Shown here piece after piece: positions 1 to 42,631 of a stretch of DNA of 42,631 nt. Position 1 is the first letter of the stretch, and each line of letters starts with the position of its first letter. The notes beneath the pieces were generated by a model. That model worked only from the letters and a program-made list of their open reading frames with translations. It made no database searches and was not told the origin of the DNA. Source of the DNA: an uncultured Clostridia bacterium (GTDB taxonomy: Bacteria > Bacillota > Clostridia > Oscillospirales > Ruminococcaceae); NCBI GenBank assembly GCA_947625195.1, contig CANQNK010000018.1:1-42631 (forward strand), read 5' to 3'. Both the position numbers and the translations under genes were made by a program.

Positions 1-141
1 CTTGATACGACTTGTGAGCAGTCGGCAGAGTGGGATCTTATTCTGCCCGACTATTATCCTGATATTTTCAGAATACTAAACACATCATATCACTCTGTCA
101 TTTTCATCAATTGCAATCCCAAATATATTGCCGCGATCTAA
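1..141 (+). pseudogene. SPOCS/DUF3794-domain protein, 3'-truncated fragment (5' end outside window)
   Basis: Reading from base 1, the + strand encodes a piece containing EQSAEWDLILPDYYPDIFRIL, which matches the hallmark of SPOCS (DUF3794) domains: an acidic stretch, then LPDY-x-PDI-x-RIL. These domains occur in clostridial and bacillar sporulation-associated proteins, often together with LysM. After about codon 28 (near base 84) the resemblance stops and the frame runs into sequence that is antisense to an acetyltransferase fragment, ending at TAA 139-141. The gene therefore seems to have lost nearly all of its 3' part. The start lies left of the window. The family call is by motif recognition; the truncation is inferred from the abrupt loss of similarity. 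Confidence 0.55.
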
Positions 142-267
142 GTAATTTGCCCTTATATCCAATAAGTCATCGTTGATTTTAGGCTTTCTTCCCAAGGCAT
201 CTTTGGCCTGCAAAACCATGAAAATCATATTATCCCGATAGCTTTCATCAAATACCCTGATTTTCAT
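85..267 (-). pseudogene. GNAT N-acetyltransferase, N-terminal fragment
   Basis: A 60-residue product starts at ATG 267, with a good GGAGAGGG ribosome-binding site just upstream. It carries the typical N-terminal portion of a GNAT acetyltransferase: a 'FMVLQAKDALGR' helix and, near the end, 'FGIAIDENDRVI'. The acetyl-CoA-binding part (beta4/alpha3, the R/Q-x-x-G-x-G/A loop) is missing because the reading frame ends at 85-87, exactly where a GNAT would continue with its 'IG' strand. Full-length relatives are about 150-170 residues. The promoter is still intact. It converges on the truncated SPOCS fragment; one deletion could have removed both 3' ends. It is unlikely to be functional. Confidence 0.6.
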
Positions 268-323
268 TATACCCTCTCCAAATCCCGATTTTTCAGTTAG
301 CCATAACGCCAACTTTATATATC

Positions 324-352
324 ATTATGCCATACTTTCCTCGAAAAAGCAA
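324..352 (-). promoter_or_regulatory. SigA-type promoter of the GNAT fragment
   Basis: On the minus strand a -35 TTGCTT (complement of 347-352) and a -10 CATAAT (complement of 324-329) are separated by 17 bp and lie about 50 bp upstream of ATG 267. The promoter still looks intact although the gene is truncated. Confidence 0.5.
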
Positions 353-371
353 TACCAGAAAGAATTTACGA

Positions 372-411
372 AAATCACTGAGCTCAGATCCAAGCTCAGT
401 GATTTTTTTTT
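372..411 (+). terminator. Rho-independent terminator
   Basis: A perfect 13-bp stem (372-384 with 393-405) with an 8-nt loop is followed by an uninterrupted T tract on the + strand. It may be the original terminator for the SPOCS gene or its neighbours, now standing alone. Nothing gene-like is visible between it and the next hairpin at 561. Confidence 0.8.
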
Positions 412-560
412 GATAATAAACTAGCAAATATGTTTAATACATAGATACCGGGAGCTAGTGTGAGTAATGTCATACCCGCAAAAAACGCAAACACTGCGCT
501 TTATACGCTTTGTTGTCCTCGTGATAACAGTTTAATAACACTTTCTAATTATTTATATAA

Positions 561-597
561 AGAGCTAACAGACTTTTGTCGTCTGTTAGCTCTTTTG
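561..597 (+). terminator. Rho-independent terminator
   Basis: A perfect 13-bp inverted repeat (561-573 with 581-593), loop TTTTGTC, is followed by TTT. Apart from this hairpin and the parS site at 795-810, I see no gene or other element in the stretch 413-858; the short open frames there lack ribosome-binding sites and family resemblance. Confidence 0.75.
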
Positions 598-794
598 CGT
601 TTATTTATCATTGAACTCGTTTTTAAATGCCTCGGCCGGCGCGGCGTTGAGTTTATGTGATTGCATTTTCACGTATTCAGGGTTCTCTCCACACTTTGTG
701 TAGTTATAACGCCAGAGTTCATATTTTTCCTGCTGCTTTACTCAACGGAAAGTTTCTCTGGAAGCATTTATCCAAACGCACACTTTACCAAAAA

Positions 795-810
795 TGTTCC
801 ACGTGAAACA
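795..810. other. parS: parS centromere site (ParB/Spo0J binding)
   Basis: The 16-mer TGTTCCACGTGAAACA at these positions is identical to the Bacillus subtilis parS sequence, an imperfect palindrome centred on CACGTG. In Firmicutes parS is bound by ParB (Spo0J), which spreads, binds CTP and loads SMC condensin. Sites cluster around the replication origin. It lies in a non-coding gap between convergent/terminated units, a usual setting. A chance occurrence of this 16-mer in 42 kb is very unlikely. The inference that the window is origin-proximal is mine. Confidence 0.9.
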
Positions 811-858
811 AATGTTCAAAACTTGCAGATTTATGTCTTTTTTACGCGAAAACGATAA

Positions 859-1122
859 TCATATTTCCCAATGGTCAACACTGTCGGGACAAAAGGTGTT
901 TATTTTAAGAGCTCTGAGCTCAACATAGCAGCCGCAAAGCGTACACATTCCAAAGGAAAGCTGTTTGCACTCTTTGCAGATTTCAAGACGGCGTTTATAT
1001 TCCTCTTCACTGCATCTCTTGTCCTTTGGGTACGAAGAAATATAGCCCTTTAAAGAGCGGATAAATTCATCTTCGTCAAGGCTGTCAAGAAGACATTTTC
1101 TGCAAAACGGCTTTGACATCAT
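859..1122 (-). CDS. DUF6171-type small Cys-rich protein
   Basis: This 87-residue protein has two Cys-pair clusters: CRKC near residue 7 and, towards the C-terminus, CKEC..MCTLCGCYVELRA....FCP. The pattern resembles the DUF6171 family of short clostridial proteins and implies a zinc- or metal-stabilised fold; function is unknown. The start ATG at 1122 overlaps the stop of the upstream arabinofuranosidase gene in an ATGA arrangement, so the two are probably translationally coupled; a second in-frame ATG lies one codon later. No transmembrane segment or signal peptide is visible. The DUF assignment is from memory of the motif. Confidence 0.75.
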   Translation of the reverse strand: MMSKPFCRKCLLDSLDEDEFIRSLKGYISSYPKDKRCSEEEYKRRLEICKECKQLSFGMCTLCGCYVELRALKINTFCPDSVDHWEI

Positions 1123-2597
1123 ACCTTGAATTTAAACGACGCGACCGAGTGGGCGGGAATAGTTGCAATAAGCTTGTTTTTGCATTTCTCAAAGCCGTTA
1201 TAGTCCGACAGTTTAACAGGGGTGTTTCCGTTAAAGTCGTTATATGCGTGAATTTCAGATGAAACTATCTGCGCCGAAACACCGCTTATTACTCCATACT
1301 CAGGATCAATAAGCATTTCGCAGTCCTCGTCAAGAGAGCAGTTTGAAACGGTGAGAAAAAGCTCCTCGTTTTTCTTTGAAAGAGAGTAGGTGAGCATAGG
1401 TATCGTCTTTCCCGCCTTTTCAAGCTCCGGAGCGGCAAGGCTTGTCTTTACAAGCTCTGCGTCGTGATGAGGCAGGTACATTTTGAATATATGATATGTC
1501 GGCGTTTTCACAAGACGGTTTCCCTCGCTTAAAAGAACTGACTGCAAAACATTCATAACCTGTGCCAGATTTGCCATAATAACACGGTCTGAACGGTTAT
1601 TGAAAATGTTCAGATTTGCCGCAGCAACGATGGCATCCCGCATGGTGTTTTGCTGATATAAAAATCCGGGATTTGTTCCCTTCTCAACGTCGTACCAGCA
1701 ACCCCATTCGTCAACAATAAGCTTTATTTTTCGCTCTGGATCGTACTTGTCCATAATAAGACCGTGTTTTGCGATTATCTCGTCCATATAAAGAGTTTTT
1801 GATATAGTTTCGTAGTATTCGTCGTCGTCAAATGTCAGAGCCGCTCCCTTTTTCTGCCAGTTACCCGTAGGCAGGGTGTAGTAGTGAAGCGTTATTGCCC
1901 CGGTGTGCCAGGGCTTTAAGTTTTGCATCAGCTCCTCAGTCCAGAAGTAGTCATCTGCGTTAGGACCGCATGCTATCTTCATCATACCTGGGTTGCTGTA
2001 GTTTTTTGCAAAGGTTTCATATTTTCTGTACTGGTCTGCGTATGCCTGTGCCCGCATATTTCCGCCGCAGCCCCAGTTTTCGTTTCCGATGCCGAGATAT
2101 TTGAGCGCCCACGGTTTTTCTCTGCCGTTTGCTCTGCGCTCGTTCGCCATAGGGGAATTGCCGCCGTGAGTTATGTATTCAAGCCAGCTTGCAAGCTCCC
2201 TGACCGTGCCGCTGCCCAGATTTCCCGCAAGATACGGTTCGCAGCCTAGCTTTTCACAGAGGTCAAAAAACTCATTCGTACCGAATGTGTTGTCCTCTAC
2301 AACTCCGCCCCAGTTTGTATTGAGTATCGGCTTGCGGTCTTTTCCAACACCGTCGTGCCAGTGATATTCGTCCGCAAAGCAACCGCCCGGCCAGCGCAAA
2401 ACGGGAATCCCTATTTCCTTAAGAGCCTCAATTACGTCATTTCTTACGCCGTTTGTGTTGGGGATTTGAGAGTCTTTTCCTACAAACATTCCTCCGTAAA
2501 TACACCTTCCAAGATGCTCGGAAAAATGACCGTATATTTCTTTGTTTATATGACTTAACGTCTTGTTTGGATCAAATTTTAAATACGCTGTCTTCAT
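1119..2597 (-). CDS. GH51 alpha-L-arabinofuranosidase
   Basis: This 492-residue enzyme removes terminal alpha-L-arabinofuranosyl residues from arabinan, arabinoxylan or derived oligosaccharides. It shows a GH51 (clan GH-A) layout: an N-terminal (beta/alpha)8 barrel with LRWPGGCFADEYHW (about 67-80), the acid/base Glu173 in GIGNENWG, the nucleophile Glu297 in VDEWG, and a C-terminal beta-sandwich from about residue 370. There is no signal peptide, so it acts in the cytoplasm on imported oligosaccharides. Length fits the family. It is followed by the overlapping DUF6171 gene. No arabinose transporter or regulator lies beside it, and the upstream HD gene is only 29 bp away in the same direction, so they may share a transcript. 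Confidence 0.95.
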   Translation of the reverse strand: MKTAYLKFDPNKTLSHINKEIYGHFSEHLGRCIYGGMFVGKDSQIPNTNGVRNDVIEALKEIGIPVLRWPGGCFADEYHWHDGVGKDRKPILNTNWGGVVEDNTFGTNEFFDLCEKLGCEPYLAGNLGSGTVRELASWLEYITHGGNSPMANERRANGREKPWALKYLGIGNENWGCGGNMRAQAYADQYRKYETFAKNYSNPGMMKIACGPNADDYFWTEELMQNLKPWHTGAITLHYYTLPTGNWQKKGAALTFDDDEYYETISKTLYMDEIIAKHGLIMDKYDPERKIKLIVDEWGCWYDVEKGTNPGFLYQQNTMRDAIVAAANLNIFNNRSDRVIMANLAQVMNVLQSVLLSEGNRLVKTPTYHIFKMYLPHHDAELVKTSLAAPELEKAGKTIPMLTYSLSKKNEELFLTVSNCSLDEDCEMLIDPEYGVISGVSAQIVSSEIHAYNDFNGNTPVKLSDYNGFEKCKNKLIATIPAHSVASFKFKV

Positions 2598-2626
2598 ACA
2601 AAAAATCCTTTCTGTCTATGCCTTGT

Positions 2627-3214
2627 TTATCCGTTTCTGTCCTCGAGAAAAAACGTGGCCTCCATATCTGCAATGTTAAGTGCCAGAGCAAGAGGAAACA
2701 TATCAAGTGCGTTACCTACGGTGTTTTTATTCTCTTCTCCGGAAAAACCCATATGATAACGGATCGCAAAAGCTTCGTCCCTGGTAAGCCGCATAAATCC
2801 CGAAATTATGTAAACGCTTTTTTCTCCGTGGCCATAGGGGAGAGTATCGTCAAATCTATATGTGGGAACCTTTATCCACGTTCCCGTTTCGTCCTTGACA
2901 TTTCTGTAATCCTTTTTGTATACGTTTGTCTTGCAGATATCGTGTAAAAGGGCTACAACGGCAACGCTTTCCTCAGAAAAATCAAGAGAGAATTTTTCCT
3001 TAGCCTCGGGTCTGTTTAGATAGCTTTTCAGACATTCGTATACATTTAAGCTGTGCTCTAAAAGTCCTCCCTCGTATGCTCCGTGGTAACGGGTTGACGC
3101 GGGAGCTGTAAAAAAATCACACGCAGGGCTTAAAAGATAATCCAGCAGCCTTTGAGAGCCATCTCGTTTGATATTATCGCTGAATATTTCGATGAATCTT
3201 TCTTTATTTGTCAT
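2627..3214 (-). CDS. HD-domain hydrolase
   Basis: The product is about 195 residues. It has an HD metal-dependent phosphohydrolase core: YHGAYEGGLLEHSLNV with the first His, then ALLHDICKTN with the HD doublet, and later GHGEKS and RYHMG histidines. The arrangement resembles the HD domain of YhaM-like nucleases, but the OB-fold part of YhaM is absent, so the substrate is unknown. I place the start at ATG 3214 rather than at an upstream in-frame codon near 3295, because the promoter (-10 at 3248-3253) lies between the two. A purine-rich AGGAAAGGA precedes the chosen start at a slightly long distance. It probably shares a transcript with the arabinofuranosidase gene downstream. Confidence 0.85.
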   Translation of the reverse strand: MTNKERFIEIFSDNIKRDGSQRLLDYLLSPACDFFTAPASTRYHGAYEGGLLEHSLNVYECLKSYLNRPEAKEKFSLDFSEESVAVVALLHDICKTNVYKKDYRNVKDETGTWIKVPTYRFDDTLPYGHGEKSVYIISGFMRLTRDEAFAIRYHMGFSGEENKNTVGNALDMFPLALALNIADMEATFFLEDRNG

Positions 3215-3247
3215 TCTGATGACCGTTCCTTTCCTGATTCTTACACA

Positions 3248-3276
3248 AGTATACCATAAATCCGTTTTGCTTTCAA
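3248..3276 (-). promoter_or_regulatory. SigA promoter for the HD hydrolase operon
   Basis: On the minus strand TTGAAA (complement of 3271-3276) and TATACT (complement of 3248-3253) are spaced 17 bp apart. It is divergent from, and only a few bases away from, the promoter at 3281-3309, so a single regulator could act on both. Confidence 0.75.
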
Positions 3277-3280
3277 GTGC

Positions 3281-3309
3281 TTGCCCGGTGCGCAAATTTG
3301 TGGTATACT
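3281..3309 (+). promoter_or_regulatory. SigA promoter for the Cof-type HAD gene
   Basis: TTGCCC at 3281-3286 and TATACT at 3304-3309 are 17 bp apart, about 30 bp upstream of the GTG start at 3345. The divergent partner promoter is at 3248-3276. Confidence 0.65.
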
Positions 3310-3344
3310 AAGACTTAAGAAAAAACGGGTGAAAGAGAAATTCT

Positions 3345-4139
3345 GTGAAGGGGTGTATTTTAACATTGGAGAAAGTGCTTTTGTTTGACCTTGACGGAAC
3401 ACTTTTAAGAAGTGATAAAACAATATCACCATACACGACAAAAGTTTTGCAAAAATGCAGGGAAAGAGGTCTTATATTAGGAATAGCCACTGCAAGAAGC
3501 GAAATGAATGCACGCAGGTTTATTTCAGAGGTAAACCCTGAGATAGTCGTATCCAGCAACGGTGCGCTTGTGAGCTTTAAGGGTAAAAGTATTTATCGCT
3601 GTGAGTTTTCTAAAGAGGATACAAAAACTATCATAGATACTGCAAGAGCAGCCTTGGGCAGCGACTGTGAGATTACTGTGGACACTGCTGATAAGCACTA
3701 CTGGAATTATAAGGTCTTTCCGCTTGATTTAGACTCAAGCTGGGGCGAAACTACATACACCGATTACAGCCGGTTTTGTGAAACAGCCTTGAAAATATGC
3801 ATAGGTTTCAAGGATGAAGAACTCGCACGGCAGATAGCCGATAGCGTTGGGGACTGCTCATACTTTAAGTTTTCAGACGGGGACTGGTATCAGTTCAGCA
3901 GGAAGTTAGCAACAAAAGAAAACGCCGTTGCAGAGCTATCAAAAGCGGTGGGAATAGAGACTGCTGATATAACCGCTTTCGGAGATGATTTTATAGATAT
4001 TAAAATGCTGAGAGTCTGCGGAAAAGGCGTCGCGGTGGGTAACGCAATAAACGAGGTAAAGAAAATAGCAGACGTGGTTATCGATACGAATGACAATGAC
4101 GGCATTGCAAAGTATTTGTCTGATGTATATAATTTATAA
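3345..4139 (+). CDS. Cof-type HAD-IIB phosphatase
   Basis: The 264-residue protein belongs to the Cof/HAD-IIB hydrolases, which dephosphorylate sugar phosphates, flavin or cofactor phosphates. Motif I FDLDGTLL (nucleophile Asp15), motif II 'TARS' near residue 49, and motif IV GDDFIDIKML near residue 215 are all present, with the mixed alpha/beta C2 cap between. The start is uncertain: GTG 3345 gives a short N-terminal extension, while TTG 3366 lies 12 nt after a stronger AAGGGG. It stands alone with its own promoter. The natural substrate cannot be told from sequence. Confidence 0.9.
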   Translation: MKGCILTLEKVLLFDLDGTLLRSDKTISPYTTKVLQKCRERGLILGIATARSEMNARRFISEVNPEIVVSSNGALVSFKGKSIYRCEFSKEDTKTIIDTARAALGSDCEITVDTADKHYWNYKVFPLDLDSSWGETTYTDYSRFCETALKICIGFKDEELARQIADSVGDCSYFKFSDGDWYQFSRKLATKENAVAELSKAVGIETADITAFGDDFIDIKMLRVCGKGVAVGNAINEVKKIADVVIDTNDNDGIAKYLSDVYNL

Positions 4140-4261
4140 AGGACAATAACTCATGAGCGTTATGTGCAGTTGTACCGACGATTTACAAACAGACTTTGCT
4201 CTCAATTCTTATAAATTGCTTTTATAACTATTATTTATTGCATTGCACTTAGGGAGGAACT

Positions 4262-6112
4262 ATGTACAGAGAAAAGATTGAAAAAATTCTGCCGAGCGTT
4301 CAAAAGCCCGCCAGATACATCGGCGGAGAGCACGGCAGCGTCGTAAAGGATAAAAATAAAGTAAGCGTGCGCTTTGCTTTCTGCTTTCCCGATACATACG
4401 ACGTTGGAATGAGCCATCTGGGTATGAAGATACTTTACGGCCTTAAAAACTCGGTAGATGACTACTGGTGCGAAAGGGTTTTTCAGCCTGAGCCCGATTA
4501 TGAACAGAAAATGCGGGAGGAGGGTATCCTTCTTTACGGGCTTGAGAGCTTAGAGCCAATAAAGGATTTTGACTTTATAGGCTTTACGCTTCAATATGAG
4601 CTCAGCTACACAAATGTCCTTAATATGCTTGACCTTGCAGGCGTGCCGCTGCACGCACGTGACAGAAAGGACTTATCCCCAATAGTAGTAGCGGGAGGTC
4701 CGTGCGTGTGTAATCCGGAGCCGCTTGCAGACTTTTTTGACATTTTTATTTTGGGCGAGGGCGAAAAGGTAAACTTAGAGCTTATGGAGCTTTACAAGAC
4801 TATGAAGGAAAAGGGCGCAGGCAAGGAGGAGTTTTTGCTTAATGCCGCAAAAATTGAGGGCGTTTATGTTCCTGGTTTTTATGACTTCGAGTATAACTGT
4901 GACGGTACGGTGAAGTCCTGCACGCCGAACAGAAACGGCGTTCCCGAAAGGGTGAGAAAAAGGGTAATTGAAGATCTTGACAGTGTTTATTATCCCGATG
5001 ACTTCGTTGTTCCATTCACTAAAATCGTTCACGACCGCGCGGTGGTAGAGGTTTTGCGCGGATGCATAAGAGGATGCAGATTCTGTCAGGCAGGCTTTAT
5101 ATACCGTCCGTTTCGGGAGAAAAGTGTTGATACGATAAAACGCAACACTAAGGACCTTTGTAAAAGCACGGGATATGAGGAAGTATCTCTTTCAAGTCTT
5201 TCTACCAGTGACCACACCCGGGTAAATGAGCTTTTAGCCGAGCTTGTTGACTATACAAAGGACGAGCAGATATCTCTTTCTCTGCCGTCACTCAGGGTCG
5301 ATAACTTCAGCGAGGAGGTTCTCAATAAAATTTCAACTGTACGAAAAAGCGGACTTACCTTTGCTCCTGAAGCGGGTACTCAACGCCTCAGGAATGTTAT
5401 CAACAAAAATGTGAGCGAGGAAGAGATAATGCGCTCCTGCAAAATAGCCTTTGAGGGCGGATATACCTCGGTTAAGCTTTACTTTATGCTGGGACTCCCG
5501 ACCGAAACTATGGAGGATATTGAGGGAATGGCTGATACTGCGCATAAGATAATCGATTTGTTTTACTCCATACCAAAAGAAAAAAGAGGAAAGGGCTCTG
5601 TAAGTGTTTCGATATCATGCGCGACCTTTGTGCCGAAGCCGTTTACTCCTTTTGAATTTGAGCCGCAGGCCACAAGGCAGGAGGTAACCGAAAAGCAGGA
5701 GCACCTGATATCTTGTCTTAAGACCAGAAAAATCAAAGCGAGCTGGCACGATTATAACGTAAGTCTTCTGGAAGCGGCTCTTGCAAGGGGCGACAGGCGG
5801 CTGGGAGCCGTTATTGAAAAGGCTTGGCGGCGAGGCTGCAAAATGGACAGCTGGGACGAATACTTTAAACCTGATATATGGTGGAAAACCTTTGAGGACC
5901 TTAATATTGACCCTGAGTTTTACGCCTGCCGAAAGAGAGATTACTCTGAGGTGTTTGCGTGGGATCATCTTGACTATATGGTGTCAAAAAGCTTCTTTAT
6001 AAGGGAAAACAAGCTTGCTCACGAGGCTAAGACCACACCTAATTGTAAGGAAAAATGCTCTGGCTGCGGAGTTAAAAAAGAGTGCGGAGGTGTATACTGT
6101 GGAGGAAAATAG
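4262..6112 (+). CDS. B12-binding-type radical SAM protein (TIGR03960 family)
   Basis: The 616-residue protein has an N-terminal region with a cobalamin-binding-like Rossmann fold (about 35-180, including 'DVGMSHLG' and 'VVAGGPCVCNPEP') and a radical SAM barrel with the cluster motif C268-x3-C272-x2-C275 in RGCIRGCRFC. The C-terminal tail has a further Cys cluster (CKEKCSGCGVKKECGG..C) that could hold another metal centre. The family is called TIGR03960 and in many Firmicutes and Actinobacteria sits directly before a DUF2344 gene, as here with a 14-bp overlap, and near ribosomal or RNase genes. A role in RNA or ribosome modification has been suggested from context but the reaction is unknown. 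A clear AGGGAGGA precedes the ATG. Confidence 0.9.
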   Translation: MYREKIEKILPSVQKPARYIGGEHGSVVKDKNKVSVRFAFCFPDTYDVGMSHLGMKILYGLKNSVDDYWCERVFQPEPDYEQKMREEGILLYGLESLEPIKDFDFIGFTLQYELSYTNVLNMLDLAGVPLHARDRKDLSPIVVAGGPCVCNPEPLADFFDIFILGEGEKVNLELMELYKTMKEKGAGKEEFLLNAAKIEGVYVPGFYDFEYNCDGTVKSCTPNRNGVPERVRKRVIEDLDSVYYPDDFVVPFTKIVHDRAVVEVLRGCIRGCRFCQAGFIYRPFREKSVDTIKRNTKDLCKSTGYEEVSLSSLSTSDHTRVNELLAELVDYTKDEQISLSLPSLRVDNFSEEVLNKISTVRKSGLTFAPEAGTQRLRNVINKNVSEEEIMRSCKIAFEGGYTSVKLYFMLGLPTETMEDIEGMADTAHKIIDLFYSIPKEKRGKGSVSVSISCATFVPKPFTPFEFEPQATRQEVTEKQEHLISCLKTRKIKASWHDYNVSLLEAALARGDRRLGAVIEKAWRRGCKMDSWDEYFKPDIWWKTFEDLNIDPEFYACRKRDYSEVFAWDHLDYMVSKSFFIRENKLAHEAKTTPNCKEKCSGCGVKKECGGVYCGGK

Positions 6113-6749
6113 GTTCGACCGACGTATTACTTTTTCAAAATCCGGCAGGGCGGTTTATATCTCTCATCTTGATCTGATGCGGACTATGCAGAGAGCTTTT
6201 AAGCGTGCAGGGCTTCCCATATGGTATACGCAGGGCTTTAATCCGCACGCTTACATTATGTTTCCGCTTGCGCTTTCTCTGGGAATTTCAAGCAACGTCG
6301 AAATAATGGACGCCTCGCTTACGGAGGATATTCCCTGTGATGAGGTGACAAAAATGCTCAACTCTGCCTTGCCGACAGGACTTAAGATAATCAAAACCGC
6401 CATTCCTGTAAAAAAGCACACTGCTATAAAAAAAGCCGAATACGAAATTATATTAAACGCCGGGGAAAGTGACTTTAACGAATTTATTTCCCGGGAAAAA
6501 ATAGAGATAAAAAAGAAAACCAAGAAAAGTTATGAAAAGCTCATAGATATCAAGCCAGACATTGAGGTGCTCGGGCTTAGATGTACAGGCGGGGAGCTTT
6601 TCATAAGCGTTCGGCTTCCGGCAGGGTGCGGCTTAAACATAAATCCATCGGTTCTGATCGAAGCTTTTTCTGAGTTTACCGGTGAAATATATACAGCCAA
6701 AGTAAGTCGCACAAGGATACTTGATCAAAACGGTGAGGAGTATTGCTAA
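6099..6749 (+). CDS. DUF2344 protein (TIGR03936 family), partner of the radical SAM gene
   Basis: This protein of 216 residues has the N-terminal FSKSGRAVYISHLDLMR motif and 'AFKRAGLPIWYTQGFNPH', which define the TIGR03936/DUF2344 family. In many genomes the domain is fused to, or follows, the TIGR03960 radical SAM protein, so the two probably act together on the same substrate. I chose GTG 6099, 8 nt after GGAGG, over an upstream in-frame start at 6015 that would lie deep inside the preceding gene and lacks a ribosome-binding site. It overlaps the preceding gene by 14 bp, consistent with coupling. Function unknown. Confidence 0.88.
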   Translation: MEENRFDRRITFSKSGRAVYISHLDLMRTMQRAFKRAGLPIWYTQGFNPHAYIMFPLALSLGISSNVEIMDASLTEDIPCDEVTKMLNSALPTGLKIIKTAIPVKKHTAIKKAEYEIILNAGESDFNEFISREKIEIKKKTKKSYEKLIDIKPDIEVLGLRCTGGELFISVRLPAGCGLNINPSVLIEAFSEFTGEIYTAKVSRTRILDQNGEEYC

Positions 6750-6847
6750 AACTGTGGCAAAATCTGATATTCATAAGACTTTACGCAAATTTGTTTCGTT
6801 CATTATTGACAGCAGATAACAGATATTAATAAATTTTCCAAAAAACT

Positions 6848-6876
6848 ATTGCATTTTATTTTAAGATGTGATATAA
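6848..6876 (+). promoter_or_regulatory. SigA promoter of rplS
   Basis: TTGCAT at 6848-6853 and a consensus TATAAT at 6871-6876 are exactly 17 bp apart, giving a leader of about 130 nt before the GTG of rplS. Confidence 0.8.
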
Positions 6877-6883
6877 TATCAAA

Positions 6884-7015
6884 GCATTTGAAAATCCGTC
6901 GCGAAATCCGACGGGAGTTAATGCGTATCAGCCGATATACATTAAAGCGGACAGTCCTCTGGCACTGCAACAGGGCAGGGCGTATGAATGTCTGAAAAAA
7001 CAGGAGGTATTTAAA
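6884..7015 (+). promoter_or_regulatory. rplS 5' leader, candidate L19 autoregulatory element
   Basis: The transcript leader carries a clear hairpin (CCGTCG 6895-6900 with CGACGG 6908-6913) and further pairing potential before the strong CAGGAGGT ribosome-binding site. Firmicutes have a described structured leader upstream of L19 thought to mediate feedback by the ribosomal protein. Position and length fit, but I cannot confirm a covariance match by eye. Confidence 0.45.
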
Positions 7016-7360
7016 GTGGACGCTTTAAAACTGATTTCAAATTCAAGCCTTAAGGCTGAAGTTCCTGAGCTTAACATAGGCGACACCGTTAAGGTCCATG
7101 TTAAGATCAAGGAGGGCGACAAGTCGAGAATTCAGGTGTTTGAGGGAACTATCATTGCTAAAAAGCACGGCGGCGTAAGCGAGACCTTCACGGTCAGAAG
7201 AGTTGCTCACGGCTGCGGAATCGAGAGAGTTTTCCCGGTACATTCGCCGGTTGTTGACAAGGTTGAGATTGTTAGAAGCGGTAAGGTTAGAAGAGCTAAG
7301 CTCTACTATCTGAGAAACAGAGTAGGTAAAGCCGCTAAGGTTAAAGAAGCAATCAGATAA
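7016..7360 (+). CDS. rplS: 50S ribosomal protein L19
   Basis: The 114-residue product is a full-length L19, which sits at the 30S-50S interface. Diagnostic segments are '[29 protein letters not shown]', '[20 protein letters not shown]' and '[22 protein letters not shown]'. The start is GTG after CAGGAGG. It has its own promoter and leader and a strong terminator, so it is transcribed separately. In related genomes it is followed directly by lepB/rbgA/rnhB; here two minus-strand genes interrupt that order. Confidence 0.98.
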
Positions 7361-7362
7361 TC

Positions 7363-7400
7363 AAAAAAACGGAGCGCATTTGTGGTGCGCTCCGTTTTTT
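7363..7400 (+). terminator. Terminator of rplS
   Basis: A perfect 10-bp stem (7369-7378 with 7386-7395), 7-nt loop, is followed by a T run and preceded by an A run, so it may also stop minus-strand transcription arriving from the HAD gene. Confidence 0.9.
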
Positions 7401-7488
7401 ATAAGCTATCAAATTACAATTATTGACTTTTAATCAATTTCTAAATGTGAAGCAAATTTAGCTATATTCATTTTACAACTTTTAGAAT

Positions 7489-8190
7489 CTATTCCATAGT
7501 ATTTATTATACCCGGCAATTCTTTTAAAGAAGCAATCTCATGCTCTTGACCAAAGTTCTTATCCTCTTTGCTTCTATTTATAAGGACAGATACTGCACCT
7601 GCGTTCTTAGCACATAAGATATCTTTCATTTCGTCTCCAACAAAAATTATCTTTTTCGTATCTACTTCAAGTTGATTTGCAATCAGTTGCAGTCCTTCAG
7701 CGTTTGGTTTGCGATATCCTATATCATTTGATGTATAAGGGTATTGAATGTATTTCATAATAGGAGCTATATCTTCAAGCGCGTACTTATTATCCATTCC
7801 ATAAGCCACATCAGTTAATGTTCCAACTACAATTCTTTTATTATTAAGTTCTTGCAAAGTATCCTCAACCTCTGGAAAAATCACAGCGTCATTTCTAAAA
7901 AATGAATAAAATGAGTCCTTAAATTCTTCTATTTGATTTTTTTCAAGATTTGTAATCTCAATCATTTCGCCAAAAATAGTATTTGAAGAAACTTCCCGTC
8001 CCCTAGGGTTGATTCTTGTATTATATTTTGTTAAAACTTCAATTGCATTTTTATAATCATTTTCCGAAAAATTAAGATTGCAATCATTAGCCATTTTTTC
8101 AAGTGCCGGACGATATAACTTTGACCAATTCAATGGCTTGTCATATGTTACCAATGTTTCTCCGATATCAAAAATAACTGCCTTGATCAT
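7489..8190 (-). CDS. HAD-superfamily hydrolase (subfamily IA)
   Basis: The 233-residue protein has HAD motif I VIFDIGETL (nucleophile Asp8), a helical cap (about 20-95), motif II 'GTLTDVAYG' near 125-133, the motif III Lys in 'GYRKPNAEG', and motif IV 'IFVGDEMKDI'. It is a complete phosphatase of the phosphoglycolate phosphatase/haloacid dehalogenase-like type; the substrate is unknown. It starts 24 bp after the stop of the M24 peptidase gene, so both form one minus-strand operon. Both genes are visibly more AT-rich than the rplS and lepB genes around them and face the other way, which suggests insertion by transfer. Confidence 0.88.
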   Translation of the reverse strand: MIKAVIFDIGETLVTYDKPLNWSKLYRPALEKMANDCNLNFSENDYKNAIEVLTKYNTRINPRGREVSSNTIFGEMIEITNLEKNQIEEFKDSFYSFFRNDAVIFPEVEDTLQELNNKRIVVGTLTDVAYGMDNKYALEDIAPIMKYIQYPYTSNDIGYRKPNAEGLQLIANQLEVDTKKIIFVGDEMKDILCAKNAGAVSVLINRSKEDKNFGQEHEIASLKELPGIINTME

Positions 8191-8214
8191 TAAATAACCT
8201 CGTATCTTTAAAAT

Positions 8215-8901
8215 CTACAACTCAATCAGTTTTCCATTTTCAAAATAATAGATATTTTCTTTTTTGTATCCGTACTTTGAGCCCGGAATGCTAATATGCG
8301 GCTCAAACGTAAAATAGGAAACCTCACTGAGCTTATGATTATTTCCTTTCTCAATATACACTCTGTCATCCTTATTTTCAGCAATAGAATGACCTAAATT
8401 TCCCATAAAATCAAGGTTGATAAATCCATGATTCTTTATAATTTCATTGATATGAAAGTACAATTCTTCAAAAGTTGTTTGTGGCTTTACGAAATCCAGC
8501 AATTCTTTATGTAATCTATCTTCCATCATAAGACCATTTCGCCATTCAGCATTTTTTACATCTGTACTTTCAACAACAATACCATCTTCAAGAATAATCG
8601 TCCTTGCATAGTCTCCCCAAATGTTATTGATTTGCGGACTTAAATCTACAGTTATAATATCAGTCTCACCAATGATACGATCACTTATAGTATATTGTTT
8701 TCCTGACACAGAAACCGTTGTCTCATCTCCGGCAAACACAAATGCGCCAATATCCCAATACCAAAATGAGTCTGCTCCGAGCTCTAACATCTTCTGCTCA
8801 CACATTTCTCTTACTTCAATAAGATTCATTCCGGGATGTATACTTTGCTTTATAAATTTTATAGTGTCCTTGGCAATCTGTTGCACCTGTTTGTATTTCA
8901 T
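8215..8901 (-). CDS. M24-family metallopeptidase (Xaa-Pro peptidase-like)
   Basis: The 228-residue product is a single pita-bread domain without the usual N-terminal creatinase domain. The five dimetal ligands of M24 peptidases can be seen: Asp86 (TVDLSP), Asp97 (WGDYAR), His171 (NLGHSI), Glu200 (FTFEPH) and Glu215 (KKENIYY). It is therefore probably an active aminopeptidase or a relative with another substrate. I chose ATG 8901, preceded by AGGAAGG at the right distance, rather than an in-frame codon seven residues upstream. The neighbouring HAD gene is co-directional and close. Low GC compared with flanking genes. Confidence 0.88.
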   Translation of the reverse strand: MKYKQVQQIAKDTIKFIKQSIHPGMNLIEVREMCEQKMLELGADSFWYWDIGAFVFAGDETTVSVSGKQYTISDRIIGETDIITVDLSPQINNIWGDYARTIILEDGIVVESTDVKNAEWRNGLMMEDRLHKELLDFVKPQTTFEELYFHINEIIKNHGFINLDFMGNLGHSIAENKDDRVYIEKGNNHKLSEVSYFTFEPHISIPGSKYGYKKENIYYFENGKLIEL

Positions 8902-9086
8902 TTCAAACCTTCCTATTATCAAATTAACGACTACGTCCGTAAATAGAATCGTTAAAATAAAAGATAAATACCAAAACCTAATTATTTGTGTATAAATCCT
9001 AAAACCACTCTTTACAAAATACTATACCATATCGAGTATTATTTGCCAAGAGATATTTTATTATCTTCTATTTTTTCTTAAAACAC

Positions 9087-9115
9087 TTGAAATTTATTTT
9101 GAAATTTGATACAAT
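9087..9115 (+). promoter_or_regulatory. SigA promoter of the lepB-rbgA-rnhB-yraN operon
   Basis: TTGAAA (9087-9092) and TACAAT (9110-9115) are 17 bp apart. The start of transcription would be near 9122, leaving about 68 nt before the lepB ATG. Confidence 0.7.
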
Positions 9116-9156
9116 AAATATATCTGTTGACAGCTAAAAGGCGTCATTTAAGTTTG

Positions 9157-9189
9157 AAAGGAGATCGGCCGAATATCGGCATATATATT
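9157..9189 (+). promoter_or_regulatory. Unusual lepB ribosome-binding site with hairpin between SD and start
   Basis: A strong Shine-Dalgarno AAAGGAG (9157-9163) lies 26 nt before ATG 9190, too far for normal initiation. Between them is a perfect small hairpin, GCCGA (9168-9172) with TCGGC (9176-9180). If folded, it would shorten the effective distance to about 13 nt. Alternatively initiation uses a rare codon closer to the SD. Confidence 0.45.
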
Positions 9190-9789
9190 ATGGATATAAA
9201 TAATAGGTCGGCAAATGCCGAAGTAATTGAAAATACGCATAAACAAAAAAATAATGAAAGTGTCGTCGGAGATGTTCTGGAATGGCTTGAGGCGATAGCT
9301 ATTGCGGTTATGATTGTGCTGTTGATATTCACTTTTGTATTAAGGCAGGTCGTTGTTGAGGGATCCTCCATGGTGCCCACACTACAAGACGGTGATAAGC
9401 TGATTATTTCTCATTTGTTTTATACGCCTAAGCAGGGGGATATTGTGGTAGTAAACTGCGAGGGCCCGTACAAGCTTAATAAAACGCTTATTAAAAGAGT
9501 TATTGCAACCGAGAATCAAAAGGTCAATATCGACTTTGATACCGGTACCGTAACTGTGGACGGTAAAGTGCTTAAAGAGGACTATATCAACACTTTGACG
9601 ACAAAGGATGAGGGTGCGTTCAAATATCCCGTGACAGTCCCGAAAGGATGTCTGTTTGTGATGGGAGACAACAGAAATAATTCAACGGACTCAAGAAGCA
9701 ACGGTGTAGGTTTTCTGAATACAGAAGATGTTCTGGGTAAGGCGATATTCAGAATCCTTCCTATTTCAAAGTTCGGATTTGTGGAGTAA
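9190..9789 (+). CDS. lepB: Type I signal peptidase
   Basis: The 199-residue membrane enzyme cleaves signal peptides from exported proteins. One N-terminal transmembrane helix (about residues 33-51) is followed by the catalytic serine Ser60 in EGSSMVPTL, the general-base Lys102 in LIKRVIA, and the box E motif GDNRNNSTDSR towards the C-terminus. Length and topology fit the Gram-positive SipS type. ATG 9190 is chosen as the first ATG of the conserved frame; its ribosome-binding site is unusual and described separately. The GTPase gene rbgA begins five bases after the stop. Confidence 0.95.
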   Translation: MDINNRSANAEVIENTHKQKNNESVVGDVLEWLEAIAIAVMIVLLIFTFVLRQVVVEGSSMVPTLQDGDKLIISHLFYTPKQGDIVVVNCEGPYKLNKTLIKRVIATENQKVNIDFDTGTVTVDGKVLKEDYINTLTTKDEGAFKYPVTVPKGCLFVMGDNRNNSTDSRSNGVGFLNTEDVLGKAIFRILPISKFGFVE

Positions 9790-9793
9790 CACT

Positions 9794-10690
9794 ATGAGTG
9801 AGGCGATAAGCGTACAGTGGTTTCCCGGGCACATGGCGAAGACAAGGCGCATAATCACAAAAAGTCTGGCGCTTGTTGACGCTGTTGTGGAAATTATCGA
9901 TGCCAGAATACCTTTTTCCAGTAGAAATCCCGAGTTGGACAAACTGGTAGGGAAAAAACCGCGGCTTGTAGTACTAAATAAATGCGACACTGCTGATGAG
10001 GCGGTAACTTTGAAGTGGCTCGATTTTTACAAGAGGCGGGGGATATCGGCAATTGCAGCAGACTGTAGGAGCGGCATGGGAGTAAATAGGTTTCTGCCCG
10101 CGCTGAAAGAGCTTTTAAAAGCCAAAATTGACAAGTGGCAGGAAAGCGGTATGGTCGGCAGACCTATAAGAATAATGATCGTGGGGATCCCCAATGTCGG
10201 GAAATCCTCATTAATAAACAGGCTTTCAGGCAGAAGAACCGCTAAGGTTGAGGACAGGCCGGGCGTTACCAGAGGTAAGCAGTGGGTAAGTCTTTCTCAG
10301 GGGGTTGAGCTTTTGGATATGCCGGGCGTGCTATGGCCTAAGTTTGAGGATGAGCAGGTAGGGGAAAACCTTGCGTTTACAGGTGCTATAAAGGACAACA
10401 TAATGGATATTGAGTACCTTGCGTGCAGACTTCTTCAGTTTTTAAAAAAGGGTTATGCCGACAGAGTCATTGAGCGCTATGGTGTTGACCTTGACGATAT
10501 TGTGCCTGACGACAGCTCTTTGAGCGACTTAGGCGTGGGATATGAGATTTTAAACAGAATAGGAAAAAAACGCGGCTTTTTGATTTCGGGAGGAGAGGTG
10601 AATACCGAGCGTGCGGCGATAACGGTGATAGACGAGTTTCGCGCAGGAAAGCTGGGAAGAATTTCTCTTGAAAAGCCGCAAAGTGACTGA
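9794..10690 (+). CDS. rbgA: Ribosome biogenesis GTPase RbgA (YlqF)
   Basis: The 298-residue protein is a circularly permuted GTPase needed for late 50S assembly. The N-terminal motif 'QWFPGHMAKTRR' is diagnostic. Order of G motifs is permuted: G4 NKCD (62-65) comes before G1 GIPNVGKSS (131-139) and G3 DMPG. The C-terminal helical RNA-binding domain follows. ATG 9794 is preceded by a GGAG in the end of lepB; an in-frame start further upstream would overlap lepB by over 60 bp. It is followed two bases later by the rnhB ATG, consistent with one operon. Confidence 0.95.
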   Translation: MSEAISVQWFPGHMAKTRRIITKSLALVDAVVEIIDARIPFSSRNPELDKLVGKKPRLVVLNKCDTADEAVTLKWLDFYKRRGISAIAADCRSGMGVNRFLPALKELLKAKIDKWQESGMVGRPIRIMIVGIPNVGKSSLINRLSGRRTAKVEDRPGVTRGKQWVSLSQGVELLDMPGVLWPKFEDEQVGENLAFTGAIKDNIMDIEYLACRLLQFLKKGYADRVIERYGVDLDDIVPDDSSLSDLGVGYEILNRIGKKRGFLISGGEVNTERAAITVIDEFRAGKLGRISLEKPQSD

Positions 10691-10691
10691 A

Positions 10692-11306
10692 ATGGATCTT
10701 TTTGAATTTGACAACGAAATAAAATTTAAAAGCTCTGTATCGCTTATCTGCGGAGTTGACGAGGCGGGCAGAGGCCCGCTTGCAGGAGACGTTTATGCCG
10801 CCGCAGTGGTCTTTCCCGACGGGGTTGTAATTGACGGTATAAACGATTCTAAAAAGCTTAGCGAGAAAAAGCGTGAGGAGCTTTTTTCAAGGATAATAAG
10901 CGAAGCGGCGGCTTACTCTATTTCAACGGCAAGCGTGAGGGAAATTGAAGAGATAAACATATTAAACGCCGCGATGCTCGCTATGAAACGGGCGATTGAA
11001 TCGCTGTCGATAACGCCTGATCTTGTGCTTGTGGACGGAAACAAAACGCCGGATATAACAATGAAGGCCGCAGCTGTAATAAAGGGCGATGCAAAGAGTC
11101 AGTCGATCGCGGCAGCGTCAATTCTTGCAAAGGTTGCAAGGGACAGGTATATGAGGGAAATTGATAAAAAATATCCTCAGTATCAGTTTTCAAAGCATAA
11201 GGGTTACGGCACTACGCTTCATTACGAGTTGATAGATAAATACGGCGTTTCGGACATTCACAGAATGAGCTTTTTAAAAAAGCATTTTGAAAAGAAAAAT
11301 GGATAA
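10692..11306 (+). CDS. rnhB: Ribonuclease HII
   Basis: The enzyme, about 204 residues, cleaves RNA in RNA-DNA hybrids and removes single ribonucleotides. The catalytic DE of 'CGVDEAGRGPLAG' near residue 22, Asp in 'LVLVDGN' and 'AAASILAKVARDRYM' with its final Asp are present. The ATG at 10692 directly follows the stop of rbgA; a TTG eight codons upstream is possible, and neither has a strong SD. It overlaps yraN by 8 bp. Confidence 0.93.
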   Translation: MDLFEFDNEIKFKSSVSLICGVDEAGRGPLAGDVYAAAVVFPDGVVIDGINDSKKLSEKKREELFSRIISEAAAYSISTASVREIEEINILNAAMLAMKRAIESLSITPDLVLVDGNKTPDITMKAAAVIKGDAKSQSIAAASILAKVARDRYMREIDKKYPQYQFSKHKGYGTTLHYELIDKYGVSDIHRMSFLKKHFEKKNG

Positions 11307-11661
11307 GAGACATATTGGTAACATAGGCGAGGATGCAGTATGCCTTTATCTTAAGAATAAGGGCTGCGAAATAGTAAGGCGAAACTTCACCATAAAAGGC
11401 GGAGAGATAGACATTATCGCAAAAAAGGACGGCAGGCTGTTTTTTGTTGAGGTTAAAACCAGAATGCCAAGCCCTTTAGTTTCGGGAGAATCGGCTATAA
11501 CCAGAGATAAAAAAGCACATATTATTAAAGCCGCAAGGGCATTTCTTGGCACGGTTGACGTGATACCAAGTTGTAGATTTGACGTTGCTGCGGTAACTCT
11601 TGACGGCGGTAAGGTAACAAAAATCAATTACTATCCGGACGCATTTGACGCAAGCAAGTAA
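11299..11661 (+). CDS. yraN: YraN/UPF0102 family endonuclease-like protein
   Basis: This product of 120 residues has a PD-(D/E)xK nuclease-like core: 'GNIGEDAVCLYLKNKG', then GGEIDIIAKK with the Asp, and FVEVKTR with the E-x-K pair. UPF0102 proteins are widespread, resemble Holliday-junction resolvases in fold, and have no settled role. It overlaps rnhB by 8 bp, the arrangement seen in many Firmicutes. The ATG 11299 is chosen; a TTG four codons upstream is also open. No terminator is obvious before thrC. Confidence 0.9.
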   Translation: MDKRHIGNIGEDAVCLYLKNKGCEIVRRNFTIKGGEIDIIAKKDGRLFFVEVKTRMPSPLVSGESAITRDKKAHIIKAARAFLGTVDVIPSCRFDVAAVTLDGGKVTKINYYPDAFDASK

Positions 11662-11769
11662 TGGCTTTGGAATTTACGGGCCTGCAAGAAAAGCGTTTTG
11701 ATAAGAAAATTATTGAACATGTAAACACAGTATTTAATTTGAAATTTATTTTTAATCGGAGGATTTTTT

Positions 11770-13260
11770 ATGTATTACAAAAGCACAAGAGACTCAGGCG
11801 TGAAGGTCACTTCCGCTGAGGCTATCGCACAGGGGATCTCAAAGGACGGGGGATTATTCGTTCCGAGCGGGATACCAAAGCTTTCACTTGACGAAATTAT
11901 AAGCCTTAGGGATATGTCTTACCCTGAAAGGGCAGCCTTAATTTTCTCAAAATATCTGACGGACTTTTCAAACGCTGAGATCCGTTACTGCACCGATAAT
12001 GCATACACAGACAAGGCCTTTGATACTGAGAACATCTGCGAGATAGCGCATCTTTTTGACGGTACATATATGCTTGAGCTATGGCACGGACCGACCTGCG
12101 CTTTCAAGGATATGGCGCTTCAGATACTTCCGTATCTCGTTACTACTTCTGTCAAGAAGCTGGGGGTTTCAAAAAAGGTGGTAATTCTGGTCGCCACGTC
12201 CGGAGATACGGGCAAGGCGGCTCTTGAGGGCTTTAAGGACGTTGAGGGCACTCAGATCATGGTCTTTTATCCAGAGGACGGTGTTTCTGCAATGCAGAAA
12301 AAGCAGATGACGACGCAGGAGGGCGGAAATGTCGGGGTATGTGCGATAAAGGGCAACTTCGATGACGCACAAAATGGCGTAAAGGCTATTTTTACCGACA
12401 ACGAGGTTGTATCTTCTCTTGAAAAGAACGGGAAGATGTTTTCGTCTGCGAACTCCATAAACTGGGGAAGACTTGCACCTCAGATAATCTACTACGTTTC
12501 AAGTTATGCTCAGCTTGTCAAAAACGGAGAGATAAAGCCGGGTGAAAAGATCAACATCGTGGTGCCGACAGGAAACTTCGGCAATATTCTCGCCGGATAT
12601 TACGCCAAAGAAATGGGCGTTCCCGTAAACAAGCTTATTTGCGCTTCTAACTCAAACAACGTGTTGACCGACTTTATTGAAACGGGTGTTTACGACAGAA
12701 ACAGAAGCTTTTATACAACGATTTCTCCCTCTATGGACATTCTGATTTCTTCAAACCTTGAAAGACTTCTTTATCACCTATCGGGAGAGAATGACTCTCT
12801 TATCAGAGAGTGGTTTGCATCTCTTAAGGAAACGGGAAAATATAAGGTTACAGATGAGGTGTTTGAGAAAATCAAAAAGGACTTTTGTGCGGGATATTGC
12901 AGCGACGCGGAAACCAAAGACCTTATAAAGAGAGTTTTTGAAAGGTATTATTATCTGTGCGATACGCATACTGCGGTTGCGGTTAAGGTTTATGAAGATT
13001 ATGTAAAGAAAACGGGAGACAAAACCCGAACGCTTATAGCTTCTACCGCTAATCCGTACAAGTTTTCAGGAAGCGTTCTTGACGCGTTGGGTGAGGCGGA
13101 CGCCAATGCTGACGAGTTTGAGCTTGTTGATAAGCTTAATAAGGTTTCGGGCATGGAGGTTCCGAAATCTCTGGACGAACTTAAATCAAAGCAAGTCCGC
13201 TTTGTGCAGTCCATTGACAAGAACGATATGAAGCAGTATGTTTTGAAAACGCTTGCTTAA
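11770..13260 (+). CDS. thrC: Threonine synthase
   Basis: The PLP enzyme of 496 residues converts O-phosphohomoserine to threonine. The Schiff-base lysine is Lys113 in GPTCAFKDMALQ; the phosphate-binding loop is 'TSGDTGKAALEG'; 'VVPTGNFGNILAGYYAKEMG' is also typical. The N-terminal MYYKSTRDSG.VKVTSAEAIAQGISKDGGLFVP is characteristic of the longer bacterial class. A CGGAGG precedes the ATG. About 110 bp separate it from yraN, with no clear promoter. No other threonine-pathway gene is nearby. Confidence 0.97.
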   Translation: MYYKSTRDSGVKVTSAEAIAQGISKDGGLFVPSGIPKLSLDEIISLRDMSYPERAALIFSKYLTDFSNAEIRYCTDNAYTDKAFDTENICEIAHLFDGTYMLELWHGPTCAFKDMALQILPYLVTTSVKKLGVSKKVVILVATSGDTGKAALEGFKDVEGTQIMVFYPEDGVSAMQKKQMTTQEGGNVGVCAIKGNFDDAQNGVKAIFTDNEVVSSLEKNGKMFSSANSINWGRLAPQIIYYVSSYAQLVKNGEIKPGEKINIVVPTGNFGNILAGYYAKEMGVPVNKLICASNSNNVLTDFIETGVYDRNRSFYTTISPSMDILISSNLERLLYHLSGENDSLIREWFASLKETGKYKVTDEVFEKIKKDFCAGYCSDAETKDLIKRVFERYYYLCDTHTAVAVKVYEDYVKKTGDKTRTLIASTANPYKFSGSVLDALGEADANADEFELVDKLNKVSGMEVPKSLDELKSKQVRFVQSIDKNDMKQYVLKTLA

Positions 13261-13275
13261 ATACTCATTTATGTA

Positions 13276-13308
13276 AATCGTCTGCCTTATGCGACAGACG
13301 ATTTTCTG
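13276..13308. terminator. Bidirectional terminator between thrC and DUF1540 gene
   Basis: A 9-bp stem (13276-13284 with 13295-13303), preceded by A residues and followed by TTTCT, lies between two convergent genes and could end transcription in both directions. Confidence 0.7.
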
Positions 13309-13311
13309 TGA

Positions 13312-13476
13312 CTACTGGTTTCTGGGTTTAAATGTTCTGCAAATTGTCTCATCACAGCAGTTTGGTTTATCACAGCAACAACAAATGTCGATGTTTCCCG
13401 CAACGCATTCGCACTGGTTTCTGTTGTATACGCAATTTGCAACGTCACAGTTGATTCCACGGATTTTATTTTCCAT
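13312..13476 (-). CDS. DUF1540 small Cys-rich protein
   Basis: The 54-residue protein begins MENKIRGINCDVANCVYN and continues with a CECVAGNIDICCCC block and 'ETICRTF' near the end, matching DUF1540 proteins, small probably metal-binding clostridial proteins of unknown role. ATG 13476 follows an AAGGGG site at proper spacing; an in-frame codon 18 residues upstream has no such site. Eleven cysteines in 54 residues is striking even for the family, with an extra CCCC-type run in the middle. Confidence 0.85.
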   Translation of the reverse strand: MENKIRGINCDVANCVYNRNQCECVAGNIDICCCCDKPNCCDETICRTFKPRNQ

Positions 13477-13578
13477 AACTAAAACCCCTTTCGCAGAAAA
13501 ATTTTTTCTCTGCATTAGTATTTTGAGCATCTGTTACTTTAATATAAGAGTAAATTTTTTGAAATCAGGTGAGTTATT

Positions 13579-14277
13579 TTGGCAATTTTTACAATAGCGG
13601 ATCTGCACCTTTCTTTAGGCGTTAATAAGCCGATGGATATTTTCGGGGGCTGGAGCGACTATGTTTTAAGGCTTGAGGAAAGCTTTAAAGCCAACATAAA
13701 AAATGATGACACGGTCGTTATTCCGGGAGATATTTCCTGGGGAATAAATCTTTCAGAGGCAAAGCCTGATTTTGCTTTTTTAAATTCTTTGCCGGGAGAG
13801 AAAATTCTGATTAAGGGAAATCATGATTACTGGTGGGAAACAAAAACAAAGCTTGAGAAATTTTTTTTACAAAACAACTTCGACACCTTGAAAATTCTTT
13901 TTAACAATCACTACAGGTACGGCGAGTTCGGAATATGCGGAACTCGCGGTTGGATAAACGAAAAAAAAGGCGAGCATGCTGACAAGAAGGTGCTTATGCG
14001 TGAGGCGGCAAGGCTTGAGACCTCAATAAAATCGGCAATTTCCAGTGGATTGAAGCCGGTGGTGTTTTTGCATTATCCGCCCATTTATTACAACGAGCGG
14101 AATTACGAGATCTTAGAGGTGCTGCACAGGTACGATATAAAAAAGTGCTTTTACGGACATATTCACGGAACGGCGCAGAACTATGCCATAGACGGCGTTG
14201 TAGACGGGATAGATTTCAGGCTTATCTCCGCCGATTACCTTAAGTTTGTTCCGATAGATATCACGGGTGAGCTTTAA
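13579..14277 (+). CDS. Calcineurin-like metallophosphoesterase
   Basis: The cytoplasmic protein of 232 residues shows all metallophosphoesterase blocks: ADLHLS (N-terminal D-x-H), GDISWG, GNHDYWW, FLHYPP and GHIHG. It resembles the YkuE/'Ser/Thr phosphatase' type of clostridial predicted phosphohydrolases; the substrate is unknown. The start is TTG 13579 after AGGTGA. It is divergent from the DUF1540 gene and is followed by its own terminator. Confidence 0.9.
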   Translation: MAIFTIADLHLSLGVNKPMDIFGGWSDYVLRLEESFKANIKNDDTVVIPGDISWGINLSEAKPDFAFLNSLPGEKILIKGNHDYWWETKTKLEKFFLQNNFDTLKILFNNHYRYGEFGICGTRGWINEKKGEHADKKVLMREAARLETSIKSAISSGLKPVVFLHYPPIYYNERNYEILEVLHRYDIKKCFYGHIHGTAQNYAIDGVVDGIDFRLISADYLKFVPIDITGEL

Positions 14278-14290
14278 TAAAAAGCAAAAT

Positions 14291-14320
14291 AACCGTCCGA
14301 CAAAGTAGGACGGTTTATCA
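14291..14320 (+). terminator. Terminator after the metallophosphoesterase gene
   Basis: AACCGTCC (14291-14298) pairs with GGACGGTT (14308-14315), 9-nt loop, just after the stop at 14277. The following T tract is weak. Confidence 0.6.
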
Positions 14321-14365
14321 AAAATCATTTCATACAGCGAGACTTTTTTCAATTGCTTCAAAGAC

Positions 14366-14403
14366 AAAAACACCGCCAATCAAAAAGATCGGAGGTGTTT
14401 TGA
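14366..14403 (-). terminator. Terminator of the kinase/binding-protein operon
   Basis: An imperfect long stem between AAACACCGCC (from 14369) and GGAGGTGTTT (to 14400) lies 30 bp past the stop of the binding-protein gene on the minus strand, and ends in a T run there. Confidence 0.65.
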
Positions 14404-14432
14404 TTTTATCCATCAGATAAATATTATTTATA

Positions 14433-15707
14433 CTAAAATCCGTCAGCTCCCTGAGTTTTGGCTTTCTTAATGCGATAGTCATCCATAAGTTTCACACAGC
14501 CGGACACATCAGTATCTTTGTTAAACATACTTCCAAAAGCGGCAGCCACATCGTCCGCACTGTAGCCGATTATTCTTGATGCAGCGGTGGATGCGCGTTC
14601 GTTCTCTGCAATAGAGGCGCCGGCATCCGTTACCATTTGTGACTGTATATTTGTCGTCTGACCTTTAAAGCAGTTTACAGTTGAAATTCCGTCAAATGCA
14701 ATATTGTAATTCTTATCTGTTGCACAGAAAGACAAAAATTCCAATGCCGTTTTAAGCCGGTCGCTGTTTTTGTTGACCATCATCATATTCAGGTTACCGC
14801 CCTCGTATGTGCCGCCATCGACAGTATTCATAAATATGGGCATCAGTGCAAAATCATCAACGGAATACTTATTTCCCTGCTCAAAATCCGTATAAAACCA
14901 CGTATCCCATATGAATGTCATGACCGCATCTCCTGAGCCCATATCTGTGCTGATATCAGACCAGTCTTTTTTAAGGTAATCAGATCCGAACCATCCCTTA
15001 TCGGCTGCGTTCTTTATCCATTTCACCATATTCGTTACTTCAGGGATATCGGAGTAGGTGATTTCATTTTTATTAAGCTTATCAAGCAACGACGGATCGT
15101 CAGCAAAAACAGGATCCAGACCAAGCTGGAACATCCATGTACAGCCGTCCTCTGGCCAGCATATCGGAGTATAGCCTATTTCTGCAAGCGCCTGACACAG
15201 AAAGTCAAACTCCGCCTGCGTGGTGGCTGGTTTAAGCCCCAGACTATTCAGCAGAGTTTTATTATAATAGCACCCGGAAACAGAGCTTTCCCAGAAGGGC
15301 AGACCCAGAAGGTTTCCTTTGCTGTCAAGACAATAATCGCGGGAGCGGTCTGTCAGATCACTCACCCAGCTTTCATTGTTGAGGTAATAGAAATTATCGG
15401 AAACGTCAAAGCGTTCCAGATCGGCGTTGTGAAAATGCATAAACACATCCGGAACATCGCCGTGTGCAAATTTTTCGGTGGCCTCGGTTTCAAAATCAGC
15501 GTCCTCAATTGCGATGATATCCAGCATTGTTCCGGTAGATTTCTGGTACTGGTCAAAAATGCTGGTCATATAGCTTTTTTGCATATCGCTTTTTCTGCCC
15601 ATAATTGTTAAAGATGTTTTGTCAGACATCTCTGAAGTTCCATTGCAGGTCGTGATAGAAATTGCCGCGGCAAGCGTCAGCAGCACGGAGAAATATCTTT
15701 TTTTCAT
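14433..15707 (-). CDS. Extracellular solute (sugar)-binding lipoprotein, permease-less
   Basis: The 424-residue protein is a family 1 solute-binding protein like those of ABC sugar importers. A short signal peptide with lipobox ISITTC puts the lipidated Cys at residue 21 (Thr at -1 is unusual); 'TSLTIMGRKSDMQKSYMTSIFDQYQKSTG' is the typical first lobe. ATG 15707 is preceded by AAGGGGG; an in-frame codon seven residues upstream would place the ribosome-binding site inside the coding region. It lies 27 bp behind the hybrid kinase gene, with no ABC permease or ATPase nearby. I infer that it presents a ligand to the kinase rather than feeding a transporter, or works with permeases encoded elsewhere. 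Confidence 0.9.
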   Translation of the reverse strand: MKKRYFSVLLTLAAAISITTCNGTSEMSDKTSLTIMGRKSDMQKSYMTSIFDQYQKSTGTMLDIIAIEDADFETEATEKFAHGDVPDVFMHFHNADLERFDVSDNFYYLNNESWVSDLTDRSRDYCLDSKGNLLGLPFWESSVSGCYYNKTLLNSLGLKPATTQAEFDFLCQALAEIGYTPICWPEDGCTWMFQLGLDPVFADDPSLLDKLNKNEITYSDIPEVTNMVKWIKNAADKGWFGSDYLKKDWSDISTDMGSGDAVMTFIWDTWFYTDFEQGNKYSVDDFALMPIFMNTVDGGTYEGGNLNMMMVNKNSDRLKTALEFLSFCATDKNYNIAFDGISTVNCFKGQTTNIQSQMVTDAGASIAENERASTAASRIIGYSADDVAAAFGSMFNKDTDVSGCVKLMDDYRIKKAKTQGADGF

Positions 15708-15734
15708 TTGCAATCCCCCTTGTTGCAAAACATG

Positions 15735-18674
15735 CTATGGTTTATTTTTTTTAATAATAAGCCGACCTGCCAGATCCCTCACGGCATTCATGTCGATCGG
15801 CTTTGCAAGATGCCCGTCCATTCCCGAGTCCAACGCATTACGAACATCTTCGGCAAATGTGTTTGCAGTCATCGCCGCAATGGGAATCGTTTTTGCTTCA
15901 GGATGACCGGAAGCGCGTATCTGCCTGGTGGCTTCATAGCCGTTCATCACCGGCATCTGTACGTCCATAAGTATCATATCGTAATGACCGGGTTGTGATT
16001 TTGTAAACATATCCACAGCTTCCTGACCGTTTACCGCTAATTCACAACTTGCGCCCTCCATACCAAGCATCTCAGTCAAAATCTCAGCATTTAACTCATT
16101 GTCCTCCGCCACTAGGAACATACGTCCTTTCATCACGCTATCTACAGCTTCCTTGCCACCGTCATTATGTACGGTATGATCAGAGAACAAAGGCTTGATG
16201 GTCTGCCAGAAAGTAGAGACGAAGAAGGGCTTAGGCATAAAGGCATTGATGCCCGCCTGACGCGCTTCTGTTTCAATATCACTCCAATCGTAGGAGGTAA
16301 GCACCATAATAGGAACACCCGTTCCAATCTGCTCGCGAATCATACGGGCAGTTTCGATGCCATTAAGTCCCGGCATTTTCCAATCCAGCAAAATAACATT
16401 AAAATCCTCGCCACGCCGGTGCGCCTGAACTGCCGCTTCAACAGCGGCAGAGCCGTCTGTAACATAAGATATATCCACATTTGTATCACGCATCAGTTCC
16501 TTTATATCCAGACATATCTCTTCCTCATCGTCCGCAACGAGCATACGTGTGATCTTTTCACTGAACCACTGCTCAGATTCCTCCTGTTCAGGAAGAGCAA
16601 AGGACAACTCGACAGTAAATGTAGTGCCTTTTTGCGGCTGACTTTCTACCCAGATGACGCCGCCCATAAGGTCCACCAGATTTTTGGTGATTGCCATACC
16701 AAGGCCTGTCCCCTGTATCTTATTGGTGACAGAGCTGATCTCTCTGCTAAAGGGAGCGAAGATGTGCTTTTGAAATTCCTCGCTCATTCCAATTCCATTG
16801 TCACGAACAACAAACCGCAGCTTGATATACTGATGCGCGGAACTGGGAAGTTCATACACAAGAAAATCGATCTTTCCGCCATCCGGAGTATATTTGATCG
16901 CATTCGACACAAGATTGATAAGTATCTGATTAAGACGAAGCTTATCGCCGATCATCTGTTCCGGAGGAGTTCCCTGCACATAAAACTTTAAGCATTGATG
17001 TTTCGCTTTTGCCTGCGGCATCAAGATGATATTCAGTTCTTCAAGAAGCTCCGGAAGGCTGAAACGGTCCACATTTAAAGATGTTTTACCGCTTTCGATT
17101 TTGCTCATGTCCAGAACATCGTTTATAAGACTTAGCAGGTGATGACTGGAGGCTGTTATCTTGCGGGTATACTCCCGAACCTTATCGGCCTTATCCGCAT
17201 CTTTTTCCAGTAGTACCGAGAAGCCGACAATGGCGTTCATAGGGGTGCGGATATCATGCGACATGTTTGAGAGAAAATTGCTCTTTGCCTCATTGGCGCT
17301 TCTTGCCGCTGTCAGCGCCTCCTGAAGCTGTTGATTCATCTGTTGTTCCTGAGTACGGTCCGATAATACAATAATGAATTTTGTAACATCTTGAATGTTC
17401 ATATGGTATACAGTCATTCTGTACCAACGACGCTCACCGGTGTTTTGATGCATATACTCGCATTCCCAGTATTTGTTGCCATTTAGAGGAATCGCTTTAA
17501 GCTCCTCCTTAGGAATCACAACATCGTAGTTTATAGCACACTTTTCCATTACCCGAATATTGTTTAGGGCTTCTTGAACCGGAATACCCAGCAGTCTTTC
17601 AATATTAGGGCTGATATAATCCACTCTCTGGTTTTCGTGATCAAGCATTATAAATATGTCGTCAACGTTGTTAGACAGTACATCAAACATTAGCTCTCTG
17701 TATTGAAGCTCCGTTTTATTTTTACGTGACTGCTTTCGGCTTCGAGCGTAAAGCAAAGCGATAACTGCGGCTCCGATCAACAGGAAAATTACAATAAGAA
17801 CGGTCATTGTGATTTTCTGTACTGACAGAAATCCGGCACTGACAACACTTTGCGGCACCACGCTTAGCAGAATATAATCCTGATATCCGACAGGTTGATA
17901 CAAAATGCAGTAGCTTACATCACCGATATCACACTGTAACAGACCGGAGGTTCCGCTTTGCCAGTCGTTTTGGATCTGCGCCAGCCTATCTTCATTCAGG
18001 TCTGAAGCGGCTTTGAGATATACAAGGTAATTGTCAAACACACTGCCGCCCGTCTGCGTAGAGAGCAGCACGCTGCCGTCGTTATGAATTACGCAACATT
18101 TGGCTTGCCCTGAAAAAGCGTCCACGTTTAGAGAATCGGCCATATCTGCATTCGTGTAACTGATTGCGATAGCATCATAGCCAAATCCCTTATACTCTCC
18201 TGGCTGTACCGGAATGGCGAAAACGGTTACCTCCTGACCGGCAGACAAGGTTCCTCCGACCATGATTGGTTCCTTCTTCTGCGAAAGGCTGTTCCAGACT
18301 TCTTCCAGATCTATATTTTCCCCGGTGCCGTCCGGAGTTGTAAGGCTTTTATCATCTGAGAGAAAGTAAAATTCCGAAAAGCCCCAGTATTCCTGTTCTT
18401 TTGCGATATATTCAGAAACCTCGCTGCTTTTAATGTTTTTTGTCACAGTGAGATAGTTTCCCCAGCTATCCAAAAGCCCCCAGTTTCTTTCGACAAAGGC
18501 TCCGAACGAGCGGTTTACCTGACCGTAAATTTCCTCCAAATGGTCCGTGCTGTCTTCATAGATACTTTGGGAAATAAAATCAAAATAAAAAATCCCTATT
18601 AAAATGGCAGCAACACCTATTATGCACATTAAAATTGACAGCACTAATTTTCCTAACCATTTTTTCATGAACAA
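15735..18674 (-). CDS. Hybrid sensor histidine kinase with two receiver domains
   Basis: The 979-residue membrane protein has an N-terminal helix (about 9-31), an extracellular sensor domain of Cache type (about 32-285), a second helix (about 289-310), a PAS domain (about 325-445), HisKA with phospho-acceptor His473 in NMSHDIRTPMN, HATPase with N591 and G boxes (DNGIGM, GTGLGM), and two receiver domains with phospho-Asp764 and Asp904. No Hpt or DNA-binding output is visible, so signalling must go through another protein. The start is TTG 18674, seven bases after GGAG; ATG 18668 is the alternative. It is co-transcribed with the binding protein. Confidence 0.93.
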   Translation of the reverse strand: MFMKKWLGKLVLSILMCIIGVAAILIGIFYFDFISQSIYEDSTDHLEEIYGQVNRSFGAFVERNWGLLDSWGNYLTVTKNIKSSEVSEYIAKEQEYWGFSEFYFLSDDKSLTTPDGTGENIDLEEVWNSLSQKKEPIMVGGTLSAGQEVTVFAIPVQPGEYKGFGYDAIAISYTNADMADSLNVDAFSGQAKCCVIHNDGSVLLSTQTGGSVFDNYLVYLKAASDLNEDRLAQIQNDWQSGTSGLLQCDIGDVSYCILYQPVGYQDYILLSVVPQSVVSAGFLSVQKITMTVLIVIFLLIGAAVIALLYARSRKQSRKNKTELQYRELMFDVLSNNVDDIFIMLDHENQRVDYISPNIERLLGIPVQEALNNIRVMEKCAINYDVVIPKEELKAIPLNGNKYWECEYMHQNTGERRWYRMTVYHMNIQDVTKFIIVLSDRTQEQQMNQQLQEALTAARSANEAKSNFLSNMSHDIRTPMNAIVGFSVLLEKDADKADKVREYTRKITASSHHLLSLINDVLDMSKIESGKTSLNVDRFSLPELLEELNIILMPQAKAKHQCLKFYVQGTPPEQMIGDKLRLNQILINLVSNAIKYTPDGGKIDFLVYELPSSAHQYIKLRFVVRDNGIGMSEEFQKHIFAPFSREISSVTNKIQGTGLGMAITKNLVDLMGGVIWVESQPQKGTTFTVELSFALPEQEESEQWFSEKITRMLVADDEEEICLDIKELMRDTNVDISYVTDGSAAVEAAVQAHRRGEDFNVILLDWKMPGLNGIETARMIREQIGTGVPIMVLTSYDWSDIETEARQAGINAFMPKPFFVSTFWQTIKPLFSDHTVHNDGGKEAVDSVMKGRMFLVAEDNELNAEILTEMLGMEGASCELAVNGQEAVDMFTKSQPGHYDMILMDVQMPVMNGYEATRQIRASGHPEAKTIPIAAMTANTFAEDVRNALDSGMDGHLAKPIDMNAVRDLAGRLIIKKNKP

Positions 18675-18730
18675 GTCGGAGCTCCTTATAATAAATAACG
18701 AAATTCTTTTCAGAAAATTTATACAAGTTT

Positions 18731-18759
18731 ATTTTATCACATACAAATAAAAAAGTCAA
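18731..18759 (-). promoter_or_regulatory. SigA promoter of the kinase operon
   Basis: On the minus strand TTGACT (complement of 18754-18759) and TAAAAT (complement of 18731-18736) are 17 bp apart, about 50 bp before the kinase start. Confidence 0.75.
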
Positions 18760-18857
18760 TTTGAAACACAATTAGTTAAATAATTGGTGAGCCTTAATGT
18801 CGTCAATGATCTTTTCAGATATAGTACATCAGACGGTTGAGTAAAAAACATCAATTT

Positions 18858-18891
18858 AAACGGACGCACACATTGTGGTGTACGCCCGTTT
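18858..18891. repeat. Imperfect 34-bp palindrome
   Basis: AAACGGaCGcACAC at the left pairs with GTGTaCGcCCGTTT at the right, 12 of 14 positions matching. There is no good T tract on either side, so it is a doubtful terminator; it may be a binding site or the remnant of one. It stands between the divergent kinase and peptide-cluster operons. Confidence 0.5.
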
Positions 18892-18927
18892 ATTTGTAAA
18901 AGCACTATTTAAGATGTAAAACAAAAA

Positions 18928-19040
18928 AGCCTTGTAAAATCAAGGCTGAAGCATAGCCATTGCTATGCTTTTTTGACAGACTGTCAAGAGCAAAAAGCTA
19001 TTTAGCTTTTTGCTCTTGAATTTCTTAATTTATTACAAGG
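18928..19040 (+). promoter_or_regulatory. Triple-hairpin leader before the peptide cluster, including a terminator
   Basis: Three perfect inverted repeats follow one another: 18928-18947 (7 bp, loop TAAAAT), 18949-18970 (9 bp, loop CATT, then TTTTTT: a terminator), and 18985-19018 (16 bp with a two-base centre). A small 5-bp palindrome (18975-18985) lies between. The 5' arm CCTTGTAA (18930-18937) is also complementary to TTACAAGG (19033-19040), the ribosome-binding region of the first gene, so alternative pairing could hide it. The stretch 18772-18927 otherwise holds only the palindrome at 18858 and no gene. Confidence 0.55.
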
Positions 19041-19050
19041 ATGTATTTGA

Positions 19051-19308
19051 ATGACTAAAAGGAGTATTAAGTTTCCTGATTATATATCATGGTCTCTGCT
19101 GTGTGATGAAATATTTGTTTTTAATGAACTGAACGGAAAAATAACTGTTCTTAAAGGCGCTTCTAAAGATTTATGGCTGTTCTTGGAAAAAAGTCGGGAT
19201 ATTTTAAAAGTGATTGATTATATCTCGAATAAAGATAATATTTCATTTGAAAAGGTCAACGAAAAAATCAGATACCTGATGTCCGAAAAGACATTTTTGA
19301 AATTATAG
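19051..19308 (+). CDS. PqqD-like peptide-binding domain, N-terminal piece of a broken radical SAM maturase
   Basis: The 85-residue product has the look of a PqqD/RRE domain (RiPP recognition element): an N-terminal strand, 'CDEIFVFNELNGKITVLKGASKDLWLFLEK', then helices rich in charged residues 'VIDYISNKDNISFEKVNEKIRYLM'. PqqD domains bind leader peptides for radical SAM enzymes and are often fused to the N-terminus of SPASM enzymes. Here the frame stops at 19306-19308, and the sequence immediately carries on in the -1 frame with the middle of a radical SAM enzyme. So this is most likely the front of a formerly fused maturase. AAGGATG precedes the ATG. Confidence 0.6.
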   Translation: MTKRSIKFPDYISWSLLCDEIFVFNELNGKITVLKGASKDLWLFLEKSRDILKVIDYISNKDNISFEKVNEKIRYLMSEKTFLKL

Positions 19309-20066
19309 AATATGCGAGAAAACTATATATGCGTGTTTTCCTGTTGAGCAACGGAACTCTGTTAACTGAAAGTATAGTGAAGCGTCTCAAGGAGCTTCAT
19401 ATCTCCGAATTCTCCACTACTTTGTTTTCAATGGACTGTGATATCCATGATTCGATAACCCGAAAAAAAGGATCTTGGGATACCCTCATAAATGGTTTGA
19501 CATTATTAAATAAATATGGCATAATTACAAAAGTAAAAACACCGATTATTAAGAAAAATGTTGACGGAATACAGGATATCAAAGATTTTTGTGATAAAAA
19601 TAACTTTGAATTTCTGGCATCTCCGACAATATTCAATAAAAACGACGGAAGTTCACAACCGCAGAATTTCTGTATCAGTGACGATAAAATGATTAGTGTT
19701 ATCAGATTTATTGATTCTCTTTCGAACAGGAATTATCTCCATAACAGAAATGTATCATGTGTCGCTTTGTTTTATTCATTTTCGATTGACTGTAAAGGAA
19801 ATGTATATCCTTGTAACTCTTTTATGAGTAAAGTCGGTAATGTTTTTGAGACACACCCAAAGGACATCTGGAATAATTCAGAAACACTCAAAGAGATAAA
19901 ATCAATCAGCAATAATCAACTCAGTGTCTGCAAAAACTGCGAATATAAGCCGGAGTGTTACAGATGCCCGGCGTTAGTATACATGAATAATAAGGATTTT
20001 TATTCATGCGACGAGTATTCAAAAAAACTGGCGAAAATCAGAATGTCTGGTTATAAATGCACTTAA
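19290..20066 (+). pseudogene. Radical SAM/SPASM peptide maturase, fragment lacking the SAM cluster motif
   Basis: In this frame, similarity begins at codon 19290 with DIFEIIEYARKLYMRVF and LLSNGTLL, the second third of a radical SAM barrel, and runs to a complete SPASM domain: C-x9-11 region DCKGNVYPC, then VCKNCEYKPECYRCPA and a final YSCDE. The N-terminal CxxxCxxC that binds the SAM-reactive cluster and the GGEP strand are missing. The first ATG (19329) has no ribosome-binding site. About 100 residues appear deleted between the PqqD piece and this part, out of frame by -1. It is not a working radical SAM enzyme as it stands. Confidence 0.75.
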
Positions 20067-20084
20067 AACAGGGAGTTGTATATT

Positions 20085-21875
20085 TTGAATTTCCATAAGC
20101 TCAATCCGGGAAAATTTATTTTATTCTACATTAAAATAAATGCTAAACAGGCTTTGTTTAATGTGGTTTATACTATATTAAATGCTCTTATGCCTGCGTT
20201 TGAAACTATTGTACTTGCAAATTTCATAAACAGTGCAATAAAAGTTTTTGAAGGAAAACGAGATTATGATGTAGTTATACTTCCTATTATTCTACTTGTT
20301 TTCTATGCTTTCTTTACTAATTTCATGCTGGAAGTTTCTGAACTTGTCAATTTAAAAGCCAAAAATAGAATTACTGTTTATCTGAAAAAAATCCTTCTTG
20401 ATAAAAAATCAAAATTGGAATACTTCCATGTGGAAAATGCTGAAGATCAAGATTTAATTAACAGAGTCTGCTTTGATCCGATTGAAATGTTTGTGAATGG
20501 GTTTAAGAATATACTAACGACAGCATATCTTATTATCAGTTCAATGTCTATTTTATTTATCATTTTCAGTATACAACCTCTTAGCGCTATTGCAATTATT
20601 TGTGTCACAATACCATTGTTCTATATATCACTCAAAACAGGCAGGAAGAATTATGAACTGAGTCAAGAGGATCAGAAAATAAAGAGACAGTACAGCTACA
20701 TTTCTGAAATGCTTATGAACCGTGAATATGCAGACGAAAGATCACTTTTTCTTTATAGTGATGCATTCAGTAAAAAGTATTCTGATATGTATAATGATGC
20801 CTTCAAGATTGAATCCAAAATCGAAAAGAAACGCTATACTAATATGAAAAGCGGCTCACTTGTTACACTACTGCTTATATTCATTATATTGCTTATTCTT
20901 ATTCCAAGTTTAAGGAGCAAGACTATTACCATTGGAACATTTATCGCATTAGCTAACGCTTCTTTAAGCCTTGTCCAGAATATGTCGTGGAAATTATCCG
21001 TAGCTATGATGGAGCATTCAAAACTAAATGAGTATTTAAAGGATTGGAACCATTTTTTCGGCTTGAGTGAAAAGAACGATGCGGATATTGCTGCAGAGTT
21101 GGATAATAACTTCAGATTTGAAGGACTTGAATTTGTTGACGTGAGCTTTAAATATCCTAATACTGATAATTATATACTTAAAAACTGTTCGTTTAAAATG
21201 CAAAGCAAAAAGAAGTATGCACTGGTCGGTGTAAACGGTGCTGGAAAATCAACCATAATCAAGCTTATAACCGGAATGTACAATGACTATTCTGGAAAGA
21301 TACTCCTTAACGGTAAGGATATAAAAGAATATGATTATGCAATGTTAAAGGGGATAATTTCGGTTGTATTTCAGGATTTTTGCAGATATGAAACAACTGT
21401 AAAGGACAATATAATAGTCGGAAGAAATTTTGAGTATGATCAGGGTGAGGTAAAAGCTATCATTGATAAACTCGAATTGACAGATCTGAATGAAAATCTG
21501 AAAAACGGTCTTGACACACCTATTGGAAAGGCTATTGAGGAGGGTGTGGATTTATCCGGCGGACAGTGGCAGAAGCTCGCAATATCGCGCTTGCTGTATT
21601 CAGATGCACAAATTAATATTCTTGATGAACCCACGGCAGCTCTTGATCCTATCGCGGAAAGTAATACCTATAAATTGTTCAATAGTGTTTCGGATAAAAA
21701 GTTTGTTATATACATAACTCACAGACTTGGTGCAATAAAAATGGCTGATGAAATTCTGTTAGTAAATGATGGTTGTATTGCAGAAAAGGGCAACCATAAA
21801 TCGCTTATGGAGGCAAAAGGAATATACTATAATATGTATAGCAAACAACGTGAATGGTATAAGGAGAATGCTTGA
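20085..21875 (+). CDS. ABC exporter (fused membrane and ATPase domains), first of a pair
   Basis: The 596-residue protein has an N-terminal six-helix exporter domain (about 1-320) and a C-terminal ATPase with Walker A GVNGAGKST, the signature LSGGQWQ, Walker B INILDEPTAALD and the switch His in ITHRLG. All ATPase residues are intact. No peptidase C39 domain is present. The start is TTG 20085, about nine bases after GGGAG; a TTG at 20076 directly abuts that SD and is unlikely. The stop is followed by the second exporter gene with a 2-bp gap. The pair probably forms a heterodimeric exporter, likely of a modified peptide given the PqqD/SPASM genes upstream. Confidence 0.9.
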   Translation: MNFHKLNPGKFILFYIKINAKQALFNVVYTILNALMPAFETIVLANFINSAIKVFEGKRDYDVVILPIILLVFYAFFTNFMLEVSELVNLKAKNRITVYLKKILLDKKSKLEYFHVENAEDQDLINRVCFDPIEMFVNGFKNILTTAYLIISSMSILFIIFSIQPLSAIAIICVTIPLFYISLKTGRKNYELSQEDQKIKRQYSYISEMLMNREYADERSLFLYSDAFSKKYSDMYNDAFKIESKIEKKRYTNMKSGSLVTLLLIFIILLILIPSLRSKTITIGTFIALANASLSLVQNMSWKLSVAMMEHSKLNEYLKDWNHFFGLSEKNDADIAAELDNNFRFEGLEFVDVSFKYPNTDNYILKNCSFKMQSKKKYALVGVNGAGKSTIIKLITGMYNDYSGKILLNGKDIKEYDYAMLKGIISVVFQDFCRYETTVKDNIIVGRNFEYDQGEVKAIIDKLELTDLNENLKNGLDTPIGKAIEEGVDLSGGQWQKLAISRLLYSDAQINILDEPTAALDPIAESNTYKLFNSVSDKKFVIYITHRLGAIKMADEILLVNDGCIAEKGNHKSLMEAKGIYYNMYSKQREWYKENA

Positions 21876-21877
21876 GC

Positions 21878-23629
21878 ATGAAAAAAAACGGTTACATTGA
21901 TAGCGGAGTAAAAAGCATACGTTTGATGCACGAAGCAGAGCCAAAGATGTTTCGTAAATACTGTATATTTGTTCTTGTTCACGGCTTGTCATGGACAATT
22001 CAGGTAGTTGCTACACAGCTTTTTTTTGATACTGCTCAGAATTTTTATGAGGGAAGAGCGAAAGTCTGGTTTCTAATATTTACTCTTCTCTGCATGATCG
22101 GTTCTTACGCTCTGACACAGATAATGAACGGTGTCGATAATTGTTTTGCAAATATTTATTTCCTTGCGATACAAAAACACAATAATCTGAAAATATTCAA
22201 GAAAATTGATGAATTGGATTGTGTCCAGTTTGAATCGACCAAAAAGCTTGATATGATTAACAAGGCAGTTAGTGGTTCTAACAGTACGGCATGGGTAGGC
22301 TTTACGCTCATTGATGTGTTCCTGTTTTATACGACATATTTCTTTTCCATGAGCATATATCTGTTCAGATTAAAGCCTGTTTTATGTGTCTGCATATTGA
22401 TAGTTTTCATACCTTGCTATCTTACTGATTTGATAAGCATAAAGAAATTCCGGACTCTTGAAGACAAATCCGCTCCGATAAGACGTGAAAGTGAATATTA
22501 CGAAAAATACGCTTCAGATATAAAAGAAACGAGAATGTTAGGAGTAACCGAGCATTTTAAGAAGCTGTTCTGTCTGAAACTTAATAAGCTCAATGACATG
22601 ATTTATCAGACTCAGAGATACAAAAAAATGCTTCAGATCAAAATGAATCTAATGCAGGTAGCAGGATATGGATTGATAATCATATTAACTATGCATTATG
22701 TTATGGAAAATGATATTTCTGTTGGTGCATTTGCCGCAGTTTTTTCCTCCATCGGTAGCTTGTTTGGCTTTATGAGCGAAGTAATAACCGAAAGAATAGG
22801 ATGGGCTTCCGAAAATGTAGGTAATGTACAGAATTTCTTTGAATTCCTTAATGAAGATTTAAAACAGAAAAAAATCGTTTATAAAGCTGATTCTGATTCT
22901 ATAGAACTGAAAAATGTATCTTTCAGATATCCCTCCGCCGAATCCGAAGCATTGAAAGATGTCAACCTGAAAATCAGAAGCGGTGAGACTATTGCTGTTA
23001 TCGGAATAAACGGTTCTGGTAAAAGCACTTTGTGCAAGCTGTTGCTTGGTCTTTATAAGCCGACAAAAGGTGATATTTCTTTTGGAGATAATTTAAAAAA
23101 TGATTCAAAGAACTTAAATGCATCAGCCGTTTTTCAGAATTTTTGCAAGTACAAGATCTCACTAAAAGAAAATATTTGTATCAGTAATGTTGATTCTGAA
23201 ATTAATTCCGATGCATTCCGGGCTTTCTGTGGAAAAAATGGCATAAATGTTGATAGGTTCGACTGCGGTGAAGATACGATTTTAAGCAGAGAATTCGGTG
23301 GAACGGAATTATCAGGCGGACAATGGCAGAAAATTGCAATTGCTAGGGCAATATTCAGAGACAGTCCATTGGTTATTCTGGATGAACCGACTGCTGCGAT
23401 CGATCCTTTGGAGGAAAAGAAACTATATAATAAGTTCCTTGAAATATGCGAGGGTAAAACTGCTGTTATTGTCAGTCACAGATTAAGCTCGGTTCAGATT
23501 GCAGACAGAATTATTGTAATGGATAACGGAAGCATAATTGAAGATGGTACTCATGAGGAATTACTGGCACTTGATGGACTGTATTCAAAAATGTATCATT
23601 TGCAGAAAGAAACATATATATTTTCATAA
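21878..23629 (+). CDS. ABC exporter (fused membrane and ATPase domains), second of a pair
   Basis: The 583-residue protein repeats the layout of its neighbour: six predicted membrane helices (about 25-310) and an ATPase with Walker A GINGSGKST, LSGGQWQ signature, Walker B LVILDEPTAAID and switch His in VSHRLS. It differs enough from the first to be the heterodimer partner rather than a recent duplicate. The start is ATG 21878, 11 bases past AAGGAG; a TTG at 21872 is possible. Both genes are AT-rich like the rest of the island. Confidence 0.9.
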   Translation: MKKNGYIDSGVKSIRLMHEAEPKMFRKYCIFVLVHGLSWTIQVVATQLFFDTAQNFYEGRAKVWFLIFTLLCMIGSYALTQIMNGVDNCFANIYFLAIQKHNNLKIFKKIDELDCVQFESTKKLDMINKAVSGSNSTAWVGFTLIDVFLFYTTYFFSMSIYLFRLKPVLCVCILIVFIPCYLTDLISIKKFRTLEDKSAPIRRESEYYEKYASDIKETRMLGVTEHFKKLFCLKLNKLNDMIYQTQRYKKMLQIKMNLMQVAGYGLIIILTMHYVMENDISVGAFAAVFSSIGSLFGFMSEVITERIGWASENVGNVQNFFEFLNEDLKQKKIVYKADSDSIELKNVSFRYPSAESEALKDVNLKIRSGETIAVIGINGSGKSTLCKLLLGLYKPTKGDISFGDNLKNDSKNLNASAVFQNFCKYKISLKENICISNVDSEINSDAFRAFCGKNGINVDRFDCGEDTILSREFGGTELSGGQWQKIAIARAIFRDSPLVILDEPTAAIDPLEEKKLYNKFLEICEGKTAVIVSHRLSSVQIADRIIVMDNGSIIEDGTHEELLALDGLYSKMYHLQKETYIFS

Positions 23630-23660
23630 TAAATCTTTAAATTCATGACAGGAGCAAGTA

Positions 23661-25163
23661 ATGAAATTACCAATTAACGAAAAACCATTTATAAGAACTT
23701 ACCCTGATTTTATGTTTCTTGATACAATAATCAACAACAGCACTACAAATGACAGCTGTATTTCAATAATAAGCTTTCCAGAAGATAAAATATCATCATT
23801 ATACTATTCCCTCCAGACTGCCGAATACGAAATAAATGGAAATGATATCAGTATTATCAGAAAAGGCTACGACATCGATTCAAGAAAGGCCATCTGGTTT
23901 GAAACTGAGTCTGACTTTGAAGATATAGTTTTTCAAATAAAATATCAGCAATTTACTAATTCATGGGATTCTGTTCTGTTTTTCGTTGACGAAGATCCGA
24001 CGGATGAGAAACTGGACTTTTATCCGAAACTGCGGCTTGTTATCGGACGCTACTGTAACGGAATGATTTACATACTGACAAACGGAGAGTACGTTTATAT
24101 TCCTGATAAAACTGATGTTAAATTTTTCAGGATACGGAAAGGAAAAGATATAATATATTTCTATGTATCATATGATAACAAAGACTGGACGGAGATATAT
24201 AATGAAGAATTTAGGACACCTGAAAAATTGAAAATTGGCAGCCTTTCTTGTCTGCAGAATAATCAATACTTCAAATGGTTATGCAATAATTTTATTATGT
24301 TCAAATTCAATAAAAACCATCAGTCAAGGATAGATTATGTTGATTTTATTGAGAGAGACAGCAGTATTTTTACCGTGCATCCTTTTGTAAAATTCTCATA
24401 TGAAAAAACCGAAATCATTGATGATGTATACGGCGGTTTATGGAATTATATAGTTCAGTCAGTGAAAAACGGAAAATATATTCAACTGATACTTAATGAA
24501 AATTATATTCCCGGAACGGATGCGTATAACGAACGTGAATTTTATCATGAAAGTTTGATTTACGGTTTTGATGATGTTAAAAAAACTGTATTCATGCTGA
24601 TAGTTAACGGCGGAAAGCCTAAACTTCTTGAAACCGATTATAAATTTGTTAAAGAATCATGGTCGGGCGCTGACAGTATAACATTTGAATTTAAGCCAAG
24701 TATAAACAGCTATGAACTTGATATTGTAAATATTTATGAACGCATCTCTGCCTATCATTCGGGAAATAATACCACAGAAGCTCATAAACATCTCACAGAA
24801 TGTGACAGCGGAAATTTCGGCATTAAAATATACGATGAACTTCTGAACAATAAAGAATCACAGGAACTTCTTTTACAAGATATTCGTATTCCTTTTATGA
24901 TACATGAACATAAAAAATGTATGCAGTTGAGGATGGAGTATCTTGCGGAGTGGGGGCTTTTCCCGAAGATTTATGAAGCTCGGATTGAGAATTATATAAA
25001 AAAAATCGTTAATACTTCTGAGATTATATTGGTACTAATTATGAAGTATCAGCGGTCGAAAAATCAATCTATCTGCGAAAGAGTAATAAATAACATTAAG
25101 ATTTTGAAAGATTTGGAAACTAAATGCTACAGACTTTTTCTGAACATACTGGAATCAGTTTAA
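23661..25163 (+). CDS. Two-domain protein of unknown function in the peptide cluster
   Basis: The 500-residue product has two parts. Residues about 30-217 look like a DUF1349/concanavalin-like beta-sandwich: 'FEDIVFQIKYQQFTNSWDSVLFFVD', 'LRLVIGRYCNGMIYI', 'FFRIRKGKDIIYFYVSYDNKDWTEI'. Residues about 235-345 contain 'GKYIQLILNENYIPG', 'FYHESLIYGFDDVKKTVFMLIV' with His296, reminiscent of BtrH-like/papain-fold acyl- or peptide-transfer proteins, though I see no catalytic Cys before the His. The remainder is helical. No signal peptide. AGGAG precedes the ATG. By position it could help mature, cleave or immunise against the exported product; this is inference only. Confidence 0.6.
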   Translation: MKLPINEKPFIRTYPDFMFLDTIINNSTTNDSCISIISFPEDKISSLYYSLQTAEYEINGNDISIIRKGYDIDSRKAIWFETESDFEDIVFQIKYQQFTNSWDSVLFFVDEDPTDEKLDFYPKLRLVIGRYCNGMIYILTNGEYVYIPDKTDVKFFRIRKGKDIIYFYVSYDNKDWTEIYNEEFRTPEKLKIGSLSCLQNNQYFKWLCNNFIMFKFNKNHQSRIDYVDFIERDSSIFTVHPFVKFSYEKTEIIDDVYGGLWNYIVQSVKNGKYIQLILNENYIPGTDAYNEREFYHESLIYGFDDVKKTVFMLIVNGGKPKLLETDYKFVKESWSGADSITFEFKPSINSYELDIVNIYERISAYHSGNNTTEAHKHLTECDSGNFGIKIYDELLNNKESQELLLQDIRIPFMIHEHKKCMQLRMEYLAEWGLFPKIYEARIENYIKKIVNTSEIILVLIMKYQRSKNQSICERVINNIKILKDLETKCYRLFLNILESV

Positions 25164-25303
25164 TGAAAATACGAACAACTTTTGATATGCTCACAAATTA
25201 TACAATAAGAAATGTGGGTCGATATTTCCGCATTTTTTACCTTCTTAACTGCACGCTGTATCTTATGCCCCAATTAATCCCGTGCGCCAAAGCAAAAAAA
25301 TAA
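25163..25303 (+). CDS. Possible 46-residue peptide coupled to the preceding gene
   Basis: The sequence TAATG at 25161-25165 joins the stop of the 500-residue gene to an ATG that opens a 46-codon frame. The product is basic with a hydrophobic middle (YFRIFYLLNCTLYLMPQLIP), two Cys, and ends in KAKK. It resembles no peptide family I know. The overlapping stop/start suggests translational coupling, but the frame is short, has only a weak SD and may be chance or the remains of a longer gene. It is the only candidate for a small product in the island. Confidence 0.25.
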   Translation: MKIRTTFDMLTNYTIRNVGRYFRIFYLLNCTLYLMPQLIPCAKAKK

Positions 25304-25421
25304 GCCGAATTGAACATCGGCTCTGACTGTATTATGAACAAATTAGTCAATTGTCGTCTTTAATAGGCATTTTATCGATTAATTTCTTTTCTTTAATTGT
25401 ACTAAGACAGGTAAATTTTTC

Positions 25422-25449
25422 TTGACAAACTACACATTATGTGTATTAT
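25422..25449 (+). promoter_or_regulatory. Strong promoter with palindromic operator in its spacer
   Basis: TTGACA (25422-25427) and TATTAT (25444-25449) are 16 bp apart. The spacer is almost filled by a perfect 15-bp inverted repeat TACACATTATGTGTA (25431-25445), an operator-like position that would block polymerase when occupied. No protein gene follows; the next element is the tRNA-Ser-like remnant. The preceding stretch 25304-25421 shows nothing I can name. Confidence 0.6.
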
Positions 25450-25487
25450 ATAAATGAGGAAAAACCTTTTAATTAACAAAATATTGT

Positions 25488-25546
25488 GCGGAATAGGAGC
25501 TGGTCTTCTCCGCCAAATAGACTAATCCCCGAAAAAGCGGGGATTT
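25488..25546 (+). ncRNA. tRNA-Ser 3'-end remnant or short hairpin RNA with terminator
   Basis: The 12 bases TCTTCTCCGCCA at 25504-25515 equal the 3' end, including CCA, of the intact tRNA-Ser at 28710. The region upstream does not form a tRNA body but folds as a hairpin: GCGGA..GGAG (25488-25500) with CUUC-UCCGC (25505-25513). A GC-rich hairpin (25524-25545) follows, like a terminator but with a poor T tract. It could be a tRNA-Ser gene reduced by internal deletion, an attachment-site scar, or a small RNA made from the promoter at 25422. Confidence 0.45.
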
Positions 25547-25556
25547 CAGTCTGTAG

Positions 25557-25581
25557 AAACGCCCTAAAATAGGGCGTTTTT
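25557..25581 (-). terminator. Terminator of the tRNA-Arg/tRNA-Pro unit
   Basis: A perfect 10-bp stem, AAACGCCCTA (25557-25566) with TAGGGCGTTT (25570-25579), lies directly downstream of tRNA-Pro on the minus strand with T residues on both sides, so it may work in both directions. Confidence 0.8.
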
Positions 25582-25588
25582 GCAATAA

Positions 25589-25665
25589 TGGTCGAGGTGA
25601 CAAGACTTGAACTTGCGGCCTCTGCGTCCCGAACGCAGCGCTCTACCAAACTGAGCCACACCTCG
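25589..25665 (-). tRNA. tRNA-Pro (CGG)
   Basis: The minus-strand sequence folds as a standard cloverleaf: acceptor CGAGGTG/CACCTCG, D stem GCTC/GAGC, anticodon stem CTGCG/CGCAG with loop TTCGGGA (anticodon CGG), T arm with TTCAAGT, and encoded CCA. It reads proline CCG codons. It follows tRNA-Arg in the same transcript. Confidence 0.95.
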
Positions 25666-25686
25666 TAGTATTTAAAAGACAAGCAA

Positions 25687-25762
25687 TGGCACCCCCAGTA
25701 AGAATCGAACTTACATCTAACCCTTAGGAGGGGTTTATTCTATCCATTGAACTATGGGGGCA
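25687..25762 (-). tRNA. tRNA-Arg (CCT)
   Basis: The minus strand begins TGCCCCCATAG and ends CTGGGGGTGCCA, with anticodon loop CTCCTAA (anticodon CCT, codon AGG) and a T loop TTCGATT; CCA is encoded. It is the first gene of a two-tRNA unit driven by the promoter at 25790-25818. Confidence 0.95.
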
Positions 25763-25789
25763 TAATCGCACCGAAAACATCACTAAAAT

Positions 25790-25818
25790 ATTATATCAGA
25801 TCAAACAAGATATTTCAA
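25790..25818 (-). promoter_or_regulatory. SigA promoter of the tRNA-Arg/tRNA-Pro unit
   Basis: On the minus strand TTGAAA (complement of 25813-25818) and TATAAT (complement of 25790-25795) are 17 bp apart, about 28 bp before the tRNA-Arg 5' end. Confidence 0.8.
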
Positions 25819-25972
25819 GTACTTTTTTAATATTTTTTTCAATTTACGGTATTTTCTTCTACACCTTGACTTTTTATTTGTGTTGCGTTACAATTAAATT
25901 GTTACACAATTATTACAAACGCGTAACATATATATGCAATACTGTAAACAGTTAAGTTTTTAGGAGCGTAAA

Positions 25973-27280
25973 ATGAAATATAATATAAGAATAAAGCGAA
26001 TAATTTCAGTGGTTGCGGCAATCGCAGTTGCATTTTCTATAGCGACAGTCGGCTCTGACGGTATACATACAACGGCTGTTCCGTCAGATGCGTCCTATTC
26101 TCAAACGCTTGAGGAGCTCGAAAGACAGGCTGAAGAGATCGACGAAAAGCTAAAAAAGGCTCAGAAAGACGCTGACAGCGTACAGGCTGAAAAGGACGCG
26201 ATTGACGAAAAAATCAAAATCATTCAGAAAAAAATTTCAGCGATAAAGGAGTACAGCACTTCTCTTGCAAAGGATATAGCAAGTGCAGATGCCAAAATGC
26301 GTGAGGCAAAGGCTAAGGCTGATGGAAAGAAAGCCGAAATTGAAGATGGCGTTGCGGAGTTTAAGGAAAGACTCAGGCTGATGTATGTTTCAGGCACGTC
26401 GTCTTATGCGGATATCTTGTTTTCGTCAGAAAGCTTTTACGACCTGCTTATGCGAACGGAGCTTATCGGCCGCATAGCAAAGCACGACAGCGATGCAATA
26501 GACGAACTAACAGAACTAAAAAACGAGTATGAGAAAAATCAGAGTGAGCTTGAGAAAGAGGTTTCTCAGCTTCAGTCAAAGTCAAGGGATTACAAAGAGC
26601 AGCTTGAGAAACTCAATGAGCAAAATTCCGAGCTTTTAAAGCTTGCCGAGGAAAGCAGTATGACCTTAGACGAGATTAACAGCTTAAAGTCAGAGCTTTT
26701 ACAAAAGGGATACGATATTGACGTTCGGAAAGAAGCGTTAAAAACGACTACTTCTACCACAACTACAACTACCTCAAAGGCCACTGCAAACGCAACTTCG
26801 CCAAGCCCAAATAATACCGCCTCGACACAGCATGATACTAAGGCTCCGTCCACTCAGACACCAACCCAAAGCACATCTGAAAACACCTCAAAGCCTCCTC
26901 AGACAGTCGAGCAAAACACCGGCGGGATTGACGCTGTGATCACTTGTGCGCAAAGTATGGTAGGCGGGTCTTACGTCTGGGGAGCCGCCAGTCAGTACGC
27001 AGCGGACTGCTCAGGCCTTACAATGTACTGCTACGAAAAAATCGGTGTTTCGCTTCCTCATAATGCGGCGGCGCAGTCGGAATACGGACGTGCCGTAAGC
27101 CGCGACAGTATGCAGCCCGGTGATCTGATTTTCTTCGGAAGTCCTGCATATCACGTTGCTCTTTACGTCGGAGACGGAATGATGATCCATGCGGAAAACT
27201 CCTATACAGGAATCGTATATTCATACGTGGACGCGTTTGCGCTGTACAACTCGATTTCCGCTATAAGGAGAATTTTGTAA
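25973..27280 (+). CDS. Secreted NlpC/P60 peptidoglycan hydrolase with coiled-coil domain
   Basis: The 435-residue protein has a signal peptide (about 1-36), a long coiled coil (about 45-258) of the PcsB/CwlO type, a Thr/Ser-rich linker (about 265-318, with runs of Thr), and a C-terminal NlpC/P60 domain. The catalytic Cys346 in DCSGL, His394 in YHVAL and His406 are visible. Such enzymes are D,L-endopeptidases that cut stem peptides and are often gated by FtsEX through the coiled coil; no ftsEX lies nearby. A TAGGAGC ribosome-binding site precedes the ATG. The upstream gap 25819-25972 carries possible promoter-like AT-rich sequence but nothing I can fix. Confidence 0.93.
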   Translation: MKYNIRIKRIISVVAAIAVAFSIATVGSDGIHTTAVPSDASYSQTLEELERQAEEIDEKLKKAQKDADSVQAEKDAIDEKIKIIQKKISAIKEYSTSLAKDIASADAKMREAKAKADGKKAEIEDGVAEFKERLRLMYVSGTSSYADILFSSESFYDLLMRTELIGRIAKHDSDAIDELTELKNEYEKNQSELEKEVSQLQSKSRDYKEQLEKLNEQNSELLKLAEESSMTLDEINSLKSELLQKGYDIDVRKEALKTTTSTTTTTTSKATANATSPSPNNTASTQHDTKAPSTQTPTQSTSENTSKPPQTVEQNTGGIDAVITCAQSMVGGSYVWGAASQYAADCSGLTMYCYEKIGVSLPHNAAAQSEYGRAVSRDSMQPGDLIFFGSPAYHVALYVGDGMMIHAENSYTGIVYSYVDAFALYNSISAIRRIL

Positions 27281-27531
27281 TAAAAACAACTAATAGGCTG
27301 TAAGCAAAAGAACTATAAGAGCGTGTAAGGTGATAATTTCGGCAAAACACATAAGTGCAGCGTTTTCTACAGGGTTATAAAATACAAAAACCGCAGGCTT
27401 TGAAATCAGAGTTACTGAATAATACAAAGTTTTTGATAATAGTTGATAAAAAACATTGTCTGCTTATACGAAAAAGTACTGCGGCAGTTATCAGCTTATA
27501 TATGATAGACAAAATGAATCAAGGAGAGCAT

Positions 27532-28638
27532 ATGGGACGCTTTTTTGTTTTTGCGGCGATAATAATGCTGCTTTTATCTGTATATGTGTTTTTCATTTTG
27601 AGACGTGCCGCGAAGTTCTGGGGCATAAACGTAAAAAGAAAAGCGACGTTTGTTATACTTATCGCTCTGTCTGTTTTGATATGCGCATCGGGAATAAACC
27701 CGTTTAGAACCTCAGCGCTTATCATCCTACATATAATAGGTATTTTTGCAGTGTTAGAGTTTATAAACCTGTTTGTATTTATTGCTAAAAAGATAAGACC
27801 GTTTGACGGTAAAGCTTGGAATGCTGTTTATAAAAGCGGAATTACTCCTATAGTGATAACTGCTGTAATTATGATATACGGTTTCATAAATATGCACAAC
27901 CTTATCGAAACCGATTATACGGTTTATTCGGCAAAGAACATTTCTCAGGACTACAAGGTTTTAATGCTTGCGGATTCACACTACGGCACCACTACCGACG
28001 CCGATGACCTGAGGGATATAAAGTCCCGCGCTGAGAAGCAAGACCCTGATTTGGTGCTTCTTGTGGGAGATATAGTTGACGAATCAACGACAAACGACGA
28101 AATGCGCGAATCGTTTGAGATTTTAGGCGACATAAAAAGCAAATACGGAACATACTATGTATTCGGCAATCACGACAAGGCAAAGTACACAGATAATCCT
28201 AACTTTACCCGGCCCGAGCTGAGACAGGTAATTGAAGAAAACGAAATAACTATCCTTGAAGATGAAAGCGTGCAGATTACCGAAGATCTGGTTGTTGCCG
28301 GTCGGAAGGATTTCAGCGACGGAAGAGCGCCCGTTGATGTAACTCTAAATGGAGTTGACAGAGACGACTTTATTATAATGCTCGACCATCAGCCCAGGGA
28401 TTACGCTGATGAAAAACGAAACGAAACGGATCTTGTTTTATCGGGGCACACGCACGCGGGGCAGATATGGCCGGCAAAATACATAATTGATCTTTTTAAT
28501 ATGGCGGAGCTTTCTTATGGCATTGAATCAAGCGGCGATTTTACTGCTGTTGTAACCTCCGGAGTTTCCGGCTGGGGATATCCCATAAGGACGCAGGAGC
28601 ATTCTGAATTTGTTATTATCGACATAAAAAAGACGTAA
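27532..28638 (+). CDS. Membrane-anchored metallophosphoesterase (YkuE-like)
   Basis: The 368-residue protein has three to four N-terminal membrane helices (about 3-25, 40-60, 65-85, 100-120), then a metallophosphoesterase domain with ADSHYGT, VGDIVD, GNHDK, LDHQP and SGHTHAGQ. The fold and topology place the active site outside the membrane; relatives include YkuE and YpbG, with lipid or nucleotide substrates suspected. ATG 27532 lies seven bases after AAGGAG; an open frame continues upstream to 27355 but without a ribosome-binding site. The gap 27281-27531 shows no other gene. Confidence 0.9.
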   Translation: MGRFFVFAAIIMLLLSVYVFFILRRAAKFWGINVKRKATFVILIALSVLICASGINPFRTSALIILHIIGIFAVLEFINLFVFIAKKIRPFDGKAWNAVYKSGITPIVITAVIMIYGFINMHNLIETDYTVYSAKNISQDYKVLMLADSHYGTTTDADDLRDIKSRAEKQDPDLVLLVGDIVDESTTNDEMRESFEILGDIKSKYGTYYVFGNHDKAKYTDNPNFTRPELRQVIEENEITILEDESVQITEDLVVAGRKDFSDGRAPVDVTLNGVDRDDFIIMLDHQPRDYADEKRNETDLVLSGHTHAGQIWPAKYIIDLFNMAELSYGIESSGDFTAVVTSGVSGWGYPIRTQEHSEFVIIDIKKT

Positions 28639-28644
28639 AAATGC

Positions 28645-28673
28645 TTGACACAGACTTTGATTTATGATACAAT
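28645..28673 (+). promoter_or_regulatory. SigA promoter of tRNA-Ser
   Basis: Consensus TTGACA (28645-28650) and TACAAT (28668-28673) with a 17-bp spacer, 37 bp before the tRNA 5' end. Confidence 0.85.
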
Positions 28674-28709
28674 TACAAGCGGTGACTTTCAGTGCCGCCG
28701 ATCATCATT

Positions 28710-28799
28710 GGAGAAGTACCCAAGTGGTGAAGGGGCTCCCCTGCTAAGGGAGTAGGTCTCGAAAGGGGCGCGAGCGTTCAAATCGCTTCTTCTCCGCCA
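28710..28799 (+). tRNA. tRNA-Ser (GCT)
   Basis: A class II tRNA of 90 nt with acceptor GGAGAAG/CTTCTCC, anticodon loop CTGCTAA (anticodon GCT, codons AGC/AGT), a long variable arm (AGGTCTCGAAAGGGGCGCG region), T loop TTCAAAT and encoded CCA. A terminator follows at once. Its 3' end is partly repeated at 25504-25515. Confidence 0.95.
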
Positions 28800-28806
28800 G
28801 ATAACT

Positions 28807-28840
28807 ATAAACCCCCGAAAAATCGGGGGTTTGTTTTTTG
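28807..28840 (+). terminator. Terminator of tRNA-Ser
   Basis: AAACCCCCGA pairs with TCGGGGGTTT over a four-base A loop, followed by GTTTTTT. In the stretch 28841-29123 I see only a weak ACCAAATTT/AAATTGGT inverted repeat (28859-28879) and the hairpin at 29077; no gene. Confidence 0.9.
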
Positions 28841-29076
28841 CGGCAGCTGCATCAGTAAAACCAAATTTACCGAAATTGGTAATTGGGTTAAGTTGCATCA
28901 TAAGGCGAAACTGATGAATAACATGCTGTGAATATAAAACGAATTATGCGTTCAGTGCAATAAATATATCAAATTGATTTATCTTCGGCCGCAAATATAA
29001 GATCTATTGTCTTTTTTTGTTGGCTCTATTTGGTTATCGAACTTTTAATATATAACCTTTTTGTTTTTTCTGGCTG

Positions 29077-29104
29077 AGGCTGTCCGGTTTAAAACTGGCA
29101 GCCT
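29077..29104 (-). terminator. Possible terminator of the MATE gene
   Basis: AGGCTG (29077-29082) pairs with CAGCCT (29099-29104), with an inner partly paired GTCCGGTTT/AAACTGGC segment. It lies 20 bp past the stop codon, but the minus-strand side lacks a T tract. Confidence 0.35.
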
Positions 29105-29123
29105 TTAAGTTTTATAAAATCAA

Positions 29124-30467
29124 TTACACCAGCTTCTTTTTCTTCCATTTGCCGCCTGAGTAGCGTATAAGGCTCATAACTGCGGTGAGAACCCATGTAA
29201 GGCAGGTGGTTCCCCACACAGCCCAAATTCCCACAAACGGTATAAGCATAAGTAAGGTGGAAAAACCTGCTCTTCCTACAAACTCGGCAATTCCGTTAAC
29301 AAGCGCATAGCCCACATCTCCTGCGCCGTTTAAAAGACCTCTTGTGGTGTGTATAAGACCGAGAAAAATATAAAAGCAGGCGGAAGCCTTAAGCGCTGAC
29401 GAGCCTATTTTGATAACCTCGGCATCGTCCACAAAAAGCCCAACTATTGCCTCTGAAAACAGCATAAACATAACAAGCATAAACAATGCAAAAGCAGTTC
29501 CTGCCTTAAGGCTTTGCCTGTATCCCTTTATGACTCTCAGAGGTTTATCAGCGCCGGTGTTTTGTCCGGTAAAGGTGGAAACCGCTGCGTTAAGTGACTG
29601 AAACGGCTGCTGAATAAGCTGTTCAACACGCATTGTAACGGTGTAGGCCGCCATTACGGTTTCTCCGAAGGTGTTTGCCGCTCTTTGTAAAAATACCATT
29701 GAAACGGATATGAGCGCGTTTTGTATCGCGATGGGTACGCCCGTGGTTATACATTTTACTATCAGCCGGCAATTTGGTTTTAGTTCGTATTTTGAAAACC
29801 TGAAGTATTTGTTTTTATAATACGCAAATACTATACACCCGATCGCTGAGATCGCCTGAGCAGTAATTGTCGCCCACGCAGCTCCCGAAACACCAAAATC
29901 AAACACTACAACAAACAAAAGATCAAGGACTGCGTTTAAAAGGCTTGCTATGATCAGAAACACAAGCGGAGTTTTTGAATCTCTAAGGGAGCGCATTACG
30001 GAGTTTATCCAGTTGTATGCCGCAACGCAGACGGTTCCCGCACAGGCTATGCGCATATAGCCTGTCGCATCGGGAAGTATACCTTGCGGGGTGCCGAGAA
30101 GCTTTAACAGGCCTTCGGCAGAGCAAGCTGAAACAGCGCTTAACATTAGACCGAACAGTATCAAAACGTAAGCAGAGTTTGATATGAGAGATCTTACCTC
30201 CTTATCTCTGCCTGCGCCGAAGCTCTGAGAAATCAAAACTCCCGCGCCGATCGAAAGACCTATGCAGAGAGTATAGAACAAAAAAGTGACAGAACCCGTT
30301 GCGCCAACAGCGGCAAGAGCGTCCTTTCCTAAAAATTTTCCGACAATTACAGAGTCTGCTATGTTGTAAACCTGCTGAAAAAGATTTCCGATAAGAAGCG
30401 GCAGGGCAAAACGCAGGATATGCCAAAGCTCGTTTCCTTCGGTCATATTTTTTGTGTATGTATTCAT
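29124..30467 (-). CDS. MATE-family multidrug/cation antiporter
   Basis: The 447-residue protein has twelve predicted helices in two six-helix bundles, as usual for MATE transporters (NorM/DinF superfamily), which export drugs or metabolites in exchange for Na+ or H+. 'FALPLLIGNLFQQVYNIADSVIVGKFLG' at the N-terminus is typical, as is the internal 'SLNAAVSTFTGQNTGA' repeat region. The start ATG 30467 is preceded by GGGGAAATCAA. It is divergent from the copper operon; any functional link is unproven. Substrate unknown. Confidence 0.93.
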   Translation of the reverse strand: MNTYTKNMTEGNELWHILRFALPLLIGNLFQQVYNIADSVIVGKFLGKDALAAVGATGSVTFLFYTLCIGLSIGAGVLISQSFGAGRDKEVRSLISNSAYVLILFGLMLSAVSACSAEGLLKLLGTPQGILPDATGYMRIACAGTVCVAAYNWINSVMRSLRDSKTPLVFLIIASLLNAVLDLLFVVVFDFGVSGAAWATITAQAISAIGCIVFAYYKNKYFRFSKYELKPNCRLIVKCITTGVPIAIQNALISVSMVFLQRAANTFGETVMAAYTVTMRVEQLIQQPFQSLNAAVSTFTGQNTGADKPLRVIKGYRQSLKAGTAFALFMLVMFMLFSEAIVGLFVDDAEVIKIGSSALKASACFYIFLGLIHTTRGLLNGAGDVGYALVNGIAEFVGRAGFSTLLMLIPFVGIWAVWGTTCLTWVLTAVMSLIRYSGGKWKKKKLV

Positions 30468-30555
30468 TTGATTTCCCCGTGATCTGAATTATGTACATTG
30501 TAGCACTATTTCAATCACTATTCAAGTGAATTTCAGCTGAATTGTGTAAATATGA

Positions 30556-30584
30556 TTGACAAATACCCCAGAGGGGTATATAAT
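30556..30584 (+). promoter_or_regulatory. csoR-copA promoter with CsoR-type operator
   Basis: TTGACA (30556-30561) and TATAAT (30579-30584) are 17 bp apart. The spacer is occupied by the perfect inverted repeat ATACCCC-AGA-GGGGTAT (30563-30579), which matches the GC-centred, AT-flanked palindrome bound by CsoR repressors. Bound CsoR would exclude RNA polymerase; Cu(I) would release it. Confidence 0.88.
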
Positions 30585-30609
30585 AATATAGGTGAAAAGA
30601 GGGATACAT

Positions 30610-30912
30610 ATGGATAGAGAATGCTGTCACATAACTAAAACGACCGAGCGTCCGGCCAAGGAATATAAAAGTTTGATAAACAGGCTCAACAGAATAGAGG
30701 GGCAGATACGCGGGATAAGAAAAATGGTGGAAAATGATGCTTACTGCGCCGATATTTTAACTCAATCTGCGGCTGTAACAGCGGCTATGAACGCTTTCAA
30801 CAAGGAACTCTTGTCAAACCACATACATTCGTGCGTTGTGCGTGATATAAAGAATGGTAAGACTGAGGTCGTTGACGAACTGACGGCGCTTATTCAAAAG
30901 CTTATGAAATAG
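30610..30912 (+). CDS. csoR: Copper-sensing repressor CsoR
   Basis: The 100-residue all-helical DUF156 protein represses its own operon and is released by Cu(I). The ligand triad Cys46-His71-Cys75 has the 25/4 spacing of Mycobacterium tuberculosis CsoR (Cys36-His61-Cys65), which supports copper rather than formaldehyde or nickel sensing. 'LINRLNRIEGQIRGIRKMV' is the family hallmark. An extra N-terminal CC-H (residues 5-7) is not part of the triad. I chose ATG 30610 with AGAGGG before it; a GTG at 30592 would sit on the transcription start. copA follows 14 bp later. Confidence 0.93.
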   Translation: MDRECCHITKTTERPAKEYKSLINRLNRIEGQIRGIRKMVENDAYCADILTQSAAVTAAMNAFNKELLSNHIHSCVVRDIKNGKTEVVDELTALIQKLMK

Positions 30913-30926
30913 CAAAGAGGTGTGAA

Positions 30927-33431
30927 ATGAGAAAATTCACTGTAACGGGAATGAGCTGTGCGGCCTGTGTGGCCAGAGTCGAAAAAGCAGTGTCAAAGGT
31001 TGAGGGAGTAACTTCCTGTTCGGTAAGTCTGCTTACAAACTCAATGGGAGTAGAGGGAAACGCGGATGACGAAAGTATCATAAGCGCAGTAAAGTCTGCA
31101 GGATATAACGCTTATACTGAAAAGAACGAATCTGCAGGCAGTCAGAAAGCGGATGATCCACTGACGGATACCGAAACGCCCAAGATTAAAAAACGCCTTA
31201 TCTGGTCTGTAGTCTTTCTTTCGGTGCTTATGTATATTTCTATGGGCCACAGTATGTGGGGCTGGTGGCTGCCTGATTTCTTTGACGGAAATCATATAGC
31301 CGTGGGAATTATTGAGCTTTTGCTCTCGGCAATAGTTTTGGTCATCAACCAGCGTTTTTTCATAAGCGGATTTAAAGCGCTTGTAAACCGCTCGCCGAAT
31401 ATGGATACGCTGGTTGCTCTGGGGGCTTCAGCTGCGTTTATTTACAGCACATATGCACTTTTTGCAATGACGTCAGCTCAGTTAAACAACGACCACAGTG
31501 CAGTTATGGGCTATATGCACGAGTTTTATTTTGAATCTGCGGCAATGATACTTGCGCTTATCACGGTGGGAAAAATGCTGGAGGCGAGATCTAAGGGAAA
31601 AACAACCGATGCTCTTAAAGGGCTTATGAGGCTTGCACCTAAAACGGCAAGCATACTCCGTGACGGCAAGGAGACCGAAGTGCCTGTTGAAGAGGTAAAA
31701 AAGGGAGACGTGTTTTTCGTGCGCCCCGGAGAGAACATTCCCGTTGACGGAATTATAACAGAGGGAATAAGCGCTGTAAACGAATCGGCACTTACCGGGG
31801 AAAGCATACCAGCAGACAAGAAGCAGGGAGACAGTGTATCGGCGGGGACGATAAACACCTCGGGCTTTTTGAAATGCGAGGCTGAAAGGGTAGGAGAAGA
31901 CACCACATTATCGCAGATAATACGGATGGTGAGTGACGCCGCCGCTACAAAAGCGCCTATCGCCAAGGTCGCCAATAAGGTTTCCGGCGTGTTTGTTCCG
32001 ATAGTAATAGGAGTTGCGGCGGTTACGGTTCTGATTTGGCTCATCATAGGTCAAACAGTTGGGGTGGCGCTGGCCAGGGGTATATCCGTGCTAGTAATAA
32101 GCTGTCCGTGCGCTCTGGGACTGGCTACTCCTGTTGCTATTATGGTGGGAAGCGGAGTTGGCGCGAAAAACGGAATACTCTTTAAAACCGCAGCATCGCT
32201 TGAAGAAACCGGCAAGGCGCAGATAGCGGTGCTTGACAAAACCGGAACCATAACCCGTGGAGAGCCTAAGGTGACTGACATTGTAACTGCCGATGGAGTA
32301 AGCGAGGATGAAATTATCACAAATGCGTATTCGCTTGAAAAGCAGAGCGAGCATCCGCTTGCAAAGGCTGTGATCGGATTTGCAGAGCAAAGCGGCGCAG
32401 AAAGCTTTGAGGTGTCAGGCTTTGAAGCTCTTTCCGGAAACGGTCTGACAGCTTATTCAGGCAAAGACAGGCTTGACGGAGGGAGCGTAAAGTATATTAG
32501 CGGAGTTTCCAAGTTTCCTGAAAGCATCAAAGCTGCGGCGGATAAGCTGAGCCAAAACGGAAAAACTCCGCTGTGCTTTTCCAGAAACGGCAGTCTCTTG
32601 GGAATAATAGCGGTTGCTGACACCATAAAAGACGACAGCCAAAGCGCAGTTTCGGAAATGAAGAATATGGGCATAAGGGTAATTATGCTTACGGGCGATA
32701 ACGAGACAACCGCAAACGCTGTTGGAAAGCAGGCCGGAGTTGATGAGGTTATAGCGGGCGTCTTGCCGGAAGGTAAGGAAAGTGCGGTAAGAAGACTCAG
32801 GAAAAAAGGAAAGGTAATTATGGTGGGAGACGGAATAAACGATGCACCGGCTCTTACACGTGCCGATATAGGAATTGCGATCGGAGTGGGAGCAGATGTT
32901 GCAATAGATGCCGCTGACGTTGTGCTTATGAATAGCAGACTTTCAGATGTTCCCGCAGCTATAAGACTGAGCCGTGCGGTTTTAAGAAATATACACGAAA
33001 ATCTGTTCTGGGCATTTATCTACAATATTATAGGAATACCACTTGCGGCAGGTGCTTTTACAGCGCTTTTAGGCTGGAAGCTAAGTCCTATGTTCGGTGC
33101 GGCGGCAATGAGCCTTTCAAGCTTTTGCGTTGTCACCAATGCGCTGAGGCTTAACTTTTTTAAGATTCACAGCAGTAAAAAAGACAGACGGAGAAAATAT
33201 AAGAGTAAGGGGGTGGATGAAATGGAAAAGACGCTTGTTATCAAAGGAATGATGTGCTCTCATTGCGAGGCCGCCGTTAAAAAAGCGCTTGAGTCGATAG
33301 ACGGCGTAAGCGGTGCTCTGGTAAGCCATGAGGCAGGAACAGCAGTCGTTACGCTTGATAGAGATGTTTCTGACGAAGCATTAAAAAAGGCGGTCGAGGA
33401 CAAGGAGTACACGGTCGTATCTGTCAATTAG
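30927..33431 (+). CDS. copA: Copper-exporting P1B-type ATPase with N- and C-terminal HMA domains
   Basis: The 834-residue pump exports Cu(I) using ATP. In order: N-terminal HMA with Cys11-x2-Cys14 (GMSCAAC), eight membrane helices, actuator TGES (about 290-293), the ion-binding CPC motif 393-395, phosphorylated Asp437 in DKTGT, and the GDGINDAP hinge. After the last helices a basic linker (HSSKKDRRRKYKSKG) leads to a second HMA, residues 766-834 with Cys777-x2-Cys780. Most CopA proteins end after the last helix; a C-terminal HMA is unusual and may come from fusion of a copZ gene, see the internal start. Confidence 0.95.
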   Translation: MRKFTVTGMSCAACVARVEKAVSKVEGVTSCSVSLLTNSMGVEGNADDESIISAVKSAGYNAYTEKNESAGSQKADDPLTDTETPKIKKRLIWSVVFLSVLMYISMGHSMWGWWLPDFFDGNHIAVGIIELLLSAIVLVINQRFFISGFKALVNRSPNMDTLVALGASAAFIYSTYALFAMTSAQLNNDHSAVMGYMHEFYFESAAMILALITVGKMLEARSKGKTTDALKGLMRLAPKTASILRDGKETEVPVEEVKKGDVFFVRPGENIPVDGIITEGISAVNESALTGESIPADKKQGDSVSAGTINTSGFLKCEAERVGEDTTLSQIIRMVSDAAATKAPIAKVANKVSGVFVPIVIGVAAVTVLIWLIIGQTVGVALARGISVLVISCPCALGLATPVAIMVGSGVGAKNGILFKTAASLEETGKAQIAVLDKTGTITRGEPKVTDIVTADGVSEDEIITNAYSLEKQSEHPLAKAVIGFAEQSGAESFEVSGFEALSGNGLTAYSGKDRLDGGSVKYISGVSKFPESIKAAADKLSQNGKTPLCFSRNGSLLGIIAVADTIKDDSQSAVSEMKNMGIRVIMLTGDNETTANAVGKQAGVDEVIAGVLPEGKESAVRRLRKKGKVIMVGDGINDAPALTRADIGIAIGVGADVAIDAADVVLMNSRLSDVPAAIRLSRAVLRNIHENLFWAFIYNIIGIPLAAGAFTALLGWKLSPMFGAAAMSLSSFCVVTNALRLNFFKIHSSKKDRRRKYKSKGVDEMEKTLVIKGMMCSHCEAAVKKALESIDGVSGALVSHEAGTAVVTLDRDVSDEALKKAVEDKEYTVVSVN
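33222..33431 (+). CDS. CopZ-like copper chaperone from an internal start in copA
   Basis: Within copA, a strong AAGGGGGTGG (33207-33216) precedes an in-frame ATG at 33222. Initiation here would yield a 69-residue free HMA domain, GMMCSHC with Cys at positions 12 and 15, the size of stand-alone CopZ chaperones that deliver Cu(I) to CopA and CsoR. Separate copZ genes normally follow copA in Firmicutes and none is present. Production from this start is inference from the ribosome-binding site; it parallels E. coli, where a truncated chaperone is made from copA by frameshifting. Confidence 0.55.
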   Translation: MEKTLVIKGMMCSHCEAAVKKALESIDGVSGALVSHEAGTAVVTLDRDVSDEALKKAVEDKEYTVVSVN

Positions 33432-33437
33432 GCGTCT

Positions 33438-33476
33438 AAAAAGCCGGATCGTTTTTTGAAAACGGTCCGGCTTTTT
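33438..33476. terminator. Terminator of the copper operon, bidirectional
   Basis: A long stem AAAAAGCCGGA..CGTTTT (from 33438) with AAAACG.TCCGGCTTTTT (to 33476) lies between convergent copA and the DUF4353 gene. Confidence 0.9.
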
Positions 33477-33497
33477 GCATATTGCATATTCTGTTCT

Positions 33498-35303
33498 TTA
33501 AAACGGTCTTCCAAAATCTCCGCGATCCATACCCATATCTACAGGCCCTCTGTCCATACCTCCGCGGTTTGAGCCCATACCCATCTGACCAAAGCCGCCC
33601 TGGGCTTCTGTTATCCCGCTGTCAGACACATTAGCGTAATATACTCCGTCGGTAATTTCGATCTTTCCTCGCTGCTCGCCGTTTATAAGCAGCGTTACAG
33701 TATCTCCTGCTTTAAGCTCAGGTGATGAGAATAAAACGCAGTTATATGATTTTTCACTTTGATACTGAAGTATTTCTTTCCCGCTTGAATTTTTTACAGA
33801 TACCTTATCCGATGATGAAAGAACGCTGTCAAAGTAAAGCATAAGCGCGTTTTGACCGTTGTCGTCGGTCGCTTGTGCCATTCCTGAAGAGCCGCCGGCT
33901 GTCAAAGTCCCGCCTGTAACGGTGCAGGAGGTGCCGTAATCAAGAAAGCCGTTGCCGTCGTTTTCGGGTCCATACACAACCGTATTACCACCGGAAATAT
34001 CTATGGTTGCGTTTGAATCAAGGCCGTCTCCGGCGGCGTCGATCACTATGCTTCCGCCGCTGATGATAAGCGTACCGTAGCCTTCCTCAGCAAAGCCTCC
34101 GCCAAACGGTGCTCTGTTGGTCATATCATCTTGGCTTGACGACTCGTCTTCAACTGCGTTTATGCCGTCGTCTGATGCCGTTATATCTATATTTCCGTCA
34201 TTTATTTCAATCGTTCCAGCCTCAAGTCCCTCGTAGCAGTTACTTACATATATATCTCCTCCCGAAACGGTGAGATAATCATCACCGTGAACAGCGTCGT
34301 CGCCTGCGCTGATGTCAAGGCTTCCGCCGGAAAGTAAGACCGAACTGTTTGAGTGCACTGCGTCGTCATAGGTGTCAAGCATTAAATCACCGCCGGAAAT
34401 CTCTACAGAAGTTTCAGCCTTTATTCCCTTAAAGCTTTGCGGAGAATCAGAACTTTCCTCAGACTCAGTGTACTGCGTATCATAGTCGGTTTTCCATCTT
34501 CCGCCAAAATCGTTATTTTGCTTTGCGGGAGCGTTTTCACTTCCACCGGCAGTGGTGATATTCAAACTACCGCCAAGAACCGCAACCGACGAGAGATCAG
34601 ACTGAATCCCGTCTCCTTTAGCTGAAATGATAAGCTTAGGAGAAATAAGGGTTATCATTTCGTTAGCGTGTACTCCGTCAAAGCTTGCGGTAAAATCGTA
34701 CTCGCCTTTATTTATCACTATCTCGTCGTCACAGGCTACCGAGTGCTTATAGCTTGCATTAACCGTAAGCTTGCCCTCTCCATCAAGCACCAGATCGTCG
34801 TTAGAAAAAATTGCTCCCTTAGCGTCAGTATTTGTGTAACTGCCGCCGTCGGTCAGAGAATTTTTACTTCCGCTTTTTGTATAAACGGTAAGCGTTTTTG
34901 AATCATTTGAGTATATGCAGCATCCGTCTGTATTTGAGATGTTGACATTGTTTAAAACAAGCGTTACCTCGTCCTTTGCAGTTACGTTTATATAGCCGTC
35001 TGAAAGCGTGCCGCTTATCTCATATGTTCCGCCGTTTGAAATCGTTAAAACTCCGTCCTTAAAGGATGCTCCGCTGCCGGTGATTTCAGGAGAGCTGCTA
35101 AGCACTATGAGGTTTTTGGTTTTGATATCATGCGTATTTTCTGAAACTTTCTGAGCAAGCTCAGACTTCTCAGCAATTACAGCCGAATCGTTTGATTTAT
35201 TTTGAGTGCCGTTATTAAGAACAAAGTACAGCGTTATTCCCAAAGCCGACAAAATAGCTGCGGATATAATAGTTATAATGATTATTTTTTTGTTCTTGGT
35301 CAT
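33498..35303 (-). CDS. Surface-anchored beta-helix carbohydrate-binding protein (DUF4353 type)
   Basis: The 601-residue protein has an N-terminal membrane anchor (about 6-29) and a long parallel beta-helix made of imperfect repeats of the form 'ISGGDLMLDTYDDAVHSNSSVLLSGGSLDIS'. This resembles Cthe_2159 of Clostridium thermocellum, founder of the DUF4353 family, a Ca2+-binding protein that binds acid-sugar polymers such as pectin; the many Asp-Asp-Ala/Gly-x-x turns fit Ca2+ sites. A C-terminal tail is rich in Gly, Met, Arg (GQMGMGSNRGGMDRG) and is of unknown role. An unusual 30-residue insertion (about 255-290) carries acidic and Tyr residues. Confidence 0.8.
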   Translation of the reverse strand: MTKNKKIIIITIISAAILSALGITLYFVLNNGTQNKSNDSAVIAEKSELAQKVSENTHDIKTKNLIVLSSSPEITGSGASFKDGVLTISNGGTYEISGTLSDGYINVTAKDEVTLVLNNVNISNTDGCCIYSNDSKTLTVYTKSGSKNSLTDGGSYTNTDAKGAIFSNDDLVLDGEGKLTVNASYKHSVACDDEIVINKGEYDFTASFDGVHANEMITLISPKLIISAKGDGIQSDLSSVAVLGGSLNITTAGGSENAPAKQNNDFGGRWKTDYDTQYTESEESSDSPQSFKGIKAETSVEISGGDLMLDTYDDAVHSNSSVLLSGGSLDISAGDDAVHGDDYLTVSGGDIYVSNCYEGLEAGTIEINDGNIDITASDDGINAVEDESSSQDDMTNRAPFGGGFAEEGYGTLIISGGSIVIDAAGDGLDSNATIDISGGNTVVYGPENDGNGFLDYGTSCTVTGGTLTAGGSSGMAQATDDNGQNALMLYFDSVLSSSDKVSVKNSSGKEILQYQSEKSYNCVLFSSPELKAGDTVTLLINGEQRGKIEITDGVYYANVSDSGITEAQGGFGQMGMGSNRGGMDRGPVDMGMDRGDFGRPF

Positions 35304-35453
35304 CTGAAGATCCTCCGAAAAGACTTTTATGTATTTAACATATACATTGCCTGTGATAATCAGGTGAAGATATTAAAAACTTTAAATGAACAAACGAAAA
35401 AACTTGTAAAAAATGCGACACTTTGTTTTTTGTGCCGCATAAAATATATTGTC

Positions 35454-37145
35454 TTAACGATCGTCTATGTCTATTTGCATAATTGGTTCACTTACGTCTG
35501 CACCTGCGGGAACCATTGGTAAAACGTTTTGATCCTTGTTGATTATTACGTTTACAAGGCAGGGCTCATTGCACTCGAGAGCCTCTTTAAGCTTGGGCTT
35601 TATTTCGTCCTTTGATGAAATTGTTATGCCCTTTATTCCGAACGCTTTTGCAAGAAGCATAAAATCAGTCGGGCGTTCTATATTGGTTTCTGAAAAGTGC
35701 TTGTCATAAAAAAGACGCTGCCACTGTCTTACCATTCCCAGAACGCTGTTTGAAAATACAAGCTCTACAACCGGAATATTGTGCTTTTTAAGAGAGGATA
35801 GCTCGGCCATATTCATATAAAAGCTTCCATCTCCTGCTATGTTTATCACCATTTTATCGGGGTTTCCAAGCTTTGAGCCCATTGCCGCCCCAAGGCCGTA
35901 GCCCATAGTGCCCAGACCGCCGCTTGAGGCGAACTGCCTTTTGTACCTGAATTTATAATACTGAGCCGCCCACATCTGGTGCTGACCTACCTCGGTAGTG
36001 ATTATTGCACCGCCGTCGGTAAGTTTGTCGAGTGTTTCAATAACATCCTTAGGCAAAACCTCGTTTTCATCATCAACGGGCAGCATAGTAAGCGGATATT
36101 CCTTCTTCCATTCGCAAACCTTTTTAAGCCACTGTGTATGGTAAAGCTGCGGAAGTAATGAATTTATTCTTTTTAGAATATACTTTATATCACCGCTTAT
36201 TGTGTGTGAGGCTTGAACATTTTTGCCTATTTCTGCGGGATCTATTTCAATATGTATTATCTTTTTTCCCTTTGCAAAGGTGTTCGGGTTGCACAGAACC
36301 CTGTCTGAAAATCTTGAACCTAGAACGATAAACAGATCACATTCTGAAAGCGCAAGCGAGCTTGCCTTGGTTCCGTGCATACCCAGCATACCCGTAAAGT
36401 TTTCGCTTGTGTTATCATAAGCGCACTGTCCCATAAGTGAAAGAGAAACGGGTGCGTCAGTTTTTTTCACGAACTCTGAAAACTCATCTGTCGCGTCGCA
36501 GGAAACAACGCCTCCACCCGCGTAAATAAACGGTCGCTCTGATTCGCTTATAAGCTTAACCGCCGTTTCTATCTGATGGTTTACTCCGTCAGGATTGTGA
36601 AAAACTATTTTTTTGGGCTCTTTCCTTTCATATTCGCACACAGCAGCAGTTACATCCTTTGGAATATCGATAAGCACCGGACCTTTTCTTCCGGAATTTG
36701 CGATGTAAAACGCCTCTCTGATAGTGTCGGCAAGCTTGGTTACATCCTTTACAATAAAGTTGTGCTTTGTAACAGGCATCGTTATCCCGCATATGTCCAC
36801 CTCCTGAAAGGAGTCAAGACCGAGCAGAGATGTGGCTACGTTTCCGGTTATCGCTATCAGCGGAATAGAATCCATATACGCGGTTGCGATTCCCGTTGTT
36901 AGATTTGTAGCTCCGGGTCCGCTGGTTGCAATTACTACGCCGGTTTTTCCGGTTGTTCTTGAGTAACCGTCCGCTGCGTGGCAGGCATTTTGTTCGTGTG
37001 CGGTAATTATGTGTCTTATTTTTTTACTGTACTTATATATTGAATCGTAGATATTCAGTACGGCGCCGCCCGGATATCCGAAAACTGTATCTACTCCTTG
37101 TTCCAGTAAGCATTCAAGAATTATATCAGAACCTGTAAGCTTCAT
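35454..37145 (-). CDS. ilvB: Acetolactate synthase large subunit
   Basis: The 563-residue ThDP enzyme catalyses the first common step of branched-chain amino acid synthesis. The catalytic Glu51 in HEQNACHAADGY, 'SGPGATNLTTGIATAYMDSIPLIAITG', the central FAD/ROSSMANN-like domain and the ThDP-Mg motif GDGSFYMN (near 430) are all present, as is the 'HQMWAAQYYKF' segment typical of anabolic AHAS. No small regulatory subunit (ilvN/ilvH) adjoins, so it must be elsewhere or absent. The leader from the promoter is only about 42 nt, so no T-box or attenuator fits. Confidence 0.95.
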   Translation of the reverse strand: MKLTGSDIILECLLEQGVDTVFGYPGGAVLNIYDSIYKYSKKIRHIITAHEQNACHAADGYSRTTGKTGVVIATSGPGATNLTTGIATAYMDSIPLIAITGNVATSLLGLDSFQEVDICGITMPVTKHNFIVKDVTKLADTIREAFYIANSGRKGPVLIDIPKDVTAAVCEYERKEPKKIVFHNPDGVNHQIETAVKLISESERPFIYAGGGVVSCDATDEFSEFVKKTDAPVSLSLMGQCAYDNTSENFTGMLGMHGTKASSLALSECDLFIVLGSRFSDRVLCNPNTFAKGKKIIHIEIDPAEIGKNVQASHTISGDIKYILKRINSLLPQLYHTQWLKKVCEWKKEYPLTMLPVDDENEVLPKDVIETLDKLTDGGAIITTEVGQHQMWAAQYYKFRYKRQFASSGGLGTMGYGLGAAMGSKLGNPDKMVINIAGDGSFYMNMAELSSLKKHNIPVVELVFSNSVLGMVRQWQRLFYDKHFSETNIERPTDFMLLAKAFGIKGITISSKDEIKPKLKEALECNEPCLVNVIINKDQNVLPMVPAGADVSEPIMQIDIDDR

Positions 37146-37193
37146 AAATAAACATCCTTCCGTTTAAGCTTATATGAATTTATATACTTATAA

Positions 37194-37222
37194 ATTATAC
37201 ATAATGAAGGCGTTGATGTCAA
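37194..37222 (-). promoter_or_regulatory. SigA promoter of ilvB
   Basis: On the minus strand consensus TTGACA (complement of 37217-37222) and TATAAT (complement of 37194-37199) are 17 bp apart. Confidence 0.85.
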
Positions 37223-37293
37223 GCAGAAGAATCATAAGTTGTAAATGATTTATTCAAATATTTTAATGAGGATAACTTTTTGATAGTTTTGTG

Positions 37294-37322
37294 TTGAAAA
37301 AATGCCGTTGATATGTTATACT
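37294..37322 (+). promoter_or_regulatory. SigA promoter of the GGDEF gene
   Basis: TTGAAA (37294-37299) and TATACT (37317-37322) with a 17-bp spacer, about 50 bp upstream of the ATG and followed by an AGAGGAG ribosome-binding site. Confidence 0.75.
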
Positions 37323-37377
37323 TAAAATCGATTAGTAAAGTTTATATAGCCCGGGAACGAAAAGAGGAGAATATTGA

Positions 37378-39327
37378 ATGAAAAAGAGAATAAATATCGC
37401 AGTTGCCTTTTCGGGAATAAACGATGAGTATCAGGGTAAAATGTGCTGGGGTATTTCAGAAAAAGTGAAGGAATTTGACAATATTACGGTTGCTTATTTT
37501 GCGCCCTTTAATACCGCTCTGGGTATAAAGGAGTTAGATAGTGCGGAAAACGCAATATTTTCTCTTATAAACTTTGATTTTTTTGACGCTTTAATAGTTG
37601 TGCCCGGTAATTTTTCGTCTAATCTCCCGCTTCTTGAAGGTCTTGTAAAAAGAGCATCAGATAAAGGTGTTCCGGTATTTTCAATGGATACAGAGCTTGA
37701 AGGCTGCGTCAATATACTGATTGACAACGCTCCGGCTATAAGAAATATAATAGATCATATCATTGAGGTTCACGGAGCAAGGGATATTATTTATGTCGGC
37801 GGAGTAAAGGGTAAGCCTTATTGTGAGGATAAGCTCAGTCAGTTTAAGGCTTCTCTGGCGGCACACGGTATTGAGTTTGACGAAAACCACTGCCTTTGGG
37901 GAGAGTTTTATGATATAGCCGCTAGAAGAGAGCTTAGCAAGTATCTTGACGAAGGAGGAGCGCTTCCCGACGCTTTTTTTTGCGCAAACGATGCAATGGC
38001 TCTGGGAATATGCTATGAGCTGGAGGAAAGAGGCTATAAAATTCCTGATGACGTAATGATCACGGGCTTTGACGGTTTTATGGCAAATCTTGTACATGAT
38101 CCTCCAATAACTACAGTTGAGGTACCGTATAAAGATCTTGGATACAATACGGTTGCTGCCATAATTGATTATTTTGAAAACAACAACACCGACGCTGAAT
38201 ATTTAAAGAATAAGTACTATATTAAAGCAAAGCCTAGCTTTTTCGGAAGCTGCGGTTGTGTAGGCGATGATAGAGTTGTCAGAAATTCTATTACCAAGCG
38301 CTTAAGCGGTGATTCGTACAGAAAAAACTATATGAACTCTTACCTCATACGTATGTCAACGGTTTTGTCCTCCTGCGACAGCATTACAGAGTATTTTGAG
38401 GCTCTTAAGAAGTATGTGGACGAAATGAAGGTGAAATCGGTATACTTCTGCTACAGCGAGGAGTACACAAAGCAGTACGATAAAGACGATGCGTTTTTGG
38501 TGGACTATACTATACCGGTAAAGACGGAAATCTCGGATAAAATATGCGCACAGATAATCAGGTATAACGAAAAAATACAGGAGCCTATTTATTTTAACAA
38601 GAGCGATATACTTCCCGCACTTCACGTCAGCAATGAGCGTTCAATAGAATTTCTGTTTACGCCGCTGCACTTTTTAAGCCGCACTTTCGGATACGTTGCC
38701 TGCGAGGTTAAGGGCGATTTGCAGTCCAGCAATTCAGCGCTTTTTAACCTATGGGTAAATTATATTGCCATTGCGCACGACAATGTCCGAGAGAAGATCA
38801 AATCAGCCAGATATACTGCTGTTTTGGAGGAGCTATACAACAGGGATTTTCTTACAAAGCTTTTAAACAGGCGAGGACTTTTTGCAAAGCTTGACGGGGT
38901 TTTGGAGGAGATAAAGGCCAAGCGGTTGCCGGTTATGGTGTTTATTGCGGACCTTGACGATATGAAGGGTATAAACGATACCTACGGTCATTCTGCGGGA
39001 GACGCGGCGCTTCTGATAATTTCGGAAAGTCTTGATGAGGTTTGTGATCCCCGTGATTTTGTGTGCAGATACGGCGGAGATGAATTTATCGCTTTTGGTA
39101 TCGGATATGACAACAGCCGGGCTGAGGATTTCGGAGAACGGTTTGAGCGCGCAGTTAAAATCAGAAGCGACAGAAACGGAGCATCATATGACGTAAAAGC
39201 AAGCTACGGTTTTAGCATCTGCAATGATTTTTCTAAGGTAGAGGATTTTGACGGACTCGTTTCAAAAGCCGATAAGAAAATGTATCAGCAAAAGGATATG
39301 ATAAAACGCCGGAGACACTCAAGCTAA
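37378..39327 (+). CDS. Cytoplasmic binding-protein-like sensor fused to a diguanylate cyclase (GGDEF)
   Basis: The 649-residue protein starts directly with a periplasmic-binding-protein/LacI-type ligand domain (about 1-290: 'INIAVAFSGINDEYQGKMCWG', 'DAFFCANDAMALGICYELEERGYKIPDDVMITGFDG'), then a middle region of GAF-like length (about 310-470) and a C-terminal GGDEF domain with intact GGDEF at 566-570. No helix-turn-helix, signal peptide or membrane segment is present. The residues before GGDEF (PRDFVCRY) do not give the RxxD inhibitory site. I infer an intracellular sugar-like signal controlling c-di-GMP synthesis. Similar fusions exist in clostridia. Confidence 0.88.
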   Translation: MKKRINIAVAFSGINDEYQGKMCWGISEKVKEFDNITVAYFAPFNTALGIKELDSAENAIFSLINFDFFDALIVVPGNFSSNLPLLEGLVKRASDKGVPVFSMDTELEGCVNILIDNAPAIRNIIDHIIEVHGARDIIYVGGVKGKPYCEDKLSQFKASLAAHGIEFDENHCLWGEFYDIAARRELSKYLDEGGALPDAFFCANDAMALGICYELEERGYKIPDDVMITGFDGFMANLVHDPPITTVEVPYKDLGYNTVAAIIDYFENNNTDAEYLKNKYYIKAKPSFFGSCGCVGDDRVVRNSITKRLSGDSYRKNYMNSYLIRMSTVLSSCDSITEYFEALKKYVDEMKVKSVYFCYSEEYTKQYDKDDAFLVDYTIPVKTEISDKICAQIIRYNEKIQEPIYFNKSDILPALHVSNERSIEFLFTPLHFLSRTFGYVACEVKGDLQSSNSALFNLWVNYIAIAHDNVREKIKSARYTAVLEELYNRDFLTKLLNRRGLFAKLDGVLEEIKAKRLPVMVFIADLDDMKGINDTYGHSAGDAALLIISESLDEVCDPRDFVCRYGGDEFIAFGIGYDNSRAEDFGERFERAVKIRSDRNGASYDVKASYGFSICNDFSKVEDFDGLVSKADKKMYQQKDMIKRRRHSS

Positions 39328-39352
39328 TCTGCACGAATAAACAGGCTGTAAG

Positions 39353-39383
39353 AAAACGCCCGGGACTGTTTCCCGGGCGTTTT
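39353..39383 (+). terminator. Terminator of the GGDEF gene
   Basis: A perfect 13-bp stem (39353-39365 with 39371-39383), 5-nt loop, ending in TTTT. Confidence 0.9.
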
Positions 39384-39387
39384 GACA

Positions 39388-39421
39388 TAAAAAACCGCCG
39401 CAGATTTTAAATCCGCAGCGG
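39388..39421 (-). terminator. Terminator of tRNA-Lys
   Basis: CCGCCGC (39395-39401) pairs with GCAGCGG (39415-39421), an inner GATTT/AAATC extends the stem, and the minus strand then runs into six T residues. Confidence 0.8.
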
Positions 39422-39437
39422 CTGCGTCCTTTCGGTC

Positions 39438-39513
39438 TGGTGAGCTATCGGGGATTCGAACCCCGGACCCTTTGATTAAAAGTCAAATGCTCTGCCAACT
39501 GAGCTAATAACTC
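39438..39513 (-). tRNA. tRNA-Lys (TTT)
   Basis: Minus-strand cloverleaf with acceptor GAGTTAT/ATAGCTC, D arm TAGCTCAGTTGGCAGAGC, anticodon loop CTTTTAA (TTT), T loop TTCGAAT and encoded CCA. It has its own promoter and terminator. Confidence 0.96.
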
Positions 39514-39537
39514 ATAAGCCGAAATGACAGCTTTATT

Positions 39538-39566
39538 ATTATAGCAAACTTGATTTCATATGTCAA
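39538..39566 (-). promoter_or_regulatory. SigA promoter of tRNA-Lys
   Basis: On the minus strand consensus TTGACA (complement of 39561-39566) and TATAAT (complement of 39538-39543), spacer 17 bp. Confidence 0.88.
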
Positions 39567-39647
39567 GCCTTTTTCTGTAAAAATAGTAATACGGTAAATA
39601 ATTATACGATAACGGTTTATCAAATTGTGAAAATTTGGTGTAAGCCG

Positions 39648-39676
39648 TTGACTATGAGTAATGTTTTTGTTATAAT
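39648..39676 (+). promoter_or_regulatory. SigA promoter of the LtaS-like gene
   Basis: TTGACT (39648-39653) and TATAAT (39671-39676), spacer 17 bp, followed by AGGAGG and ATG 39726. Confidence 0.85.
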
Positions 39677-39725
39677 AATAAGCTGTGGGTGTTTATACAG
39701 CTTTTAATAGTATCTAGGAGGACAT

Positions 39726-42080
39726 ATGGGAACTGTAAAAAAAATTTGGGCCGGGAAAGGTTCGGGCTTAAAAAAAATACCCGGTAAAGTTTTAGTATAT
39801 ATAAAAAATAATCTGATGTTTTTGGGCTTTGTTGTGTGCTGCCTGTTCAGTTCAACGGTCTTGAGAGGCTTTACTCTTAACGATTTATTTTACTTAAAAC
39901 CGCTTTTGGCAGATGCAGCAGTTATTATGATTCTGGGCGCAATAGGATATTTTATCCGTCCGTCCAGACGTTTTATATATTATATAGTACTTGTTTGTGT
40001 GTTCTCTATTCTGAGCTTTGCGAACAGCATCTATTACACAAACTTTAAATCTTTTGTGTCTGCGTCTCAGATAGCTACCGCTGCGCAGCTCAACGGAGTT
40101 ATGGACGCAGTTACCGAAAATATAATGGAGGTCAAGGACTTTATCTTCCTGCTTCCGATACCTCTGTATGTGCTTTTATATATAAGGCTCAGAAGATGCA
40201 AAGGCTATTTTTCTAACGATTACGATAAGAAAAAAACTCACAAAACCGCTCTTAAGACCTTCATCATTGCGATAGGGGTGTTCCTTGTTTTCTGTACTCA
40301 GGTCACTGCTACAAACTGGTCAAGGCTTTACAAAAGCTGGAACAGAGTATCCGTTATGACAGAGTTCGGTGAGTATACTTATACGATTTCGGATATTGTG
40401 CTTTCTGCCAGAAGCTCTCTTAATACTGTATTTGGAATGGAGAAGAGCAAGGAGACTTTCAACAGCTTTTATGAGAGCAGCGGCGATCCCACCTCAAAAG
40501 AGGAGGAGAAAAAGCCGGAAAAAACAGATAAATACAAGGATATTTTTGAAGGAAAGAATATGCTTGTCATTCACGCTGAAAGCATTCAGCAGTTTGTGAT
40601 GGATACTTCATTCAACGGGGTCGAGGTGACTCCTAACTTAAACAAAATAGCAAAAGAGGGGATATATTTCAGCAACTTTTATGCACAGGAGAGCGTGGGA
40701 ACAAGCTCTGACAGTGAGTTTACTTTTTCTTCATCTCTTATGCCGGCTTCAAGCGGTACGGTTGCCGTAAATTATGCCGACAGAATGTATGTAACTACGC
40801 AGAAGCTGTTAAAGGAAAAAGGATACTACACTTTCAGTATGCACGCTAACAACGGCTCCTTCTGGAACAGACTGGAGCTTCACGAATCGCTTGGATACGA
40901 CAAGTTCTTTAACTATACCACAGACTACGATATAGATCTTGACGACCCGGAGCAGATAGTCGGAATGGGTCTTAACGATAAAGACTTTTTCTCTCAGTCG
41001 GTAGATAAGATAAAAACTATCGCTCAGGAGAACGAGCACTGGATGGGAACGCTTATAATGCTTTCAAACCACACTCCGTTTACAGATGCCGCCGAGGTAA
41101 GCGGATATGAAGTCGATTTTAAATACAAAACGCTTGACCCGGAAACAGGCGAATATGAAACTGTGTCGGCTCCGTTTATGGAGGAAACAAAGCTCGGCAA
41201 TTACTTTAAAAGTGTAAATTATGCAGATCAGGCATTAGGAGAGCTTATTGACAAGCTGGACAAAGAGGGGCTTTTGGAAAACACGGTCGTAGTTATCTAC
41301 GGAGATCACGACGCAAAGGTCAAGGAGTCTCAATACGAGCGTTATCTCAATTACGATCCGTACACAGACAGTGTTTTGGATGAGGGCGACGAGGGATATG
41401 TTCCTGTTGACGAGTATTGCTACAACCTGAACCGAAAGGTACCCTTTATAATCTGGACCAAGGATCACGCGGAGTACGAGCCTGTTGAAATAACCGATAT
41501 CGGCGGAATGTTTGATTGCCAGCCGACGCTGGGATATCTTTTCGGATATGAAAACCGATATGCTTTGGGACATAACCTTTTAGGAAAAGGCGACGCTAAC
41601 GAGAACACAGTGATCTTGCCTAATTCAAATTTCATCACGGACAGTGTATATTATTCTGCGGCTGATGAGGAGTATTTTGACCTGACAGATTACAAAAACG
41701 TTATGACGGCAGTTCCTGTCAATCAGCAGACGGACTATTCCAAAGGACTTCCCACCTATACTCCGCCCGAAGAAGACGAAACTGAAGATGAGACCAAGGA
41801 GACTGCTTTGGAGGAGAAAAAGGTGTTTACCGTAAGGGACAAGTATTCCAACGCGGAGATTTCCAAGAGGTATAACGACGGTATTGTAAGCTCAGAATAT
41901 ATCAGCGAGCGCGCAGCGTATGCAGAGCAGCGTATGGACGTATCTGACGCGATAATTTTCCACGATATGATAAGGGTTAATACTCAGCCGACGGAGACTT
42001 CGACTGATGAGACCACCACAGAAAAAATTGCTTTTACGGAAACGTCAAGCGAGGCAGTGACCGAATCAAAAGCTTCATAA
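39726..42080 (+). CDS. LtaS-like lipoteichoic acid synthase / phosphoglycerol transferase
   Basis: The 784-residue membrane protein has about five N-terminal helices (within 28-192) and an extracellular sulfatase-fold domain (about 277-610). Visible active-site parts are Glu285 in HAESIQ, the nucleophile loop SVGTSSDSEF (324-332), and YGDHD for metal binding. LtaS enzymes polymerise glycerol phosphate from phosphatidylglycerol on the cell surface. Where Staphylococcus aureus LtaS has GKTSDSEF with nucleophilic Thr, this one aligns Ser327. An extra C-terminal region (about 660-784) is acidic and ends in a Thr/Glu/Ser-rich tail. Length exceeds typical LtaS (about 650). A related clade-specific polymer is possible. 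Confidence 0.88.
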   Translation: MGTVKKIWAGKGSGLKKIPGKVLVYIKNNLMFLGFVVCCLFSSTVLRGFTLNDLFYLKPLLADAAVIMILGAIGYFIRPSRRFIYYIVLVCVFSILSFANSIYYTNFKSFVSASQIATAAQLNGVMDAVTENIMEVKDFIFLLPIPLYVLLYIRLRRCKGYFSNDYDKKKTHKTALKTFIIAIGVFLVFCTQVTATNWSRLYKSWNRVSVMTEFGEYTYTISDIVLSARSSLNTVFGMEKSKETFNSFYESSGDPTSKEEEKKPEKTDKYKDIFEGKNMLVIHAESIQQFVMDTSFNGVEVTPNLNKIAKEGIYFSNFYAQESVGTSSDSEFTFSSSLMPASSGTVAVNYADRMYVTTQKLLKEKGYYTFSMHANNGSFWNRLELHESLGYDKFFNYTTDYDIDLDDPEQIVGMGLNDKDFFSQSVDKIKTIAQENEHWMGTLIMLSNHTPFTDAAEVSGYEVDFKYKTLDPETGEYETVSAPFMEETKLGNYFKSVNYADQALGELIDKLDKEGLLENTVVVIYGDHDAKVKESQYERYLNYDPYTDSVLDEGDEGYVPVDEYCYNLNRKVPFIIWTKDHAEYEPVEITDIGGMFDCQPTLGYLFGYENRYALGHNLLGKGDANENTVILPNSNFITDSVYYSAADEEYFDLTDYKNVMTAVPVNQQTDYSKGLPTYTPPEEDETEDETKETALEEKKVFTVRDKYSNAEISKRYNDGIVSSEYISERAAYAEQRMDVSDAIIFHDMIRVNTQPTETSTDETTTEKIAFTETSSEAVTESKAS

Positions 42081-42101
42081 AATAAGTGTGAACAGGGAAG
42101 G

Positions 42102-42131
42102 CGGGCAGTCTAAAAAGGCTGCTCGTTTTTT
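42102..42131 (+). terminator. Terminator of the LtaS-like gene
   Basis: CGGGCAG (42102-42108) pairs with CTGCTCG (42119-42125), then TTTTTT. Confidence 0.8.
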
Positions 42132-42142
42132 GCAAGATAGGA

Positions 42143-42174
42143 TAAAAAAATACAGCCGGAAAAATCCGACTGCA
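42143..42174 (-). terminator. Terminator of rpmB
   Basis: ACAGCCGGA (42152-42160) pairs with TCCGACTGC (42165-42173); the minus strand then runs into seven T residues. Confidence 0.8.
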
Positions 42175-42194
42175 CGATACCTGATTATTGACAA

Positions 42195-42380
42195 TTACGC
42201 TCTCTCAACTTTTCCAGAACGCAAGCATCTTGAACATGCGTAGATATGACAAGGAGTGCCGTTAACAATAGCCTTAACTCTCTTAACATTTGGCTTCCAG
42301 GCTCTGTTTGTTCTTCTGTGAGAGTGAGATAGTTTTATCCCAAAGGTAACGCCCTTTCCGCAAATACTGCATTTTGCCAT
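42195..42380 (-). CDS. rpmB: 50S ribosomal protein L28
   Basis: The 61-residue product is L28: 'MAKCSICGKGVTFGIKLSHSHRRTNRAWKPN' and 'CSRCLRSGKVERA'. The two CxxC pairs (Cys4/Cys7 and the C-terminal pair) indicate the zinc-binding form. A GGAGGT site precedes the ATG. It is a single-gene unit with its own promoter and terminator. Confidence 0.97.
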   Translation of the reverse strand: MAKCSICGKGVTFGIKLSHSHRRTNRAWKPNVKRVKAIVNGTPCHIYACSRCLRSGKVERA

Positions 42381-42419
42381 AATGCTGCACCTCCTTTAAA
42401 ATTTCGTGTCAACTATGTT

Positions 42420-42448
42420 ATTTTATCAGATTTTTTTTCCAAAAGCAA
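42420..42448 (-). promoter_or_regulatory. SigA promoter of rpmB
   Basis: On the minus strand TTGCTT (complement of 42443-42448) and TAAAAT (complement of 42420-42425), spacer 17 bp. I see nothing gene-like between here and 42590. Confidence 0.7.
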
Positions 42449-42598
42449 GTGCTTTCATAAATGTTTATAATTTGTTCACAAATGACAATAACACGTTTGC
42501 AAGCCATTTGCTGTTAATTTTCTTTTTTGCAACACATGCTTGAATCCGGATAGGTAGTGCTAGAATAAACCCCAGACACGCTAAAGTGAACAAAAAAG

Positions 42599-42631
42599 TG
42601 ATATAATAAGTAAAAAGAACACAGGAGGAAA
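42599..42631 (+). promoter_or_regulatory. Extended -10 promoter and ribosome-binding site of a gene beyond the window
   Basis: TGATATAAT (-10 at 42602-42607 with a TGn extension) and, at the final bases, AGGAGGAAA indicate a gene whose start codon is just outside the window. The -35 is weak. Confidence 0.6.

Follow-up and report, generated by a model that had tools for sequence, protein, structure and literature searches.

The analysed DNA, further referred to as the window, is 42,631 nucleotides long and spans the whole of contig 18 of a 1.73 Mb draft genome (33 contigs) of an uncultured Clostridia bacterium. A plus-strand operon is located between a sensor kinase gene on its left and the tRNA-Pro and tRNA-Arg genes on its right, as listed below:

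15735-18674, minus strand: sensor kinase gene, left flank of the operon
19051-19308, plus strand: PqqD-like ORF of 85 aa, likely a discrete leader binder (RRE) (ORF list, home-made profile)
19278-19286, plus strand: putative deletion junction, where the radical SAM (rSAM) register starts and the PqqD register fades (per-position profile scores)
19281-20066, plus strand: remnant of a radical SAM/SPASM maturase, front missing (Pfam, profile scores, homologue alignment)
20076-21875, plus strand: ABC exporter 1, membrane and ATPase parts, 599 aa, frame intact (ORF list, Pfam, NCBIfam)
21872-23629, plus strand: ABC exporter 2, 585 aa, frame intact (ORF list, Pfam, NCBIfam)
23661-25163, plus strand: 500-aa protein of no named family (Pfam, NCBIfam, homologue search)
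25589-25761, minus strand: tRNA-Pro and tRNA-Arg, right-hand border (tRNA detection, collinearity with the same-genus genome G001)

The interval between the sensor kinase gene and the PqqD-like ORF (18857-19019) contains three successive terminator-like hairpins, two of them on the minus strand (18892-18857 and 18947-18928) and the third formed by a 17-bp perfect inverted repeat (18984-19019). A promoter-like site (19497-19525; TTGACA and CATAAT separated by 17 nt), which could drive the ABC genes, lies inside the maturase remnant; such sites numbered 45 in the region versus 33.5 ± 5.2 in shuffled sequences.

The 85-aa ORF and the open frame running to 20066 in the -1 register were found just as a first-pass annotation, made from the DNA letters alone, had described them. 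The ORF starts at an ATG preceded at 9 nt by AAGGA. Its assignment as a PqqD domain was supported in part: searches of Pfam and NCBIfam at E ≤ 1 gave the ORF no PqqD hit, and PF05402 had no match in the genome, while a home-made profile of the PqqD domains of eight relatives gave 16.4 bits against 10.7 bits for the best of 2000 shuffles, with the HMMER alignment covering residues 19-74. This score supports, short of proof, the PqqD-like nature of the protein. According to one source, leader-binding domains are incompletely retrieved by PF05402 and occur either fused or as discrete proteins of fewer than 100 residues (PMC7470986); PqqD is presented as a separate partner of PqqE in another (PMC8326336).

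The second frame is open over 271 codons and ends at 20066, the remnant itself being free of stops for 262 codons. The remnant matched the Pfam Radical_SAM profile only at positions 58-165 of 166, and its SPASM domain is complete (PF13186, positions 1-67 of 67, 45 bits at a cut-off of 21.5), with the conserved SPASM cysteines aligning with those of relatives. Thus, the frame does hold the middle and the SPASM end of a radical SAM enzyme, starting at about 19281. Among the NCBIfam rSAM models in the matches listed, only TIGR04085, the model of the SPASM domain, exceeded its cut-off. The CxxxCxxC motif, which in radical SAM enzymes holds the SAM-cleaving [4Fe-4S] cluster, is missing from the remnant, as is the GGE SAM-binding motif, the three positions of which are occupied by N, Q and I (scores -2.6, -1.8 and -3.3). 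The CxxxCxxC pattern has four chance matches in the window, at 14-26.5 kb, none with rSAM context. A profile built for the absent front had no match in the six frames of the window (best E 0.57); it is specific to the maturase's kind of rSAM and likewise does not detect an unrelated rSAM gene located at 4262-6112. With neither CxxxCxxC nor the first part of the barrel, the maturase as sequenced should be inactive. The [4Fe-4S] cluster of radical SAM enzymes is described in PMC8326336. The remnant has no start codon before the ATG at 19329, which lies 20 nt past the stop of the PqqD-like ORF and has no clear Shine-Dalgarno sequence (best stretch GAG); the remnant, 245 aa from this ATG, is probably poorly translated. 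Programmed frameshifting was also considered and rejected: no clean slippery heptamer was seen by eye, and, as the first-pass annotation had rightly pointed out, a ribosomal frameshift could not restore the enzyme, because the lost part is simply absent.

The position of the join was estimated with a profile of 20 relatives, the window being excluded. In the rSAM frame, eight of the ten codons at 19251-19278 scored negative (-3.2 at 19278), the exceptions being the proline at 19275 (+2.5) and the lysine at 19251 (+0.7); the score was +0.3 at codon 19281 and ranged from +1.4 to +3.0 for the nine codons at 19284-19308. On the PqqD side, the ungapped scores were mixed from residue 75 (19273) to residue 79 and dropped to -3.5 at residue 80 (19288). 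The join probably lies near 19278-19286, being fixed by the rSAM side, with which the PqqD side agrees loosely. The overlap had initially been read as the PqqD end in one frame and DIFEIIEYAR of the rSAM in the other; the PqqD scores fade by residue 80, and therefore the stretch 19278-19308, where the two frames overlap, is not necessarily native to both of them. The last six to eight codons of the PqqD-like ORF probably belong to rSAM DNA, translated here in a different register. A long direct repeat at the junction seems unlikely, judging from the profile scores on both sides; a repeat search cannot reveal one, since a deletion leaves a single copy.

Relocation of the missing front within the genome was rejected, as neither the frames of the window nor any of the other genomic Radical_SAM matches revealed a stray maturase front. 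There are 20 such matches at E ≤ 0.1, the remnant included, and the frames of 16 of the other 19 contain a plain CxxxCxxC. Those without it are L047, which exceeds the MnmL/YtqA cut-off, L049, which has sub-cut-off rSAM matches only, and L054, which is probably not an rSAM, its best matches being sub-cut-off aldolase models. Only the front of the Radical_SAM profile is matched by L051, L052 and L053; the latter two pass the NrdG cut-off, and L051 has sub-cut-off activase matches only. An intact peptide maturase of a different kind, a SCIFF maturase of 454 aa, is encoded on contig 9 of the same genome (L045, 1198-2562; 714 bits with TIGR03974, cut-off 425).

The survey of homologous rSAM frames (stop-to-stop, at least 80 aa) yielded 104 frames at E ≤ 1e-4, of which 93 are distinct, six loci that are the window itself being left aside. 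CxxxCxxC is present upstream of the aligned start in 91 of the 93, at a distance of 44-60 residues (median 49; allowed 40-65), and in 89 of the 90 frames aligned from query residue 20 or earlier. The two exceptions are a fragment at the edge of locus L122 and a 329-aa rSAM/SPASM frame in the genome G533 (L073), in which the aligned part is preceded by about 75 residues and which is apparently a natural pseudo-rSAM. Many homologues of the same short form, a pattern that the first-pass annotation had set against its own reading, did not turn up: the form was found in 0 of the 93 distinct frames, the L122 fragment being too partial to judge. Counting the own genome in each case, rSAM matches occurred in 116 of 391 genomes of the class (E ≤ 0.001), in 35 of 398 of the phylum (E ≤ 1e-12) and in 19 of 396 of the family (E ≤ 1e-8), most of them outside the 93-frame survey; of 60 relatives, 10 gave rSAM matches at E ≤ 0.001, with a lowest E of 7e-8. 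Four relatives with short frames are likewise not of the window's form. Two of these are broken in other ways: L160 (G759, 767-1816) keeps its front intact but is interrupted by a single in-frame stop ahead of SPASM, and L161 (G520, 2115-2261) is reduced to a 49-aa frame. L162 (G627) gave no profile match, and the frame of L163 (G793), with its front intact, reaches the contig end.

The strongest full-length rSAM match in the collections searched is located on the Macrococcoides bohemicum plasmid p19Msa0383-1 (NZ_CP079985.1, L087), where the genes of a 93-aa PqqD, a 349-aa rSAM, a 40-aa peptide, a 342-aa rSAM and an ABC protein follow each other, the first two overlapping by 20 nt. The remnant shares 35% and 31% identity with these rSAMs, and in a tree of 21 rows with hand-picked relatives it groups with both of them (support 96/93) while staying outside both. 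These results do not agree with the initial view that a single fused PqqD-rSAM gene had been broken out of frame, nor with the expectation that the best matches would be fused proteins of 440-460 residues: the strongest ones are separate rSAMs of 349 and 342 aa. Fused proteins do exist (L022, 450 aa; L157, 456 aa; L158, 453 aa) but only as more distant relatives, one step further out. Because the strongest kin are separate genes, a fused ancestor appears less likely, and the frame difference between PqqD and rSAM may be ancestral. Since the strongest homologue is only 35% identical, neither the ancestral form nor the size of the deletion is fixed. The loss of about 300 bp suggested earlier is accordingly one size among others; by analogy with L087, and by arithmetic on its coordinates, it would be about 0.24 kb if it reached the same place in the first rSAM gene, whereas a fragment equivalent to the second rSAM, with the tandem rSAM and the precursor gone as well, would mean about 1.5 kb.

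A second case of a stand-alone PqqD with a separate rSAM is L156 (G1120, 1061-8849), the rSAM of which does not group with that of the window. Its operon encodes a PF13471 protein, of the lasso B2 type, together with PqqD, the separate rSAM, a protein with a sub-cut-off HPr-kinase match, two ABC-like proteins and a nucleotidyltransferase, so that genes of lasso type and of radical SAM type are combined in an uncommon way.

No convincing precursor gene was noticed beside the operon among small ORFs of at least 20 aa, judged by eye. The precursor may be located elsewhere or be too short to recognise, and, with no precursor gene found, the proposed RiPP role rests on relatives. Both ABC proteins are full-length open frames with Walker and signature motifs recognisable by eye, in accordance with the first-pass statement that the downstream exporters are intact, and two ABC exporters adjoin the modifying genes, as in RiPP biosynthetic operons. 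For the 500-aa protein, no named family in Pfam or NCBIfam scored above cut-off. The protein had seven matches in the 396 family genomes at E ≤ 0.001, its own included, and its best other homologue (G265) is 40% identical over nearly the full length. That homologue is accompanied by an ABC pair, a 58-aa ORF, which could be a precursor, and a 603-aa protein that matches, both times below cut-off, a QhpE-like (serine protease) model and the peptide-maturation model TIGR04066 (L030, 5236-7044 and 7733-9316; the 58-aa ORF at L016, 1232-1408). No peptide-maturation neighbours were seen in the stretches read around the homologues L031 and L032, and the link of the 500-aa protein with peptide maturation is one of neighbourhood only.

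The operon is AT-rich, with GC3 of 0.32-0.35 in its five genes versus 0.48 in the flanking sensor kinase gene and 0.47 in a flanking peptidase-like gene. The same-genus genome G001 is collinear with the window from 25557 rightwards, and a search of the stretch fetched (E ≤ 1e-8) did not detect the operon upstream of the neighbour gene conserved in the genus. Three further genomes of the genus (G013, G006 and G008) are collinear only from about 26000 rightwards in the stretches fetched, and at the same threshold these stretches gave no operon next to that gene either, G006 yielding only ABC paralogue matches of 25-29%. The base composition, together with the failure to find the operon in the stretches from these four genomes, suggests horizontal acquisition. 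Exact patterns of the junction (47 bases) and of the first ABC gene (41 bases) had 0 matches each in viral contigs, and the search of phage DNA gave no match; the protein searches returned one unannotated 6.5-kb faecal record (25.6%) from phages and two loci with a common 29-residue stretch from viral contigs.

Considering these data, we regard it as fairly probable that a recent natural deletion removed the maturase front of a probably imported, putative RiPP operon. The ancestral operon would have encoded a discrete PqqD-type leader binder, an rSAM/SPASM maturase, two ABC exporters and the 500-aa accessory protein; it would have served a ribosomally made, radical-SAM-modified peptide and probably arrived horizontally. 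The deletion would have fused the 3' end of PqqD directly to rSAM sequence immediately past GGE, leaving a remnant without the SAM-cleaving [4Fe-4S] cluster, so that no peptide would be modified. The locus is thus an everyday case of a lost gene or, possibly, of a fault in the assembly. The remnant, being still stop-free, points either to a recent loss or to an artefact, and its 262 open codons make us favour a recent event over an older one. That the organism's maturase is intact and the stretch was merely dropped from the contig, by an assembly or consensus fault or in a mixed-strain consensus, is the less likely of these two possibilities. It agrees with the window being an entire contig of a 33-contig draft genome, and with the exporters, the accessory protein and the remnant all being open, as would be expected if nothing were broken; nor can the repeat search count against it, since a junction repeat would leave one copy. 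Weakly against it, the rSAM profile comes on within a few codons and the PqqD profile goes off at about the same place, so that a repeat native in both frames and long enough to mislead the assembler seems improbable.

A larger deletion, which would have taken a first rSAM gene, the precursor and the front of a second rSAM gene together, is a variant of the favoured explanation and does not exclude it; to our judgement it is possible but on the unlikely side. The L087 gene order offers a model for it, no precursor is seen in the window, and the remnant, with comparable identity to each of the L087 rSAMs, branches outside the two in the tree; on the other hand, the precursor may lie elsewhere or be unrecognisably short, and a single rSAM gene is present in the stretches read of L022 and L156. 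We give very little credence to a functional short form, for which ribosomes would reinitiate past the PqqD stop and the product would act as an iron-sulphur or binding protein of the SPASM kind. The open frame and the full SPASM match would allow it, and motif-less pseudo-rSAMs exist (the TIGR04347 model, L073), but the window does not have the front residues that L073 keeps, ATG 19329 has no clear Shine-Dalgarno sequence, and the survey found no distinct frame of this kind apart from the unjudgeable L122 fragment.

Returning to the deletion reading, one may speculate, at rather low probability, that the strain is an immune non-producer, in which the biosynthetic front was deleted and the ABC pair with the 500-aa protein was kept against the same peptide made by neighbours. 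The broken maturase with intact export or immunity would then be a selected state, not simple decay; should such loss with kept export turn out to be frequent within the species, it would provide a modest example of immune non-producers. For enterocins, orphan ABC transporters that confer immunity are already described (PMC10598978); a narrow combined literature query for truncated radical SAM RiPP pseudogenes in the gut returned none. In practical terms, a wrong annotation is avoided: the locus is not to be listed among active peptide clusters of the radical SAM type, nor should it be cited for a maturase that is frameshifted or split. To the systems with separate PqqD and rSAM, seen here on the plasmid from the staphylococcal family and in L156, it contributes a further branch in its own bacterial group. 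It also shows an unnamed 500-aa protein family, which in one other genome (G265) recurs next to an ABC gene pair and a protein resembling peptide-maturation factors.

Compared with known systems, the window shares its domain order with the SkfB/AlbA-type sactisynthases, along with weak matches to SkfB (6efn) and to the AlbA model, but those enzymes are fused single proteins with the cluster motif. The pseudo-rSAM/SPASM proteins (TIGR04347, L073) similarly keep SPASM without CxxxCxxC; L073 differs in its longer front, and the remnant gave 52 bits with TIGR04347, below the family cut-off of 525. In PqqD/PqqE and other rSAM-SPASM RiPP systems with a discrete RRE, as presented in PMC8326336 and PMC7470986, a small separate PqqD-like protein adjoins the maturase, as in the window; unlike PqqE, the window enzyme has no catalytic cluster site, and its PqqE match stayed below cut-off, at 32.6 of 381 bits. 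The M. bohemicum plasmid locus differs in that it has two rSAMs, both complete, a 40-aa peptide gene and one ABC protein, and no homologue of the 500-aa protein was found in it, but it resembles the window in having a discrete PqqD gene, followed by a separate rSAM/SPASM gene in another frame and by ABC export.
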